A stretch of DNA of 52,972 nucleotides from a virus. A program made the translations under genes and the position numbers. The notes beneath the pieces are model-generated. The model was not told the DNA's origin and ran no database searches. It saw only the letters and a list, made by a program, of their open reading frames with translations. Below are positions 1 to 52,972 of the stretch, in pieces. The stretch's first letter is position 1; the number at the start of each line of letters is the position of its first letter. The stretch is from positions 1 through 52,972 of IMG/VR virus record IMGVR_UViG_3300013014_000039; one strand, 5' to 3'.

Positions 1-2
1 AT

Positions 3-2336
3 ATGCCATTACAAAAACTACTGTTCAGACCGGGCGTTAACCGCGAAGGTACTACTCTCTCCAACGAGGGTGGCTATTTTGACGGCGACAAGATTCGTTT
101 CCGTTCTGGCTACCCTGAGAAGATTGGTGGCTGGCAGGTCGATAGCGGTGCTTACTTCACTACGGTTCCTACAGCTACGTTTTCATCAGGCGGTACATCG
201 ACAGCCGCTACACCTACTAGCGCATCGTTTTGGGGTATTGCTAAGGGGCTGTGGAACTGGATTAACTTAACAGGCTACAACTTACTTGGAGTTGGTACTG
301 ACTTAAAGTACTACATACAAAACTCTTCTGGCGGTGCGTATAACGACGTTACCCCTATGCGTGTTACCACTTCTGCTGGCGCAGTCACTTTTGCCGCAAC
401 ATCTGGCTCTACCACTCTCATAGTTACTAACGCCTCACACGGAGCGCAGGTGTCGGACTTTGTTTGTTTTACTGGCGCTGTAACTCTTGGCGGTGTGATT
501 ACTGCAACCGTACTAAATAGAGAGTATCAGGTTAAAACCGTTACAAGTAACAACACATACACAATTACATCTTCTGTTGCTGCCAATGGTAGTGATGTAG
601 GTAATGGTGGCGGTTCTGTTATAGGTAACTATCAACTAACAACGGGCTACACCACATTTACGCTTGGTACAGGTTGGGGCGCTGGTGGCTGGGGCGGCTC
701 GGTTGGGCCTAGTGCTACGACTGCGTTGACTGCAAGTATTAATAGTAGTTCTACTGCGGCTATTGCTGTAACTTCTACGTCAGGGTTTATTGCCAGTGGA
801 TTAATCTACATTGGCTCTGAGGGTATCTCTTACCCATCAACAACGGGAACTACGTTTGCCTCGCCTGTAATCCGTGGATTTAACACTACAGCGGCAGCAC
901 ACACTAACGGCGATGCTGTCTATCAATACCCATCAACTGCAACGGGCTGGGGTTCTCCTGCTACAACTGGTATCGGCATTCAACTGCGTTTGTGGAGTCA
1001 GTCTAACTACGGAGAAGATTTAGTACTTAACCCACGCGGTGCGGCTATGTATTACTGGGCTAATAACGCAAGCCCTAATGTTTATGACAGAGCGCAGATT
1101 ATTAAAGCATCGACTAACGTAGTTACTAAGGCGGGCACGTTTACACCTGACACAACTTGCCCATCCGTTGCTAACTTTGTGTTGGTGTCTGATGCTTCAC
1201 GGTTTACTTTTGCTTTTGGTACAAACGACCCGACAGGGGTGTACGCCACGGTAGCCCAAGACCCGATGCAGATTCGCTGGTCAGACCAAAACACTGCGGC
1301 TACATGGACACCTGCTATTACTAACCAAGCGGGCGGTATCCGTCTAAGCCACGGTTCTCAAATTATTACAGCCATTCAGACTAGGCAAGAGGTTTTGGTG
1401 CTTACCGACTCAGCCATCTATTCGTTTCAGTACCTTGGTGCGCCGTATGTGTGGGGTAGCCAACTCTTAGCTGACAACATCTCTATTATCAGCCCCAACG
1501 CAATGGTGGTTGTAAATAACGTCACCTATTGGATGGGCACAGATAAGTTCTATATGTACTCTGGTCGGGTAGAAACCCTCCCCTGTGCTTTGCGTCAGTA
1601 CATCTATAACAACATTAACCTGACAGAAGCGTTTCAGTTTTTTGCTGGCACAAACGAGGGCTACAACGAGATATGGTGGTTCTACTGCTCTATTACTGGA
1701 ACTACATCTGCGGGTGAAAACGGCACGGGCACACCGGGTTCGCCTAATCGTTTAGTTGACCGCTACGTCATATACAACCACCTTGAGCGTACTTGGTACT
1801 ACGGTACTTGGAACGGCACAACTGTTCGCCCGCGCACGGCTTGGTTGGATAGCCCATTAAGAGCAGAACCTATAGCAGGTATTGGGTATAACTCTGGCGG
1901 GGTGTACACCAACGGTGCAGTTGTATACCATGAGACTACCGTAGATAACAACGAGACTAGCACGCCTACTGCTATTGACGCTTATGTTCAATCGTCGGAT
2001 TTTGATATTGGTGATGGTCATAATTTTGGTTTTGTTTGGAGACTTATTCCCGACATCACTTTTGATGGCTCCAGCGCAGCAGCGCCTTCCGTTAACTTTA
2101 CGGTAAGACCACGCAATTTTCCCGGTTCAAACTACGGGTCATCAGACAACCCAGACGTAAATAGTGCTCAGTCATATGTCAGCACAACCACGTACAACGT
2201 ACAGCAGTTTACCGAGCAGGTCTATGTACGGATTCGGGGTAGACAGATGGCATTCAAGATTTCTTCATCAGACCTTGGTACGCAGTGGCAGTTAGGTGTC
2301 CCACGTATTGATGTCAGACCTGACGGTAGGAGATAA
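3..2336 (+). CDS. Virion neck/tail nozzle-like structural protein
   Basis: A 777-residue protein that probably forms part of the short tail or nozzle below the portal. The N-terminus (LLFRPGVNREGT, then DGDKIRFRSGYPEKIGGW) and the C-terminus (RGRQMAFK, then WQLGVPRIDVRPDGRR) have the pattern of a structural protein common in environmental podovirus-like phages, often compared with P22 gp10-type tail factors (recalled similarity). Residues about 125-205 and 240-308 are serine/threonine/glycine-rich beta modules inserted in the chain. The second resembles an insert in the adaptor at 50847-51791. The ATG is at base 3, so its ribosome site lies outside the window. The N-terminus nevertheless looks native. 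The next gene starts 3 bases after the stop. The role is inferred from similarity and neighbours. Confidence 0.65.
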   Translation: MPLQKLLFRPGVNREGTTLSNEGGYFDGDKIRFRSGYPEKIGGWQVDSGAYFTTVPTATFSSGGTSTAATPTSASFWGIAKGLWNWINLTGYNLLGVGTDLKYYIQNSSGGAYNDVTPMRVTTSAGAVTFAATSGSTTLIVTNASHGAQVSDFVCFTGAVTLGGVITATVLNREYQVKTVTSNNTYTITSSVAANGSDVGNGGGSVIGNYQLTTGYTTFTLGTGWGAGGWGGSVGPSATTALTASINSSSTAAIAVTSTSGFIASGLIYIGSEGISYPSTTGTTFASPVIRGFNTTAAAHTNGDAVYQYPSTATGWGSPATTGIGIQLRLWSQSNYGEDLVLNPRGAAMYYWANNASPNVYDRAQIIKASTNVVTKAGTFTPDTTCPSVANFVLVSDASRFTFAFGTNDPTGVYATVAQDPMQIRWSDQNTAATWTPAITNQAGGIRLSHGSQIITAIQTRQEVLVLTDSAIYSFQYLGAPYVWGSQLLADNISIISPNAMVVVNNVTYWMGTDKFYMYSGRVETLPCALRQYIYNNINLTEAFQFFAGTNEGYNEIWWFYCSITGTTSAGENGTGTPGSPNRLVDRYVIYNHLERTWYYGTWNGTTVRPRTAWLDSPLRAEPIAGIGYNSGGVYTNGAVVYHETTVDNNETSTPTAIDAYVQSSDFDIGDGHNFGFVWRLIPDITFDGSSAAAPSVNFTVRPRNFPGSNYGSSDNPDVNSAQSYVSTTTYNVQQFTEQVYVRIRGRQMAFKISSSDLGTQWQLGVPRIDVRPDGRR

Positions 2337-2338
2337 GT

Positions 2339-2680
2339 ATGTCAGCAAAAGGTGTAATAGCCCCAAGATTACCAGCCGCGCCAGTTGAGTATGACCGCCT
2401 CTATATAGATACGATGCTAGGTATCTTGCGTCAGTACTTTGACCAACTAGACAACGCAGGCCCTGTATTGGTATCAACGCAGAGAAAGCCAGCGCAGGGT
2501 TCTGTTCCAGCAGAGGTAATCTCAGCTTTAAGTTGTGCTCAACCAAACCCAACTTCGCCAGCCGTATACGTTATTAGTCTTCCAACACAGGCTGATTTTG
2601 CTCTTCTGCGCTCTGGCGATATTTACTACGATACGTCTGGTGGGGCCGCATCTAGTTACCCATTAAGGATTAAGGCGTGA
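2339..2680 (+). CDS. Small conserved virion-region protein
   Basis: A 113-residue protein of unknown function. The segment YIDTMLGILRQYFDQLDNAG is a pattern I recall from short proteins encoded beside nozzle genes in marine and freshwater podoviruses. There is no membrane segment or catalytic motif. The ATG follows the upstream stop closely, with an AGGAGAT ribosome site inside the end of the preceding gene, so the two are translationally linked. A small structural or chaperone-like role in tail assembly is likely only from position. Confidence 0.6.
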   Translation: MSAKGVIAPRLPAAPVEYDRLYIDTMLGILRQYFDQLDNAGPVLVSTQRKPAQGSVPAEVISALSCAQPNPTSPAVYVISLPTQADFALLRSGDIYYDTSGGAASSYPLRIKA

Positions 2681-2714
2681 TAAACTCAATTAACCCCCTA
2701 TCTACGAGGCAAAA

Positions 2715-4550
2715 ATGAGCCTACAACTTGCCGCCCAACATTTATCTACTAAAGGTCGTGGACCTGACGACACGCTCGTTCACATGTCCCGTGGTGAGGT
2801 TAAAAGTCTTAACGACTTGGCTATGGCGCATGGGGGTCAACTAACTATTAACCCACAGACTGGCTTACCCGAAGCGGGTTTTCTTTCTATGCTTTTACCA
2901 ATAGTTGCTGGCGCGGCTCTCGGTCCAGCAGGTTTTGGCGTTGCTTCATCTGCTATGGGCGCTGGTTTGATGGTAGGCGCTGGTAGCTATTTACTTAACC
3001 CCAAAGCTGGTTTAATGGGAGCGTTATCCGCTGGAATGGGCGCATATGGTGGCGCGGGGTTAGGTGAGGCTTTAGCTGCTCAAGGTATGGAGCAAGCCAC
3101 TGCCGCAAGCCTAGCAAATAAACCAGAATATTTGGCGCAACAAGAAGCAATTAAGAACGCAACTACCAATCAACTTGCTGGCGGGGCAAATGCCCTTTCT
3201 CCAGAAGCATACGCTGACCAAATGCGTGGGTTAGGTACATCCGCTACAGATACTTATAACACCGCTTTGGCTAACGCAAAACCCACAGATTTTATGGGTA
3301 AAGTAGACATGATGGGGCAGGGTGTTAAATCTGCATTTACAGACCCTAATGGGTTTAGCAGTGTATACAACAAATTAGGCGACACTACTATGAGTCGCGT
3401 AGGCACTTTAACTTCTTTAGCGGCTCCAGCAATAGCCCAACAACCAAAAGACGAGTCCGTTGCACCCGTAGTTGACAAAGATATGGGACAGCGTTATTCG
3501 TATAGTGCTGGCGCGGCACAACCGCTTCCAACGCCTGATGTGCCATCGTATGATGCAATGTTGACTCAACAGGATAACTTTGGTAAAGAACAAAATTACT
3601 ACCCAACAAGGGGATATACAAAAGTTTCTAAGGATGAAGCCAAAAATATCTATGGTTTTGCAGATGGTGGGCCAGTAGAACAGATGTCTAATAACGCGGC
3701 TGTGGGCGCAAACACCATGTATCCAATGGCTAATATGGCAACGTCATCTTTTGCTACGCCTTATCAGACCCCTCAGTCTACTAATATGTTGGCTAACATG
3801 GTGGCTCCCTCCGGTGGTGGCGCAGTGAATGCTATGTCTGGCGAACCCAGTATGCAAGGCACTCGCATGGCTGACGGCGGTATTTCCGGTAGCGGTCATC
3901 TTGATTTAAATATTCCACTTGACTTTGGTAACGGAAGCAGTGGTGGCTTTGGCGGTGGTGGCGCTAATGGTTACAGTGCCGCAGGCTCTGGTGGCGGAAG
4001 TCAGACTGGGTTCACTGGGCAGAACAATACAGGCGCTAACGGACTTGGTGCCAATGGTATGGCGCATCCCGCTTACCAAGACCTTCCACAAGGAAACACA
4101 TTCGAAGGCGATACGTTCCAACCTCAAGGTACACGCGCTTTTGGTGGTAACCCACAGCAAATGATAGGGTTGCTATCTTCTTTGATGCAACGCCAGCAGT
4201 CGGGTAACGCATCTGCTCCACAACCTATGCAGATGGCTTCGGGAGGTATCTCAGATGCGGGATATAACTTGGGTGGCTATTCTGATGGTGGGCGCTTACT
4301 TCGCGGGCCGGGAGATGGCGTATCTGATTCGATCCCTGCCATGATTGGTAAGAAACAACCCGCTCGTCTAGCTGATGGTGAGTTTGTAGTTCCCGCTCGT
4401 ATTGTTTCTGAGATTGGCAACGGCTCAACTGAGGCTGGCGCACGTAAACTCTATGCCATGATGGACAGAGTTCAGTCGGCTCGTAGGCAAACTGTTGGTA
4501 AAGGAAAAGTGGCAAAAAATAGTCGGGCAGATAAGTATTTGCCCGCATGA
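2715..4550 (+). CDS. Internal/ejection virion protein candidate, Gly/Ala-rich
   Basis: A 611-residue protein. Residues about 55-115 form a long glycine/alanine-rich hydrophobic stretch (MLLPIVAGAALGPAGFG and onward) that could insert in a membrane. The middle is low-complexity glycine/asparagine sequence. The C-terminus has the motif GPGDGVSDSIPAMI followed by ARLADGEFVVPA and GNGSTEAGARKLYAMMDRV, which is widespread in phage internal and tape-measure-like proteins (recalled). Three copies of an A-D/S-GG element (FADGGPV, MADGGIS, MASGGIS) occur in it. The ATG has a GAGG site upstream, and the stop overlaps the next ATG. It probably lies in the head or neck and is ejected with DNA, which is inference from composition and context. 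Confidence 0.6.
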   Translation: MSLQLAAQHLSTKGRGPDDTLVHMSRGEVKSLNDLAMAHGGQLTINPQTGLPEAGFLSMLLPIVAGAALGPAGFGVASSAMGAGLMVGAGSYLLNPKAGLMGALSAGMGAYGGAGLGEALAAQGMEQATAASLANKPEYLAQQEAIKNATTNQLAGGANALSPEAYADQMRGLGTSATDTYNTALANAKPTDFMGKVDMMGQGVKSAFTDPNGFSSVYNKLGDTTMSRVGTLTSLAAPAIAQQPKDESVAPVVDKDMGQRYSYSAGAAQPLPTPDVPSYDAMLTQQDNFGKEQNYYPTRGYTKVSKDEAKNIYGFADGGPVEQMSNNAAVGANTMYPMANMATSSFATPYQTPQSTNMLANMVAPSGGGAVNAMSGEPSMQGTRMADGGISGSGHLDLNIPLDFGNGSSGGFGGGGANGYSAAGSGGGSQTGFTGQNNTGANGLGANGMAHPAYQDLPQGNTFEGDTFQPQGTRAFGGNPQQMIGLLSSLMQRQQSGNASAPQPMQMASGGISDAGYNLGGYSDGGRLLRGPGDGVSDSIPAMIGKKQPARLADGEFVVPARIVSEIGNGSTEAGARKLYAMMDRVQSARRQTVGKGKVAKNSRADKYLPA

Positions 4551-4972
4551 AAATAAGTTTTGTGCCTGTAGGACAAGTGGCTGGGGTTATACCTAGCCTT
4601 TTTCCATTTCTGAAGGAGTCTTCAGATTGGTCACGAGGTAGGGTAACAGTTGACGATATTGTTAGATTTGTTTTAAATGGGCAAATGCATTTGTGGGCTG
4701 TGCATGATGGGGATACAGCCTACGGACATTTAATAACAGAAATAAAACAATATCCGCAATGCAAAATGTTAACTATTCAGTATTGCGCTATGACGGCGTG
4801 GACAATGGATCAAATTGAAGATGAAATGCAAACCATAGCTGAACAAGTTGCCAAAGATGCAGGTTGTGCTGGTATTGAGTTTGTAGGTCGTCCGGGTTGG
4901 AAAAGAACCAGCAACAAGTATGGCTATGCCGTGCAAAGTGTAATGTATCAAAAGTTTTTTAAAGAGGTCTGA
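4547..4972 (+). CDS. GNAT-like acetyltransferase, virion-associated family
   Basis: A 141-residue protein with the layout of a GNAT fold: LWAVHDGDTAYGHLITEI (central strands), IQYCAMTAWTMDQIEDEM, then AKDAGCAGIEFVGRPGWKR and a C-terminal GYAVQSVMYQKFF. This matches the small acetyltransferase-like proteins found beside internal virion genes in T7-like phages (gp13-type, recalled). The usual acetyl-CoA loop Q/RxxGxG/A is not obvious, so enzymatic activity is uncertain. The start codon overlaps the preceding stop. It sits between two internal virion protein genes, which suggests it is packaged or helps assembly. Confidence 0.65.
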   Translation: MKISFVPVGQVAGVIPSLFPFLKESSDWSRGRVTVDDIVRFVLNGQMHLWAVHDGDTAYGHLITEIKQYPQCKMLTIQYCAMTAWTMDQIEDEMQTIAEQVAKDAGCAGIEFVGRPGWKRTSNKYGYAVQSVMYQKFFKEV

Positions 4973-4973
4973 G

Positions 4974-7328
4974 ATGGACTTATTAGCATTAAAAAGAAGC
5001 CTTATGCCATTGAGTGGCCCACAAGACCCTGGTGGTGGCGGTGGTGGTTCTGCTCCTGCAAATACTACGGCTACAAACACCCAAACTACTGAGTTACCAG
5101 AGTGGGCAAGAGGTTACGCCAAGGACACACTGGCTAAAGGTCAGGCATTAACCGATACTAACCAAAACCCATACCAAACGTATTCAGGTGATCGGATTGC
5201 AGGGTTTTCCCCAATGCAGCAACAGGCTATGCAGAGTGCTCAAAACATGACTGCGGCACCGCAAATAGGTCAGGGTACGGCAGCCGCTACTGGCGCAGCA
5301 CTTGGCGGGTTAGATGTTGCTGGGCAAGCTAACCCCTACGGATTCCAAAATCAAGTTGGCGGGTACATGAACCCGTACATGAATCAGATTTTGGCTCCTC
5401 AACTAGCGGAGGCTAATCGTCAATATGATATTGGTGCGACTAGACAACAGAGCGCGGCAACACAAGCGGGCGCGTTTGGCGGTTCCCGTGAAGCGATCAT
5501 GGCTGCGGAGAATGAACGTAATCGTAATACGGGTCTAAATCAAATCTACGGTCAGGGCTTGAACACTGCGTATACCAACGCACAAAATCAGTACAACCAG
5601 AATATGCAGAACCAACTTGCAGGTTATGGCATGGCTAATCAAGCCGCTGGTCAGTTGGGTCAGTTAGGTCAAAATCAATATCAACAGAACATGGGTATTA
5701 ACCAACTGCAAGCGCAGTATGGTGGGCAACAGCAGGCGTTGCAACAGCAGGGGCTTACACAAGCATACGGAGATTTCCAGAACCAACAGAACTACCCATA
5801 CAAGCAGTTGGGTTTTATGTCTGACATGATCCGTGGTTTGCCACTGGGTCAACAATCTACCGCACAGATGTATCAACCACCCGGCAGTGCTATAGGACAG
5901 ATTGCTGGTCTAGGCGTTGGCGCTCTTGGTTTGGCTGGATTAGGTAAACAGGCTGGTGTATTTGCTGAAGGTGGCGAAGTCCAAAGTTATGAGGACGGTG
6001 GCATAACAGGCGCAATGAATGACCCATACCAAATGGCGGATTCTGTTGATAAATTATCTGACGAACAACTACAAGCAATCTTACAACGCCCATCTTCTCC
6101 AGCAGAGTTCCGTGCCGCTCAAGATGAGATGGCTATGCGTGCGTCTGAAAAACAAGGTGTAGCAAGCATGGTTCCGCCTTACATGTCTGATGACATTGTG
6201 AGTGCTGCGGGCGGTGGCATCTTGGCGTTTGATGAGGGCGGTACAACAAGTCGCTTTAGAGAAATGCTTCCTGAGAATTTAAAGTCTGGAAATGAATATC
6301 AAAAACAATATGCTGAAAGAAATCAAGCATATAAAGATTTATTGGAAGCAAATAGACGCGGGCCTGGTTTCTTTGGTCAAGCAACTAAAGAAGCGATTGC
6401 AGCAAATGACGCGGAAGTAAAAGCTGCTAGTGATAGGCTTAGAGGTATAAAACCAAAAATGGAAATGGGTGAAAACTTAGGCGCAACCGATGCAAGTCTA
6501 GGCGCAGCAGGTGTAGCTGCAATGATGGGTAAAGAAAAAGCTAAACCATCACAAAACGCTGGTGGTGCTGGTGGACCAAGAATAGGTGGTGCTGGTGGCG
6601 CTGGCGGTGCTGGTGGTAAGGACGACTTTGAAACTGAAATGGCTAGAGTCAAAGAGTTTTTTAAAGACCCAGAAGCCGAAGCTGCTAATAAACGTATGGA
6701 AGATTTGCTTGGCAAACGTGAAGGAAAAGTAGATGAGGCCAAGCAAAGAGCGTTCTACGGATTCTTGGCTAACTCTGGCGCTCAGATAGCCCAAGCTGCT
6801 AGTAAATCTGGAAAGTCTAAAGGTATACGTGGTCTTCTTGAAAGTACTGCGGAAGCCGCTCCAGCATCTATGCAGTTTGCTAATGAGGCACAAAGAGGTA
6901 TTGATGCATTGGAAGATACCAACCTCAAACTTAACCTTGAGTATCAAAAACTAAAAATTGCTGAACGCAAGAACGACAAGACAGCAATGCTATCTGCGTA
7001 CCAGAACATACGTATGCTTAAACAGCATGAGGCTACATTGGGTGAAACCATACGTAGCAACAAAGCACGCGAAGGAATCTTGGCGCAACGCGCTTCGTCT
7101 GCTTCCAACCCTGGAATCAAAGCCTACTATTCTGGACAAGCACAGGCTAGAAACCTTGCATCTAGAGAAGCTACTAAGCAGTGGGAAAACATAGCGGATC
7201 GTAAAGCTCTTGAAAAACAAGGCATTACTAGTTACGACCAACTGTTCAATCAACGTTTGAGACAACACATGAAGAGCGCCATGCCTATCTATGGCGTAAG
7301 ACCTGACACCGAAGACGACGAAGGATAA
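4974..7328 (+). CDS. Internal virion protein candidate, Gln/Asn-rich
   Basis: A 784-residue protein. A glycine/proline-rich N-terminus is followed by ELPEWARGYAKDTLAKGQ and NPYQTYSGDRIAGFSPMQQQ. Then comes the recurrent phage pattern YMNPYMNQILAPQLAEANRQ with QAGAFGGSREAIMAAENERN. Residues about 180-290 are very rich in glutamine and asparagine, with a short hydrophobic glycine segment near 305-325. Four AxGG-type elements follow (FAEGGEV, YEDGGIT, AAGGGIL, FDEGGTT). The C-terminal third is charged and probably helical. This family normally lies just before a giant ejection protein in environmental podoviruses (recalled), as here. A role in genome ejection or the neck is inferred. A poly-glycine GGT run near 6560-6620 produces long false reading frames on the other strand. 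Confidence 0.6.
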   Translation: MDLLALKRSLMPLSGPQDPGGGGGGSAPANTTATNTQTTELPEWARGYAKDTLAKGQALTDTNQNPYQTYSGDRIAGFSPMQQQAMQSAQNMTAAPQIGQGTAAATGAALGGLDVAGQANPYGFQNQVGGYMNPYMNQILAPQLAEANRQYDIGATRQQSAATQAGAFGGSREAIMAAENERNRNTGLNQIYGQGLNTAYTNAQNQYNQNMQNQLAGYGMANQAAGQLGQLGQNQYQQNMGINQLQAQYGGQQQALQQQGLTQAYGDFQNQQNYPYKQLGFMSDMIRGLPLGQQSTAQMYQPPGSAIGQIAGLGVGALGLAGLGKQAGVFAEGGEVQSYEDGGITGAMNDPYQMADSVDKLSDEQLQAILQRPSSPAEFRAAQDEMAMRASEKQGVASMVPPYMSDDIVSAAGGGILAFDEGGTTSRFREMLPENLKSGNEYQKQYAERNQAYKDLLEANRRGPGFFGQATKEAIAANDAEVKAASDRLRGIKPKMEMGENLGATDASLGAAGVAAMMGKEKAKPSQNAGGAGGPRIGGAGGAGGAGGKDDFETEMARVKEFFKDPEAEAANKRMEDLLGKREGKVDEAKQRAFYGFLANSGAQIAQAASKSGKSKGIRGLLESTAEAAPASMQFANEAQRGIDALEDTNLKLNLEYQKLKIAERKNDKTAMLSAYQNIRMLKQHEATLGETIRSNKAREGILAQRASSASNPGIKAYYSGQAQARNLASREATKQWENIADRKALEKQGITSYDQLFNQRLRQHMKSAMPIYGVRPDTEDDEG

Positions 7329-7330
7329 TC

Positions 7331-10300
7331 ATGGCGACATACCGCGCAAAGGGTGCTGACGGTAAGGCATATCGCTTTGATGGCCCGCCCGGATTAAGTA
7401 CGAAAGAAGCATCGTTCTTTTTAGATCAGTATCTAAACATGGGCGGTATGGAGCCAGAACCTGCTCCTCTTGCTCCCGTAGAACAAAAGGGAGAAACTGG
7501 CTTCATTCCATCCGTCATACGCGGTGGTCGCGGCATCACATCTCTATTAGGTGACGTTGCTCCAGCCATGCTTGGTAAGGCAGTTGGTGCTAATGACTAT
7601 GCAAGACGGCAAATGGAAGAGGCTGCTGCATACCAGAAAGAAACTGAAAGACTTTATCCCGCAGAAGTTGCGTCATACAAAGATATCGATAGCGTTGGCA
7701 AAGCGCTAACCTATGTAAAAGAGTCGATTGGTGAAGCACTACCGTCCATATTGCCAAGCGTTCTTACTGGTGGACTAGCTGGCGTAGCAGGTCGTGGCGC
7801 ACAGGCTGCTGCTATGCAGGCCGCAGAACAAGTGGCAAGTCGTGGCGTTGTAAAAGCTATGGAAGCAGGGCCAATCCAAGCCGCTACTCTCGAAGCCATT
7901 AAAAAACAAGCATTAGATGCTGGTATAAAAGAAGCGCAAAAGATCGGGTTGAAGTACCAAACCGCTGGCGCGTTGGCTGGCTCTGCGGCACAGAACGTCC
8001 CTGACGTTTACCAAAACATTTATGAGGCGACAGGTAAGCAAGACCTTGGCGCGGCTCTAGCATTCGGTGCGTTTAACTCTGCGCTAGATGCAATTACTCC
8101 TATTGCTTTGTTACGCAAGATGTCTAAGGCTGGAGTCAGCCCAGAAGAAGTTGCAGCCGCGTGGTACAAGCGTGCGGGCAAAGGCGCAGTCCAAGGCTTT
8201 ATCTCTGAGGGTGGCACTGAGGCGCTACAGGAAGTATCGTCTGCTGCGGCTGAAAAGTTTGTTGACAAGAACCAGCAGTTTTTCTCCGAGAAGAACTTTG
8301 AGCGATTCATCAATGCAGGTCTAAAAGGTGGCTTTGGTGGCGCAGGTATAACTGCGGCTACTGATGTAGCGTTTGGCAAGGGCCCAACAGCACCACCTTC
8401 TACAGAGACACAAACACAACAAACTCAACAGGAAGTCCCACCCGGCGGAGAGATAACAGATGAAACTACGCCCGAGACGCCGCTACCACCCGGTGGCAAG
8501 GGCATGGCCTTTACTGGCAATGAAACACTAGAAGCCCTTCCAGAAGGGTTTGTTATGCCTGCGGCTCCTGCTGCGGCAACTACTCCTAATATCGATGCAA
8601 AGCAAGCAGACTACGATAATCGCGTAAAAGAAATTGCAATCCTACAAAGCAAACCTTCTTTAACTGAACAAGAAGCTGGGCTTTTAAAAGGGCGTATAGC
8701 AAAAAACGAAAGAATAAAGGCAGAAATAGACGCTGAACGCGCCGCGCTTGCAACAAAAGCGGAATCTTTTGGGCGTTATGGCGAAGAGTCTACAACAGGA
8801 GGACAAGATGCTGGACAACCTATCGCTCAAACAGGTGGAGAAGGCGCTAGCGTACCTGGCGCAACCGATACAAACGCACCCGCCGGAGGGACTGGAGGAG
8901 CTGAATCCACAGGAATGGTTCGTCCTGGAGAGAATGCTACAGGCGCTGATCTCGGAGAAGCTACACAGTCCGCTCCAGTAAATTACACAGTAGCTGATTT
9001 ACTTGCGTCTGGGGAAGCGGATCAAGATGTACCTGACTTCACTGCACCACCTGCGGCAACGGCTGAAGCACCTAAACAAGAAGCGCCAGTTAAAAAGTTT
9101 GACTTACGTAACAGACTAGAAGAATTCAAGAAAAAGAAACAAGACAAACTTCCGTCTAAAGGCGAAGGGTTTGATCCTGAACTGCTTGAATTAGCAGCCG
9201 ATGCAGAAGTAGATGCATCTAAGTATGATGACGAAGAATCTTTAATAGCAGCGATTGAAAGTTCGCTTGCTGAGTTAGATTCTTTGAAGAATCGTATATC
9301 TCCCGCAGTTGTTAATGCTTATGAAGCGGCGGCTGCTGAACACAACGCAAAATTTAAAGCCAAAGCTGCTGGCACAGTAACGCCTAAATTTAGTGACCTT
9401 TTAAGAGAAAACCCAGATGCTGTAAGAATCTTTCTTAGCAACATAACTGGGCCTGATATAACTCCATCTGCCTTATCTACAAAAACACCAGAGCAAAGAC
9501 AGGCAGCCATAGATAGCGCGGTTCAAAAAGTAGGTGAGCATCTAGATAAAAAGCGTTCGCAGTCGGAAGCAGTTGGCAGGCAAGCTACGCAACTTGGACA
9601 AGACAAAGAAGCCACGCAAACATTGGCTAAAGCCGACGCTGCTATGGGTATACGCTATGAAGACCAGCGCAAACTGTTCCCATCTATTGGCACGTTACCC
9701 CCTTGGGAAAGTTTATCTAGAGCCAGTAAAAATCTATTTGGTTCAGCAAACGTAAACGATACTGTTTTAGAGCAGGCTTTGGCGTTGAACCTTGTCAAAG
9801 AACAAGTAGAACTAGAAGCCAAAGGCGAGAAAGCTAAAGATGCCGCTACTGACGCGGAAGCAATAGCCATAGGACAGATGTATCGTCAAGCGCAACAAGA
9901 GCGCAAGAATCAGCCAGCAGGTAAAGGCAGTTTGTTGCCGTTAGGTATTCTTGTTAAGTTGCGCCGTGGTGATGTCAAGGCTGCTTTAGAGTATCTTAGA
10001 CAAGACGCCAAGGGTATAAAGATTGGCAAGTCTAAATTTGGGCGTGTGCGCTATGGCTACACAGTCACTGAAATCAATGACGATATAAAAGACGAAGTGC
10101 CATTCAAGATTGGCAACGTATTGAGTCTGGGCGACTTTGAAGCCTACGCTGATAGATATGGCGACTCATTCACAGTTGAAAAAAGACAGATCAGTAATAA
10201 CACGCCACAGCAGCAAGCATTGATGGCTAACAAAGTATTTTCTTCGTTGGTTTTCAAGAACCTTGCTGAAAAACTGTTAGACATAAAAGACTTCAAAGTC

Positions 10301-13300
10301 AACGTTGCGTTTGATCCAAAACTTGTATTTAACACAATAGGTGAGTACAACTACAGAACAAACACTGTAATCCTTGGGCCATTCGGACTCGATGAGGCGA
10401 CGCTACTGCACGAGCTTACGCACGCTGCAACTGTCAAACTCATCAATAAATACTATTCTGATCCAGACTCGCTGACCAAGAACCAGCGCGAAGCTATTAA
10501 GCATCTGGAAGATATTGCCTCTGTTGCTAAGTCAGTTATCACTGCTGACAAGTACAAGAATGCATTTGACAACTTGTATGAGTTCGTGGCTTACGCCATG
10601 ACTGACCTAGAGTTCCAAAACGAACTGCATAAGATACAAAAGCCTAGCCTTACTAAATACACAAACAAAACTGCGGAGCAAGACCCTGAGTTGGTTGAGC
10701 GCCGTGAACGTGCTTTGCGCGGGTACGAAAACTTGTTTGACACCTTATGGGGTCAGTTTGTTGGCGCTATTGCGCATCTATATCAGTTGTTCCGGCCTAA
10801 CGCAAAAGTTACCAAATACTTAGTTGGTTCAGAGAACTCTAAAGATGACGCAGCTGCTATACAAGACATGAGAGAGCGAGAAGCGTGGGAGACTCAAGTA
10901 CGCGACGGCGCTAACAAAAAACTTCTTGCGGATGCGATTGAAAGAATTAAAGCTGAAGTAATTAACCCAGCGGCAATGTCTTTTGTCGGTAGAAATTCTG
11001 CAAGCACTAATACTGCATTAACAGAAGACTCTGGTGCTGTAAGACAAGCTAAACAACTTATAGACAAGTACAACAAAAAATTAGTTGTTGTATCTGAAGC
11101 AACGCGCAATCCAACAGGCGTCGAGAAAAGAAGAGGCATTAAGAGGGTTGTTGGCGTCTATCAACTGTTTGATGAAATCAACAAGATTGCTGCTGGGATT
11201 GGCATAACAAAACTTGGGCTAACTCCAGCGCGTTTAGGTTCAATGGCGCAGAAAACGCCAACTGAGTTTTCAGAGGCTAAAGGTTACGAAGCGCCGCGCA
11301 AAACTAAAAAACAAAAAGACGAAGAACTTTCTGAACAAGAAAGAATTGACGCCGCTATGGAGTTGGTGGAAAAAGAATCACGCGGCGAATTAACACCTGC
11401 TGAAAAAGCGGCGTTTGATCAAGAAGCGTTATACGATAACCCTGAAGAACTAGCTAAAGAAGCCGCTATAACAAAAGGCGGTGAGGGTAAACCTAAAGAT
11501 ATAACAAGCCAATTATTCCGCAAGGCTGGAGTAACTAATCTAGATCGCATCCGTAACACTGAGCCAGGATATCGGGGCAACGCTTTGATGGAATTGTTCA
11601 TGGCTACGGAAGATATTCTTGCCGCGCCTGAAGGTGGTATAACTAAACTTGCTGGCAAAGAAGGCTTTGGAGACACACTGCCATCTAAGGGTTCTGCTAA
11701 AACAGTTCAGGCCACCACACCAGGTCAGCAGTCTGCTGAACAAATGACAGCAGAAGCTGAGAAAAACGTAGAGCTTAAAGACCGCACACCTAAAGTATTC
11801 TTTAAGAACTTGTTTACCAAGAAGGGCTTCCAGTCCGCAGTTGAGTTCTTCCAGAATGACCGCTACCTATTAAAGGTATTGTTTGACCGTGCCCGCATGT
11901 TTGGTCTTGTGACTGCTGTAGGTGAAAACGCTAATGATGTCTACAACGCTTTCAGCCGTTCTATTGGTATAGCCGTACATAAGTACAACACTGAAGTGCG
12001 TTCAGAAAGTATTGCTGTAGACAAAGCGGTAGAAGCCTATGCAGCAAAACTTGGCATTCCTGTGAAGGAAGCACTATCTAAACTGCATCTAATAATGCAG
12101 GCTCGCCATGAGCCAGAGCGTCGCCACGTCAAGTACCTGTTGAATGTGCCGTTGGATGACAACCCAACTTACAAGATAGGTAACGAGTACTACGCTGCGG
12201 CTACTATCCGTCAGAACATTATCGATACACTCACAGAGCCAACACCCGGTTTGACTGACGAGCAACGCACTGCTCGCGCACAGAAACTGCGTCAGATGCT
12301 TGAGACCATAGTAGCTGATCCTAAGTCCCGTCTAAAGATTAAAAAAGATAAGAATGGTAAGACTGTACCTGTAGAAGCAGCATATTTTGATGAGTCTAAC
12401 GAAAGATACAACGTGATTGCTGGTCGCTCACCACAAGAGATACAAGCATTCAGAGATACATTAGACCGCCCAGAATACAAGGCAGAGATCGATGCTGTGT
12501 CACAAGCACTGCGTGATCTGAATAAGAAAACAATCAAGCTCAACAAAGAAGCCAACTATTGGTCTGAGCCTGTTGCAAACTTTGTAGACTTCTACGGGTT
12601 CAAAGACTATGTGCCGTTCAAGGGTAGACCAGAAAACCGTACGATTGACGAAGAGTTTAACTTTGACGGTAGGCGTCTAGGCGGTGAGTTCACAAAACTG
12701 CAAGACCCGTTCAAGGGTCGTATGTCTGAATCTGAAAACCCAATCCTTCAGTCACTTGCTGACGGAGCATCTGCCGCACTAAATGCGGGGCGCAAGATAT
12801 TGCCTGAGACTATCGTCAACGCAATCAAGTCTGGGATCATCAAGGGCGAGTTTAAAGATACTATTAAGTTCTCTGATCGCTATGCTGGTCGTACAACTAG
12901 AACAGACATTACAGGTCCAAACAAAATCTTCTTGTACAAACCTGATGGCACTATTGATGTATGGCAAATTAACGGCAAGGATATGGCTGAAGCCATCAAG
13001 CGTAGTACAAAGACAACCAACCCACTGATTAACATGGTCGATCAGATCACTAGCGGTATTGGTCAGACACACACTCGCTACAACCCTGCTTTCGCGCCGA
13101 TGAACTTTGTGCGAGATTCATTCACTAACGCTGGAATCATTGGCGCTGAGTTTGACCCTGTAACAGGCGGTAAGTTACTTAGCGGTATGGCATCTGATGT
13201 TGCCAACAACGGCCTTGCTAGAGCGCTGAACTATTCAAGACTCTACGCTGACGGTAAGTTTGATGAGATAAAACGTCTTGCAGGTGGCAGTAAACCTTAC

Positions 13301-14872
13301 GAAAGCCTAGACGAACAAGAGCGTTACTACCGTGATCTGGCTGATTATGTCGAGATGGGTGGTCGCGTTTCTTATCTGCAAGGCGTTGCCGCTAGAGGTG
13401 CGCTAGATGAACTTATTAAAGAAGTCGGTCGTTCTGGCATTCTCAAGAAGAAAGACCAAGTAGATAAATTCATCGACATCTATAACGACATGTTTGAATT
13501 GTCCAGCCGTGTAGCGGCCTATAGATTGATCAAGGATGAGTACTACAACCAGAACTTGAAGAACAAGATGAATCCCTCAGAGGCAAAAGAAGACGCAAGG
13601 ATTCGTGCCGTTGAGTATGCTAAGAACCTTGCCAACTTCGAGCAGATCGGTCGTTGGGGTAAACAGGCTGGTGCGCTATTCATGTTCTTCCGTCCTGCCG
13701 CTACTGGTGCTGTCCGTGCTATCGAGGCGCTGGCTCCTGCATTTAGTTTTAATGAAGAGCAGTTCCGCAAGGAAGCTGAAGCTGAAGGTCGCACTAAAGC
13801 GCAGATTGACCAAGCTGTCGAGATTATGAATGAGCGTCAGTACGCTGCACGTCGCATGATGGCTACTATGGCTGGCATCGGTGTGGCGTTCTACATGATG
13901 GCTCTGATGATGGCTGGTGACGATGACCAAGGTCGCAACCGTATCGCTACAGATGATATGGCGCGTTGGACTCGCTACGCTAGATTCTTCATCCCAGGAA
14001 TTGAGAACCCAATCCAGTTGCCTTGGGGCTTCGGGCCTGGTGCTTTTGCATCTGCTGGCTCTCAGATTGCGGCTCTATCCACTGGGCGTGTGTCTATTGC
14101 TGAAGCATTCTCTAACATCATGACTGTCGGTATGGACTCGTTCTTGCCGCTGCCAATCTCGCGCATCAGTCCAATAGAAAACTTCCCTGCATGGGCTATG
14201 GACTCAGTAACTCCATCTGCATTCCGTCCGTTCTTTGAGTACGTGATGAACATGGATGGTTTGGGTCGTGAGATTTACAACAATCGTCAGACACGCTTTG
14301 GTGATGCATACACAGGTGGTGACAACATCCCTGAAGCCTATAAGATGGCGGCTCGTATGCTGTTTAAAGCAACTGATGGTGCAGTTGACTGGAGTCCAAA
14401 CACCATGTACTTCTTCGCTAATAACTATGCTGATGGTGCGGCAAAGATGGCTACGGCAGTTACTAACCTTGGACTAACAGTAGCAGGTCAAAAAGGGTTT
14501 GACCCAAAGAACGATATACCGTTTATTGGTAGTTTTATCGGCACTAAGTCAAACATAGATGCCCGCGAGTTCAGCAAAGTTGAAGAGCAAATCAAAGGGT
14601 TTGATAAACGCATCAACGCGCTAAAGGACAAACCAGAGTTGTTAAGTAGTTACTTAGACTCACACCAAGACGAGTATGCTGCGGTTCAGTTTTACAATCA
14701 TCAAGTCAACGGTCAACTAAGACAGTTACGTGCGGCTGCTAATCAGATCAGAGCTAGCGATGAGTTGACTCCACGTGAACGCAAACTCCAGTTAGAAGAA
14801 ATAAATGGCATGTCAAACATTGTCAAACGTCAACTACTGGATATGTTTGCGGAGATGGGTATCAAGCCTTAA
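7331..14872 (+). CDS. Giant polyvalent ejection protein with zincin metallopeptidase motif and LPD38-like region
   Basis: A single 2513-residue frame. The N-terminus (MATYRAKGADGKAYRFDGPP) is followed by amphipathic glycine/alanine-rich segments at about 130-300. Residues 1027-1031 are HELTH, and E1084 lies in NLYEFVAYAMTD, the HExxH...E pattern of a gluzincin-type zinc peptidase. Residues about 1895-2140 (NPAFAPMNFVRDSF, then SSRVAAYRLIKDE and ANFEQIGRWGKQAGALFMFF) resemble the large polyvalent protein-associated domain 38 (recalled). A probable membrane segment lies near 2175-2195 (MATMAGIGVAFYMMALMMAG). Polyvalent proteins are thought to enter the host with the DNA and act at once. It ends the rightward structural run, and its stop overlaps the convergent replication gene. 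Peptidase activity and ejection are inferred. Confidence 0.75.
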   Translation: MATYRAKGADGKAYRFDGPPGLSTKEASFFLDQYLNMGGMEPEPAPLAPVEQKGETGFIPSVIRGGRGITSLLGDVAPAMLGKAVGANDYARRQMEEAAAYQKETERLYPAEVASYKDIDSVGKALTYVKESIGEALPSILPSVLTGGLAGVAGRGAQAAAMQAAEQVASRGVVKAMEAGPIQAATLEAIKKQALDAGIKEAQKIGLKYQTAGALAGSAAQNVPDVYQNIYEATGKQDLGAALAFGAFNSALDAITPIALLRKMSKAGVSPEEVAAAWYKRAGKGAVQGFISEGGTEALQEVSSAAAEKFVDKNQQFFSEKNFERFINAGLKGGFGGAGITAATDVAFGKGPTAPPSTETQTQQTQQEVPPGGEITDETTPETPLPPGGKGMAFTGNETLEALPEGFVMPAAPAAATTPNIDAKQADYDNRVKEIAILQSKPSLTEQEAGLLKGRIAKNERIKAEIDAERAALATKAESFGRYGEESTTGGQDAGQPIAQTGGEGASVPGATDTNAPAGGTGGAESTGMVRPGENATGADLGEATQSAPVNYTVADLLASGEADQDVPDFTAPPAATAEAPKQEAPVKKFDLRNRLEEFKKKKQDKLPSKGEGFDPELLELAADAEVDASKYDDEESLIAAIESSLAELDSLKNRISPAVVNAYEAAAAEHNAKFKAKAAGTVTPKFSDLLRENPDAVRIFLSNITGPDITPSALSTKTPEQRQAAIDSAVQKVGEHLDKKRSQSEAVGRQATQLGQDKEATQTLAKADAAMGIRYEDQRKLFPSIGTLPPWESLSRASKNLFGSANVNDTVLEQALALNLVKEQVELEAKGEKAKDAATDAEAIAIGQMYRQAQQERKNQPAGKGSLLPLGILVKLRRGDVKAALEYLRQDAKGIKIGKSKFGRVRYGYTVTEINDDIKDEVPFKIGNVLSLGDFEAYADRYGDSFTVEKRQISNNTPQQQALMANKVFSSLVFKNLAEKLLDIKDFKVNVAFDPKLVFNTIGEYNYRTNTVILGPFGLDEATLLHELTHAATVKLINKYYSDPDSLTKNQREAIKHLEDIASVAKSVITADKYKNAFDNLYEFVAYAMTDLEFQNELHKIQKPSLTKYTNKTAEQDPELVERRERALRGYENLFDTLWGQFVGAIAHLYQLFRPNAKVTKYLVGSENSKDDAAAIQDMREREAWETQVRDGANKKLLADAIERIKAEVINPAAMSFVGRNSASTNTALTEDSGAVRQAKQLIDKYNKKLVVVSEATRNPTGVEKRRGIKRVVGVYQLFDEINKIAAGIGITKLGLTPARLGSMAQKTPTEFSEAKGYEAPRKTKKQKDEELSEQERIDAAMELVEKESRGELTPAEKAAFDQEALYDNPEELAKEAAITKGGEGKPKDITSQLFRKAGVTNLDRIRNTEPGYRGNALMELFMATEDILAAPEGGITKLAGKEGFGDTLPSKGSAKTVQATTPGQQSAEQMTAEAEKNVELKDRTPKVFFKNLFTKKGFQSAVEFFQNDRYLLKVLFDRARMFGLVTAVGENANDVYNAFSRSIGIAVHKYNTEVRSESIAVDKAVEAYAAKLGIPVKEALSKLHLIMQARHEPERRHVKYLLNVPLDDNPTYKIGNEYYAAATIRQNIIDTLTEPTPGLTDEQRTARAQKLRQMLETIVADPKSRLKIKKDKNGKTVPVEAAYFDESNERYNVIAGRSPQEIQAFRDTLDRPEYKAEIDAVSQALRDLNKKTIKLNKEANYWSEPVANFVDFYGFKDYVPFKGRPENRTIDEEFNFDGRRLGGEFTKLQDPFKGRMSESENPILQSLADGASAALNAGRKILPETIVNAIKSGIIKGEFKDTIKFSDRYAGRTTRTDITGPNKIFLYKPDGTIDVWQINGKDMAEAIKRSTKTTNPLINMVDQITSGIGQTHTRYNPAFAPMNFVRDSFTNAGIIGAEFDPVTGGKLLSGMASDVANNGLARALNYSRLYADGKFDEIKRLAGGSKPYESLDEQERYYRDLADYVEMGGRVSYLQGVAARGALDELIKEVGRSGILKKKDQVDKFIDIYNDMFELSSRVAAYRLIKDEYYNQNLKNKMNPSEAKEDARIRAVEYAKNLANFEQIGRWGKQAGALFMFFRPAATGAVRAIEALAPAFSFNEEQFRKEAEAEGRTKAQIDQAVEIMNERQYAARRMMATMAGIGVAFYMMALMMAGDDDQGRNRIATDDMARWTRYARFFIPGIENPIQLPWGFGPGAFASAGSQIAALSTGRVSIAEAFSNIMTVGMDSFLPLPISRISPIENFPAWAMDSVTPSAFRPFFEYVMNMDGLGREIYNNRQTRFGDAYTGGDNIPEAYKMAARMLFKATDGAVDWSPNTMYFFANNYADGAAKMATAVTNLGLTVAGQKGFDPKNDIPFIGSFIGTKSNIDAREFSKVEEQIKGFDKRINALKDKPELLSSYLDSHQDEYAAVQFYNHQVNGQLRQLRAAANQIRASDELTPRERKLQLEEINGMSNIVKRQLLDMFAEMGIKP

Positions 14873-15093
14873 CTCATACGCCATGCACGGACACCGAGGA
14901 AACCCTCCTCGGTTGTCGTAAACACTTTCATAACCACACCAGACTTCTTAGCTGTCGTATCGATGATGTACGCCATGTATGCTGGCTTCATCGTAGGCAA
15001 GAAGAAGCTATCCCCCACACTCATTCCAGCGTAGGGGAAGACCCATGTCGGTTCATCGAACGGAGTGTCATTCGGAGACGGCTTCTTGCTCAT
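14869..15093 (-). CDS. Small conserved phage protein (GDSFFLP...GVRAWR type)
   Basis: A 74-residue protein starting at the internal ATG (MSKKPSPNDTPFD) rather than at a longer upstream frame. The pattern VGDSFFLP near the middle and EEGFLGVRAWRMS at the end is familiar from short proteins encoded next to phage primases and helicases. Its function is not known to me. The start lies within the last 26 bases of the primase-helicase gene, so translation is probably coupled. The stop codon shares TTAA with the stop of the convergent giant gene, leaving no intergenic space. Confidence 0.6.
   Translation of the reverse strand: MSKKPSPNDTPFDEPTWVFPYAGMSVGDSFFLPTMKPAYMAYIIDTTAKKSGVVMKVFTTTEEGFLGVRAWRMS
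14893..14913. other. Hairpin at the convergent gene junction
   Basis: Perfect 8-bp stem ACCGAGGA / TCCTCGGT with the 5-base loop AACCC, lying just inside the minus-strand gene end where the two transcription directions meet. There is no T-run on either side, so it is not a classical intrinsic terminator. It is the only obvious structure that could stop polymerases at this overlap. Confidence 0.4.
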
Positions 15094-17953
15094 CTTGGAA
15101 TAAGTGACTGATGTCCATGACGATGCGGTATGCCTGAATGTTTGTTGAACCAAACGCAGACTTCCAGCCACTAGCCATCTGCTTACGGTCTTTGTGCTTC
15201 AAGATGCCCTTGCGAGTTAACTCAGATTCAAACCAAGTCGTGCCTAACTTTACAGTCTTGAGGTACTCTTTCATGGCGGCAGATGAAACCCATATAGTGT
15301 TTTCGTCTACCTCGGCACGGATGTAGAGCGCCTGTTTAGGATCAGCAACTACACGTCCGTCACGGATAACCAAAGTGTTCTGAATGTTCTTGTTGATGAA
15401 GTCACCAAGTACGCTCTCTGCTTTGCTATCGTCTTCTTCCTGCTTGCCGTCAATAATCTTCTCGAAGTCAACTCCAACCACAGCAAAGATACGGTCTAAG
15501 TCAAAATCAGTCAGACCCATGTTGTTGGTGATGTTGCCTGCAACTCTAGTGATAGCAACTAGGTTAGACAGGAAGCGGTACTCTGCGTTCTTGGTGTACT
15601 TCTCACCGACGTTAAGATACTCTTTGGTAGCGCGGCGCTTAACTTCTTCTGTTGTTATTCTAAATAACTCTTGTATGTACAGTGGGCCCGCGTGACCGAA
15701 GTGGGACTTCAACGTCTCAAACATTAACATGCCACGCTCATCTGTCAACTCGTACCCCTCTACGTTAGGGCGTTGGATGATTGGCTCAAGAATACGCATC
15801 TCTTCTGGGTTCGTATCACCTTTGTACTGAGACATTGCATCGCGCAGTCTGGTGTTGGTTGTGATGACCGAGATAAGTTTGGTAATGAACGATGCTTCGC
15901 GCTCTTGGTTAGTAGACGCTTGCATACGTAACTTAGGCTGACCAGATGAGACGTTGTAGGCTACGTGAGACAGAATCTTTCCATCTGTGTTTGACTGTTC
16001 ATCCAGACCAAAAGGCAGGTTCTTACAGGCAATCATGCGAGTAATCAGTGCGTTCTGTGTCGCATCGAACACTGCTAGGTTCTCAGGGTGACCCCAAATA
16101 CTTAGCGCACCATACAGCGCACCAGTCTTACCGAAGCCCGACTTGCCATAGAGAGAAAGTATCACTCCGTTGACATTGGTAAATTCCATCAATGGGCTTG
16201 CAAATCCGCACAGCACAGAAAAGGCGTGCCATTCGTACCCTGGGTCCCCGAACATAGAGATTGACTTCTTCCAATCTTCTAACGTGCCATTCGGCCTGAT
16301 GTTACGAACAATGTTCTTCACTAATGGTGAAGGAGGGCATTGTCTTGTTGTGCCGTCTGCCATGTACTCCGTAGTACCGATAACAAACGAATCGCATTTC
16401 TCTGAAGTCCAACCTTGTTGCATTCTCATAACCTCTGCTTTCTTGATAGTTGTTAAGTATGTTGACCATTTCATGATGTAACTCGCCATCTTGGGTGCGT
16501 TAGACGGTTCAAACTTCAGACCATTACTTAGAAGAATAATCTTGAGTTTGTCGTACAGACCAACGTCTTTTAGTGGAAGAATAAATTCACGCGATTCGTC
16601 TTTTGGAAAGTCGATGCGCATGACCAAGCATTCGCCGTCGTGCGTACTGTAAATACGCTGGATTGGATAAACGTCGAAGGGTGATAGTAGTTCGGGATCG
16701 TCTTGAACTAGTTTGCCTTTTTTGTCTCTTCTTGGGGGAGGGCTGTAGTAGATGCCGCCATTGACTCCTCTGAAGTAGGGCTGGAGGTAGTCGGGGAAGA
16801 AAACTTCTTTGGTATTCGGCTCTTCCCGAACTGATTCCTCTTGATCTTCTGTTTGTCCGCTTGTGCTTCCATTAGGTTCTCCGTCAAGTTGTTCATAAGA
16901 TGTGTGTTGGGCAATCTTGATGACTTTTCCAAGTCCGATAGGCCCAACTTTTCCAAGCCTAGAGCGATGGGGACACCCAACGCATCCGCTTGGGTTTTCT
17001 TTAGCAAAGGCGTCGCAACTGTGAGACCAAGCGGCTTCTCGTTTTGATTGTTCTGCTTTTCGTTCTGTTTCACCCCATGTGTAGTTAGGATGTTCATCTG
17101 ACATTCCATGTATGGCAGTAGCGCCATCACGACACCGAGCGGCGACAGATAGTCCAGCGTACCAGAGTGGCTCTGGGCAATCAGCTTGCTCTTCGAGTAT
17201 GTATTTAATTTGTGCACAACCATTTCCTTCTAGGCTGTCAACTGCAATCTTTTGAAAGTCATATTCAAAGTTGCCATTGAGTTTGTCGTAGATTGCTTGT
17301 GTGTCTTCGTCGAGTCCTTTCTCAACATTACGCAAGTCGAACTTCTCTTCGATCTCGCCCAATGCTGGCGCGAGGCGATCAAAGCTGTAGGTATAAACAT
17401 CCGTCAACATCACAGACGGTGTTGGAGGATCATATCTATAGTTGCTTGTCCCAGGCACGCGCATCAAGCGAGCTGAGTCTGCTGCTACTGCTTGGTCGAT
17501 AAGCAATTCGCGGTCTGTGCAGAGTTGCTTGAACTTCTTAGCGTAGGGCACCCACTTTTCAGCGGGCATCTCCTCATCAAATATCCAGTAAGCATGTATG
17601 CCACCACCCGAATCTATTAAGACAGGTTGGGGCCAGTTGATTTCTTCACAGAAACGTTCTAAGTCTTTTAGTGCCGCTTCCTTTGAAGGGTAGGTGTCTT
17701 TCCCATGCTCAACATCGATGTCAAGGAAAAATGCTTTTACGTATATGCAGTTCTCTTGCTTGCGGCGCAAGCCTTCGTAAGTACCAGGTGTGAAATAAAC
17801 ATTGTGTTGAATATCAATAAATCTTTGTGCAAGTGCAATAGCGTCTCCAACACTAGTTGCAAATTTTGGTTTAATGATTCCTTCTTTGTCTATTCCAGCT
17901 ATACATACGTTACCCTGCGCAGGGAAGATTTTCTCAAAAAATTGTTGGTTCAT
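15068..17953 (-). CDS. Primase-helicase: AEP/PrimPol domain fused to DUF927-like helicase
   Basis: A 961-residue replication protein. The N-terminal archaeo-eukaryotic primase (PrimPol-like) domain shows D78 and D80 in FFLDIDVE, H120 in DSGGGIHAYWIF, and D159 with the following SARLMRVPGTSNYR, the expected catalytic pattern. A cysteine group (C313, C324, C327) may bind metal. The C-terminal half is a DUF927-like P-loop helicase with Walker A GKSGFGKT (603-610) and Walker B LPFGLDE (646-652). It should make primers and unwind DNA for the family A polymerase encoded upstream. The start ATG has no strong ribosome site and sits just after a terminator-like hairpin. The long 171-residue frame inside it is a shadow. 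Confidence 0.85.
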   Translation of the reverse strand: MNQQFFEKIFPAQGNVCIAGIDKEGIIKPKFATSVGDAIALAQRFIDIQHNVYFTPGTYEGLRRKQENCIYVKAFFLDIDVEHGKDTYPSKEAALKDLERFCEEINWPQPVLIDSGGGIHAYWIFDEEMPAEKWVPYAKKFKQLCTDRELLIDQAVAADSARLMRVPGTSNYRYDPPTPSVMLTDVYTYSFDRLAPALGEIEEKFDLRNVEKGLDEDTQAIYDKLNGNFEYDFQKIAVDSLEGNGCAQIKYILEEQADCPEPLWYAGLSVAARCRDGATAIHGMSDEHPNYTWGETERKAEQSKREAAWSHSCDAFAKENPSGCVGCPHRSRLGKVGPIGLGKVIKIAQHTSYEQLDGEPNGSTSGQTEDQEESVREEPNTKEVFFPDYLQPYFRGVNGGIYYSPPPRRDKKGKLVQDDPELLSPFDVYPIQRIYSTHDGECLVMRIDFPKDESREFILPLKDVGLYDKLKIILLSNGLKFEPSNAPKMASYIMKWSTYLTTIKKAEVMRMQQGWTSEKCDSFVIGTTEYMADGTTRQCPPSPLVKNIVRNIRPNGTLEDWKKSISMFGDPGYEWHAFSVLCGFASPLMEFTNVNGVILSLYGKSGFGKTGALYGALSIWGHPENLAVFDATQNALITRMIACKNLPFGLDEQSNTDGKILSHVAYNVSSGQPKLRMQASTNQEREASFITKLISVITTNTRLRDAMSQYKGDTNPEEMRILEPIIQRPNVEGYELTDERGMLMFETLKSHFGHAGPLYIQELFRITTEEVKRRATKEYLNVGEKYTKNAEYRFLSNLVAITRVAGNITNNMGLTDFDLDRIFAVVGVDFEKIIDGKQEEDDSKAESVLGDFINKNIQNTLVIRDGRVVADPKQALYIRAEVDENTIWVSSAAMKEYLKTVKLGTTWFESELTRKGILKHKDRKQMASGWKSAFGSTNIQAYRIVMDISHLFQDEQEAVSE

Positions 17954-17965
17954 ATTCGCAGAGAC

Positions 17966-17988
17966 GAAAAAGCGGAAGTTACTCCGCT
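17966..17988 (-). terminator. Terminator or attenuator ahead of the primase gene
   Basis: On the minus strand AGCGGA, loop GTAACT, TCCGCT is followed by a run of T, a compact intrinsic terminator. It ends 13 bases before the primase-helicase ATG, so it would attenuate, not block, readthrough from the upstream operon. Confidence 0.55.
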
Positions 17989-17998
17989 GTGAAAGATG

Positions 17999-18016
17999 AA
18001 CTGACCTAAGTCAGTT
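17999..18016 (-). other. Hairpin after the HTH gene
   Basis: Perfect 7-bp inverted repeat AACTGAC / GTCAGTT with a 4-base loop, directly after the stop of the HTH gene and before the terminator at 17966-17988. It may protect the 3' end or form a tandem attenuator with that terminator. Confidence 0.5.
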
Positions 18017-18019
18017 CGG

Positions 18020-18349
18020 CTATTTGTGATTCGCGGAAGTTATCGGTTTGCCGACCATATCTTTCAAATACGCACGCGCATCACGTAGGTTCTTGCAAGG
18101 CAAGATACCTTTGGCTAAGTCCTCCTCAACTAGTTTGATAAACACTTCTATCTTGGCTCGTTTGGCGTAGCGGATGACCCCGCCCCTGAACCACGAATGG
18201 ATAGTCATCCGTGTGGTGTCGAACACTTGCGCAACGTATGTAGCAGGCAAGCCTGCTTTGATACATGTACTGGCTAAGTCAATGCCTAGCCTGTATGTTT
18301 TAGTGTTCTCTACCGTGTCCAGTAGGTCAGAGCCATATCCTCTAGCCAT
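18020..18349 (-). CDS. Helix-turn-helix DNA-binding protein
   Basis: A 109-residue basic protein. Residues about 29-56 (CIKAGLPATYVAQVF, then DTTRMTIHSWFRGG) read as a helix-turn-helix with the second helix starting near R47. The C-terminal part is helical with LRDARAYLKDMVG. It probably binds DNA as a regulator or replication accessory factor. Its ATG overlaps the stop of the SSB candidate (TAATG), so the genes are co-translated. No partner or target is evident, although the hairpins just downstream are possible sites. Confidence 0.65.
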   Translation of the reverse strand: MARGYGSDLLDTVENTKTYRLGIDLASTCIKAGLPATYVAQVFDTTRMTIHSWFRGGVIRYAKRAKIEVFIKLVEEDLAKGILPCKNLRDARAYLKDMVGKPITSANHK

Positions 18350-19197
18350 TACTTCTTAGACCACTTCTTAACAATGTCTGTCACGTCTTCGCTTTTAGCT
18401 GACGCTTTAGCGGTCTTGTTAACAGTTGGTTCAGGCATGGCTTCTTGTGTAGAAGGTTGTGCTTCTTCCTCGTCACCGCCGTCTGTCTTATAGACAGTCA
18501 ACTTGACTGCACTCTCCGCCGCAGTGGACTTGCTTTGGTTAAGAATAGTCTCACGCATCTCAGGAGGGACAGCGCTGCTTGGAGAGAACAACAGACGAGG
18601 CACTGGCGAGTTGATATCAAATTGCATCTTTGTAATGATCTTGCCTGCACTCACGTTGTTGTTAGCAAGCATTTGGATATATGGTCTGAAAGGCCATTTA
18701 CCGCTATCTTCCTTGCCAAACGCGCTAGTTGCTGGAAGCACTAACTGATACACATCTCCTGCGGGATCGTTCGGAAGAACGACAGCAGTGCGCCATGACA
18801 GACGGCACGCAGTGCCTTGACCGCCTTGACCTGAACCCTTTACAGAGTTAGGGCAGTCAGCGCAAGTAAGCGCGGCTGGCGATTTAACCTCTGGGTCAGG
18901 AACCTTAGAGTCGTTAGACCAGCAAGCAGGGGACAACTTAACGCCCTTCTTGTAAGACTGGTTGTAGTAAGTGCGCGATGCTTCGTGAGCCATCTTGACG
19001 ATGATCACGTTCATTGAGTTGTCAGTGTTGACACTCTGCTCTTTACCGCCAACAATCTTGCGGAACACACGCCCCTCAATAGAGATGCGCTTATTGCCTT
19101 TGGTTGCACCGCCTGCTACTGCAAGGGTGTCTGCATCAAGACCCAGTTCAACAAGGCTGTTATCTGAACTGATGATGTTTGCGAGTTCGTTACTCAT
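18349..19197 (-). CDS. Single-stranded DNA-binding protein candidate with zinc site
   Basis: A 282-residue protein with four cysteines, C92, C112, C115 and C131, forming a plausible zinc site. The core is beta-rich, and an acidic, low-complexity tail begins near 230 (GGDEEEAQPSTQEAMPEP) with a final basic helix. Phage SSBs such as gp2.5 and gp32 have a beta core plus acidic C-terminal tail, and gp32 has zinc. The resemblance here is architectural, not a clear sequence match. It lies between the helicase and primase genes, which fits an SSB. AAGGA precedes the ATG. It could instead be another replication accessory protein. Confidence 0.5.
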   Translation of the reverse strand: MSNELANIISSDNSLVELGLDADTLAVAGGATKGNKRISIEGRVFRKIVGGKEQSVNTDNSMNVIIVKMAHEASRTYYNQSYKKGVKLSPACWSNDSKVPDPEVKSPAALTCADCPNSVKGSGQGGQGTACRLSWRTAVVLPNDPAGDVYQLVLPATSAFGKEDSGKWPFRPYIQMLANNNVSAGKIITKMQFDINSPVPRLLFSPSSAVPPEMRETILNQSKSTAAESAVKLTVYKTDGGDEEEAQPSTQEAMPEPTVNKTAKASAKSEDVTDIVKKWSKK

Positions 19198-19210
19198 AAT
19201 ACTGTTTTCC

Positions 19211-19624
19211 TTAAACTGTTAATTCACTAGTTGCTGAAGCCTTACGCACGACAATATCGTACTCACGCAAGGCATTCACGCCTGGGGGCAAGCCATCGCC
19301 TGCTCTTTCGGACATGAATTCTTTGAAGTTCTTTTGATGGATACGACGCTCCAACAAATCAATCGAGCCTTCTTGCTCGACGAACTCTTTAAAATGATCC
19401 CAATCAGTACAAAAGAACCGCTCTTTCACTGTGCGTGTAACAGTGCCGTGTGATGTGCGGAAACCATTCATGTTGGTCTCGTTGCATACAGCGAGCATTG
19501 CGGCTTGTATCTCTTCCATTGCTTCTTTGAGGTCTGAATCTTGGGAGTCGTATTTTGCCTTCAATTCTTCGCGCATTTTACGAATCTCAAGATAATCTTT
19601 TACTAACGCTTCTCCGTCATTCAT
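19211..19624 (-). CDS. Conserved phage replication-region protein, coiled N-terminus
   Basis: A 137-residue protein. Residues 1-45 are charged and probably coiled (EIRKMREELKAKYDSQDSDL). The rest contains GFRTSHGTVTRTVKERFF, DLLERRIHQKN and LPPGVNALREYDIVVRK, a pattern conserved in many phages beside helicase genes. Its function is not established. A host-nuclease inhibitor role (Gam-like coil) is only a guess from shape. The ATG overlaps the helicase stop (ATGA), so the two are coupled. Confidence 0.6.
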   Translation of the reverse strand: MNDGEALVKDYLEIRKMREELKAKYDSQDSDLKEAMEEIQAAMLAVCNETNMNGFRTSHGTVTRTVKERFFCTDWDHFKEFVEQEGSIDLLERRIHQKNFKEFMSERAGDGLPPGVNALREYDIVVRKASATSELTV

Positions 19625-21195
19625 AGTTTCTCTCCTTCGAGTTCATCTTTATACAGGTCTACCAATTTTTCGTGTAGGGACACTTTGTTTTGCAACATCG
19701 TGTACATACGCCGCTCCACCTCAGACCCTTGGAGGTGTATTACTGTCATGCTGTTATTCTGTCCGACGCGATCGATACGCGCTATACACTGTAAGTATGT
19801 TTCTACGGACATAACAGGAGACCAAAATATTACTGTGTCAGCCGCAGTTAGGGTTACCCCGTGGGATGCGGCTTGTGGTTGTATCAACAGAACTCTTGGG
19901 TCTGTGTTCTGCTGAAAGTTTTTAAATACATCTGCTCGCTGAAGAGCTGTCACATCACCAGAGATAATCTCATTAGATACACCAGCGGACTCCAAATGCT
20001 TCTGCACTAAAGACAGAGTATGTTTGTAGGGTATAAAGATAAGCACCTTGTGCAGTGCTTCATCCAGCACCTCTTGCAAGACAGACAAGCGCGGTGTTAT
20101 ATCGAACTCAACGACGTTGCCATCATCTGTGTAAACAGCCCCGCCTGACAATTGAAGCAAGCGGGTAAGTGAGGCTGCGGCATTAACTGTGCTGATAGTT
20201 TCGCCTGCGGTTTTAATCTGCATCTCTTTGACGAGATCACGATAGTACTTTGATGCTTGTGGTGACAACGGCACTAAGCGTGTTTGATAGACCACATCAG
20301 GTAGGTCAAGACATTGCGCCTTCTCATAGCGTATAGCGGGTTGCAACGCATCAAACACAGTGACACGCGACTCAGGTTTAGGCGACCACTTGAAGCGCGT
20401 AACTTGACTCATGACCTTATCGCGCCATGCAGTCTTGTAGCGTGGTACACCATCAGGGTTAACTAGTCTTGCAAGACCAAACGCATCTTCAGGTGATTGC
20501 GCGGCAGGTGTGCCAGTCATCATCCACAAGTATGTATCAGGCTTGACTAAGCGTGCTAATGTTTTCCAACGCCTAGTAGCAGTGTTCTTGTATGCGTTGG
20601 CTTCATCAACAATTATCAAATCAAACTTACCTTCAGCAATAGCCTTCTCAACTACACCTACACCGTCATAGTTGATGATGACAAACTGATAGTCACTGCG
20701 AATAATCTTTTCACGTTTAGGTGTAGCACCATGTGCTACGGCACAAGTGCGATGCATTGCAGTCTTGAACAAGTCTGCTTGCCATGCGCTGTGCATGATT
20801 GATAGAGGACAAATCACAAGCGCACGACGTACTTTGCCTTGATTCATCAGGTAATCAGCCGCCCATATAGCCGCAGATGTTTTGCCTGTGCCTGCTTCGT
20901 TGAAACAGAACGCACGACGGTGAACGGATAGAAACCGTGAAGTATCTCTTTGATGATCGAAAGGTTGAAACATCCCAGGCCACTCGTAGTCACGCTCGAT
21001 TGGCGACGGAACCTTGATGCTATTTGGGAATATGCGTGCAAGACGTTGCATCTCGTCAATACCCCAATAAACGATTACGTCTGATACACCATCTGTTGTA
21101 TCAAGCACTTCGCTTTTTTCGATGTAGCACTCAATCATCTTTGCTACTTGTGTAGAGCATTGAATCCTGACTGCACTATTGTTAACTATTTCCAT
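19621..21195 (-). CDS. SNF2-type superfamily 2 DNA helicase
   Basis: A 524-residue helicase. Walker A NEAGTGKT is at 99-106, the DEAN box at 197-200 in IIVDEANAYKN, and TGTP at 227-230. The second RecA domain has VLIFIPYKHT and the motif VI-like ARIDRVGQ. This is the SNF2/DEAD helicase found in many phage replication modules, where it probably unwinds or remodels DNA at forks or recombination intermediates. I chose the ATG at 21195, preceded by AAAGG, over a TTG four codons upstream. It is the first gene behind a strong sigma-70-like promoter and a structured leader of about 150 bases. Confidence 0.85.
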   Translation of the reverse strand: MEIVNNSAVRIQCSTQVAKMIECYIEKSEVLDTTDGVSDVIVYWGIDEMQRLARIFPNSIKVPSPIERDYEWPGMFQPFDHQRDTSRFLSVHRRAFCFNEAGTGKTSAAIWAADYLMNQGKVRRALVICPLSIMHSAWQADLFKTAMHRTCAVAHGATPKREKIIRSDYQFVIINYDGVGVVEKAIAEGKFDLIIVDEANAYKNTATRRWKTLARLVKPDTYLWMMTGTPAAQSPEDAFGLARLVNPDGVPRYKTAWRDKVMSQVTRFKWSPKPESRVTVFDALQPAIRYEKAQCLDLPDVVYQTRLVPLSPQASKYYRDLVKEMQIKTAGETISTVNAAASLTRLLQLSGGAVYTDDGNVVEFDITPRLSVLQEVLDEALHKVLIFIPYKHTLSLVQKHLESAGVSNEIISGDVTALQRADVFKNFQQNTDPRVLLIQPQAASHGVTLTAADTVIFWSPVMSVETYLQCIARIDRVGQNNSMTVIHLQGSEVERRMYTMLQNKVSLHEKLVDLYKDELEGEKL

Positions 21196-21207
21196 ACTAC
21201 CTTTCAA

Positions 21208-21340
21208 AACTGTGTCCTCGTCTTTCCGAGGTGTCCGTTAGTCCTGTCGCACTGGAGTACCCATCCGAAGATGTGTCAGAAAGCGTCGTGCCGACTAACT
21301 GATGCGGTTTCTGATTTGCCCACTCACACCTGACAGCGTA
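21208..21340 (-). other. Structured 5' leader of the helicase-primase operon
   Basis: Non-coding stretch between the promoter at 21347-21374 and the helicase start. It has a hairpin CCTCG / CGAGG near the gene, and a GTTAGTC / GACTAAC inverted repeat about 50 bases apart. No small reading frame with a ribosome site was seen. It may control translation of the helicase. Confidence 0.4.
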
Positions 21341-21346
21341 TTTAAT

Positions 21347-21374
21347 ATTATGGGGTCTGTTTTTTATTTGTCAA
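21347..21374 (-). promoter_or_regulatory. Sigma-70-like promoter for the helicase operon
   Basis: On the minus strand a perfect -35 TTGACA (21369-21374) is followed after 16 bases by CATAAT (21347-21352). The -35 box overlaps the stop codon of the HNH-like gene. Expected transcription start is near 21340. It would drive the helicase, SSB candidate, HTH protein and primase-helicase. Confidence 0.7.
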
Positions 21375-21682
21375 GTTCTTTTACGTTCTTTTTTGCTAGT
21401 TTCTGATACGAGGTTTCCCTTAGAGTCGCGTTTGAATGAACGATTCTTTGCCGCACTTTCTATGCGTAGTCCATTTTTGTTTGAACCACCCTTATCAAGC
21501 GCGACAACGTGTGCAACATCCTTGCCCTTGCGTTTAGGTGAAGTTTCCATCACCGTACCAGTATCACGCTTGTCGATAGAGCGACGCCCACGCTGACGTT
21601 CCATACGTCGTTCGTGTTCACCACGCTCCTTCTCTTGGTCGTATTCTTTTTTGTATGGTCTAGGTTTGTTTACGTAGGGCAT
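21371..21682 (-). CDS. HNH-like small basic protein
   Basis: A 103-residue, strongly basic protein. Residues about 50-90 carry KGKDVAHVVALDKGG, SNKNGLRIESAAKNRSFKR, which is the pattern of a short phage HNH protein family (recalled). In that family an H from the HH/DH pair and the N...NRS region bind metal. Here only H57 of the first pair is present (AHVV in place of DH), so cleavage activity is doubtful. AAGGA precedes the ATG. It lies between the nuclease gene and the helicase promoter. Confidence 0.55.
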   Translation of the reverse strand: MPYVNKPRPYKKEYDQEKERGEHERRMERQRGRRSIDKRDTGTVMETSPKRKGKDVAHVVALDKGGSNKNGLRIESAAKNRSFKRDSKGNLVSETSKKERKRT

Positions 21683-21691
21683 TACCGTTCC

Positions 21692-22345
21692 TTATTTATG
21701 AAATTGGCAAATCTTTACTGGACACCAACCACAAAGAGGAGTCGGGTTTTCTTGCCATGCGCCATTTTCGTACGATAGTCGCAATCGTTCAAGTGTTGGA
21801 TAGAAATCTGTCCACAATGTATCCAAATCTTTTCTATGGTATTCAGTGGGAATGAAGTGTTCATGCACAACAAAGAGCAAGCCTGCCTTCACATGTTGGA
21901 CTTCAGGGTAGTGTGCAAACACCATTAACGCCATGAGTTGTAACTGTTTTAAATCAGGGTACTTATTACTACCCGTCTTATAGTCAACCACAAACGCTGT
22001 GTCACCATTTATTACTACTAAGTCGGCTATGCCACGCACCCAGTATTCACCCCACTTGCATGGCTCTCGGTCAAAGTTGATTGCCATACGCAACTCAGGA
22101 TACTTAGTACCCTCCATCGCTATGAGTGGGTCAAGTTGACGTTGAAATTTCTGATAGTTTGGCAATAGGGGTTTTCCCTCGCCTACATAGTCCTCTACTG
22201 CTTTGTGAACTTCTGTTCCGTAGCGCATCTGTTCAGTAGGGAATTTGGTGTACCTTTTTAGTACCTTTACTTCGTGGTACTGGCGAGGGCAGTTGTCGTA
22301 GTCTTTAAGACCAGAGTAAGACCATTTCACTTCGTGTGTTTGCAT
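21692..22345 (-). CDS. Cas4/RecB-like PD-(D/E)XK exonuclease with Fe-S cysteines
   Basis: A 217-residue nuclease. H47 lies in GTEVHKAVEDYV, D108 in GIADLVV, D121 and K123 in FVVDYKTG, and Q135 in QLQLMAL, the full RecB-family active-site set. C19 together with C205, C208 and C213 (CGWCPVKICQ) matches the four-cysteine iron-sulphur site of Cas4/AddB-type enzymes. It probably processes DNA ends during replication, recombination or host DNA breakdown. It lies 8 bases downstream of an unknown conserved gene in the polymerase cluster. The start has a weak ribosome site. Confidence 0.8.
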   Translation of the reverse strand: MQTHEVKWSYSGLKDYDNCPRQYHEVKVLKRYTKFPTEQMRYGTEVHKAVEDYVGEGKPLLPNYQKFQRQLDPLIAMEGTKYPELRMAINFDREPCKWGEYWVRGIADLVVINGDTAFVVDYKTGSNKYPDLKQLQLMALMVFAHYPEVQHVKAGLLFVVHEHFIPTEYHRKDLDTLWTDFYPTLERLRLSYENGAWQENPTPLCGWCPVKICQFHK

Positions 22346-22353
22346 GACTGTTT

Positions 22354-23406
22354 TTAAACTGAGAGTTTCGAGGAATGTATATTAGCATCTTCAGGGTAAT
22401 TGCCAATAGCGTAGTCCTTGACTACTTTGCCATTCTCTTCATCCCCAACAAGCATTGGTGCAACCCAACTGCGCTTGCCTGAACGATAGCTCCTCCAGTG
22501 TCCTCTCCTCCAATGTTGTTTTGGAGATGCGTGTGAGCCGTGAGGTACGCTTGGCAATTCTCGCTTCTTGCCTGTTACGGTTATTAGTTTGAATTCAATC
22601 AAAGGGGTCTTACCCTTGCGAATCTTCTTTTGATTGACTTGTATCTCTCTTGGTGTTGGCGCAGACATATATACCTCACCATCATGGAATGTCATCATGT
22701 AGATAGTTTCCATAGCCCTACTTATTACCATTTGCATCTCATTCACATCTAACCAACCAATTTGTGATTGCGGTATTAGTGGTCTTATTTCCAGTACGTG
22801 CGATTCAGGGTTTTCTGATACACAAACGCATATTGTCGCTATGCCTATCTTTCCGTTAGTAGGGTTTTGCACAACTAAATGTACAAGTATGCCCTTTAAG
22901 TCGTCTGCATCTTGTTCTATTACACAAAATACAAATTCATTAATATGACCAGGGGGTACAACTTTTTCATCGCCTGCGCGTACGCCACCTGTAATCATCA
23001 CTATCTTGGGAAAAGGTAAAAGTATTTTTCCTTCTTCTATAAACAAGTCTTCATAGTTGTCGGGCGGGTAAAATGAAGGTTCAAAAATAATCTTAGGGAA
23101 GTTAGTCATCCCATCTATCCAAGCCTCCACTCCACCATCAACACTTTCAATTTTAGATTTGGTTTTATTAATTTTTACAGTGTTTATTTGGTCTCCAATT
23201 ACTCTAAAAGCCTTATCTCTAAACTGCTTATCCATGAATGCATCTCTAACGGTTGGCGCGTGGTATCCAGCCGCAAACCTTCCAAAACTTACAATATGGT
23301 AGTTAATATTTAATTTTTCTCTCTGTATATCAATCGCCTTTTGCCAAGTCTCTTCTGAAACACCGCGAGTTGGAATGATATTGATTTTGTCTTTATGCGT
23401 CGCCAT
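22354..23406 (-). CDS. Conserved phage protein with HWRRGHWR motif
   Basis: A 350-residue protein of unknown function. Residues 289-305 (HGSHASPKQHWRRGHWR) and the following WVAPMLVGDEENGKVVKDY form a conserved C-terminal signature that I recall in phage proteins encoded close to DNA polymerase. The histidine/arginine cluster could bind nucleic acid or metal. The rest is an alpha/beta mix with no known motif. A good AGGAG precedes the ATG, which overlaps the end of the polymerase gene by 14 bases, so it is translated with the polymerase. Base composition is more AT-rich in its first third. Confidence 0.6.
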   Translation of the reverse strand: MATHKDKINIIPTRGVSEETWQKAIDIQREKLNINYHIVSFGRFAAGYHAPTVRDAFMDKQFRDKAFRVIGDQINTVKINKTKSKIESVDGGVEAWIDGMTNFPKIIFEPSFYPPDNYEDLFIEEGKILLPFPKIVMITGGVRAGDEKVVPPGHINEFVFCVIEQDADDLKGILVHLVVQNPTNGKIGIATICVCVSENPESHVLEIRPLIPQSQIGWLDVNEMQMVISRAMETIYMMTFHDGEVYMSAPTPREIQVNQKKIRKGKTPLIEFKLITVTGKKRELPSVPHGSHASPKQHWRRGHWRSYRSGKRSWVAPMLVGDEENGKVVKDYAIGNYPEDANIHSSKLSV

Positions 23407-25264
23407 AAGTTACTCCTACTTTTGCCTCACACGCGACTGGCAAACCTTGCGCCCAGTCAGGTGCTTTGGACATCACACTTGTTACAAACTCTATTGCATC
23501 ATCAACGTCATCCTCGTCTGCCACAACTACTGCGGCATCGTGAACCGTTAAAGCAACTCTGTACCTATCGTTTATCTCGCACATCTGCGTACCTACGACG
23601 ATACGCGCCAACGCTTGAACTACGTTCTCAACTACTGCGCCACCCCAAATTGAGACTTCACCCTTGCGTGAATCGTAAACAATCTGTGTCTTGTCATCCT
23701 TGGTGACGCGACGCAAGTTAGCGTATCGGATGCGAAAGCCATTGGGTAAGATGATTCCATCTTTGTCGTAGTGAACGCACTCATACTCACCGAACGCGAT
23801 AGGCTTTTTAATCTTGCCATCTATCATGTTCTCCAACATGCGGTCGGCTTCTCTCCAAAGCGCGATGATGCTACTGTTGTTGTCCCGATAGACACCCACG
23901 ATACGCTTGCACTCTTCTTCATCAAGTTTGACGCTTACTGGCTGCGAGGTGGCAAGTGTGTGCTGTAACTTCATAGCCCCAGTGCCGTAGCCAAGACCCA
24001 GAATGCATGTCTTACCCACGAACCGTTCGGTCGGGTCTGCTTTAGTGATTGTTTTCCCATACACATTAGATGCAAATATGGAGTACACATCTTCGCCCTT
24101 GGCAAACTGTTTAACAACATCCTCTTGACCCGCAAGCCAAGCAAGTACCCTCGCTTCAATCTGCGATGAGTCTGAGTTAATCACCATGTAGCCGTCAGGT
24201 GGCACGATGGCTTTCTTCAATGCCTTCTTCTTGGGGTCACGGCTCGGCAGGTTTTGGAAGTTCACCTTGTCAGTACCCGACCAACGCCCTGTGTGTGCGC
24301 CATAGTATTTCAAGGGAATGGGTAACGCGCCTCGATTACGTTTTCCGATATCCATGAAACGCTCTATACGTTTCTCTTCTAAAGTAGACTTCGTACCAAG
24401 ACGAACCGCGCACAGTTGTTGAATAAAGGGGTCATCATTCTCAGTTAGTGCGATGAAGCCTTCATCCTTTTTTGCTAGTGCGGGTATTTGTTTGCCAGTC
24501 GTAACACTTGTTTTGTACGGCACACTTATCCCGAAACCAGTTATTACCTCTGCAAACTTCTTATTGCTAGAGAGTTTCTCCCGCACCTCTTCTTCGTTCG
24601 CGCACTTGAGTTGCTCCATCAAGCCTTGAAGCAGACGGCTCTTCTCTTCTTGTAACTCTGTTAGACGTTCTTGTAACGTTGACTGCTCGAGATACAGAAC
24701 AGGTTCTGTAAACATCTTTATCGTCATGTCAATCAGTTTGAGTTCCTCCTGGGGAAATGAAGGAATCATTAACAGAAATAACTTGTACGTAAGGTCAACG
24801 TCGTTAACGCAGTACTCACCATACAAAGCCAACTCCTCTGGTGTGAAGTCGACTCGTCTTTTGTTGATTGCTTTAACTACCTCGTCGCCTTTGACTCCGA
24901 CGTTGTAGCGCGTAGCGAGTTTAGCGAGTGAACCGCCAACCTCTACGCCATGAAGTGCGCGCGCCATGCAGAGAGTATCTGCAAGTGCCATAGGTTTAAT
25001 TCCGAAATGCCATGCCAGTATTGCACCGTCAAACAGTGTGTTGTGTGCTAGTACGAGACTTTCTTTCCAGTTGAACTGGGCAAGCCACTTACGTGTCGTT
25101 TCACGGTCTCCTGAAAACCAAACTGGAGAACCGTCGTTTACCTGTACAGATACACCGATGACTTCAAACCTAGGGTCACGGATATATTCTTCCGTTGTTT
25201 GTGTTCTGAACCCTAGGTCTTTGTCGGTATAGTACGTTTCGAAATCAAGTGTTATTAGAGACAC
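23393..25264 (-). CDS. Family A DNA polymerase with 3'-5' exonuclease
   Basis: About 623 residues counted from GTG at 25264. A TTG two codons upstream is also possible. Exonuclease residues are D7 and E9 (LDFETYY), D79 (HNTLFDGA) and D155 (YCVNDVDLTY). Polymerase motif A is SDSSQIEARVLAW with D365. Motif B has K418 and Y426 in GKTCILGLGYGTG. Motif C is VHDAAVVV with D576. The residue after the catalytic D is alanine where E. coli Pol I and T7 have glutamate. The size matches T7-type replicative polymerases without a 5' nuclease. It is the replicase of the phage. The gene start overlaps the end of the HTH/DUF3310 gene. Confidence 0.9.
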   Translation of the reverse strand: MSLITLDFETYYTDKDLGFRTQTTEEYIRDPRFEVIGVSVQVNDGSPVWFSGDRETTRKWLAQFNWKESLVLAHNTLFDGAILAWHFGIKPMALADTLCMARALHGVEVGGSLAKLATRYNVGVKGDEVVKAINKRRVDFTPEELALYGEYCVNDVDLTYKLFLLMIPSFPQEELKLIDMTIKMFTEPVLYLEQSTLQERLTELQEEKSRLLQGLMEQLKCANEEEVREKLSSNKKFAEVITGFGISVPYKTSVTTGKQIPALAKKDEGFIALTENDDPFIQQLCAVRLGTKSTLEEKRIERFMDIGKRNRGALPIPLKYYGAHTGRWSGTDKVNFQNLPSRDPKKKALKKAIVPPDGYMVINSDSSQIEARVLAWLAGQEDVVKQFAKGEDVYSIFASNVYGKTITKADPTERFVGKTCILGLGYGTGAMKLQHTLATSQPVSVKLDEEECKRIVGVYRDNNSSIIALWREADRMLENMIDGKIKKPIAFGEYECVHYDKDGIILPNGFRIRYANLRRVTKDDKTQIVYDSRKGEVSIWGGAVVENVVQALARIVVGTQMCEINDRYRVALTVHDAAVVVADEDDVDDAIEFVTSVMSKAPDWAQGLPVACEAKVGVTYGDA

Positions 25265-25757
25265 TAGCAATGGCTCGGTTTATATACCAACGCGCCTTGC
25301 ACAAGTCTTCATGCTTATCGCCCTTGTGGTCTGCGCGTGTGATGTACTTCACCGCATTGCCTAAGTTGTAATCTAACTTCTTCGCTTCAATGAAGTCAAT
25401 AGTTTCGATACCGCCAGTCTTGTAGTGTGGAGGTTCATTGACCATATCAGTGTGATGTTTAGTCACAATGTCCGCACCGCCTTGCATAAGCAGTTTGCCT
25501 GTGACTGGGTGAGTTCGTACCATAGGTAACGTGGCTAGTCTGTCTCTTATCTCAGCGTTAGACCTTACTTTACCCTTGCTGACCTCGAACGCTAGAGTTG
25601 TTAGTGGCACTGAGGATGCTGACTTCCTTGCCGTGTACGTGATGTTGTACACAGTATGTAGTTTCACATCACACGCTTCTGCTACCTCTTTGGGTTTGGC
25701 TCTAGGGTTCTTAGCAATGTAAGCAAGTACTTGTTTTGATTTATTCATTTTTGACAT
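25245..25757 (-). CDS. HTH domain fused to DUF3310
   Basis: A 170-residue protein. Residues 1-45 look like a winged or simple HTH (VLAYIAKNPRAKPKEVAEAC, then VKLHTVYNITYTARK). Residues about 108-165 are a DUF3310 domain (NEPPHYKTGGIETIDFIEA, then NLGNAVKYITRADHKG and KARWYINRAI). The DUF3310 family includes T7 gp1.7, a nucleotide kinase acting on dTMP/dGMP, so a link to nucleotide supply is plausible. The HTH fusion is less usual. GGAG precedes the ATG. It is the first gene of the polymerase cluster and overlaps the polymerase start. Confidence 0.8.
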   Translation of the reverse strand: MSKMNKSKQVLAYIAKNPRAKPKEVAEACDVKLHTVYNITYTARKSASSVPLTTLAFEVSKGKVRSNAEIRDRLATLPMVRTHPVTGKLLMQGGADIVTKHHTDMVNEPPHYKTGGIETIDFIEAKKLDYNLGNAVKYITRADHKGDKHEDLCKARWYINRAIASVSNNT

Positions 25758-25821
25758 TTTGTTTCTCCGTTAAAAGGGGGCTTCTTCAATTGGGGTTGAT
25801 GTTTGTGATTTCAAGTTCTTT

Positions 25822-26055
25822 CTATGTATCCTTTCTAATAGTTTTCCGTCTACGCGCTCGAATGGATTCCAATCGTTCGCGCATACTTTCAAGATGACTC
25901 CTTCGTTCTTCGTCAATTTCCTCTTGCGGGATAAAGACTTCTTTGGTTGTGAATCTATGTTCATTAGCACACTCTCTCCTTCTAACATGCCCGAATGTGG
26001 GCGAGTCTCTTGTTTGTTTTACTGATGACCATGCACTACATACTGGGCATTTCAT
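25822..26055 (-). CDS. Zinc-ribbon protein, NrdR/Ogr-like N-terminus
   Basis: A 77-residue protein. C3, C6, C29 and H33 (MKCPVC, then RRRECANEHRFTTKEVF) form a zinc ribbon like the N-terminus of NrdR and of phage late activators of the Ogr type. The C-terminus is a basic helix (RRSHLESMRERLESIRARRR). It probably binds DNA or RNA polymerase. The ATG overlaps the stop of a 33-residue membrane peptide gene (ATGA). A second frame at 25770-25988 overlaps it, and I prefer this one because of the metal motif. Confidence 0.7.
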   Translation of the reverse strand: MKCPVCSAWSSVKQTRDSPTFGHVRRRECANEHRFTTKEVFIPQEEIDEERRSHLESMRERLESIRARRRKTIRKDT

Positions 26056-26153
26056 TTATCTTTGCTCAACATGAAAATTGATACGGCAACAATCACTACG
26101 ACTGCGCCCCCGATGACCATTAACATAACTGCCCATGCGATTGTTTCAAGCAT
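26052..26153 (-). CDS. Small single-pass membrane peptide, 33 residues
   Basis: A 33-residue frame with GGAG six bases before the ATG. The sequence starts MLETIAWAVMLMVIGGAVVV and ends MLSKDK, so residues about 6-28 form one membrane helix. The start overlaps the end of the upstream gene and the stop overlaps the next start, which supports a real gene in this compact cluster. The function is unknown. Short phage membrane peptides often act in superinfection exclusion or lysis control. Confidence 0.6.
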   Translation of the reverse strand: MLETIAWAVMLMVIGGAVVVIVAVSIFMLSKDK

Positions 26154-26361
26154 CTTGTTCTCCTATTTCTAAAAGTTTCTCTTCCAGCCTACGAATGCGT
26201 TGGCGGTTGTATTCAACAACGCTCATTGCATACTCAAGCGATTTCTCTGCTTGCATCTTGCATATAGTTGCATCACGCATCTCTATGTCAATGATTTCTT
26301 TTAGCGTTCTTGGTCGCAACATATCTTTAATGAATGCCACTATGGTTTCTCGTTTAGTCAT
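26146..26361 (-). CDS. Small coiled-coil protein
   Basis: A 71-residue hypothetical protein. The C-terminal half (YAMSVVEYNRQRIRRLEEKL) is a heptad-like helix. AAGGAG precedes the ATG. It overlaps both neighbours by a few bases in a run of co-translated small genes. No function is recognised. Confidence 0.6.
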   Translation of the reverse strand: MTKRETIVAFIKDMLRPRTLKEIIDIEMRDATICKMQAEKSLEYAMSVVEYNRQRIRRLEEKLLEIGEQDA

Positions 26362-26645
26362 GTGTTCAACTCCTTTAATCTTTTCTCCGTTGCTCTGACT
26401 ACGTCAACCCAGTAGTAGAGGTCGGGTAGGTTGAATTTAAGTTCGTTGATGTCTTGTTCAGACAAACCAACCCAAGGTCGCTTGTAGTCTTGTATGTCAT
26501 CGTCTTCTTCAGTCATGGTTTCCTTTGATTTATTAACCCAACACACCCAGTGATAAACAGTTCCAGAGTCATTCCAAAACCTGTCACCCACTTTGAATAG
26601 ACCAAAGCATCGTGGGCATTGATGTGGCTTCAATAAGTCAGTCAT
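26358..26645 (-). CDS. Small zinc-finger-like protein with PWVGL motif
   Basis: A 95-residue protein. C10 and C13 (CPRCFG) plus H32 and C35 (YHWVCW) make a likely zinc-binding knuckle. The later RPWVGLSEQDINEL resembles the PWVDLTKEE of the next upstream gene and short phage proteins of unknown role. It overlaps both neighbours. It could be a host-takeover or regulatory factor, but no specific function is supported. Confidence 0.6.
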   Translation of the reverse strand: MTDLLKPHQCPRCFGLFKVGDRFWNDSGTVYHWVCWVNKSKETMTEEDDDIQDYKRPWVGLSEQDINELKFNLPDLYYWVDVVRATEKRLKELNT

Positions 26646-26923
26646 GTGTTCTTATCCATGAGTTTTTCTTGTACTGCGACCAGCAAACTAAATGAATTGT
26701 CTTTATGTTTTACACAAAATTCAAAGCATTCTTCCTTTGTCAAATCAACCCACGGCTTCTCCAACTGAGCAACCCTATCAGACAAGACGCGCACCAACTC
26801 AGTTAGCACAGCAACCTCTGCCATTAGTTGTTCTCTTGATGGTTGCTTCATGTCGCGTATGTACTCTTGCTTGATGCGAGACTCCATCTCTACACGGTTG
26901 AACTCTTCGTCTTCGGGTGTCAT
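26642..26923 (-). CDS. Small helical protein with PWVDL motif
   Basis: A 93-residue protein. The helical segment EQLMAEVAVLTELVRVLSDR could form a coiled coil and is followed by EKPWVDLTKEECFEF, similar to the motif in the gene downstream. It starts just before the upstream gene ends and overlaps the next gene by 4 bases. Function unknown. Confidence 0.6.
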   Translation of the reverse strand: MTPEDEEFNRVEMESRIKQEYIRDMKQPSREQLMAEVAVLTELVRVLSDRVAQLEKPWVDLTKEECFEFCVKHKDNSFSLLVAVQEKLMDKNT

Positions 26924-27123
26924 GCTTCCCTCGCTTTCATCATTGCGTCTGCCATTTGGTATGCGTTAGTAGCAACATCACTCCAACCTAAGTCCATGCC
27001 GTCGGCAAGTAAGCCAGACAGCAACCCTTGCATAGCCTTAGACGCAAAGTAATCACGCAAGGTCATGCCGTATTGCCCGCTATTCGATACGCTTCGTGGG
27101 AATGCTTTCTCGTTCTCAGTCAT
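26920..27123 (-). CDS. Small conserved phage protein (GMTLRDYFA type)
   Basis: A 67-residue protein with the recurrent phage pattern YGMTLRDYFASKAMQGLL and a C-terminal AYQMADAMMKARE. I recall this as a very common small protein in early regions of phages and prophages with no assigned role. It overlaps its neighbours by 4 bases on each side. Confidence 0.7.
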   Translation of the reverse strand: MTENEKAFPRSVSNSGQYGMTLRDYFASKAMQGLLSGLLADGMDLGWSDVATNAYQMADAMMKAREA

Positions 27124-27410
27124 AGTTCTGTCTCCTCAATGATTTGTTTAAGATTAAAAACGCTCGTCTCGTCGACCACGATAGCGATACCACCGTTGTT
27201 GACAATCTCTTCTAGATTGGATTGTTGTAGTGCAGTGGGCTTGTTGCCATGCGCCTTGCACTCAATGCCAATGAACTTTCCCTTGTAACAACATACGATG
27301 TCAGGGATACCTGAACGACCAAATCCCCCTGTTGCGGGGAAGAAGACGTACATACCAAGTTTTTGTAGTTCCGCAATAGCCTTGCGTTTAACTCTGCCTT
27401 CGGGTGTCAT
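27120..27410 (-). CDS. VRR-NUC endonuclease
   Basis: A 96-residue stand-alone VRR-NUC nuclease. The core GIPDIVCCYKGKFIGIECKA provides D37, E50 and K52 of the PD-(D/E)XK-type active site, with a downstream TALQQ. I chose the ATG with GGAGG six bases upstream over a GTG two codons earlier. Such proteins in phages may resolve branched DNA or cut host DNA. It overlaps the next gene and lies in the small early gene run. Confidence 0.8.
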   Translation of the reverse strand: MTPEGRVKRKAIAELQKLGMYVFFPATGGFGRSGIPDIVCCYKGKFIGIECKAHGNKPTALQQSNLEEIVNNGGIAIVVDETSVFNLKQIIEETEL

Positions 27411-27744
27411 GCTCACCTCCCTTCATCTCTTGTAGAGTTGAGTTGTCTAGTACTAGTATGTATACAGAATCAGATACGCGCCAGCCAGTCTCGTTGAGAC
27501 GCGCATCTTGATTGTTGATATAAACATCTATGGGTGTTACCTCCCAAGGTTGTCTATCGTTGAACGGTATTGTGTGAATCATTGAGAACAATGCTTTTAC
27601 CCTGTCAGGCAATGTGTCCTTGGTGTAGTAGCGATACTCACCCTTGCCTACACAAATGCAATACTCGTCACCTTCTATGAACATAGGAACGCGCAGACTA
27701 TCAAACAGATAACTGTGCATCATGGGTACATAGTTTTCATTCAT
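27388..27744 (-). CDS. Hypothetical protein, 118 residues
   Basis: An unknown protein of mixed alpha/beta character (YCICVGKGEYRYYTKDTLPD, then VYINNQDARLNETGW). No motif is recognised. The start overlaps the upstream gene and the end overlaps the VRR-NUC gene, so it belongs to the same transcript. Confidence 0.55.
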   Translation of the reverse strand: MNENYVPMMHSYLFDSLRVPMFIEGDEYCICVGKGEYRYYTKDTLPDRVKALFSMIHTIPFNDRQPWEVTPIDVYINNQDARLNETGWRVSDSVYILVLDNSTLQEMKGGEHDTRRQS

Positions 27745-28675
27745 GGTGCTTGGGGATTAGTGCAAACAATTCTCTGTAATTGTTGTAGCCTTGAGCCACA
27801 TCAATCTCATGATGGAAGTGGTCATTGCGTTGCATACTCAGTTCGTTGTCTTTATCAGGTCTACCTTTACCATCAAGGTATGTTCTGATAATCATTGCAT
27901 CAGCCGCGACTGAAGTATCAGCAAGAGTTGAATAGCGTTTCACACCACCATGAATCGTTACTTCATCTTTGTCTAAATCGAATGAAGCCTCACCAATTAG
28001 ATAATAAGTCTTGGTGTACTTTAGATTGTGGTTGTCACTCATAACACCTATGAAGGTTGCGCCCTTGGCGAACCTTTCTTTATGAGACTCTAATTGTTTT
28101 ACAGCGTTTAACTTATTCACGTACTTGTTGTAACAGGCTTTGAGGGATTCGATATTACTATCAATTATGTCCTTGTCAATACCCAAAACTACCTTAGTTG
28201 CTATCAAAGCCAATGAATCATCTATCTCGAAATGGTCATGTCCATAGCGTTCTCCTATCGACCTGAAAGCGGAACGAATACCCGCCTTGTATGTATTAGA
28301 CAATCCTTCCTCAGTTGGTATCTCACCATGCTTACGAATGTTCGCAATCAGGGTAGCAATCTTCTTAGAGTCCCTCGTATCTGCGGAACTATTCGCGCTA
28401 CCTTTTTGTTTGGACACTAATGGATTAGAGTAGAAGTAAATCGTATCTCCATTGCCTGTGCGTGAAGACCATATGTAACCCGCATTGAGATGGTTCTCCG
28501 CAGTCACTAGATGAACTTCTAGTTTATTGTTTGCTATGTCCATCACCTTCAGATTAAAAGACGAACACACCTCTACTAGAAGTTTGTTTCTCTCTCTCAT
28601 ATCATTAGAGGATTCATCAGCAAGAATATTATGCACATCAGGATTGATGCAGATAGGTGATATAAAGTTTTGCAT
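27737..28675 (-). CDS. Hypothetical protein of the MoxR/VWA operon, 312 residues
   Basis: A 312-residue protein without a motif I recognise. It contains beta-rich stretches (GYIWSSRTGNGDTIYFYS; KTYYLIGEASFDLDKDEVTI) and a helical middle. GGAGAAAGC precedes the ATG. It lies downstream of another unknown gene and the VWA/AAA+ genes, all in the same orientation with small gaps or overlaps, so it may work with them. Confidence 0.55.
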   Translation of the reverse strand: MQNFISPICINPDVHNILADESSNDMRERNKLLVEVCSSFNLKVMDIANNKLEVHLVTAENHLNAGYIWSSRTGNGDTIYFYSNPLVSKQKGSANSSADTRDSKKIATLIANIRKHGEIPTEEGLSNTYKAGIRSAFRSIGERYGHDHFEIDDSLALIATKVVLGIDKDIIDSNIESLKACYNKYVNKLNAVKQLESHKERFAKGATFIGVMSDNHNLKYTKTYYLIGEASFDLDKDEVTIHGGVKRYSTLADTSVAADAMIIRTYLDGKGRPDKDNELSMQRNDHFHHEIDVAQGYNNYRELFALIPKHHE

Positions 28676-28698
28676 TTCGCTTTCTCCAGTTGGTTAAT

Positions 28699-29730
28699 TT
28701 ACAGACGAACTACAGGCACGCCATCGGACTTGATGATGTACCCCCACTTGCTCTTAGGAAGGACTGTTCCTGCCTTGAGTTCTTTCAGATTAAAAGCATT
28801 GAATGCTTTGATTATTGATGGTTTAAACACATCGCTCAACGCTTGTTTTAGATGAATATTGAATAACTCTACCTCTCGTTCAGGAGAATGGCTACTACCC
28901 CAATACCCACCGAGATGAGGTCGCGTTTCATGGAATGCTGAATAGATAACATGATGCACATTGTTAGCAAGCATGAAGAGAACTGCGGCATCTACCAGTC
29001 GGTGAGACTGAACTAGTCTTTCAAAGTTAGCCATTGCTGTTTCAGGATTCTTTCTATCAAAGGTTTTATCATTAACTAGGTCTTTGATTGTCTCCATGAT
29101 GCCTTCCTTGCTCATTGCACCAGTCATCACAGGGGCAACTTTCAAGAACTCATCATACTTACCAAGTGCTTCTTGCGCTAGTTTGCGATTCACCCTCCGC
29201 TGAAACGTTGTGTAAGGAGTTACTGTCTCTCCCATTACTTTCTTAGCGCGGTCAAGATGAAGTCTCATGCCTTTGAAGATTGGGTGCATATGCCCCGCGT
29301 TGTTCCATGCAATCGTGCCACCTCTTGCACCGCACGACTGAAACCAGTAACCGAACGCTTCACTCATATAGGTCGAGTCACCTTGCCCAAGATGCTGACG
29401 AATCTCAAATGTATTGTCAGGATACACAGTAGCAAGATGTGCGTGGTCAACCCATTTAATCATTGACTCTTTGTCCCACCCCTCCTTGAAGTTGCCACTC
29501 TCTACAACATCTACTGTCTCACGGTTCTTGTAGTAGATAGAGAACGAACCATCCTTGTTAGCGCGGAAGTGTCTGCGTGAATACTCACGCCACCCCATCG
29601 GGTAAGCATTACTTAGCCCACCGCGATAAGGCTTGATGGTCTTGGTGCGCTCAACCATCTTGTCATAGGTGAGTCCACCCGCCCACACTTGACGTACATC
29701 ATTGAAGATGTTGCCGAATCCGTAAGTCAT
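28699..29730 (-). CDS. Hypothetical protein of the MoxR/VWA operon, 343 residues
   Basis: A 343-residue protein rich in histidine and aromatic residues (YWFQSCGARGGTIAWNNAGH; NNVHHVIYSAFHETRPHLGG). No known domain is recognised. It overlaps the preceding small membrane protein gene. Its place beside an AAA+ ATPase and a VWA-metallopeptidase-like protein makes it a candidate substrate or partner of that complex (inference). Confidence 0.55.
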   Translation of the reverse strand: MTYGFGNIFNDVRQVWAGGLTYDKMVERTKTIKPYRGGLSNAYPMGWREYSRRHFRANKDGSFSIYYKNRETVDVVESGNFKEGWDKESMIKWVDHAHLATVYPDNTFEIRQHLGQGDSTYMSEAFGYWFQSCGARGGTIAWNNAGHMHPIFKGMRLHLDRAKKVMGETVTPYTTFQRRVNRKLAQEALGKYDEFLKVAPVMTGAMSKEGIMETIKDLVNDKTFDRKNPETAMANFERLVQSHRLVDAAVLFMLANNVHHVIYSAFHETRPHLGGYWGSSHSPEREVELFNIHLKQALSDVFKPSIIKAFNAFNLKELKAGTVLPKSKWGYIIKSDGVPVVRL

Positions 29731-29927
29731 ATGATGCCTTCCCTTCTTGCTTGGTCTAATGCTGTGTCTGCTGTTTCAAATACTTTCTCGCGCATCTCTT
29801 TGTCATTCAACAACACAGAGATAAACTTGTGATGAGAGCGTGATTCCTCACGGTACTTCAATGAGAACGCAAGTCCTATAACAGATGTACAGAACAAGAA
29901 CAATTCGAGATATGTATATTCAACCAT
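29727..29927 (-). CDS. Small membrane-anchored protein
   Basis: A 66-residue protein with one N-terminal membrane helix (LELFLFCTSVIGLAFSL) and a charged cytoplasmic tail. The ATG immediately follows the stop of the VWA gene (TAAATG). Function unknown. It may anchor the AAA+/VWA system at the membrane. Confidence 0.55.
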   Translation of the reverse strand: MVEYTYLELFLFCTSVIGLAFSLKYREESRSHHKFISVLLNDKEMREKVFETADTALDQARREGII

Positions 29928-31160
29928 TTAGTTCACCATTACTTTCTTCCCTGTTGGGGGAGTCCAATCTTTGTTACAAGTTACCAACCATAGAGTTGGC
30001 ATCGATATGTCCCACTTGACATCGTGTTCCAAGTAGCCGTCTGTGAAGATGACCACACACTCTGCCTTGAGATTCTTTTTATTTATATGTTCACTAACAC
30101 ATGAAACCCTAGTTCCGCCACCACCCATCGGTTTCAATAGAGAACCTATCTCCTGATACTGTGCGGGTTCAAACACTTGCTCACCATGTACCTTGGTGTC
30201 CCACCACAGAACTCGAATCTTCTCAGGGCATACTGCTTCCGCACCCTTGACAATCTCTGCCGCGAATTCGTTTATCTGTTGCTGTGAGATAGAGCCTGAT
30301 GTGTCGATGCCGTAGATGACCTCGCCGATAGTCTCTGTCTCCGCAGATGGGATGTACAAATCACTGGGCAGTAATCTTCTGTTGAACTTACGCCATGTGT
30401 ATTCATCCTTACCGCGAGCGAACGATGAGACATACTCTGCGAACTCTTTCTTCCAATCAACATCACCTTCGAGCATCTCTGTGATGGCTCTTGGCAAGTC
30501 AATGCCTAAGCGACCAGCGAGGATTGCGCCTTCTCGTATTGCTCTATCTATACGCTCGTTGATATCCTTGGCTTGCTCTGCATCCATCTTGCCAAAGTCA
30601 TGCTCATCGAATGAGTACTCATCACCCTCACCGTCGTTATCTTGCTGTTCACCACCCCCTGAACCTTTAGATGGTTCACCTTTCTTCTTAGGTTTGTATC
30701 CGCTACCACCACCCTTACACTCTTCCTTGAGTAAGCGATACACCTCACGCATATTCATGTTGTGAAAGCGTTCCTCGTAACACCCACCCGCAGGTAGTTT
30801 TACAAGGTTGGGGTCTTCCTTACTTATCTCCATGATGATGTCATTGACCACCATGTCAGCCGCGACATTGGCTAGTTTTGCATTCTCTACCCATAGGTCA
30901 CGGTTAAGTATCCCCTGACGCAGACCGATGTGTAAGTTCTCATGCAAGACAAGACCCGCCACCTCTGCATCTTCCTTGCAGACACCTGTGAGGAATGCTC
31001 TGCCATAGACTTTGTTCACACCATCTGTGTATGCGGTAAGTCCTTCCTTATCGCTCACTTCAGATGTACCCATCATCATCACCCCGCCCCACCATACGGT
31101 GTGCTTAGACTTCATTAGCGCAATGTGCGCCTTCTTAACACGCTGTTCTTGAGTCAACAT
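29928..31160 (-). CDS. VWA-domain protein with HExxH metallopeptidase-like region (CobT/DUF2201-like)
   Basis: A 410-residue protein. The N-terminal part has HENLH at 73-77 followed by NVAADMVVNDII, the arrangement of putative metallopeptidases joined to VWA domains. A charged, glycine-rich linker covers about 148-190. The C-terminal VWA domain has a MIDAS motif DTSGS (286-290), T350 in GGGGTR and D374 in FTDGY. Such proteins usually partner a MoxR/CobS-like AAA+ ATPase, which is encoded two genes upstream. The pair may remodel, insert metal into, or cleave a target protein. Confidence 0.75.
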   Translation of the reverse strand: MLTQEQRVKKAHIALMKSKHTVWWGGVMMMGTSEVSDKEGLTAYTDGVNKVYGRAFLTGVCKEDAEVAGLVLHENLHIGLRQGILNRDLWVENAKLANVAADMVVNDIIMEISKEDPNLVKLPAGGCYEERFHNMNMREVYRLLKEECKGGGSGYKPKKKGEPSKGSGGGEQQDNDGEGDEYSFDEHDFGKMDAEQAKDINERIDRAIREGAILAGRLGIDLPRAITEMLEGDVDWKKEFAEYVSSFARGKDEYTWRKFNRRLLPSDLYIPSAETETIGEVIYGIDTSGSISQQQINEFAAEIVKGAEAVCPEKIRVLWWDTKVHGEQVFEPAQYQEIGSLLKPMGGGGTRVSCVSEHINKKNLKAECVVIFTDGYLEHDVKWDISMPTLWLVTCNKDWTPPTGKKVMVN

Positions 31161-31410
31161 TTTGTTGTTCCTTTCTGTTTAAGATTTCCGCTTCCACTTC
31201 CTTACTTACATTTCCATACAAGTGATACTCATATGTAACCGAACTACTGTCACCTTTCTCAACGATTGGCAGTAAGTTACCTCCTGACAAAGTTGGATTT
31301 ATATCTGCCACATTGAATGACAAATCCATAATCGCTCCCGCGAGGTTTTCTTTCCAATCAACATCGTCACCCGCCACGGTGACGGTGATATTTATAGTTA
31401 CTGTGTGCAT
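31135..31410 (-). CDS. Hypothetical protein, 91 residues
   Basis: A small protein starting with a regular beta-strand pattern (MHTVTINITVTVAGDDVDW) and ending in a charged helix. AAGGA precedes the ATG. It sits between the AAA+ ATPase and VWA genes and overlaps the latter by 26 bases, so it is probably an accessory part of that system. Confidence 0.55.
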   Translation of the reverse strand: MHTVTINITVTVAGDDVDWKENLAGAIMDLSFNVADINPTLSGGNLLPIVEKGDSSSVTYEYHLYGNVSKEVEAEILNRKEQQNVDSRTAC

Positions 31411-31419
31411 ATTGTTTCC

Positions 31420-32523
31420 TTACATAATCATGTGGTTGTCGGTTGCCCACTTGCTAATCTCTGTGTTGTATCGGGCAATCTTTGGCTTGTTGCGGAATAT
31501 CATGGTGAAGAAGATTGATTGAATCTCGCTCGACTTCATACGATTCACGAACTGCATATACTTGTTCAGGTCATCGTGAGATGCTAATGTGTCGACCGCC
31601 TCAAGAATCATCATGACTTGGGTTGCCACATCTTCAGGAACTTTTACAGTTGTTGGATTAGCAAGTACGTCGTTGAACTTAATCATGCTCTTCTCAACAG
31701 ATATAAATGTCGCTATGGATTTCGCGGCACTCTCACCAACCGTACCCGCCAGAGCCACAGTCAATGCGTTCTCTGTGTACTTGTCTCGCTTATCCACGAT
31801 GGGAGATGCTTTCGCCAATGAGCGAGGAGACACAAAGGACTTGGCAGTTGACGATGGTTTGAAGATGTATGGGTTATCGTTTTGGTCAGCATCTAAGTAA
31901 GACTTGAATGCCTTCGGTGTCATCGCAGCCCATGCTCTCAGTGGTCTAGAGATGTTGTTCTTGGTAGCCCACTGCAACCACTCGTCATGCGTAGGTTTCT
32001 GCATATTCACAATGGTGATGCGGTTTGCCACATGACCCGCGAACGAGTCACCCACACCATCAGTTGCGTTGTTACTTGTAATGAAGATGTGTGAGCCTTC
32101 GGGTAGCGGTTCATCGCCCACCGTCTTCTCAAGCATCAATCGGGTATAGATAATCTGCATGAGTTTGGGAGACTTGAACGCTTCGTCAAGCATGATGTAC
32201 TTAGGCTTGCCACTTCCCATCTTGAAGAGAGATGCGACATAGTATTCAAGTGTCTTCGTTGCATGGTTGGGGATAGATGCCGCGACATCCATCATGTCTT
32301 TCACGGGGCAATCGACATAGATGTAGTCATACTTGTCAGTAGGGAAGTCATCGCCCACCTTACGCCATTGGTCACCGTTGTCTTCAGCAAGCATCGCTAG
32401 AAGTGATGACTTGCCGACCCCAGGTTCAGAGATGACTGCAATAGTATTTGTATCGCCAATCTCTCGGATGAGGTCTTTGACCTCGTTGATAGATGCTGTC
32501 AAGGAAAAGTTGATTTTGCTCAT
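31420..32523 (-). CDS. MoxR/CobS-like AAA+ ATPase
   Basis: A 367-residue AAA+ protein. Walker A is EPGVGKSS (33-40), Walker B YIMLDE (109-114), and the sensor-1 asparagine lies in HIFITSNNATDG (about 145-155), followed by GHVANRITIVNM. The C-terminal helices (FVSPRSLAKASPIVDK) fit the lid domain. Members of this group work with VWA-domain partners to remodel proteins or insert metals. Phage copies are often labelled CobS-like. The VWA partner is encoded downstream and a DUF3150-like protein upstream. It is probably an early-expressed host-modifying or assembly factor. Confidence 0.8.
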   Translation of the reverse strand: MSKINFSLTASINEVKDLIREIGDTNTIAVISEPGVGKSSLLAMLAEDNGDQWRKVGDDFPTDKYDYIYVDCPVKDMMDVAASIPNHATKTLEYYVASLFKMGSGKPKYIMLDEAFKSPKLMQIIYTRLMLEKTVGDEPLPEGSHIFITSNNATDGVGDSFAGHVANRITIVNMQKPTHDEWLQWATKNNISRPLRAWAAMTPKAFKSYLDADQNDNPYIFKPSSTAKSFVSPRSLAKASPIVDKRDKYTENALTVALAGTVGESAAKSIATFISVEKSMIKFNDVLANPTTVKVPEDVATQVMMILEAVDTLASHDDLNKYMQFVNRMKSSEIQSIFFTMIFRNKPKIARYNTEISKWATDNHMIM

Positions 32524-32549
32524 ATACGCTTTCAGGGGTTAGTGAATGA

Positions 32550-33458
32550 TTAGTTAAGGGTTAGGGGTTTGAACTTGTTCAGCATATCGTCTACACCGTG
32601 TTTAACAGTTGAACGAACATACGAACTCTCGCGTAAGTCTTCGAGTGTGACACCCGACAGCGCTTCCTCCAGTTGCGCTCTAGCAGACTCAAGATGTTGA
32701 TTATTTGTCAAGTTAAAGTGTTTCAATGTCTCGCAAATGTCCCGCGCTTGGCTGATGGTTGTCTCGTATACCTTCTTGCGCTTGACCTTGCCGTCTTCGT
32801 CAGCAGTGACCTCTGTACAAGCATTGCTGATGCGGGAAGCGATTTCCACCAGTCGCTCAGATGCATCTTCCATCGAACGATTCACAATCTCTTCAATTTG
32901 GTTGTTGTAATGTTGTTCCAAGTCATCTGCGATAGCCGTAGCAATGCCACCCGAACGGAAGTCGTTCTCAGGTACTTTGGTTACGAATAGTTTCAAGCGA
33001 AAGCGACGACGGATATCTTCGACTTCAGGGTACTCTGAACGATTAAACATATCGCCTTGCTTGAACGCGGAGTCACTCACGATGGTAGGGTACTTGTCTA
33101 TGAAGTTGTCCAATAACTTGTTGAACTCAACCTCATGCGCTGACCACTCCTTCATGAATTTCTCGATGCTGAATGTTGGTAGCAATCTAACCGAACCCGC
33201 CCAGTCGTAGGTGCAACGCTGAAGCCAGTTATAGACGGTCTGCCGATAGTTGAGCAATGCTTTGTGGTCAGGCGAGTTAGACAATAAGTTCTTGGTGAAC
33301 TTGCCTGCCTCAGTAGATGCGTTCTTAGAAGAAGTCACCTCGTTGCTGATTTGTTTGTCTTGCTTGGTCGCAGTCCACACATTGACCTCCACTGTTACAA
33401 GTTGCGCAGAACTTGCGAGTGATATGAGGTGATTAGGTTTTTGGATTTCAAAGTTCAT
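32550..33458 (-). CDS. DUF3150-like protein
   Basis: A 302-residue, mostly helical protein. The N-terminus (LVTVEVNVWTATKQDKQIS) and the helical remainder resemble DUF3150 proteins encoded next to phage MoxR-type ATPases (recalled). No catalytic motif is seen. The start codon abuts a TTTCA-N8-TGAAT element at 33458-33475. It lies directly upstream of the ATPase with a 26-base gap, so a structural partner of the ATPase/VWA complex is a reasonable guess. Confidence 0.6.
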   Translation of the reverse strand: MNFEIQKPNHLISLASSAQLVTVEVNVWTATKQDKQISNEVTSSKNASTEAGKFTKNLLSNSPDHKALLNYRQTVYNWLQRCTYDWAGSVRLLPTFSIEKFMKEWSAHEVEFNKLLDNFIDKYPTIVSDSAFKQGDMFNRSEYPEVEDIRRRFRLKLFVTKVPENDFRSGGIATAIADDLEQHYNNQIEEIVNRSMEDASERLVEIASRISNACTEVTADEDGKVKRKKVYETTISQARDICETLKHFNLTNNQHLESARAQLEEALSGVTLEDLRESSYVRSTVKHGVDDMLNKFKPLTLN

Positions 33459-33475
33459 TTCAGTATCCTGTGAAT
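33458..33475 (-). promoter_or_regulatory. TTTCA-N8-TGAAT dyad element (imperfect copy)
   Basis: TTTCA, 8 bases, TGAAT on the plus strand, touching the start codon of the DUF3150-like gene. This is a near match to the repeated dyad at 33943, 34722, 35130, 35745, 36577 and 37453. Confidence 0.4.
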
Positions 33476-33481
33476 GGTTGA

Positions 33482-33694
33482 TTAGCGGAAGAGTCCGCCC
33501 TTGTTGTTAATTCCCTTGAGGTCATCAAGGTTCGTAATGAGCATATAGTTGCTCTTGTGCATGGGCGCAATGGTGCGCACACGCGACCGCGCATCTTCCT
33601 CACCGCATAGCAGACAGATGGGGTAACCCGCCTTGGCACGCTTTGCTGAGAAGATGTCACCACACCGTGAACAGATAGGTCTGAGTTTAGACAT
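33482..33694 (-). CDS. Zinc-ribbon small protein, conserved in phages
   Basis: A 70-residue protein with C8, C11, C27 and C30 (CSRCGDIF; CLLCGEE) forming a zinc ribbon, followed by a conserved tail MHKSNYMLITNLDDLKGINN. I recall this tail from many tailed phages, but no function is proven. It lies between two small early genes. The initiation site is weak, so it may depend on coupling to the preceding gene. Confidence 0.7.
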   Translation of the reverse strand: MSKLRPICSRCGDIFSAKRAKAGYPICLLCGEEDARSRVRTIAPMHKSNYMLITNLDDLKGINNKGGLFR

Positions 33695-33699
33695 AACTA

Positions 33700-33924
33700 T
33701 TACAGAGTATGGAAGTTGATATCCATCTCACGAATGCGATAGACATGATGCTCGTCGAGTTCATCATCTGCCTGTTGACAGAGACGCATCTCATACTCGG
33801 CTGTGTCCTTGCTTGCGTAGGCTTCGATAGACTTGCCATCGACTACGAGCAGATACACCTTGGGAGTGATGTTTATTACAGACAGCCCCTCAATGGCGGA
33901 CTGATACGCTGACTTCATTTTCAT
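33700..33924 (-). CDS. Hypothetical early protein, 74 residues
   Basis: A short protein (MKMKSAYQSAIEGLSVINIT) with a beta-rich core and an acidic end. I chose the ATG at 33924 because AAGGA lies just upstream; the longer frame runs into the leader. It is the first gene behind the promoter at 34023-34051 and probably opens the operon that continues through the DUF3150-like, AAA+ and VWA genes. Confidence 0.55.
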   Translation of the reverse strand: MKMKSAYQSAIEGLSVINITPKVYLLVVDGKSIEAYASKDTAEYEMRLCQQADDELDEHHVYRIREMDINFHTL

Positions 33925-33942
33925 ACGCTTTCCTTTGGTTGA

Positions 33943-33965
33943 TTTCATTACCCTGTGAAACGCTA
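33943..33965 (-). promoter_or_regulatory. TTTCA-N8-TGAAACGCTA dyad element
   Basis: TTTCA (33943-33947), 8 bases, TGAAA (33956-33960), then CGCTA. It lies in the leader of the 74-residue gene, 19 bases before its start. It could be an operator or an RNA hairpin controlling translation. Confidence 0.55.
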
Positions 33966-33985
33966 GATAGCATCTCACCCCACTA

Positions 33986-34015
33986 GAGTCTGTTGAACAG
34001 TTCCAATCCCGACTC
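33986..34015 (-). other. 5'-terminal leader hairpin
   Basis: GAGTC / GACTC stem whose first base lies 7 bases after the -10 box of the promoter at 34023, so the transcript should begin with it. The same leader start (GAGTCGGGA) occurs at 35163-35184. Confidence 0.5.
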
Positions 34016-34022
34016 AGAATAC

Positions 34023-34051
34023 ATTGTATCATAACTTTACATTTAAGTCAA
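34023..34051 (-). promoter_or_regulatory. Sigma-70-like promoter for the MoxR/VWA operon
   Basis: On the minus strand TTGACT (34046-34051), a 17-base AT-rich spacer and TACAAT (34023-34028). Each box matches consensus at five of six positions. The expected start is near 34015, at the base of a hairpin. Confidence 0.75.
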
Positions 34052-34086
34052 CTACATATGTAACTTTTTTACATGAGGGGTTACCC

Positions 34087-34281
34087 CTAGTCCCCATGCT
34101 TTGAGATTGGCTCGAACTTCTCGGCAGTCCATGCATGGTCTACGCTCTCAGTCACGATGTAGCCTTGGCTCTTGGCTAACTCCTCAAGTGCGGGCAGACA
34201 CACCATGTATGTTGCTTCTTCGTCAAACTGTGCCACCGCGTGCGCACCCGCCTTCGCTTCGAAATAGACTGTAACTTTCAT
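34087..34281 (-). CDS. Hypothetical early protein, 64 residues
   Basis: A small protein (MKVTVYFEAKAGAHAVAQFD) with an alternating beta start and a helical middle. AGAGG precedes the ATG at 34281, and an upstream extension of the frame lacks a ribosome site. No function is recognised. The sequence AGGGGTAACCCCT around its stop could form a small hairpin. The 120 bases upstream of its start show no other gene. Confidence 0.5.
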   Translation of the reverse strand: MKVTVYFEAKAGAHAVAQFDEEATYMVCLPALEELAKSQGYIVTESVDHAWTAEKFEPISKHGD

Positions 34282-34401
34282 TTCATACCTCTCTGAAGTT
34301 TTAATATCCGCACCCAGTCGATGCGGGACAAGAACCACCTGAACAATGGGACAGAACAGTCTTGGCATAAGACGTTCGGGTTGTCTCCCTTAGATTGCAT
34401 T

Positions 34402-34695
34402 TCACAGCCCCCTGACATCATTGTTAATGCAGTACTCCATGAACTCAGAGAAGTCTGAGAACTTGTTCTTGCGTGTCTCGTCGTGGAAGTCGGACTCTTG
34501 CAAGACTGGCAGTTTCAATGCCTTGCCCATCATGTCCAAGACATTCTGCACATCTTCTAATGATTCGCTACCCACAGACACATCGCTATGCCCTTCGGGT
34601 TTCCTGTTCTCGTCGTAGTACACCTCGCGTACACAGTACCAATCCTCACCGCCATTCTCAGACCTGAGATTCACAATTCGATAGTTCCAAAACAT
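34402..34695 (-). CDS. Conserved small early phage protein, 97 residues
   Basis: A protein beginning MFWNYRIVNLRSENGGEDWY and continuing with a CVREVYYDENRKPEGHS-type beta pattern. This N-terminus is common among small phage and prophage proteins of unknown role (recalled). AAAGGAA precedes the ATG. A perfect 10-bp hairpin of the dyad family lies 22 bases upstream. Confidence 0.6.
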   Translation of the reverse strand: MFWNYRIVNLRSENGGEDWYCVREVYYDENRKPEGHSDVSVGSESLEDVQNVLDMMGKALKLPVLQESDFHDETRKNKFSDFSEFMEYCINNDVRGL

Positions 34696-34716
34696 ATTGA
34701 TTCCTTTGAAGTTGAA

Positions 34717-34744
34717 TAGCGTTTCACGGTGTCATGAAACGCTA
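34717..34744 (-). promoter_or_regulatory. Perfect TAGCGTTTCA-N8-TGAAACGCTA hairpin/operator
   Basis: A perfect 10-bp inverted repeat with an 8-base centre between two early genes, and the most symmetric member of the dyad family. No sigma-70 boxes are seen next to it, so here it more likely acts as RNA structure or operator than as promoter. Confidence 0.6.
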
Positions 34745-34766
34745 CTTGCTGTATTGATTGTTTAGA

Positions 34767-35108
34767 TTAAAGTGTGTTGTAGCCAGTGCAGAACTCGAAC
34801 AGTTCCACCTCGCTAGTTGGCTCGACGATAGTCAGTCCCTCGAACTCGTCGTCAATGTCGTTGAACTCGTCATAGCCGTAATCTCTTGCTAAGAACTCCA
34901 AGTTCTGATTGTGATAGTCATCTGTGCGAAAGTCTGTGCGCAGATAATGGTCGACACCCTGATGCGTATTGCATACTGCCTTCGGGGTTGTAACGCGCAA
35001 TGCTTTGCGCATTGGGCGGGGCAGATATTGATATGGTCGGTCAAGTACTTTTGGTTGTCGTACTATGACCCGTGTTGTGTTGATGTTATAGACGAAAGAT
35101 GTTTTCAT
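34767..35108 (-). CDS. Hypothetical early protein, 113 residues
   Basis: A protein with a basic first half (MKTSFVYNINTTRVIVRQPK, then YLPRPMRKALRV) and an acidic second half (FNDIDDEFEGLTIVEPTSE). The ATG at 35108 has GGAGAG upstream. The longer frame would begin inside the regulatory dyad. It is the first gene after the promoter at 35192-35220. Function unknown; the charge split suggests a protein-binding role. Confidence 0.55.
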   Translation of the reverse strand: MKTSFVYNINTTRVIVRQPKVLDRPYQYLPRPMRKALRVTTPKAVCNTHQGVDHYLRTDFRTDDYHNQNLEFLARDYGYDEFNDIDDEFEGLTIVEPTSEVELFEFCTGYNTL

Positions 35109-35129
35109 TACGCTCTCCATTGATTGAAA

Positions 35130-35147
35130 TTTCATGACCCCGTGAAA
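35130..35147 (-). promoter_or_regulatory. TTTCA-N8-TGAAA dyad element
   Basis: TTTCA (35130-35134), spacer TGACCCCG, TGAAA (35143-35147). It lies in the leader, 22 bases before the start of the 113-residue gene. The same spacer is found in the copy at 35745. Confidence 0.55.
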
Positions 35148-35162
35148 TGTTATTTAGCGGGT

Positions 35163-35184
35163 GAGTCAGGCTACCTCCCGACTC
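35163..35184 (-). other. 5'-terminal leader hairpin
   Basis: GAGTC / GACTC stem (6 bp with flanking T-A) and a 12-base loop, starting 7 bases after the -10 box of the promoter at 35192. Confidence 0.5.
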
Positions 35185-35191
35185 AATTCAG

Positions 35192-35220
35192 ATTTTACCA
35201 CAGTTACTTGTTTAATACAA
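35192..35220 (-). promoter_or_regulatory. Sigma-70-like early promoter
   Basis: TTGTAT (35215-35220), 17 bases, TAAAAT (35192-35197) on the minus strand. The -35 equals that of the promoter at 36546-36574. It would drive the 113-residue gene and its followers. Confidence 0.6.
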
Positions 35221-35282
35221 GTCTTTATACAACTTTTTTATATCGCTCTGGCGGGTGTGATTTGGTTATTTGTAAAGTGGTG

Positions 35283-35740
35283 TTGGAACTTTGGAACTGG
35301 GTTGGAATCACAAAAAACTAGGTTAGTTATAGTAATAGTACTAGTAGTAGTAGTAGTAGTTATAGATATAGATATATAAAGTATTATATATATTTGTTGT
35401 AGTACTACATGATTCCAAAGTTCCAAAATTCCAGCAGTTTTGCGTTATGGCTGGCAGTTACCTATCTGCTTAATTTGTGGGCAATGTATGGTTTGTTTAG
35501 CACAATGCTTACACTCGCAGGCGATGATGAACGAACGAGATGATGCTCCAAAGTCCGTTGTCCTCAAAAAAAACTGGAATTTTGGAATAAATCGCGTAAG
35601 TCCTTGATTCATAAGGCTTTTTCCGATTCCAGCGTTGGAATTTCGTTGGAACAAAGTTGGAATCTTGTTCCAATAAACTGCTCGGTTCCAAAATTCCAGT
35701 ACGATTCCAAGCGGGTTGGAACTGGGTTGGAACTTTGGAA
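35283..35740. repeat. TTGGAA iteron array with AT-rich segment; candidate origin of replication
   Basis: Fifteen copies of TTGGAA or its complement lie between 35283 and 35740 in a gene-free stretch. Copy starts are 35283, 35291, 35302, 35413, 35421, 35582, 35635, 35646, 35657, 35668, 35686, 35705, 35716, 35727 and 35735. Several neighbours are exactly 11 bases apart, others 8, as expected if proteins bind on one face of the helix. Between the copies lies a TAG/TA-rich tract at 35325-35400 that should melt easily. Iterons plus an AT-rich element is the usual make-up of a replication origin. A partition or transcription control site is possible. The region 35221-35744 shows no believable gene. 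Confidence 0.6.
35325..35400. repeat. TAG/TA simple-repeat AT-rich tract
   Basis: Runs of TAGTAG and TATAGATATAGATATATA within the iteron region, nearly free of G+C. It is a likely DNA-unwinding element if this is an origin. No reading frame is supported. Confidence 0.6.
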
Positions 35741-35744
35741 CAAA

Positions 35745-35767
35745 TTTCATGACCCCGTGAAACGCTA
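35745..35767 (-). promoter_or_regulatory. TTTCA-N8-TGAAACGCTA dyad at the iteron boundary
   Basis: TTTCA (35745-35749), TGACCCCG, TGAAA (35758-35762), CGCTA. It directly adjoins the last iteron. Unlike the copies at 36577 and 37453 it is not followed by a recognisable promoter. Confidence 0.5.
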
Positions 35768-35790
35768 TTTAAGACGCTTGCCCACGCACG

Positions 35791-35814
35791 CGCAGGGACA
35801 TATAACTGGCTTCA
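35791..35814 (-). repeat. Inter-cassette box A, copy 4
   Basis: Divergent copy of the box whose minus-strand core reads CCAGTTATwTGTCGTCG in the best copies, lying between a terminator and a dyad element. See copies at 36620, 37498 and 38169. Confidence 0.5.
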
Positions 35815-35822
35815 GCCCAAAC

Positions 35823-35858
35823 AAAAAAAACCCGACTAACCTTTCGGCTAGTCGGGTT
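35823..35858 (-). terminator. Intrinsic terminator of the 204-residue gene
   Basis: Stem AACCCGACTA / TAGTCGGGTT with a loop that can add a CC/GG pair, followed on the minus strand by eight T. It lies just after the stop at 35873. Confidence 0.8.
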
Positions 35859-35872
35859 GGGCTAATCAAGTA

Positions 35873-36487
35873 TTACTTGATTGCTTTCAGGAAGGCATCA
35901 ATTGCCACCCTTGTCTTAACTTCGTCGGCTGTTGCGTCACCCCTAGCCTTCGCGTTCTTACATCTAGTTTTAATTGTATCCATAACTTTCCCAACATAAG
36001 TTGCGAAGTCATCAGTAGTTCCTCTCTCCCTTGTCTCAGGGTTAAGGTCGCGTATAGCCTTGAGCAAAGCCTTCATTTTATTGAATGCATACTTGTTGAA
36101 TGGTGTTCTTACACCACCAATCACACCATGCTTAACAGGCTCGGCTTGGCGTAGTTGCCCAAATTGTTGTTGCGAGAACGACAAGGCATAGGCAAGGGTT
36201 ACTTCATTGCCACCCTTGGCATCAGGAATCCATTCGCTGTTATAGCGTTTGGCTGGGTTTAGTTCTTGCCAACGGAGAGCCCAACCCTCGGTTAACTGAG
36301 CCTTAACCTCGGCTGGAACATCTTCCAAGATGTTGGGGCATTGGTCGAAAACATATTTAGCAACAAGGCTAAGATGTTCAACGGCTAATGCCGACTGGTA
36401 ACCCGCATTCTTGAGGTTATCGATAGAGAGAAATGTAACTTGCGTTACGCTAGGTGTGGCTAATGCCACAGGTGATTTTGCTTTCAT
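35873..36487 (-). CDS. Cassette gene, paralogue A of a tandem pair (204 residues)
   Basis: A 204-residue, helical, basic protein starting MKAKSPVALATPSVTQVTFL. I chose the ATG at 36487 with GGAGAAC upstream. The frame extends further but would start inside the promoter. It shares SFSQQ-FGQL, an HG...FNKYA-N segment, RERG and KNA-ARGD-TA with the 218-residue protein encoded next to it. No domain is recognised. It is a monocistron with its own promoter, leader hairpin and terminator, which suggests high early expression. A DNA-binding or host-takeover role is speculative. Confidence 0.65.
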   Translation of the reverse strand: MKAKSPVALATPSVTQVTFLSIDNLKNAGYQSALAVEHLSLVAKYVFDQCPNILEDVPAEVKAQLTEGWALRWQELNPAKRYNSEWIPDAKGGNEVTLAYALSFSQQQFGQLRQAEPVKHGVIGGVRTPFNKYAFNKMKALLKAIRDLNPETRERGTTDDFATYVGKVMDTIKTRCKNAKARGDATADEVKTRVAIDAFLKAIK

Positions 36488-36514
36488 TGTGTTCTCCATT
36501 AAAAGCAGGTTTGT

Positions 36515-36538
36515 GCAGGTGACAACCTCGCCACCTGC
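36515..36538 (-). other. 5'-terminal leader hairpin
   Basis: Perfect 7-bp stem GCAGGTG / CACCTGC with a 10-base loop. It starts 7 bases after the -10 box at 36546, so it should form the 5' end of the transcript. Confidence 0.6.
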
Positions 36539-36545
36539 TAAACAT

Positions 36546-36574
36546 TTATTAGCACAGGCAAGGCGCTTATACAA
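36546..36574 (-). promoter_or_regulatory. Sigma-70-like promoter of the 204-residue cassette gene
   Basis: TTGTAT (36569-36574), 17 bases, TAATAA (36546-36551). The dyad element at 36577 lies 2 bases upstream of the -35 box. Confidence 0.6.
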
Positions 36575-36576
36575 GT

Positions 36577-36599
36577 TTTCAGCCACCCGTGAAACGCTA
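36577..36599 (-). promoter_or_regulatory. TTTCA-N8-TGAAACGCTA dyad upstream of the -35 box
   Basis: TTTCA, GCCACCCG, TGAAA, CGCTA. Spacing to the -35 box is 2 bases, as in the copy at 37453, consistent with an activator or repressor site. Confidence 0.6.
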
Positions 36600-36619
36600 A
36601 ATAGGCGCACGCATACACG

Positions 36620-36643
36620 CGCGACGACATATAACTGGTCTCA
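36620..36643 (-). repeat. Inter-cassette box A, copy 3
   Basis: Minus-strand core CCAGTTATATGTCGTCGCG between the terminator of the upstream cassette and the dyad element. A G/T-rich stretch links the two. Confidence 0.65.
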
Positions 36644-36651
36644 GCGGGCAC

Positions 36652-36685
36652 AAAAAAACCCCGCAGACCTTGTGAGTCTGCGGGG
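36652..36685 (-). terminator. Intrinsic terminator of the 218-residue gene
   Basis: Perfect 10-bp stem CCCCGCAGAC / GTCTGCGGGG with a 7-base loop and a run of seven T on the minus strand. Confidence 0.85.
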
Positions 36686-36696
36686 TGAGTAGCTAA

Positions 36697-37353
36697 TTAC
36701 TTAGCGTTGTAGACTTTCCAGAACGCGTCTCTTGCAGTTCTGAACTTAGCGGGGTTCGCGGTATCGTCACCGCGACTTTCAGCGTTCTTTACGCGCTTGT
36801 CATAGTCAGCGAACAAGTCAGTCAAAGACTGAATGAAAGCTTTTGTAGCACCGCGTTCGCGGGTCTTACCCTCATTCAGAATGTTATAAGCTGACCGCTT
36901 TAACGCTGTCAAATTATTTGACGCGTATTTGCTGAACTTATCGCGCATAAGCTTGACTAGTCCATGTAGTTGTGGGTCTTTGTTTTTCAGTTGACCGAAC
37001 TCTTGCTGACTGAATGAGTAGCAGTAATGCAAACTCAATGTAGTAGACCCTTTAGGGTATTCAGCTTGTCCATCAAGCGAGTTACCCGCTTTAATGAGTA
37101 CACCGCTTTCACCGCGTGTGAAATAGTCCTGACCCCACAATTCATGAGCGCGTGTCATGAAACCCGCATACAAGTCAGCTTTGAGTTCAGCGCTTGTCTC
37201 AGCGGGAAACGATGGGTCTTGACCCATCACATAGGTTGCAAGGTGTGTTGCAGTTTCACCAGCACGAGCGAAGCGGTAAGCCGCATCTTTAATACTGGTG
37301 GGTTCGGTTGCCGTCAAAGCGATATCGGCAGAAGCTTTAGCTGTAGCTTTCAT
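36697..37353 (-). CDS. Cassette gene, paralogue B of a tandem pair (218 residues)
   Basis: A 218-residue protein. The alanine-rich N-terminus (MKATAKASADIALTATEPTS) is followed by YSFSQQEFGQL, HGLVKLMRDKFSKYASNN, TRERGA and KNAESRGDDTA, shared with its neighbour. It is not a known family to me. AGGAG precedes the ATG. It is a monocistron between its own promoter (37422-37450) and terminator (36652-36685). Tandem duplication with separate control suggests two diverged products needed in quantity. Confidence 0.65.
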   Translation of the reverse strand: MKATAKASADIALTATEPTSIKDAAYRFARAGETATHLATYVMGQDPSFPAETSAELKADLYAGFMTRAHELWGQDYFTRGESGVLIKAGNSLDGQAEYPKGSTTLSLHYCYSFSQQEFGQLKNKDPQLHGLVKLMRDKFSKYASNNLTALKRSAYNILNEGKTRERGATKAFIQSLTDLFADYDKRVKNAESRGDDTANPAKFRTARDAFWKVYNAK

Positions 37354-37398
37354 GCTAACTCCTAAAAACGCGGTGTGAGCGACACCGCAAACGCTGAC

Positions 37399-37414
37399 CA
37401 GACTGAACTGTCTG
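37399..37414 (-). other. 5'-terminal leader hairpin
   Basis: CAGAC / GTCTG stem with a 6-base loop, starting 7 bases after the -10 box at 37422. Confidence 0.5.
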
Positions 37415-37421
37415 ATAATTA

Positions 37422-37450
37422 TTTATAGCTGACCCTGAAACAATATGCAA
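37422..37450 (-). promoter_or_regulatory. Sigma-70-like promoter of the 218-residue cassette gene
   Basis: TTGCAT (37445-37450), 17 bases, TATAAA (37422-37427) on the minus strand. The dyad element lies 2 bases upstream. Confidence 0.7.
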
Positions 37451-37452
37451 GG

Positions 37453-37475
37453 TTTCAGCCATCCCTGACACGCTA
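37453..37475 (-). promoter_or_regulatory. TTTCA-N8-TGACACGCTA dyad upstream of the -35 box
   Basis: TTTCA, GCCATCCC, TGACA, CGCTA. One mismatch from the consensus dyad, same position relative to the promoter as at 36577. Confidence 0.55.
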
Positions 37476-37497
37476 ATTAAGCACACGCACAGACGCA

Positions 37498-37521
37498 CGC
37501 GACGACAAATAACTGGTATCA
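37498..37521 (-). repeat. Inter-cassette box A, copy 2
   Basis: Minus-strand core CCAGTTATTTGTCGTCGCG, identical in this stretch to the copy at 38169. It lies between a terminator and a dyad. Confidence 0.7.
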
Positions 37522-37533
37522 AAAACTTCAGGC

Positions 37534-37569
37534 AAAAAAAAACAGACATGGCGCAAAGCCATGTCTGTT
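37534..37569 (-). terminator. Intrinsic terminator of the 155-residue gene
   Basis: Perfect 12-bp stem AACAGACATGGC / GCCATGTCTGTT, 5-base loop, then seven T on the minus strand. Confidence 0.85.
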
Positions 37570-37577
37570 AGCGTACG

Positions 37578-38045
37578 TTACTCTTCGCAAACGTATTTTG
37601 TAGTTAACACTTCTTTCATCTCGCGTTTAACAACCACCTTCTTACAAGTGGGACTATCTTCTTTCACGTATGCAATGATCTCGAATTGAATCTTGTCTGA
37701 CTCTATGGTGTAACGCTTGTAACCCCAATCCGCTACATCGCGCTCTTCTACATCATTGCCAATCACATCCATACACTTGGATATCAACGAAGTTAGACGC
37801 TCGTCTTTAAGACTATCTAACTTGTACAAGTACGCAGAGATGTAAGGCTTCTTACCAATCCATGACATGCTGAGAGAGTCGTTATCCCCATCAAATCCAT
37901 CAACAAGTGAACCGTACAAGGCACGTAATAGCATACGATTTTTTTGCAAATCCTGCGCTTTGTGTAAGTACATTTGTGATTCACTTCTATAAGAGTTGAT
38001 TTGAGAGTTGATCAATTTAATGATCGGGTTTGATTTACGTTTCAT
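37578..38045 (-). CDS. Cassette gene, 155-residue hypothetical protein
   Basis: A basic protein with a helical N-terminal half (MKRKSNPIIKLINSQINSYR) and a beta-rich, charged C-terminal half ending TTKYVCEE. No domain is recognised. GGAG precedes the ATG. Like its two neighbours it is a monocistron with its own promoter (38105-38133), leader hairpin and terminator. It shows no clear similarity to the paralogous pair. Confidence 0.6.
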   Translation of the reverse strand: MKRKSNPIIKLINSQINSYRSESQMYLHKAQDLQKNRMLLRALYGSLVDGFDGDNDSLSMSWIGKKPYISAYLYKLDSLKDERLTSLISKCMDVIGNDVEERDVADWGYKRYTIESDKIQFEIIAYVKEDSPTCKKVVVKREMKEVLTTKYVCEE

Positions 38046-38078
38046 TTAATACTCCAAAAAGTTAAAAGATAATTACCT

Positions 38079-38098
38079 ACTGATTTGTCTGAATCAGT
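38079..38098 (-). other. 5'-terminal leader hairpin
   Basis: Perfect 7-bp stem ACTGATT / AATCAGT with a 6-base loop. It starts about 7 bases after the -10 box at 38105. Confidence 0.6.
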
Positions 38099-38104
38099 AT
38101 TATT

Positions 38105-38133
38105 TATATAGCGGTTAAATAGATATTTTGCAA
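38105..38133 (-). promoter_or_regulatory. Sigma-70-like promoter of the 155-residue cassette gene
   Basis: TTGCAA (38128-38133), 17 bases, TATATA (38105-38110). A degenerate remnant of the dyad (CTAGCCATTGG) lies upstream where the other cassettes have a full copy. Confidence 0.65.
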
Positions 38134-38168
38134 ACATCTAGCCATTGGATCGCACACGCCCATACTCA

Positions 38169-38192
38169 CGCGACGACAAATAACTGGTATCA
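38169..38192 (-). repeat. Inter-cassette box A, copy 1
   Basis: Minus-strand core CCAGTTATTTGTCGTCGCG between the terminator at 38201 and the promoter at 38105. Confidence 0.7.
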
Positions 38193-38200
38193 ACTGGGCG

Positions 38201-38228
38201 AAATAAAAAGGGAGCCGAAGCTCCCTTT
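38201..38228 (-). terminator. Intrinsic terminator of the first leftward operon
   Basis: Perfect 9-bp stem AAAGGGAGC / GCTCCCTTT, CGAA/TTCG loop, then a T-rich tail on the minus strand, just after the stop at 38231. Its stem resembles the late terminator at 47749. Confidence 0.8.
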
Positions 38229-38230
38229 CC

Positions 38231-38482
38231 TTACCAGCCTGGGAATCTATCTAGTTGATAGTGTTCCTTACCGCGACCATGCTTCGCTCTGTATATCCTC
38301 TCTTCATATACTAGTTTGAGATGGTTAACTTTGGCTTGATACTCCTTAACAGCATCACGTATTTGTTTTATCCAATGATGCGCTTCAGGGTTACTCTTTC
38401 TTAAATCATAGAGTTGAGTGTTAGTCAAACTCAATGCAAACTTCTCTTCATCTATCTCGTCAAACAGTTCTAGTTGTGTCAT
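38231..38482 (-). CDS. Hypothetical early protein, 83 residues
   Basis: A mostly helical protein (MTQLELFDEIDEEKFALSLT, then AVKEYQAKVNHLKLVYEERI) with a basic C-terminus. AAAGGGG precedes the ATG. It is the last gene of the three-gene operon that starts at 38960. Function unknown. Confidence 0.55.
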   Translation of the reverse strand: MTQLELFDEIDEEKFALSLTNTQLYDLRKSNPEAHHWIKQIRDAVKEYQAKVNHLKLVYEERIYRAKHGRGKEHYQLDRFPGW

Positions 38483-38485
38483 GTC

Positions 38486-38776
38486 TTACCCCTTTGGTGG
38501 TGTGTTAAAACTATTCTTGGTGTTGACACCATATGCGTCATAGTGATCTTCAGCGTGCTCTTGATCCCATGTAGGTTCTTTGAATGACGGGTCAATTCTG
38601 ATTAGCAGTTGGAAGAAAGCCAACGCACCACAAGTAATTGCTATCGTGTCCCAACCTATATGTAGGTTGCCTGATGTAATGTCGAGTGCATTACAGTAGA
38701 ACCGAGCCATCACCATCATGCCGAGTAGAAACCCGCTCATTACATTTATAAAAGCCTTAACAAATCTTACTTCCAT
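38486..38776 (-). CDS. Small membrane protein, two helices
   Basis: A 96-residue protein with hydrophobic helices at about 9-28 (INVMSGFLLGMMVMARFYC) and 44-60 (TIAITCGALAFFQLLIRI), then a polar acidic tail. AGGAG precedes the ATG. Early expression argues against a holin. Superinfection exclusion or membrane modification is more likely, but unproven. Confidence 0.6.
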   Translation of the reverse strand: MEVRFVKAFINVMSGFLLGMMVMARFYCNALDITSGNLHIGWDTIAITCGALAFFQLLIRIDPSFKEPTWDQEHAEDHYDAYGVNTKNSFNTPPKG

Positions 38777-38780
38777 TTGA

Positions 38781-38960
38781 TTACTCCTGAGTTAATTGTT
38801 CGACTAGCATTGCAAACTTCGCTTCGAGCACATCATCAGACCATTGTGCTATCTCAGCATAGTGTTCAGGTGATGGGCGCATACCATACGCATCTTTATG
38901 TAGGTCGCTGTATTCGCAACGCATCTGTTCATGCTTAGTCATATCAGTCCATGCTTTCAT
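38781..38960 (-). CDS. Small early phage protein with KDAYGMRPS motif, 59 residues
   Basis: A 59-residue frame with a GGAG site upstream of the ATG. The segment CEYSDLHKDAYGMRPS is a signature I recall from many very small phage proteins of unknown function. The rest is helical (QWSDDVLEAKFAMLVEQL). It is the first gene of the leftmost-reading early operon, 4 bases before the membrane protein gene. Confidence 0.7.
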   Translation of the reverse strand: MKAWTDMTKHEQMRCEYSDLHKDAYGMRPSPEHYAEIAQWSDDVLEAKFAMLVEQLTQE

Positions 38961-38984
38961 ATCAATCTCCAGTTAGTTAATGAA

Positions 38985-39002
38985 TACCGAATCGCTTCGG
39001 TA
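38985..39002 (-). other. 5'-terminal leader hairpin
   Basis: Perfect 7-bp stem TACCGAA / TTCGGTA with a 4-base loop, starting about 6 bases after the -10 box at 39008. Confidence 0.6.
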
Positions 39003-39007
39003 ATATC

Positions 39008-39036
39008 TATATACATGATGGGTATGGCATTTGCAA
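39008..39036 (-). promoter_or_regulatory. Sigma-70-like promoter of the first leftward operon
   Basis: TTGCAA (39031-39036), 17 bases, TATATA with a TG just before it (39008-39013). Same boxes and spacing as the promoter at 38105. Confidence 0.65.
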
Positions 39037-39047
39037 TTCTCCAGAGA

Positions 39048-39075
39048 CCCCTACCCCCATTCCCCCCACCCCCCC
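39048..39075 (-). other. Four-run G tract (potential G-quadruplex) on the minus strand
   Basis: On the plus strand C4, C5, C6 and C7 runs separated by 2, 3 and 1 bases. The minus strand can therefore form a G-quadruplex and the plus strand an i-motif. It sits just upstream of the leftward promoter, in the divergent control region. Confidence 0.7.
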
Positions 39076-39150
39076 TTTCCGCATTTGGGACCCCCGCCTC
39101 CCTCTACTCTAAGACTTACACAAACAACACAACAAAATCCCAAACTTCGG

Positions 39151-39220
39151 TATACTGACCCCGCAACGCAGTTGCATTTTGTCTCTCCTTCTTTAGACCC
39201 CCCCAGTGGGGGTCTTTTTT
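39151..39220 (+). ncRNA. Possible small RNA between divergent operons
   Basis: TATACT (39151-39156) could serve as a -10 box, although no good -35 is seen. The transcript would start near 39163, contain a small GCAAC / GTTGC hairpin and end at the strong terminator at 39196-39220, giving about 58 bases. No gene ends here on this strand, which makes the terminator otherwise unexplained. Confidence 0.3.
39196..39220 (+). terminator. Strong intrinsic terminator in the divergent region
   Basis: Perfect 7-bp GC-rich stem GACCCCC / GGGGGTC, 5-base loop, six T. It acts only rightward. It lies about 115 bases before the TerS start, so it may insulate late genes from early readthrough. The stretch 39221-39334 holds AT-rich TATATA segments that could be the late promoter, but no clear -35/-10 pair. 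Confidence 0.8.
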
Positions 39221-39334
39221 CTGCCCCGCTACTGTATATAGGTGTTTTCCCTAGTACCCCCCGGGTAGGAGTCCCAACCTCCCCTTATATATGTGGTATA
39301 TTTCGCAAACCATAACTGGAGTGCCACTTCCTCC

Positions 39335-39904
39335 ATGCAAGAACTCGTCCCTGACATTGAAAGCAATGTCCCATTACCAGCCTCCGCGACAGAGGCTATG
39401 CCCGACCTGTCTCCAAAAGAAGAGTTGGAGATGCGAGCTAGGACGGTAAAGTTGATTTCTGACCTATCGGGTAAACCCGTAGAACCGGGTCAAGAACACA
39501 AAGATCAGGCTAAAGATATAGTACAAACCCTAATGTCTCAGCCTCAAAATGCGGTTAATTTAGCCCAATATCCCAACGAAACTGTTGCTTATTTGGCTGG
39601 AATGGTTGCCCAACACGACGTTATGGTCGTAAAAGAGCTGGCTGACCTCAAGAAATACGTAGTAAATAAGCTGGTTGCTGAGACCGAACACCCAGATGCC
39701 AAGATTCGACTAACAGCACTACGTGCTTTAGGTGAAGTTGATGGCGTGGATGCATTCAAGAAGCGCTCCGAGGTCACCCATAAGCAACAATCTATGGAAG
39801 AAGTCGAGAAAGAGCTGCTCGAGACCCTCGCTAAGTTGGAAAAACGCACGATTGACGTGGAAGTTATAGAAATAAAGTATGAAAATAACGCCACAGCAAA
39901 TTGA
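39335..39904 (+). CDS. Terminase small subunit candidate
   Basis: About 189 residues from ATG at 39335 (MQELVPDIESNV); an ATG 14 codons upstream is possible. The segments QYPNETVAYLAGMVAQHDV and KLVAETEHPDAKIRLTALRA, and the charged helical C-terminus with SMEEVEKELLETLAKLE, match a conserved gene found directly before TerL in environmental podovirus-like phages (recalled). It should bind the packaging site and regulate the large subunit. It overlaps the TerL start by 26 bases. The assignment rests on position and pattern, with no DNA-binding motif certain. Confidence 0.65.
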   Translation: MQELVPDIESNVPLPASATEAMPDLSPKEELEMRARTVKLISDLSGKPVEPGQEHKDQAKDIVQTLMSQPQNAVNLAQYPNETVAYLAGMVAQHDVMVVKELADLKKYVVNKLVAETEHPDAKIRLTALRALGEVDGVDAFKKRSEVTHKQQSMEEVEKELLETLAKLEKRTIDVEVIEIKYENNATAN

Positions 39905-41396
39905 AAAGCTTAAAAGTCTGCTGCCAACGGCATCATCAGACGAAAAACGCAAGATTCTTGAGCTAATTAAGGTCTGGGACAGCGAATCGGTGCAGGTTGT
40001 AGGTAAAGATTCAATATTGGAGTTCGCAGAACATGTATATCCGGGTTATAAAGTTGGTCCACATCATCGAAGATTGGCAAAAATTTTTGAGGACATTGCC
40101 GCTGGCAAGAAGAAGCGAGTAATTGTCAACATAGCCCCCCGTCACGGTAAGTCTGAACTCATTTCTTACCTTGCACCCGCATGGTTTTTGGGTAAATTCC
40201 CCCATAAGAAGGTGATTATGGCCTCCCACACCGCAGATTTAGCGGTGAATTTTGGTAGAAGAGTGCGTAATCTGGTCGGTTCAGACAACTATAAAGACAT
40301 TTTTCCGCAGGTAGAACTGCAATCTGACTCTAAGTCAGCATCACGATGGGGTACTAACTTTAATGGTGAATACTTTGCTATTGGTGTCGGAGGTGCTCTT
40401 GCAGGCCGGGGTGCTGATCTATTTATTATTGATGATCCTCATTCAGAGCAAGATGCTAAAACAGGGAGGGCCGACGTATTTCTTCCTGCTTGGGAGTGGT
40501 TCCAGTCTGGTCCTATTCAGCGCCTTATGCCAGGTGGTGCCATTATTATAGTAATGACAAGGTGGTCTAAACTTGACCTAACTGGACAAATACTGAGCCA
40601 AATGGAGCGTGAAGAGGACGTAGACCCGTGGGAAGTGGTTGAGTTTCCCGCTATTTTGAACGACAAGCCACTATGGGGCGATTTCTGGACAATCGAGGAA
40701 TTGCTGTCCAAAAAAGCTGGTATGGACGTACGGTATTGGGAAGCCCAGTACATGCAGAACCCTGTATCAGAAGAAGGCGCACTAATAAAGAAGGAGTGGT
40801 GGCGCATTTGGGACAAAGAAGACACCCCTAACTGCGAGTTCATCATCATGAGTCTGGATGCGGCGCAAGAAGCCAACAATCGTGCTGACTACAACGCTTT
40901 AACTACATGGGGGGTCTTTTTTAACGAGGAGACCAACAATCACAGCATCATCTTGCTCAATGCTATTAAGAAACGTATGGAGTACCCCGACCTCAAAGCT
41001 ATGGTGCTAGAGGAATACAAGGAGTGGGAGCCAGACGCATTTATGGTTGAGAAGAAGTCGAATGGTTCTGTACTTTATCAAGAGTTCAGACGCATGGGCA
41101 TACCTGTTGGAGAGTTCACTCCGGGTAAAGGACAAGACAAGATAGCGCGTGTGAATGCGGTGTCGTCACTGTTTCAAGGTGGGATCGTGTATGCACCAGA
41201 TCGCAGATGGGCTAAAGAAGTTATTGAGGAATGCAACGACTTCCCGTCCGGGGCTAACGATGACTTAGTGGACTCCACTACCCTTGCGCTGTTAAGATTC
41301 AGGAATGGCGGATTCATTAGGCTTGAGAGTGATGAGCCTGAAGATACTGTTTGGTTTAAAGGTCGCCGCGCCAAAGAGCGGTTCTACACTGTCTAA
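39879..41396 (+). CDS. terL: Terminase large subunit
   Basis: A 505-residue packaging motor. The ATPase domain has Walker A APRHGKSE (86-93), adenine-contact-like VIMASHTADLAVNFG, and Walker B LFIIDD (181-186). The RNase H-like nuclease domain has D327 in IIMSLDAAQE, E391 in AFMVEKKSNG, and D461/D462 in GANDDLVDST. It cuts concatemers and pumps DNA through the portal encoded 9 bases downstream. The start overlaps the TerS gene; its ribosome site is weak, so translation is probably coupled. Length and motif order are normal. Confidence 0.93.
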   Translation: MKITPQQIEKLKSLLPTASSDEKRKILELIKVWDSESVQVVGKDSILEFAEHVYPGYKVGPHHRRLAKIFEDIAAGKKKRVIVNIAPRHGKSELISYLAPAWFLGKFPHKKVIMASHTADLAVNFGRRVRNLVGSDNYKDIFPQVELQSDSKSASRWGTNFNGEYFAIGVGGALAGRGADLFIIDDPHSEQDAKTGRADVFLPAWEWFQSGPIQRLMPGGAIIIVMTRWSKLDLTGQILSQMEREEDVDPWEVVEFPAILNDKPLWGDFWTIEELLSKKAGMDVRYWEAQYMQNPVSEEGALIKKEWWRIWDKEDTPNCEFIIMSLDAAQEANNRADYNALTTWGVFFNEETNNHSIILLNAIKKRMEYPDLKAMVLEEYKEWEPDAFMVEKKSNGSVLYQEFRRMGIPVGEFTPGKGQDKIARVNAVSSLFQGGIVYAPDRRWAKEVIEECNDFPSGANDDLVDSTTLALLRFRNGGFIRLESDEPEDTVWFKGRRAKERFYTV

Positions 41397-41404
41397 GGAT
41401 TTAT

Positions 41405-43894
41405 ATGGCAACAGGCATGATGGACAAAGGTTTGTATCAAGCACCTATGGGTATTGATATGATGGAAGAAAATCCTATTGAGATTGAGATCGAAGACCCT
41501 GAGTCCGTAAGTATTGGACTGGGTGATATTGAGATTGATCTAAAGCCTAAGAAAGAAACAGCAGACACTTTCGATGCCAACCTCGCCGAGTACATGGACG
41601 AGGGTGACTTGTCTGGACTAGCAAATGATTTAATTGCAGACTTTGATAAAGACATCATGGATCGTAGAGATTGGATCAAGACGTATGTCGACGGTCTGAA
41701 GCTCTTAGGTTTGAACTACGAAGACAGAACTGAACCTTGGCAGGGCGCTTGTGGCGTATTCCACCCAATGCTCACAGAGTCAGTTGTACGTTTCCAATCA
41801 GAAGCCATGATGGAGACATTTCCAGCACAAGGTCCTGTTAAGACCCAGATTGTTGGTGCTATAAATAAGTTACGTGAAGAAGCCGCCGAGCGCGTGCGTG
41901 ACGATATGAACTATCAGTTAACAGATGTGATGACTGAGTACAGACCTGAACACGAGAAGATGCTGTGGTCATTACCACTAGCAGGTTCAGCGTTTAAAAA
42001 GATTTACTTTGACCCCAACAAGGGGCGTCAAGTTGCTGTGTTTATTCCAGCAGAAGACATTGTTGTGCCATACGGCTCGTCCAACATTGAGGACTCTGAG
42101 CGTGTTACTCACGTCATGCGTAAGACTGAACAAGAAGTTATACGTTTACAAGAAGCTGGGTTCTATGCAGATGTAGATTTAGGTGAGCCAGGCTATGAGC
42201 TAGATGACATCGAGAAGCAGAAAGCTGAAGAAACAGGGATGAACGCGACTCAAGATGATCGCTTCCGTATCCTTGAGATGCATGTAAATTTAGACCTCAA
42301 AGGGTTTGAGCATACTGATAAAAAGAAACGTGAGACTGGGATTGCGTTGCCATATGTTGTTACTATAGAGAAGGGTACAAGCACCGTTCTTGCTATTAGG
42401 AGAAATTGGTATGAAGATGATGAACTCCACACGAAGCGCCAGCATTTTGTGCACTATCAGTACATCCCCGGTTTTGGATTCTACGGATACGGACTTATAC
42501 ATCTCATTGGAGGTTACGCCAAATCAGCAACCATGCTCATCCGTCAATTGGTTGATGCTGGCACTCTCTCAAACCTGCCCGGAGGACTTAAATCACGGGG
42601 CCTTCGCATTAAAGGTGATGACACGCCGATTCAGCCCGGAGAATTCAGGGACGTAGATGTCCCTTCTGGAAGTATCCGTGACAACATATTACCACTGCCA
42701 TACAAGGAGCCGTCACAAGTATTGATGGCACTGTTCCAGCAGATAGTGCAAGAAGGCCGGGCATTCGCTTCATCTGGAGATATGAATGTCTCAGACATGA
42801 GCAACGAGGCTCCTGTAGGTACAACACTAGCAATATTAGAACGCACTCTTAAAGTAATTACTGCGGTGCAAGCTCGTCTGCACTACACAATGAAACAAGA
42901 GTTCAAGCTACTCAAGATCATCATTGCGGATTACACGCCAGAAGAGTATGACTACGAGCCTGAAGATGCTAATCGCAAGGCTAAGAAGTCGGACTATGAC
43001 TCAACAGACGTCATTCCAGTCAGTGATCCAAACGCTGCGACTATGGCGCAGAAGATTGTTACGTATCAGGCCGTTCTACAGCTAGCACAACAAGCACCAC
43101 AGTTGTATAACCTGTCTGTATTGCATCGCCAAATGATTGAAGTATTAGGCGTGAAGAACGCTGATAAATTAGTCAAGACCGAAGAAGATGCTGAACCTAC
43201 AGACCCCATACAAGAGAACCAAGACATTCTTATTCACAAGCCTGTCAAGGCGTTCATGGAACAAAACCATGAGGCACACATTAGAGTGCATATGGCTGCA
43301 ATCCAAGACCCCAAGATTCAGCAGTTGATGCAGATGAACCCACAAGCTCAAGTAATTATGTCGGCGGCTATGGCTCACATCAACGAGCACATTGGCTTTG
43401 AGTATCGTCGTCAGATGGAAGAGGCTATGGGTATGGTGTTGCCAGGTAAAGACAAAGAGACAGATAAGCCTCAACGTGTGCCACAAGAGATGGCAGACGA
43501 GATTGCTATCAAGGCAGCGCAAGCATCGCAGATGTTGCTACAACAAAACCAGCAACAAGCTGCTCAACAAGCTGCGCAGCAGAAAATGCAAGACCCGATT
43601 GTTCAGATGCAAATGCAAGAGTTGCAGATTAAGCAAGGTGAGTTGCAACTTAAACAGCAGAAACAACAGATCGACGCAGCCGCTAAAGCTGACCAGATTC
43701 GTGTTGAAGAGTCCCGTATTGAGGCTCAGAAAGAAATTGCAGCTATGCAAGTTGGTGCTCAAGCTGCTGCGGCAAGAGATAAGGCTGATAAACAACAGCA
43801 AGCCGACGGCCTACGCATGGGTATTGACGCCGCTAAACACAAAGCACAGATGGCTGTACAGATGGCGCAGAGGGCAAAAAAGGAGAATAGATGA
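41405..43894 (+). CDS. Portal protein
   Basis: An 829-residue portal of the large podovirus type. The acidic N-terminus is followed by RRDWIKTYVDGLKLLGL, DRTEPWQGACGVFHPMLTES and FIPAEDIVVPYGSSNIEDSE, patterns typical of this family. The C-terminal 180 residues are a glutamine-rich coiled coil (QQAAQQAAQQKMQDPIVQMQ), probably the barrel or a scaffold-binding helix. Twelve copies would form the DNA entry channel and the base for the neck. It follows terL by 9 bases and overlaps the next start (ATGA). Confidence 0.88.
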   Translation: MATGMMDKGLYQAPMGIDMMEENPIEIEIEDPESVSIGLGDIEIDLKPKKETADTFDANLAEYMDEGDLSGLANDLIADFDKDIMDRRDWIKTYVDGLKLLGLNYEDRTEPWQGACGVFHPMLTESVVRFQSEAMMETFPAQGPVKTQIVGAINKLREEAAERVRDDMNYQLTDVMTEYRPEHEKMLWSLPLAGSAFKKIYFDPNKGRQVAVFIPAEDIVVPYGSSNIEDSERVTHVMRKTEQEVIRLQEAGFYADVDLGEPGYELDDIEKQKAEETGMNATQDDRFRILEMHVNLDLKGFEHTDKKKRETGIALPYVVTIEKGTSTVLAIRRNWYEDDELHTKRQHFVHYQYIPGFGFYGYGLIHLIGGYAKSATMLIRQLVDAGTLSNLPGGLKSRGLRIKGDDTPIQPGEFRDVDVPSGSIRDNILPLPYKEPSQVLMALFQQIVQEGRAFASSGDMNVSDMSNEAPVGTTLAILERTLKVITAVQARLHYTMKQEFKLLKIIIADYTPEEYDYEPEDANRKAKKSDYDSTDVIPVSDPNAATMAQKIVTYQAVLQLAQQAPQLYNLSVLHRQMIEVLGVKNADKLVKTEEDAEPTDPIQENQDILIHKPVKAFMEQNHEAHIRVHMAAIQDPKIQQLMQMNPQAQVIMSAAMAHINEHIGFEYRRQMEEAMGMVLPGKDKETDKPQRVPQEMADEIAIKAAQASQMLLQQNQQQAAQQAAQQKMQDPIVQMQMQELQIKQGELQLKQQKQQIDAAAKADQIRVEESRIEAQKEIAAMQVGAQAAAARDKADKQQQADGLRMGIDAAKHKAQMAVQMAQRAKKENR

Positions 43895-44085
43895 GTAACC
43901 AAGCGTTTCAATATCTAGCCAAAGAAGTTGACAAGCTTCGCGGTGATCAAATTTCCTTCCTCGCAGGAGGGGGCGCAAAAGACTTCGCCGAGTATCGGCA
44001 TGTCTGCGGTGTTATCCGGGGTCTAACACACGCAGAACAACTTGTCAGAGACCTTGTGCAGAAAATGGAGTATGCCGATGAGTGA
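43891..44085 (+). CDS. Small conserved head-region protein
   Basis: A 64-residue helical protein (FLAGGGAKDFAEYRHVCGVI, then LTHAEQLVRDLVQKMEYADE). The pattern is common directly downstream of portal genes in related phages (recalled). It overlaps both neighbours by a few bases. It may assist portal or head assembly; no function is known to me. Confidence 0.65.
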   Translation: MSNQAFQYLAKEVDKLRGDQISFLAGGGAKDFAEYRHVCGVIRGLTHAEQLVRDLVQKMEYADE

Positions 44086-44488
44086 GTTTGATGTTTCCGC
44101 TGTAGACCTTTCCAAGGTGCTCAATGCAACCGACGAAGAGAAAGCAAAGCAGTTGCCCGACCCATCTACCTATTACATATTGACTGTTGTTCCAGAAGCG
44201 ATAGAAGAATATGCTGATAGTGAGATTGGTATCGTAAAGTCCAGCCAATCTATGTACTACGAAGAAGTGCTGACCCCAGTATTGTTTGTAGTGAAGATGG
44301 GACCTGATTGCTATAAAGACGCTACCCGCTTTCCAAGTGGTTCTAGCTGCCAAGTCGGTGACTTTGTCATCGTCCGCCCCAATTCAGGCACCCGCCTGAA
44401 GATTCACGGTCGTGAGTTCCGCTTGATTGCGGATACCTCAGTAGAGGCCGTTGTTGAAGACCCGCGTGGAATTACCCGCGCTGCATAA
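44078..44488 (+). CDS. GroES-like co-chaperonin
   Basis: A 136-residue protein from ATG at 44078, with GGAG 7 bases upstream. The C-terminal half, VGDFVIVRPNSGTRLKIHG, REFRLIADTSVEAVVEDP, has the strand order of the GroES/Cpn10 end (VGD-V-F--Y-GTEVKIDGEEY-ILRE-DILAVIE). The middle YYEEVLTPVLFVVKMGPDCY fits the preceding GEVVAVGPG strand. LPDPSTYYILTVVPEAIEEY fits the first strand and the start of the mobile loop. Phage GroES equivalents such as T4 gp31 let host GroEL fold the capsid protein. The location between portal and capsid genes agrees. Confidence 0.7.
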   Translation: MSEFDVSAVDLSKVLNATDEEKAKQLPDPSTYYILTVVPEAIEEYADSEIGIVKSSQSMYYEEVLTPVLFVVKMGPDCYKDATRFPSGSSCQVGDFVIVRPNSGTRLKIHGREFRLIADTSVEAVVEDPRGITRAA

Positions 44489-44501
44489 AAAAGGATAAAT
44501 C

Positions 44502-45479
44502 ATGGCATTACCTGAATTTGAACTACCCGATCCTGATAAAGAGGATGCTGCTAAAGACGACAAGTTTGAAGTAGAAATTGAAGACGATACCCCCCTAGAG
44601 GACAGGGGCCGTAAACCCGCTAAGGAACCTGTAGATGAAGTAACAGACGAAGAATTGTCAAGTTACGACGAAAAGGTTCAAAAACGAATAAAAAAGTTTA
44701 CACGCGGATACCATGACGAACGTCGTGCTAAAGAAGAAGCCTTTCGTGAACGCGAAGCGGCAGAATCGTTTGCTAAACAAGTGTTTGAAGAGAACAAACG
44801 TCTTCAACAGCAACTTTCTACAGGAAGCCAAGCCTATATTGAGACATCTAAAGGTGCCGCTGAAGCTGAGTTAGTAGCAGCTAAACAGCGTTATAGGAAG
44901 GCTTACGAAGAGGCAAACGTAGATGATCTAACTGAAGCCCAAGCAGATATTGCTAAAGCTACATTGAAATTGGACAAGGCTCAAGGTCTCAAACCTATTG
45001 AGATTGAAGAGCGTGAAATGCCCACTCCTCAACGTGCAGAGCCTGAAAAGAAACAGACTCCACGTACCCAAAAGTGGTTGGATAACAACAATGATTGGTT
45101 CGGAGTGGATGATGAGATGACTATGACTGCGGTGGGGCTTGACAGAAAGCTTCAACGCGAGTATGGTGCGGACTATATAGGTACTGAAGAGTACTTTAAA
45201 ACCATCGATAAAACGATGCGCAAGAGATTTCCTGAACATTTCGATGATCAGAGCCAAGAGGATGACGAGCCGCCTCCAAGAAAAAGAGCTGAACCGGTCT
45301 ATGAGGATGATGAACCCCCACGCCGTGCACAAAGAATCACTAGTGTTGTGGCTCCGGCCTCACGTAGTACTCCGCCTAACCGTATTCGTTTAAAGGCATC
45401 CGAAGCCGAGGTAGCTCGTAGACTTGGGGTCCCGATAGAAGAATATGCGAAGCAGGTTGCAAAACTTAAAAGAGGTTAA
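44502..45479 (+). CDS. Head scaffolding protein candidate
   Basis: A 325-residue, highly charged protein. The acidic N-terminus (LPEFELPDPDKEDAAKDDKF) is followed by long helices (RAKEEAFREREAAESFAKQV; EAELVAAKQRYRKAYEEANV) and a basic, proline-rich C-terminus ending in a helix with VPIEEYAKQVAKLKRG. Composition and position just before the capsid genes are typical of internal scaffolds that guide procapsid assembly and then leave. No protease motif is seen. Confidence 0.75.
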   Translation: MALPEFELPDPDKEDAAKDDKFEVEIEDDTPLEDRGRKPAKEPVDEVTDEELSSYDEKVQKRIKKFTRGYHDERRAKEEAFREREAAESFAKQVFEENKRLQQQLSTGSQAYIETSKGAAEAELVAAKQRYRKAYEEANVDDLTEAQADIAKATLKLDKAQGLKPIEIEEREMPTPQRAEPEKKQTPRTQKWLDNNNDWFGVDDEMTMTAVGLDRKLQREYGADYIGTEEYFKTIDKTMRKRFPEHFDDQSQEDDEPPPRKRAEPVYEDDEPPRRAQRITSVVAPASRSTPPNRIRLKASEAEVARRLGVPIEEYAKQVAKLKRG

Positions 45480-45481
45480 AT

Positions 45482-45952
45482 ATGGAACAGGTAAAAGCTG
45501 AAAAGGCACAAAATCGTTTGGATCGTGAACTTGATACGCGTGCAGCAATGCAACGTCCCACTTCGTGGCAGGCTCCCGAAACCCTACCGTCACCTAATCC
45601 GCGTCCGGGTATTTCTCACCGCTGGGTAAGAATCAGTATGGGAGGACAATCTGACGTACAAAACATCTCTAGTAAGTTAAGAGAAGGATATGAACCCTGC
45701 AAAGCAGAAGATTATCCTGAAATGATGATGCACGCTACTACCGAGGGTCGCTTTAAAGGCAACATTGAGGTGGGTGGTTTGGTTCTCTGTAGTATTCCGT
45801 CAGAGTTTTTGAAGCAACGAGATGCACACTTCTCAAAGATCAATAAAGATACGATGGAATCTGTAGATAACAATTTTATGAAAGACAACGATCCACGGAT
45901 GTCGAAGTTCTCTGAAAAATCGACAAAAGTGACGTTTGGTTCTGGTTCTTAA
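45482..45952 (+). CDS. Conserved head-region structural protein
   Basis: A 156-residue protein with GISHRWVRISMGGQSDVQNI, then SSKLREGYEPCKAEDYPE, a pattern I recall between scaffold and capsid genes in related phages. The N-terminus is a charged helix. It may be a minor head protein or assembly factor. It follows the scaffold gene by 2 bases. Confidence 0.65.
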   Translation: MEQVKAEKAQNRLDRELDTRAAMQRPTSWQAPETLPSPNPRPGISHRWVRISMGGQSDVQNISSKLREGYEPCKAEDYPEMMMHATTEGRFKGNIEVGGLVLCSIPSEFLKQRDAHFSKINKDTMESVDNNFMKDNDPRMSKFSEKSTKVTFGSGS

Positions 45953-45971
45953 CTTTTTAAAGGAGTCTTAA

Positions 45972-46814
45972 ATGGCTTATCCTGCTGTCAACGCGCCTTA
46001 CGGGCTGTTGCCGCAGAACCTAATTGGTGGTCAAGTATTTGCGGGTTCTACTCGTATGTACCCCATCCAGTACGGTTATGCGACCGACATCTTTTACGGT
46101 GATTTCGTCGTACTATCGCGTGGTAATGTAACTCGTGCCTCAGTTTCTACTGGCACTGGTTTAAACCAAACGGTTGGTATTTTCTTGGGATGTACTTATA
46201 CAAACCCGCTAAACAAACAAAAGCAGTTTTCTCAATACTGGCCCGCAAGCACCCTCGCTGGTGACTGTGAAGCCTATGTATTGGACGACCCTGATGCTGT
46301 GTTTAAGGCTGTTGTATGTTCCGCCACCACTGCTGTTGCTTCCGCTGCTATAGCGATGATTGGCACTAACCTGTCAGCCATTAACAATACGGGTAGCACC
46401 ACCACTGGTAACTCTGCTAACGCAGTTTTAGCTCCTTCAGCAACTCCTGTAACAACAACCTTACCTTTGCGTTTGATTGATGTTGTTACTGATAGTGCTA
46501 TTACTACATCTGCTACTGGCTCTTCATCTTCTACAACTATTACCTTAACTGGTTCTGGCTTGCCTATCGCAATCCCTGTTGGAACAGATGTAGCCTATAT
46601 TGCAGCAAATGGGCAAACAATTCAAACAGGTTCTTTTGTAACCACCGCTGCGGCAGCCGCTGCAACGTCAGTTACAATTAACGCTGCGATTGCAGTCCCC
46701 GGCAGTGTTACAGCTATTCCTAGCTCATCCACTATTGTGTTCACCCAGGTTCCTGAAGTATTGGTTAAATTTAACCAAGCACTGCACGGTTACTACTCTG
46801 CCACTGGTGCATAA
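45972..46814 (+). CDS. Virion structural protein, possible capsid decoration
   Basis: A 280-residue protein. The N-terminus MAYPAVNAPYGLLPQNLIGG, with YPIQYGYATDIFYGDFVVLS, marks a family encoded immediately before the capsid gene in many environmental phages. The C-terminal half is threonine/serine/alanine-rich beta sequence with an inserted variable region. AAGGAG precedes the ATG. It is probably an outer-capsid or decoration protein (inference). Confidence 0.7.
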   Translation: MAYPAVNAPYGLLPQNLIGGQVFAGSTRMYPIQYGYATDIFYGDFVVLSRGNVTRASVSTGTGLNQTVGIFLGCTYTNPLNKQKQFSQYWPASTLAGDCEAYVLDDPDAVFKAVVCSATTAVASAAIAMIGTNLSAINNTGSTTTGNSANAVLAPSATPVTTTLPLRLIDVVTDSAITTSATGSSSSTTITLTGSGLPIAIPVGTDVAYIAANGQTIQTGSFVTTAAAAAATSVTINAAIAVPGSVTAIPSSSTIVFTQVPEVLVKFNQALHGYYSATGA

Positions 46815-46825
46815 GGAGCTAAATC

Positions 46826-47737
46826 ATGGCTATTTCACGCGCACAACTACTGAAGGAACTCCTTCCGGGTCTTAATGCTTTGTTCGGTCTTGAGTATGCA
46901 CGCTACGGCGAACAGCATAAAGAGATTTACGAAACAGAAACTTCTGAGCGTTCGTTCGAAGAAGAGACCAAACTGTCTGGCTTCTCTGCTGCACCAGTCA
47001 AAAACGAGGGTTCTGCCATCGCTTATGACAATGCACAAGAGGCATTTACAACTCGCTACAACCACGAAACCATCGCCTTGGGCTTTGCGATTACTGAAGA
47101 AGCTATCGAAGATAACCTCTACGATTCTTTGTCAGCTCGCTATACCAAAGGTTTGGCTCGTGCTATGGCTTACACCAAGCAAATCAAAGCGGCTTCTGTT
47201 TTGAACAACGGCTTCAGCGCTGCTTATGTTGGCGGTGATGGCGTTGCTCTGTTCAGCACTGCTCATCCTTTGACTGGTGGTGGCACCAATAGTAATCGCC
47301 CAGCTACAGCGGCTGATTTGAACGAGACTTCCCTTGAAGCCGCCGTTATTCAAATCGCAGCTTGGACTGATGAGCGTGGTCTATTGATCGCTGCAAAGCC
47401 TAAGAAGTTGATTATTCCACCAGCACTCCAGTTCGTTGCTACTCGTTTGTTAGAAACCAGCCTCCGTGTTGGCACTACTGACAACGACGTCAACGCGTTG
47501 AAGAACAATGGTTCAATCCCAGAAGGCTACACAGTTAACAACTATTTGACCGATACAAGCGGTTGGTATTTGACTACTGATGTGCCTAATGGCTTGAAGC
47601 ACTTTATCCGTACTCCGCTGCAAAACAGCATGGACGGTGACTTCGATACTGGCAACGTGCGCTACAAGGCACGCGAGCGTTATTCGTTCGGCTGGTCTGA
47701 CCCATTAGGAATGTTCGGTTCGCCCGGTTCGTCCTAA
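46826..47737 (+). CDS. Major capsid protein
   Basis: A 303-residue HK97-fold capsid protein candidate of the Mu gpT-like type. Features are the ARYGEQHKEIYETETSERSF start, RYNHETIALGFAITEEAIED, the region VALFSTAHPLTGGGTNSNRP, and a C-terminal YKARERYSFGWSDPLGMFGS. An excellent AAGGAG site precedes the ATG, and a strong terminator follows the stop, as expected for the most highly made protein. It lies downstream of scaffold, as usual. Confidence 0.88.
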   Translation: MAISRAQLLKELLPGLNALFGLEYARYGEQHKEIYETETSERSFEEETKLSGFSAAPVKNEGSAIAYDNAQEAFTTRYNHETIALGFAITEEAIEDNLYDSLSARYTKGLARAMAYTKQIKAASVLNNGFSAAYVGGDGVALFSTAHPLTGGGTNSNRPATAADLNETSLEAAVIQIAAWTDERGLLIAAKPKKLIIPPALQFVATRLLETSLRVGTTDNDVNALKNNGSIPEGYTVNNYLTDTSGWYLTTDVPNGLKHFIRTPLQNSMDGDFDTGNVRYKARERYSFGWSDPLGMFGSPGSS

Positions 47738-47748
47738 GAAAGACTGAG

Positions 47749-47776
47749 AAGGGAGCCTTGTGCTCCCTTTTCTTTT
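47749..47776 (+). terminator. Intrinsic terminator after the capsid gene
   Basis: Perfect 8-bp stem AAGGGAGC / GCTCCCTT, loop CTTGT, then TTCTTTT. It separates the capsid transcript from the minor structural genes. Confidence 0.85.
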
Positions 47777-47805
47777 GGTGTATATTTAACTAACCGGAAT
47801 TTTTC

Positions 47806-47850
47806 GGCGTATCAAACAGGTCCGGCTGACCTCATGCAGATTGATACGCC
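47806..47850 (+). promoter_or_regulatory. Nested hairpin leader between capsid and next gene
   Basis: Outer 10-bp inverted repeat GGCGTATCAA / TTGATACGCC enclosing an inner AGGTC / GACCT hairpin (47818-47832). AT-rich GTATATTTAAC lies just upstream, but no confident -35 is seen. It ends 21 bases before the next ATG. It may be an operator, a processed leader or a translation control element. Confidence 0.5.
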
Positions 47851-47871
47851 ATAACGCATGGAGATATTCTT

Positions 47872-48363
47872 ATGGGATTCGCAACTCACCTTGGCCCTTG
47901 GTTGTTGGGCACTGTTAAAAACACAACTGGCTCTACCGCTGGCACCATTCGTAATCTTGGCGCAACTGTCGTATCGCAGTCCAAAGCCATTTTGTACACA
48001 GACATTACGGCAGCTACGGTTGCCTTTACGATCCCCGCAGGCTCACAGATTCTGACCGCTCAGTTCAACACCACTGTTGCTTATGCAACCACCACTCCTA
48101 CATATGCTTTGTTTGTAAATGGTACAGCCATTAACACAGCCGCAAACGGAAGCGTATTCACAAATACAGGTATTGTTAACTTGCTGCTTGGCAATAACAA
48201 CGCTGCTGGCGCTGTGCTGTGTAACAACGTAGGTACAGGCGATGCAATCATTACATTTACACAGGCTAACGTCACCGCCACCTCTGGTGCTGGTGTCTTG
48301 ACTCTTACGTATGTTGTGAAAGACAGCGACGGCTCTGCTAACCCAACCTACATCCAACAGTAA
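47872..48363 (+). CDS. Virion structural protein, beta-rich
   Basis: A 163-residue protein. The N-terminus MGFATHLGPWLLGTVKNTTG and the beta-strand-rich remainder (YTDITAATVAFTIPAGSQIL; FNTTVAYATTTPTYALFVNG) resemble small capsid-surface or head-fibre proteins encoded after the capsid gene. GGAG precedes the ATG. The exact role is inferred from context. Confidence 0.6.
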   Translation: MGFATHLGPWLLGTVKNTTGSTAGTIRNLGATVVSQSKAILYTDITAATVAFTIPAGSQILTAQFNTTVAYATTTPTYALFVNGTAINTAANGSVFTNTGIVNLLLGNNNAAGAVLCNNVGTGDAIITFTQANVTATSGAGVLTLTYVVKDSDGSANPTYIQQ

Positions 48364-48371
48364 TTAATCAT

Positions 48372-48387
48372 GGGGGCTTCGGCCCCC
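48372..48387 (+). other. UUCG-loop hairpin between structural genes
   Basis: GGGGGC / GCCCCC stem closed by TTCG, 8 bases after a stop codon, with no T-run after it. It probably stabilises the 3' end or limits readthrough between two structural genes. Confidence 0.55.
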
Positions 48388-48406
48388 TCATAACAGGAGA
48401 TTAATT

Positions 48407-48700
48407 ATGCAACAAACTGATGTACAAGCGGCGCATTTAAGCGCGGCGGGTTCTTACTATGTAGGACGCGCAAGGTTGAAAGGTATTGTTGTTAGCCCAA
48501 AAGCCAGCACTGCCGCAACATTTGAGATTAGAAACGGAAGCGCTACAGCCGCCGTTCTCTACACGATGGATATTGCAAGTCTTGCAACGCCAAACACGTT
48601 CTATGTCTTGATTCCCGGCGAGGGCATATTGGCCTCTACGGGGCTACATTTAACAACAAGTGTTGGTACCGTAACAGGTATCACAATATTCTATGGCTAG
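48407..48700 (+). CDS. Small virion structural protein candidate
   Basis: A 97-residue beta-rich protein (VQAAHLSAAGSYYVGRARLK; TAATFEIRNGSATAAVLYTM; FYVLIPGEGILASTGLHL). The pattern is common in structural regions of related phages and suggests a small head or decoration protein. AGGAG precedes the ATG. It overlaps the next gene by 8 bases. Confidence 0.6.
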   Translation: MQQTDVQAAHLSAAGSYYVGRARLKGIVVSPKASTAATFEIRNGSATAAVLYTMDIASLATPNTFYVLIPGEGILASTGLHLTTSVGTVTGITIFYG

Positions 48701-49004
48701 TCCCGCATGGACTCGCAAGGAAGGCAAGAATCCAAATGGCGGTTTAAACGCCAAGGGCCGAGCCTCTGCGAAACGCGAAGGGCACAACTTGAAACCGCCG
48801 CAACCCGAGGGCGGCTCAAGGCGCGACTCTTTCTGCGCCCGCATGAGTGGGATGAAAAAGAAACTGACATCCGCAAAAACAGCGAACGACCCGAACTCTA
48901 GGATTAACAAGAGTCTTAGAGCGTGGAACTGCGCTGAAGGTGGGTATGTGAACTCAGCAGACGGTATAGCCCAAAAGGGCAAGACCAAAGGAAGGATGTG
49001 CTGA
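48693..49004 (+). CDS. Basic virion-region protein, DUF6321-like
   Basis: A 103-residue basic protein. GLNAKGRASAKREGHNLKPP, QPEGGSRRDSFCARMSGM and SRINKSLRAWNC match a short domain I recall as DUF6321, found in phages and large DNA viruses. The C-terminus AEGGYVNSADGIAQKGKTKG ends in RMC, almost the same as the tail of the gene at 49710. Positive charge suggests DNA or capsid interior binding. Role unproven. Confidence 0.65.
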   Translation: MASPAWTRKEGKNPNGGLNAKGRASAKREGHNLKPPQPEGGSRRDSFCARMSGMKKKLTSAKTANDPNSRINKSLRAWNCAEGGYVNSADGIAQKGKTKGRMC

Positions 49005-49005
49005 T

Positions 49006-49197
49006 ATGGAAGGCAATGAAATTAAAGCAATTGCTGACGGGGCTGCTCTAACAGTTACGTTCTCTGGCGTAATGGGTTGGATGACTCCAGTAGCCACGCT
49101 AGTTGGTAGCCTTTTGGGTATTGTGTGGATGTGTATCCGCATATATGAGACTGCAACAATTCAAAAGCTGGTAAAGAAATATGCCAGCAGTAAGTGA
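49006..49197 (+). CDS. Class II holin candidate
   Basis: A 63-residue protein with a hydrophobic segment from about 15 to 45 (FSGVMGWMTPVATLVGSLLG, then IVWMCIRIYET) that could make one or two membrane helices, and a basic C-terminus. The pattern W-P-A-L-GIVW-IRIYET is typical of small phage holins near the end of structural operons (recalled). No endolysin is seen next to it, so lysis function is only probable. It overlaps the next gene. Confidence 0.6.
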   Translation: MEGNEIKAIADGAALTVTFSGVMGWMTPVATLVGSLLGIVWMCIRIYETATIQKLVKKYASSK

Positions 49198-49699
49198 GAA
49201 ACAGAAGAAATTCATGGACGCGGTAGCCCACAACAAAGGGTTTGCCAAGAAAGTGGGTGTACCCCAATCTGTTGGCGCTGAGTTCAGTGACAAGAGTAAG
49301 GGAATAAAATTTGGCTCTGGTGATGGTACTAGAGCTGATCGTCAGGTAGTAAACCAGCCAAAGACCGATCACGGTTCAGCGGCACTTTTTAAAAAAGGTG
49401 GAAGTATGGCAAGCAAAATGAACCCAGGATTTATGGCAATGATGGCCAAGAAGAAGGACACCAAGTCTTCTGCTATGGGCAAACCAACAATGAAGGCTGG
49501 CATGAGCACTGCTAAGGACGGCATGAAAAAAGCTACTCCTATGGCTGACATGGCAGGTATGAAAAAAGGCGGTATGCCCATGAAAATGAAAGATGGCAAA
49601 AAGGTGCCTATTTTCGCGGCTAAAGGTGGTGGTATTGAGTCCAAGGGTAAAACCAAAGGCGCAATGGTCAAAATGAGAATGGGCGGCAAAGCCTGCTAA
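49181..49699 (+). CDS. Lys/Met-rich basic virion protein candidate
   Basis: A 172-residue, very basic protein. The N-terminus MPAVSEKQKKFMDAVAHNKG, then FAKKVGVPQSVGAEF, is a recurrent short phage domain. The rest is rich in lysine, methionine and glycine (KKGGSMASKMNPGFMAMMAK; MKKGGMPMKMKDGKK). It carries several KKGG/AKGGG elements and the KGKTKG element, and ends GGKAC. It could be a packaged DNA-condensing or internal head protein (inference). Confidence 0.6.
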   Translation: MPAVSEKQKKFMDAVAHNKGFAKKVGVPQSVGAEFSDKSKGIKFGSGDGTRADRQVVNQPKTDHGSAALFKKGGSMASKMNPGFMAMMAKKKDTKSSAMGKPTMKAGMSTAKDGMKKATPMADMAGMKKGGMPMKMKDGKKVPIFAAKGGGIESKGKTKGAMVKMRMGGKAC

Positions 49700-49709
49700 G
49701 GAGCACATC

Positions 49710-50228
49710 ATGGCACGTAAAGATTTAGCGGGATTAGCTGCTCTTGGAGCCTTGGGCATGATGCTGTCCAAAGGCAAAAAAACCGAAGTGGAAGAGCCCT
49801 ACCAAATTAGGGAACGGATGGCACGCGATAAAGCTAAAGAAGCGCCAAAAGAGGCGCTAAAAGAAGTGCCGTTTAGGGGTATGCCAGTAAAGGACAGCGA
49901 TGCGTTGCCCGCATACCTTTCTAAACAAGTTAGTAGAGTTGATGGTGGGAAGTCAGAAATTACGGACGTTTACCCCGAAGATAGCTCCCCCGCCTATAAG
50001 AAAAACGAACTTGGTGAAGTTTATATGGCTACCCCAGAGAAGCGTCTAAAGGAATATCAAGATAGACGGGACTTAATTAACAAAAACGTTAACAACCCCG
50101 GATATTCTGCTGGTATGAAAAAAGGCGGCGTAGTCAAGAAGATGGCTTCTGGAGGCATGGCTTCCTCTGCTTCTAAACGCGCTGATGGTATTGCTACCAA
50201 AGGCAAAACCCGTGGAAGGATGTGCTAA
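49710..50228 (+). CDS. Basic virion-region protein with ADGIATKGKTRGRMC tail
   Basis: A 172-residue protein. The N-terminal helix (MARKDLAGLAALGALGMML) may be a short membrane or signal-like segment. The middle is charged. The end carries MKKGGVVKKMASGGMASSAS, then RADGIATKGKTRGRMC. This tail is shared with the protein at 48693. AAGGAG precedes the ATG. Function unknown; likely in the particle. Confidence 0.55.
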   Translation: MARKDLAGLAALGALGMMLSKGKKTEVEEPYQIRERMARDKAKEAPKEALKEVPFRGMPVKDSDALPAYLSKQVSRVDGGKSEITDVYPEDSSPAYKKNELGEVYMATPEKRLKEYQDRRDLINKNVNNPGYSAGMKKGGVVKKMASGGMASSASKRADGIATKGKTRGRMC

Positions 50229-50516
50229 ATGATGTCAAGTCGTGGTATGGGTGCTATCAACCGCTCTAAGATGCCCAAGGGTAAAAGAGAAGCCCGAAGG
50301 GATGACACCGATTTCACACAGTACGCTGAAGGTGGCAAGACCAAGTCCAAGGTAAACGAGGCTGGTAACTACACCAAGCCAGAACTGCGTAAACGTATCT
50401 TTAACAGCGTCAAAGCTGCGGCAATCGTAGGTACTGGTGCAGGACAGTGGTCAGCACGTAAGGCTCAAGTTATGGCTAAACGCTATAAAGCCGCAGGTGG
50501 TGGGTATCGTGACTAA
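50229..50516 (+). CDS. Basic protein, DUF5872-like
   Basis: A 95-residue protein. NYTKPELRKRIFNSVKAAAI and GAGQWSARKAQVMAKRYKAA form a domain I recall as DUF5872, seen in phages and giant viruses, preceded by QYAEGGKTKSK. Probable nucleic acid contact, from charge. It starts directly after the previous stop, and its end overlaps the next gene. Confidence 0.65.
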   Translation: MMSSRGMGAINRSKMPKGKREARRDDTDFTQYAEGGKTKSKVNEAGNYTKPELRKRIFNSVKAAAIVGTGAGQWSARKAQVMAKRYKAAGGGYRD

Positions 50517-50847
50517 GTGGTCTGACAAGCGCAAGAAGTCTATCGACTGTAACAACCCAAAAGGTTTTTCAGAGAAGGCACATTGCGCAAGTGTGAAGAA
50601 AGCTGGTGGTGGTTTAGCTAAATCGCAACAGTCCCTAAAGGACTGGGGCAAACAAGATTGGACAACTAAAAGTGGTAAAAAATCTTCTGACACAGGTGAG
50701 CGATACCTTCCAAAAGCTGCGATCAAAAGTCTCAGCCCTGCTGAGTACGCTGCAACAACGCGTGCGAAACGCGCTGGCAAAAAAGCCGGAAAACAATTCG
50801 TAGCGCAACCCAAAACGATTGCAAAGAAAACAGCAGGATTTAGATAA
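50509..50847 (+). CDS. Basic protein with WSDKRKKSIDCNNPKGFSEKAH motif region
   Basis: A 112-residue protein starting at GTG 50509. A longer ATG frame from 50437 would overlap the previous gene fully and adds unrelated residues. The N-terminus (TKWSDKRKKSIDCNNPKGFS, then EKAHCAS) is a short domain common in cyanophage and marine phage small head-region proteins (recalled). The C-terminus is lysine-rich. It is the last basic gene before the adaptor, whose ATG overlaps its stop. Confidence 0.6.
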   Translation: MTKWSDKRKKSIDCNNPKGFSEKAHCASVKKAGGGLAKSQQSLKDWGKQDWTTKSGKKSSDTGERYLPKAAIKSLSPAEYAATTRAKRAGKKAGKQFVAQPKTIAKKTAGFR

Positions 50848-51791
50848 TGGCAAACACTTCCGGAGCGTCCGCATTTAACCTTGACCTATCCGAGTTGGTC
50901 GAGGAGGCGTTTGAACGCGCTGGTAGTGAACTACGCACTGGGTATGACCTACGCACTGCACGTCGTAGCCTCAACATCATGTTTGCTGACTGGGCAAACC
51001 GTGGCATCAATCTGTGGACTATTGAAACAGGGTCTATTACCCTAGTTCAGGGGCAGAACACGTATCCACTACCAAACGATACGATTGACCTTCTTGAGCA
51101 TTTGATTCGTACTGATGCAAACAGCACGTCTAATCAAGCCGACCTAACAATCACACGGATTAGCGTTAGCACCTACGCTACGATTCCTAACAAGTTAACT
51201 CAAGCCAGACCTATTCAGGTTTGGATTCAGCGCTACAACGGGCAGGCTAGTCCCATCTCTGCTACGCTGACTACAACCATTACAAGTACATCAGACACAA
51301 TCGTGTTGAGTGATGTTACGGGTTTACCCGCAGCAGGGTTTATAAAGATTGATAACGAGATTATCAATTACGGGTATATCACTCAGAACACAAACGCTAT
51401 TAGTGGCACTCTATCTAGTTGTTTCCGTGGCCAGCAAAACACGATTGCTGTAGCGCACACGGCTGCGGCTACTGTGTACTGGCAACAAGTGCCAGCGATA
51501 ACCGTTTGGCCTACTCCTGATAACGTACAGCCATACACATTTGTTTACTGGCGTCTACGCCGCACTCAGGATGCTGGTGGTGGTGTGAACATCATGGACG
51601 TACCGTTTAGGTTTATCCCTTGTATGGCGGCTGGTCTGTCGTACTACATCGCTGGCAAAGTACCACAAGGTATGGAGCGTATTGGCATGTTGAAAGCTCA
51701 GTATGACGAGGCATGGGAACTGGCAGCATATGAGGATCACGAGAAAGCAGCATTACGTTTAGTTCCTAGACAGACCTACATCGGGAGGTAG
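50847..51791 (+). CDS. Head-tail adaptor/neck protein (P22 gp4 / T7 gp11-like)
   Basis: A 314-residue protein. The helical N-terminus (LSELVEEAFERAGSELRTGY, then DLRTARRSLNIMFADWANRG) and the C-terminus (VPFRFIPCMAAGLSYYIAGK, with YDEAWELAAYEDHEKAALRL) follow the podovirus adaptor pattern: a helix bundle binding the portal. Residues about 138-211 are an inserted beta module that ends SCFRGQQNTIAVAHTAAATV and resembles a module in the nozzle-like protein at 3-2336. It probably forms the ring beneath the portal. Confidence 0.75.
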   Translation: MANTSGASAFNLDLSELVEEAFERAGSELRTGYDLRTARRSLNIMFADWANRGINLWTIETGSITLVQGQNTYPLPNDTIDLLEHLIRTDANSTSNQADLTITRISVSTYATIPNKLTQARPIQVWIQRYNGQASPISATLTTTITSTSDTIVLSDVTGLPAAGFIKIDNEIINYGYITQNTNAISGTLSSCFRGQQNTIAVAHTAAATVYWQQVPAITVWPTPDNVQPYTFVYWRLRRTQDAGGGVNIMDVPFRFIPCMAAGLSYYIAGKVPQGMERIGMLKAQYDEAWELAAYEDHEKAALRLVPRQTYIGR

Positions 51792-51793
51792 TC

Positions 51794-52183
51794 ATGGGTA
51801 ATCGTTTTGCTTCTGGCAAGAATGCAATTTCGGAGTGTGACCGCTGTGGTCAGCGGTTCAAGTTAAAGGTTCTGAAGACTGAGATTATCAAGTTAAAGAA
51901 CTACAACTTGTTGGTGTGTCCAGAGTGTTGGGACCCAGACCATCCGCAGTTGCAGTTGGGTATGTTTCCTGTAGACGACCCGCAAGCGTTGAGGAATCCA
52001 CGCCCAGATAGAAGTTATAAAGTTTCTGGTCTGTTAGCAGATGGGTATAGCGGCGGTGGTAGCCGAATCTTTCAATGGGGCTGGAATCCTGTTGGTGGGG
52101 CAAGCAGTTTTGATGCGGCGTTGACACCAAATAATTTGAATTTGGTTGTACAACTTGGTACAGTAACGGTTAGCGTAACTTAG
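51794..52183 (+). CDS. Zinc-ribbon structural-region protein
   Basis: A 129-residue protein. C15, C18, C42 and C45 (CDRCGQRFKL; CPECWDPDHPQ) form a zinc ribbon conserved in phages next to adaptor genes (recalled). The C-terminal half is beta-like and ends LVVQLGTVTVSVT. It may be a small neck or head-completion protein. It starts 2 bases after the adaptor stop. Confidence 0.65.
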   Translation: MGNRFASGKNAISECDRCGQRFKLKVLKTEIIKLKNYNLLVCPECWDPDHPQLQLGMFPVDDPQALRNPRPDRSYKVSGLLADGYSGGGSRIFQWGWNPVGGASSFDAALTPNNLNLVVQLGTVTVSVT

Positions 52184-52192
52184 GAGCTAAAA

Positions 52193-52372
52193 ATGGACAA
52201 GAAAGACTTAAAGCAGGACAAGAAAATGATTGCTGGTGCGGTGCATAAGCATGAGAAAAAGTTGCATCCCGGCAAGCCAATGACTAAATTGGCTAAAGGT
52301 GGTGTAACAACCGACATGATGAAGTCTATGGGTCGTAACTTGGCTCGTGTTGCAAACCAAGGGAGCAAGTAA
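52193..52372 (+). CDS. Small basic virion-region protein, 59 residues
   Basis: A 59-residue frame with AGGAG before the ATG. The sequence MDKKDLKQDKKMIAGAVHKH, with HPGKPMTKLAKGGVTTDM and a basic end, is a conserved short protein in related phages (recalled). It contains the LAKGG element. Its stop overlaps the next ATG. Role unknown. Confidence 0.65.
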   Translation: MDKKDLKQDKKMIAGAVHKHEKKLHPGKPMTKLAKGGVTTDMMKSMGRNLARVANQGSK

Positions 52373-52638
52373 TGGCTACCTTTAGCAAAAAAATGATGGG
52401 TAAAGAAGTTGGCGATGCCAGCGTCTACGCCGAGCCACACCACATGACTGGTAAGAAGTTTACTATTTCTGATAATCCCGGAAAAGAAGCTAACTCTAGC
52501 AAGTTAGACACGATGGATGTCAGCATTGGTGCTATTAGCAAATCCGCTGGTGATGAGAAGGTTAAAACCGACGGCATCAGAATGCGTGGTACTGGCTGTG
52601 CTACTAAAGGCGTTATGTCAAGAGGACCGATGGGATGA
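52372..52638 (+). CDS. Small virion-region protein, 88 residues
   Basis: A basic protein ending GIRMRGTGCATKGVMSRGPM with a final G, a tail seen in related phages. The N-terminus (MATFSKKMMGKEVGDASVYA) is charged. It overlaps both neighbours and is part of the rightward neck operon. Function unknown. Confidence 0.6.
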   Translation: MATFSKKMMGKEVGDASVYAEPHHMTGKKFTISDNPGKEANSSKLDTMDVSIGAISKSAGDEKVKTDGIRMRGTGCATKGVMSRGPMG

Positions 52639-52972
52639 ACTATTCCGAGTTAGTAACGGCAATTCAGACCTATACGGAGAACAACTTTCCGTCTACCACT
52701 TTGGCGGACAGTACGGTTGTGTCTTCAACGACTCAGATTAACCGTCTGATTACGCAGGCTGAACAACGCATTTACAACACGGTACAGTTTCCATCTATTC
52801 GCAAGAACCAATATTCAGCCATCACAGCCAACAACAAATACGTTTCTCTTCCTGATGATTTCTTATCTGTGTATTCTCTAGCGTTGGTGACGGGGGCTAC
52901 TGGTAGCCCTATCAATTTAGATACAGGTACGTTTGAATACTTATTGAACAAAGACGTTAACTTTATACGTCA
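52635..52972 (+). CDS. Neck/adaptor-type protein, truncated by the window edge
   Basis: The first 112 residues of a protein (MNYSELVTAIQTYTENNFPS, then INRLITQAEQRIYNTVQFPS and LPDDFLSVYSLALVTG), open at the right edge. The pattern, with FEYLLNKDVNFIR at the end, is a conserved podovirus adaptor or tail-tube-like protein usually about 200 residues long (recalled). It overlaps the preceding stop (ATGA). Read into base 1 of the window it would stop after 13 codons, so the missing part lies elsewhere. Confidence 0.65.
   Translation, partial: MNYSELVTAIQTYTENNFPSTTLADSTVVSSTTQINRLITQAEQRIYNTVQFPSIRKNQYSAITANNKYVSLPDDFLSVYSLALVTGATGSPINLDTGTFEYLLNKDVNFIR

Follow-up and report, generated by a model that had tools for sequence, protein, structure and literature searches.

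In a viral DNA of 52,972 nucleotides (IMG/VR record IMGVR_UViG_3300013014_000039; this whole stretch is referred to as the window), six promoters are followed by a hairpin at the expected start of the transcript. The first-pass annotation of the window described this combination as a shared design for early transcripts. The shared design of promoter and terminal hairpin is real and reaches far beyond this genome; the early status of the promoters and their transcripts is presumed. Comparison of related sequences provides good support for a selected RNA structure, and its best explanation is probably a stem-loop at the 5' terminus, which leaves RppH and RNase E no free end to act on. The principle is known; its presence at nearly all such promoters throughout a large, uncultured, water-borne phage group is new.

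All six promoters are located on the minus strand and have the 17-nt spacer that had been annotated (Table 1). The stems begin 5, 6, 5, 7, 6 and 7 nt after the -10 box at promoters 39008, 38105, 37422, 36546, 35192 and 34023, respectively, in agreement with the annotated distance of 5-7 nt, and these onsets coincide with the expected start site of a sigma-70-type promoter. Fisher combination of the six shuffle p-values (0.005, 0.010, 0.011, 0.001, 0.001 and 0.10, in the same order) gives a chance of about 2e-8. Five of the six promoters are individually significant, with stem/loop sizes of 7/4 (39008), 7/6 (38105), 7/6 (37422), 10/4 or 9/6 (36546) and 9/6 (35192). The exception is 34023, of which the 5-bp stem over a 20-nt interior is by itself at chance level (p 0.10; fold z +0.76); the stem at this position is clear in distant relatives, with the stronger CATAGGT...ACCTATG in L054 and L129. 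The inverted repeats had been called perfect, which holds for 39008 and 38105 but not for 37422, 36546 and 35192, in which G.U pairs are present. A consensus scan of positions 33000-52972 found 18 promoter-like sites, fewer than the 28.7 expected by chance, and the credibility of the promoters therefore derives from position and conservation and not from the consensus match. A strong promoter-like site (TTGACA-16-CATAAT) is also observed at 21352, with a long leader and no clear terminal hairpin.

Table 1. Promoters, 5'-terminal hairpins and associated elements in the window.
Feature	Position	Strand	Details
-35 of promoter 39008	39031..39036	-	TTGCAA
-10 of promoter 39008	39008..39013	-	TATATA; 17-nt spacer
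5'-terminal hairpin	38985..39002	-	TACCGAA-gcga-TTCGGTA; 5' of 59-aa gene; fold; shuffle p 0.005
Terminator-like element	38208..38228	-	GGGAGC-ttcg-GCTCCC + T run; ends preceding cistron; read from sequence
Upstream box copy 1	38152..38193	-	CCAGTTATTTGTCGTCGCG + flank
Promoter 38105	38105..38133	-	TTGCAA-17-TATATA
5'-terminal hairpin	38079..38098	-	ACTGATT-cagaca-AATCAGT; 5' of 155-aa gene; fold, shuffle
Intrinsic terminator	37541..37569	-	3' of 155-aa gene
Upstream box copy 2	37481..37522	-	
Dyad	37453..37475	-	TAGCG-TTTCA-N8-TGAAA type; immediately 5' of promoter 37422
Promoter 37422	37422..37450	-	TTGCAT-17-TATAAA
5'-terminal hairpin	37397..37416	-	ATCAGAC-agttca-GTCTGGT; 5' of 218-aa gene; fold, shuffle
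Intrinsic terminator	36658..36686	-	3' of 218-aa gene
Upstream box copy 3	36603..36644	-	
Dyad	36577..36599	-	immediately 5' of promoter 36546
Promoter 36546	36546..36574	-	TTGTAT-17-TAATAA
5'-terminal hairpin	36515..36538	-	GCAGGTGGC-gaggtt-GTCACCTGC; 5' of 204-aa gene; fold, shuffle
Intrinsic terminator	35829..35858	-	3' of 204-aa gene
Upstream box copy 4	35774..35815	-	diverged; before TTCCAA repeats
Promoter 35192	35192..35220	-	TTGTAT-17-TAAAAT; without adjacent upstream box
5'-terminal hairpin	35162..35185	-	TGAGTCGGG-aggtag-CCTGACTCA; 5' of 122-aa gene; z -3.65
Dyad	35130..35152	-	in leader 3' of promoter 35192
Promoter 34023	34023..34051	-	TTGACT-17-TACAAT; without upstream box
Weak 5'-terminal hairpin	33986..34015	-	GAGTC...GACTC; 5' of 74-aa gene; p 0.10, z +0.76
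Dyad	33943..33965	-	in leader 3' of promoter 34023

The box upstream of three of the window promoters was used as the query for relatives, and 148 distinct copies were retrieved from contigs of uncultured viruses. In total, 93 promoters of relatives were called blind to the hairpin, with a start codon required; an earlier rule based on a dyad anchor and strict redundancy removal had retained many non-promoter copies from replication regions, which the start-codon requirement fixed, and a first statistic with contiguous stems and a loose -10 rule had given a blurred peak. The first paired base is located 4-8 nt past the -10 box in 80% of the 93 promoters, compared to 29% in dinucleotide shuffles, and in 67.5% compared to 28% in a non-redundant set (n=40). 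Approximately 20% of the automatically called promoters misfit, several of which resemble mis-called -10 boxes. The hairpin begins 5.69 +/- 1.27 nt from the -10 box and ends 27.5 +/- 7.1 nt (range 17-46) before the start codon, which leaves the ribosome-binding site free. This spacing, tight to the -10 box and loose to the start codon, indicates that the position of the hairpin is set by the start site and not by the ribosome-binding site. In the window, the genes of promoters 38105, 37422 and 36546 are each closed by a strong intrinsic terminator; a strong gene-end terminator is also present in most box cassettes of relatives, and a terminator-like hairpin lies at most 75 nt upstream of the box in 77 of the 93 (random control 4%). 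None of the isolated phages searched carries the module, and it is likewise absent from one genome each of 84,980 bacterial and archaeal species, which gave 8 matches, approximately the chance number for the pattern. An Rfam search of the window gave no match. The best-conserved cassette protein has a fold unlike any in PDB or BFVD and thus provides no functional clue.

Compensatory changes, the absence of which had been named beforehand as a refutation of the shared design, were looked for in the relatives and are present in two independent leader groups. In the first group, all cells (100%) are paired and 5 of 9 stem pairs have changed on both sides (17 cells compared to 6.8 in shuffles; slid controls 23-49%). 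In the second, 97% are paired and 5 of 11 stem pairs have changed on both sides (slid controls 23-45%), and covariation in a third group (n=5) is consistent but weak. An alignment that combined two orthologous types of leader, misaligned by MAFFT, was left out of these counts. Clean compensations are seen in the closest relatives of 39008 and 35192, with C-G replaced by T-A in L001 for the former and a change in L004 for the latter; the 37422 hairpin has a compensatory change in L002 and L005, and at the place of the 36546 hairpin L004 has a different stem, ATCGGCTAGC-aattcg-GTTAGTCGAT. The observation that hairpin sequences differ while position and stem are retained is thereby extended from the window to its relatives. 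Pairing and not sequence is kept, with loops of 3-11 nt and spans of 14-41 nt among the relatives. The stems tolerate G.U pairs, and of the 93 promoters 71 have a sense RNA that folds more stably than the complementary strand, with the reverse in 11. Together with the covariation, this argues for selection on RNA and not on a DNA operator.

Transcription would start 6-7 nt past each -10 box, so that the mRNA would open with a hairpin of about 7-11 bp and have little or no free 5' end; relative to this predicted start, the stem lies at or within a few nucleotides of the 5' end. It has been shown that RppH and RNase E require single-stranded 5' ends and that 5' secondary structure stabilises mRNA (PMC3997798), and the ompA and T7 gene 10 mRNAs are named examples of 5' stabilisation (PMC2254391). 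Protection against decay is consistent with the position, the sequence independence and these precedents. The hairpin would be selected as an RNA structure tied to the transcription start, with its sequence little constrained, and would most likely bar RppH (or a host equivalent) and the 5'-end-sensing RNase E from the transcript. As a result, small, abundantly needed early mRNAs may persist longer, and the strong 3' intrinsic terminators would likewise block 3' exonucleases. Counted against end protection is that RppH dependence in E. coli is limited to about 10% of mRNAs (PMC3997798).

Similar structures have been described in other systems. When T7 transcripts are folded from their annotated starts, the same geometry is obtained at phi10, phi3.8, phi13, phi17, A2 and C. 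The phi10 leader, with its 8-bp stem from +1, is reported to stabilise mRNA (Mertens et al. 1996, as cited in PMC2254391); the folding recovers such a stem for phi10, phi3.8, phi13 and phi17, and predicts terminal stems for the host promoters A2 and C. The T7 phi stems are related in sequence because the starts carry the initial sequence of T7 RNAP, GGGAGA, whereas the stems here are unrelated and belong to host-type promoters. Several T7 promoters have no hairpin, while here it is near-universal in one promoter cassette. The ompA and papA mRNAs of E. coli are shielded from RNase E by pairing at their 5' ends (Emory 1992; Bricker 1999; both as cited in PMC3997798), but these are single chromosomal genes without a repeated promoter cassette. 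The leader hairpin of T4 gene 32 is credited with mRNA stability in PMC8948821, citing Gorski 1985; the T4 gene 32/CUUCGG hairpins have a fixed loop and are found mostly in intergenic RNA, whereas here the loops vary and the promoter sets the position.

Alternatively, the nascent hairpin could act co-transcriptionally, through promoter escape, reduced backtracking or R-loops, or recruitment of an antitermination factor, with stability being secondary. This is unlikely, even though a position fixed to +1 and freedom of sequence are predicted here as well. HK022 put is likewise a structured RNA close to where early phage transcripts begin, and PMC9378689 describes such 5'-proximal RNA as able to modify RNA polymerase, suppressing pausing and termination. 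However, no common loop, bulge or sequence, as an RNAP-binding RNA would need, was seen among hairpins of such varied span, and the strong terminators between cassettes, after single genes and before most boxes, are evidence against an elongation complex that ignores terminators.

A similarly small chance is given to the hairpins being bound by an RNA-binding protein of the phage or its host, or acting within the leader to control translation. Of 76 hairpins, 23 have the recurring hexaloops AATTCG/AGTTCG, so the loop may contribute something, and in leaders of the 35192/34023 type the sequence GTCGGG(G)A itself is conserved, a point against pure end protection, which would not need it. On the other hand, unrelated loops and stems occupy the same place in other lineages, and position follows the -10 box instead of the ribosome-binding site.

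The N4 virion-RNAP promoter, a small fixed-loop hairpin upstream of +1, was rejected as a model since the hairpins here lie downstream of the -10 box at the predicted +1 and their loops vary. DNA elements at the start site, either operators or cruciforms, are very improbable: short palindromes at +1 are typical of repressor operators, but the sequences differ among promoters and relatives without a common half-site, strand symmetry is lacking, and the G.U pairs and compensatory changes keep pairing and not a common site. Promoter-proximal terminators (attenuators) producing short RNAs are equally hard to credit, as a T-rich stretch directly follows only 24 of 76 hairpins and no T run follows the other 52, and termination near +26 at nearly all such promoters would be self-defeating; the second hairpin with TTTTT in the 37422 leader fits such a role.

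End protection may also be part of a wider format, tentatively an "armoured" single-gene mRNA used throughout the clade and consisting of box and dyad, host-type promoter, +1 hairpin, one gene and a strong terminator. In some relatives, hammerhead-like ribozymes are observed between the same genes, with such segments in L001 and L002. In such a format these could provide the 5' ends of internal cistrons, and their cleavage would leave a 5'-OH that is not processable by RppH. If true, gene expression throughout the clade would have 5'-end protection as a principle, in place of a property of single messages.

In practical terms, the promoters and hairpins are ready-made cassettes, and the hairpin can serve to predict where transcription starts in the genomes of uncultured phages. 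Dozens of differing hairpins at one position form a natural experiment on 5' pairing versus sequence in mRNA decay. The finding also suggests that phages infecting aquatic bacteria, in which RNA decay is little studied, are under real pressure from 5'-end-dependent decay.

In the 52,972-base window, the record of an uncultured virus, the plus strand encodes terminase, portal and major head proteins, and the minus strand encodes DNA polymerase, helicase, exonuclease and primase-like proteins. Among cultured phages, the closest terminases belong to phage DSL-LC04 and to Pelagibacter phages, with at most 51% identity. Six promoters, named after the position of their -10 box (39008, 38105, 37422, 36546, 35192 and 34023), and their hairpins occupy the promoter-proximal part of this minus-strand block. 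The 17-nt spacer reported in the first-pass annotation is present in all six, and in each the stem lies near the predicted start, beginning 5, 6, 5, 7, 6 and 7 nt past the -10 (from 39008 to 34023). In dinucleotide shuffles of each promoter's own downstream sequence, the stems gave p-values of 0.005, 0.010, 0.011, 0.001, 0.001 and 0.10 in the same order (Fisher combined p = 2e-8). The hairpins in the window are confirmed; their description as perfect inverted repeats holds for two (Watson-Crick pairs only) and not for three, which contain G.U pairs, and the 34023 stem is short and unconvincing alone. A second, attenuator-like hairpin in the 37422 leader, with TTTTT and then the ribosome-binding site after it, is shared by three relatives (L002, L004 and L005). 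Folding gave no clear terminal hairpin at the promoter-like site ahead of the helicase gene.

In the relatives, promoters were called from -35/-10 scores, a downstream start codon with a ribosome-binding site and a refined -10 matrix, never from the hairpin. Pairing begins 4-8 nt past the -10 in 80% of the 93 listed promoters versus 29% in shuffles, and in 67.5% versus 28% for 40 sequences less than 65% alike; both figures are probably underestimates, because several of the promoters that miss this range have a -10 that was plainly miscalled (L037, L098 and 38105 of the window are examples). For hairpins that begin 3-9 nt past the -10, the start varies with an sd of 1.27 nt. The distance from hairpin to start codon is variable (17-46 nt, sd 7.1 nt), as is the hairpin span (sd 6 nt); the reverse pattern, fixed to the start codon and loose to the -10, would be expected of a feature serving translation.

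Alignments were built from sequence alone. The two main leader groups, A4 and A1, were put together by leader similarity with their hairpins already known, which introduces a mild selection. In A4 (n = 11), all cells of the nine pairs are standard pairs, and both sides changed in five of the nine (17 cells versus 6.8 in shuffles); slid partners pair in only 23-49%. In A1 (n = 15), 97% of cells are paired, with double changes in 5 of 11 pairs and slid partners at 23-45%, and in a third group (n = 5) covariation is consistent but weak. Compensatory changes are also found in single promoters of the window: 39008 (ACCGAAgcgaTTCGGT versus ACTGAAgcgaTTCAGT in L001), 35192 (TGAGTC...GACTCA versus TTAGTC...GACTAA in L004), 37422 (CAGAC...GTCTG versus CGGAC...GTTCG in L002 and L005) and 34023 (GAGTC...GACTC versus CATAGGT...ACCTATG in L054). 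This covariation and the fixed offset from the -10 support the earlier view that the hairpins differ in sequence and keep position and stem. DNA elements such as operators or cruciforms are disfavoured, since the sense RNA folds more stably than its complement in 71 of the 93 listed promoters and less stably in 11, as G.U becomes an A.C mismatch on the other strand.

Promoters 38105, 37422 and 36546 have in common a near-invariant upstream box, CCAGTTATnTGTCGTCGCG, starting roughly 75-100 nt before the -10. At least 148 distinct copies, a minority being chance matches or promoterless, came from relatives of the 218-aa protein and from scanning the viral collection for the exact pattern. They lie in at least about 100 uncultured viral contigs; none was found among the isolated phages searched. 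A terminator-like (intrinsic) hairpin lies within 75 nt upstream of 77 of the 93 promoter-bearing copies listed, versus 4% of random places, which indicates a unit of the previous gene's terminator, box, dyad, promoter, hairpin, ribosome-binding site and gene. A TTC-N10-GAA dyad is usual between box and -35. The form TAGCGTTTCA-N8-TGAAA, with 22 matches in the window versus 2.3 expected (about tenfold over-represented), sits upstream of the -35 in box cassettes but inside the leaders of 35192 and 34023; it is a probable operator of a phage regulator, and in one lineage (L054, L129 and L130) an ATCGGA-N4-TCCGAT-like sequence stands in for it. The diverged fourth box copy and a dyad, with no adjacent promoter, precede a TTCCAA/TTGGAA repeat cluster, which recurs in relatives and resembles an iteron-containing replication origin. 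Two cassette proteins are paralogs from a family of at least 51 diverse members, for which Pfam and PHROG searches gave nothing above noise; a confident AlphaFold model (pLDDT 91) had no match in PDB or BFVD. In the late region, an inverted repeat lies directly past the capsid gene's terminator and ahead of the next late gene; it may form a hairpin where a late transcript begins.

Coordinates of features in the window and of hammerhead-like sequences in relatives (L numbers)
Feature	Position	Strand	Remark
Box CCAGTTATnTGTCGTCGCG	38152-38193, 37481-37522, 36603-36644, 35774-35815	minus	fourth copy diverged
Dyad TAGCGTTTCA-N8-TGAAA	mainly 33943-37475 and 25094-29205		22 sites
TTCCAA/TTGGAA cluster	35280-35760	minus	AT-rich tract 35330-35405
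Paralogous cassette proteins	36697-37353, 35873-36487	minus	37% identical
Second hairpin, 37422 leader	37369-37389	minus	attenuator-like
Promoter-like TTGACA-16-CATAAT	21215-21374	minus	leader >100 nt ahead of helicase gene
Inverted repeat GGCGTATCAA...TTGATACGCC	47806-47850	plus	perfect, 10 bp, nested stem
Hammerhead-like	L001 ~2788; L002 ~7257; L005 ~7249; L010 ~3065; L014 ~7239, ~7485; L016 ~7481; L040 ~3948; L067 ~2786; L135 ~3227	plus	
Hammerhead-like	L059 3127; L078 3934; L080 11214	minus	reverse-complement coordinates

The stabilization of mRNA by 5' secondary structure, known for a long time, is explained by the requirement of both RppH and RNase E for single-stranded RNA at the 5' end (PMC3997798), and the cases of sequence-independent 5' stem-loops named in PMC2254391 include ompA mRNA and T7 gene 10 mRNA. 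By sequence, the hairpins fit this design: the stem sits at the predicted first base, its sequence is free, the loops vary, and the ribosome-binding site is left free. Such a stem would keep the 5' end paired and thereby keep both enzymes from it. The proposal that these hairpins form a shared leader design protecting early RNA is supported at this level; we infer the start sites, the half-life effect, the host enzymes involved and the early timing. The hairpin may instead affect promoter escape or work through a nascent-RNA factor, each of which likewise predicts a position fixed to +1. An AATTCG/AGTTCG hexaloop recurs in 23 of 76 hairpins and GTCGGG(G)A is conserved in 35192/34023-type promoters, so 5' pairing may be combined with a second function.

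Twelve relatives' loci contain 13 distinct hammerhead-ribozyme-like sequences, which lie between early genes in the region that also carries the cassettes. The search pattern (stems I, II and III of 6, 4 and 5 bp; core CTGANGA...GAAA...TC) gave none in reversed-sequence controls of equal size and none in the window. In Rfam, one tested sequence scored 21.2 bits against RF00163 (Hammerhead_1), below the gathering cut-off of 34 (E = 0.008). Phage genes flanked by hammerheads are already known (PMC3088659). If active, these would leave a 5'-OH end on downstream genes, which may be a second escape from 5'-end-dependent decay.

The principle of the 5'-terminal hairpin is already known from T7 and ompA. 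When T7 (L145) transcripts were folded from annotated starts, phi10, phi3.8, phi13, phi17 and the host-type promoters A2 and C gave a predicted 5'-terminal hairpin with geometry like that of the window, whereas A3, phi1.3, phiOL and phiOR did not. The phi10 hairpin was already known; the other five are predicted in this analysis. What is new is the systematic, promoter-fixed and covarying use of such hairpins by a broad clade of uncultured phages.

Follow-up and report, generated by a model that had tools for sequence, protein, structure and literature searches.

Related systems

In T4-like phages, PeSLs or mobile regulatory cassettes (Arbiol et al. 2010; Comeau et al. 2014) are described in PMC4503421 and PMC3950731 as a repeated early-type promoter with a stem-loop/terminator that lies between small genes without known function and mediates gene shuffling among related phages. 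In the archaeal myovirus HGTV-1, a conserved motif with a promoter-like box and an inverted repeat precedes many ORFs, and has been proposed to serve transcription and shuffling alike (PMC3950731). Campylobacter group II phages carry repeats with a conserved core, some of them enclosing genes, at rearrangement borders (PMC4546147). A first-pass annotation of the DNA studied here, which found an array of similarly framed small genes, knew of no described system with this layout, but PeSLs and mobile regulatory cassettes work similarly (PMC4503421).

The nearest known system is the PeSL of T4-like phages. As in PeSLs, a host-type early promoter and a terminator/stem-loop stand between small genes, and copies of a motif mark gene-exchange boundaries, though not the only ones. 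The PeSL motif is itself a promoter-terminator composite, whereas here a separate 28-bp box (box A) is conserved and promoter and terminator vary. The units here also form a compact array whose genes almost always come from the same two families. Finally, PeSLs are carried by T4-like myoviruses, whereas the terminase of this phage shows no T4-like relation, its nearest matches being in podovirus-like phages, HTVC027P and DSL-LC04 among them. Because two defining features of PeSLs are absent, we do not file the array as a member.

Other systems are further removed. The HGTV-1 motif has a TATA-like box within it and stands before most ORFs on one genome side, whereas box A is separate from the promoter and present in 2-4 copies. 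The Campylobacter repeats are numerous, each 72-86 bp long with a 13-bp core, and separate large genome modules; unlike the array here, they form no promoter-gene-terminator unit. Morons are additional genes, expressed from a prophage and inserted between neighbours that adjoin in relatives. Each has a promoter and a terminator of its own, like every gene here, but morons have no long conserved box in common and are dispersed among prophages, whereas we find a conserved array in apparently lytic phages. Integron cassettes, in which a promoterless gene goes with a folded attC site and a tyrosine integrase, were rejected because the units carry their own promoters and the box does not fold.

A tandem array of single-gene units

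The window, that is, the whole 52,972-nt record analyzed, carries on its minus strand, from ~38.2 to 35.7 kb, three framed single-gene units encoding proteins of 155, 218 and 204 aa. Each unit opens, after the previous gene's terminator, with box A, followed by a G-rich stretch and usually by a dyad; next come a sigma-70 promoter (17-bp spacer), a leader hairpin, the gene and its own terminator (Table 1). This layout agrees with the first-pass claim that the three genes share one frame, except that a clear dyad is missing from the 155 aa unit.

Table 1. Features of the array, with positions in the window.
Feature	Position	Strand	Remarks
Terminator of 83 aa gene, upstream array border	38207..38228	-	inverted repeat AAAGGGAGC..GCTCCCTTT, read from sequence
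Box A copy 1	38166..38193	-	after 83 aa gene's terminator, before 155 aa gene; exact consensus-core match
Sigma-70-like promoter, 155 aa gene	38105..38133	-	TTGCAA-17-TATATA; read from sequence, supported across relatives
Leader hairpin, 155 aa unit	38079..38098	-	fold
F2 gene, 155 aa	37578..38045	-	two invariant cysteines in family
Terminator of 155 aa gene	37541..37569	-	
Box A copy 2	37495..37522	-	before 218 aa gene; crossover site in the window; exact match, junction alignment
Imperfect dyad upstream of 218 aa gene promoter	37453..37470	-	TTTCAGCcatcCCTGACA
Sigma-70-like promoter, 218 aa gene	37422..37450	-	TTGCAT-17-TATAAA; read from sequence, supported across relatives
Leader hairpin, 218 aa unit	37399..37414	-	inverted repeat CAGACtgaactGTCTG
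F1 gene, 218 aa	36697..37353	-	
Terminator of 218 aa gene	36658..36686	-	
Box A copy 3	36617..36644	-	before 204 aa gene; exact in 17-bp core
Dyad upstream of 204 aa gene promoter	36577..36594	-	TTTCAGCcaccCGTGAAA
Sigma-70-like promoter, 204 aa gene	36546..36574	-	TTGTAT-17-TAATAA; read from sequence
Leader hairpin, 204 aa unit	36515..36538	-	fold, z -2.86
F1 paralogue gene, 204 aa	35873..36487	-	
Terminator of 204 aa gene	35829..35858	-	
Box A copy 4	35788..35815	-	degenerate terminal copy, without gene; 3 mismatches in 17
Terminal-flank dyad, then no promoter	35745..35762	-	TTTCATGacccCGTGAAA

Three exact box A cores (CGACGACAWATAACTGG on the plus strand) lie at 36622-36638, 37500-37516 and 38171-38187, and a fourth at 35793-35809 has 3 mismatches. 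Shuffled sequences gave 0.13 matches on average and never four, confirming the repeat; all four copies are on one strand, and the whole record has no box A outside the array. Aligning the flanks gave 42 nt at 93, 71 and 62% identity between copies, and one 56-nt stretch at 80%. The flanks had earlier been judged far more alike than two of the genes they carry. They do align, but the 218 and 204 aa proteins are themselves paralogues (37% identical), in a family we name F1. The 155 aa protein (F2) has no similarity to either, so the window's array, box-F2-box-F1-box-F1-box, involves only two gene families.

Box A in related phages

The cassette idea put forward in the first-pass annotation depended on box A recurring in related phages, and two pattern scans of IMG/VR found it at no fewer than about 150 loci. 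Among the IMG/VR matches listed, a locus typically has 2-4 copies, ~840 bp apart and on one strand. When 25 whole records were tested, 24 had 2-3 boxes, nearly always on one strand, and the reversed box pattern matched none of the 25. The 179 non-redundant sites among the matches listed give a 28-bp consensus, TTGATRCCAGTTATNTGTCGTCGCGCG, in which conservation is highest in the middle and drops sharply at both edges; positions fixed by the search patterns are biased toward conservation, and adjacent positions outside the patterns are conserved as well. Boxes within one phage are more alike than boxes between phages (exceeded in 0 of 500 permutations), which fits gene conversion or phage-specific recognition as candidate causes.

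Two 22-23-base box patterns had zero matches in 84,980 bacterial and archaeal genomes, leading us to reject a bacterial origin of the box. No convincing match was found in the phages and plasmids searched, and the box is absent from the related cultured phages checked (HTVC027P, DSL-LC04 and 023Pt_psg01). A role for box A as a folded RNA was likewise rejected (mean z -0.2 across relatives), and no Rfam family reached its gathering score in the array region. Two loci, L015 and L028, each match the 17-mer of the box once and have no F1 or F2 close by; this is probably a chance match within a gene.

Two gene families fill nearly all units

Among the matches listed, 186 units are complete from box to box: 156 contain F1, 21 contain F2 and 9 were left unassigned. 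These nine comprise two F1 genes with mis-called starts, one likely and one possible remote F1, and five units with other small genes (at L039, L047, L082, L126 and L144). With F1 or F2 in 177 of the 186 units and clearly other genes in about five, the array does not behave as the landing site for arbitrary or early genes that the first reading had proposed. The number of units per array varies from 1 to 3, and the frequent arrangements are box-F1-box and box-F1-box-F1-box, each with or without F2 in front. In a tree of F1, members from first and last positions are intermixed in several clades, indicating that whole units were duplicated more than once.

Neither family has relatives in cultured phages, a consistent Pfam, PHROG or NCBIfam family, or a structural match at E<=0.001; the best structural match of F2, DNA polymerase mu (TM 0.38-0.39), lay above that threshold and was rejected. 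In F2, C134 and C153 are kept in all 28 aligned members despite low overall identity.

Transcription signals around the box

In relatives, the 70 nt upstream of the box form a terminator-like fold (mean z -3.0, with 65 of 90 below -2), and the predicted transcript folds more stably than shuffled sequence over its first 50 nt (mean z -2.2). The sigma-70-like promoters of the earlier reading are borne out there too, with a mean promoter score of 8.3 at 30-80 bp downstream of the box versus 4.5 in shuffles; a strict consensus promoter scan of the window did not list the three unit promoters. Dyads occur 45-100 bp after the box in 125 of 333 cases versus 15 of 333 in shuffles, and their arms vary from phage to phage. 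When conservation is anchored on the box, the box alone is conserved and the terminator and promoter columns are not. Spacing from box to promoter is variable; a helical phasing of the two, seen in the full set, was lost once relatives were thinned, and was rejected. From the sigma-70 promoters and their position, we infer that the array genes may be early.

We found no phage RNA polymerase in this phage, and therefore assume that the host enzyme transcribes the array. For the same reason box A was rejected as a phage RNA polymerase promoter, and N4-type early promoters were set aside because the virion RNA polymerase that goes with them was not found in this phage. A 2513 aa protein (7331-14872) does match a virion RNA polymerase PHROG, over a limited stretch only. 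It has no match to a solved vRNAP chain, its translation shows no polymerase motifs by eye, and its phage matches are virion/ejection proteins. The protein looks like a large internal virion protein with a HELTH metallopeptidase-like motif, a resemblance that makes the vRNAP family name misleading.

Sequence exchange at boxes

Comparison with two related loci, L044 and L031, places a junction at box 2. On the upstream side, F2 and its terminator included, the window matches L044 at 95% identity, against 54-58% for L031, and the F2 proteins of window and L044 are 100% identical. On the downstream side it matches L031 at 94-98% identity, against 53-59% for L044. The 28-bp box itself is identical in all three, and only there and in a few bases after it do both parents match the window fully. 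By this pattern the window is a recombinant mosaic with its crossover inside box 2; as the box is conserved in all these phages, the breakpoint can be placed no more finely than to within the box. At 35818, on the edge of the terminal box, the window becomes similar to L044 again, so the entire F1 block between two boxes differs.

We then found 15 contig pairs, the window's included, in which similarity (stretches of >=300 bp at >=85% identity) begins between -4 and 0 relative to a box start and is preceded, across an abrupt junction, by unrelated DNA. Given 72 ends of this kind lying within 1 kb of a box, about one pair would be expected; by our reading the 15 go back to about six independent events. 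In five contig pairs, similarity ends 29-51 bp past a box start. Together, the window mosaic, the box-edge pairs, the varying number of units and the repeated duplication of F1 support the exchange-cassette part of the earlier proposal. Two results count against this reading: a scan for reciprocal junctions showed no enrichment at boxes (1 of 20, the window's), and other gene borders near the array break as well. At L071, L078 and L116, reciprocal mosaic junctions recur ~230 bp upstream of the first box, apparently another exchange border.

The box could instead be purely regulatory, exerting control from upstream through a conserved factor of the phage or the host, with the apparent exchanges at boxes being ordinary mosaicism that happens to fall between genes. 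Its conservation far exceeds the needs of occasional exchange, most reciprocal junctions lie away from boxes, and a conserved box will extend alignments to its edge regardless of the true breakpoint. Since 15 pairs nonetheless break abruptly at the box edge, and the identity shared by the window's two parents is confined to box 2 and its immediate border, we regard this explanation as possible but unlikely.

We consider it extremely improbable that box A is the site of a specific enzyme, for site-specific recombination or packaging. The motif is long and asymmetric with its most conserved part in the middle, exchanges fall at its edge, and the terminase genes start ~1.1 kb away; but homology alone explains the junctions, a packaging site repeated between genes would be unusual, and no integrase or recombinase was found among the window proteins scanned.

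The terminal box and an origin-like region

The fourth flank was first described as standing without a gene, and it is indeed present as a degenerate box with a dyad. It is not an emptied slot, however: a gene-less last box is conserved in relatives (74 or so loci at least), making the window's empty flank the normal architecture. In relatives this last box has no promoter above background, so the coupling of box and promoter is not strict, which counts against the reading that we favor below. Beyond it, relatives have ~650 bp of noncoding DNA and then a leftward operon. The noncoding region contains an AT-rich part and phage-specific repeated 7-mers (~9 copies versus 3 in shuffles), and in 70 of 74 regions a GTAAGTNNTTGATT motif at <=2 mismatches (13 of 74 when shuffled).

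These surroundings bear on a further explanation, that box, G-rich stretch and dyad belong to the adjacent origin-like region, for instance as initiator or polar fork-barrier sites, their proximity to promoters being secondary. The terminal box and dyad adjoin an iteron-rich, AT-rich region without a promoter at this same minimum of about 74 loci, the boxes nearly always share one orientation, and dyads are found again in the replication operon's leader. Against this, the boxes span ~2.4 kb between genes, always right after a terminator, and each internal box is followed by a strong promoter. We judge a replication element very unlikely.

In the window, positions 35160-35744 are noncoding and origin-like: TTGGAAC/GTTCCAA repeats are numerous, the core is AT-rich with TAG repeats, and the conserved GTAAGTNNTTGATT motif is present. 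Among relatives, the repeated 7-mer after the terminal box varies by phage (TGTTCTA, TGTTACA, ATTCCAG and others) while the layout is constant. A dyad, TTTCAYG-N4-CRTGAAA, occurs at 34722-34739, 35130-35147 and 35745-35762, so that the leftward replication operon has it in its leader and again between its first genes; relatives have different dyad arms at equivalent places, as if for a phage-specific regulator.

Discussion

The explanation that we favor, and consider probable, is that the array consists of tandem autonomous expression units whose conserved upstream element doubles as a homology patch for swapping; both roles are read from sequence evidence. The array would be a set of single-gene transcription units for two small phage-specific families, F2 and then one or two F1, each with its own host sigma-70 promoter, a 5' transcript hairpin that probably stabilizes the mRNA, and an intrinsic terminator. 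Between the previous terminator and the promoter, box A, the G-rich stretch and the usual dyad would together form the conserved upstream element, to which a putative protein probably binds. Since every unit begins with this 28-bp box, which all phages of the group have in common, the box could serve as a patch of homology, and recombination at boxes would duplicate, remove or swap units, or replace DNA upstream of the array. While the exchanges are seen as sequence junctions, the enzyme responsible would presumably belong to the phage's own recombination functions. The phage encodes a PD-(D/E)XK exonuclease resembling phage recombination exonucleases, which could act at short homologies; this speaks for the explanation, as does the greater likeness of boxes within one phage.

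A stronger version, in which box A is the dedicated site of a putative protein that both controls the units and directs exchange, as a specific system and not passive homology, strikes us as doubtful. If true, this group of uncultured phages would possess a specific system for exchanging cassettes.

On the favored explanation of autonomous units with a homology patch, a highly conserved 28-bp sequence at the head of tandem expression units would mark places where a widespread uncultured phage group, unrelated to T4, trades DNA. The idea that regulatory sequences act as shuffling points would thereby extend past the T4-like phages, and the array offers a concrete element and two protein families for testing it.
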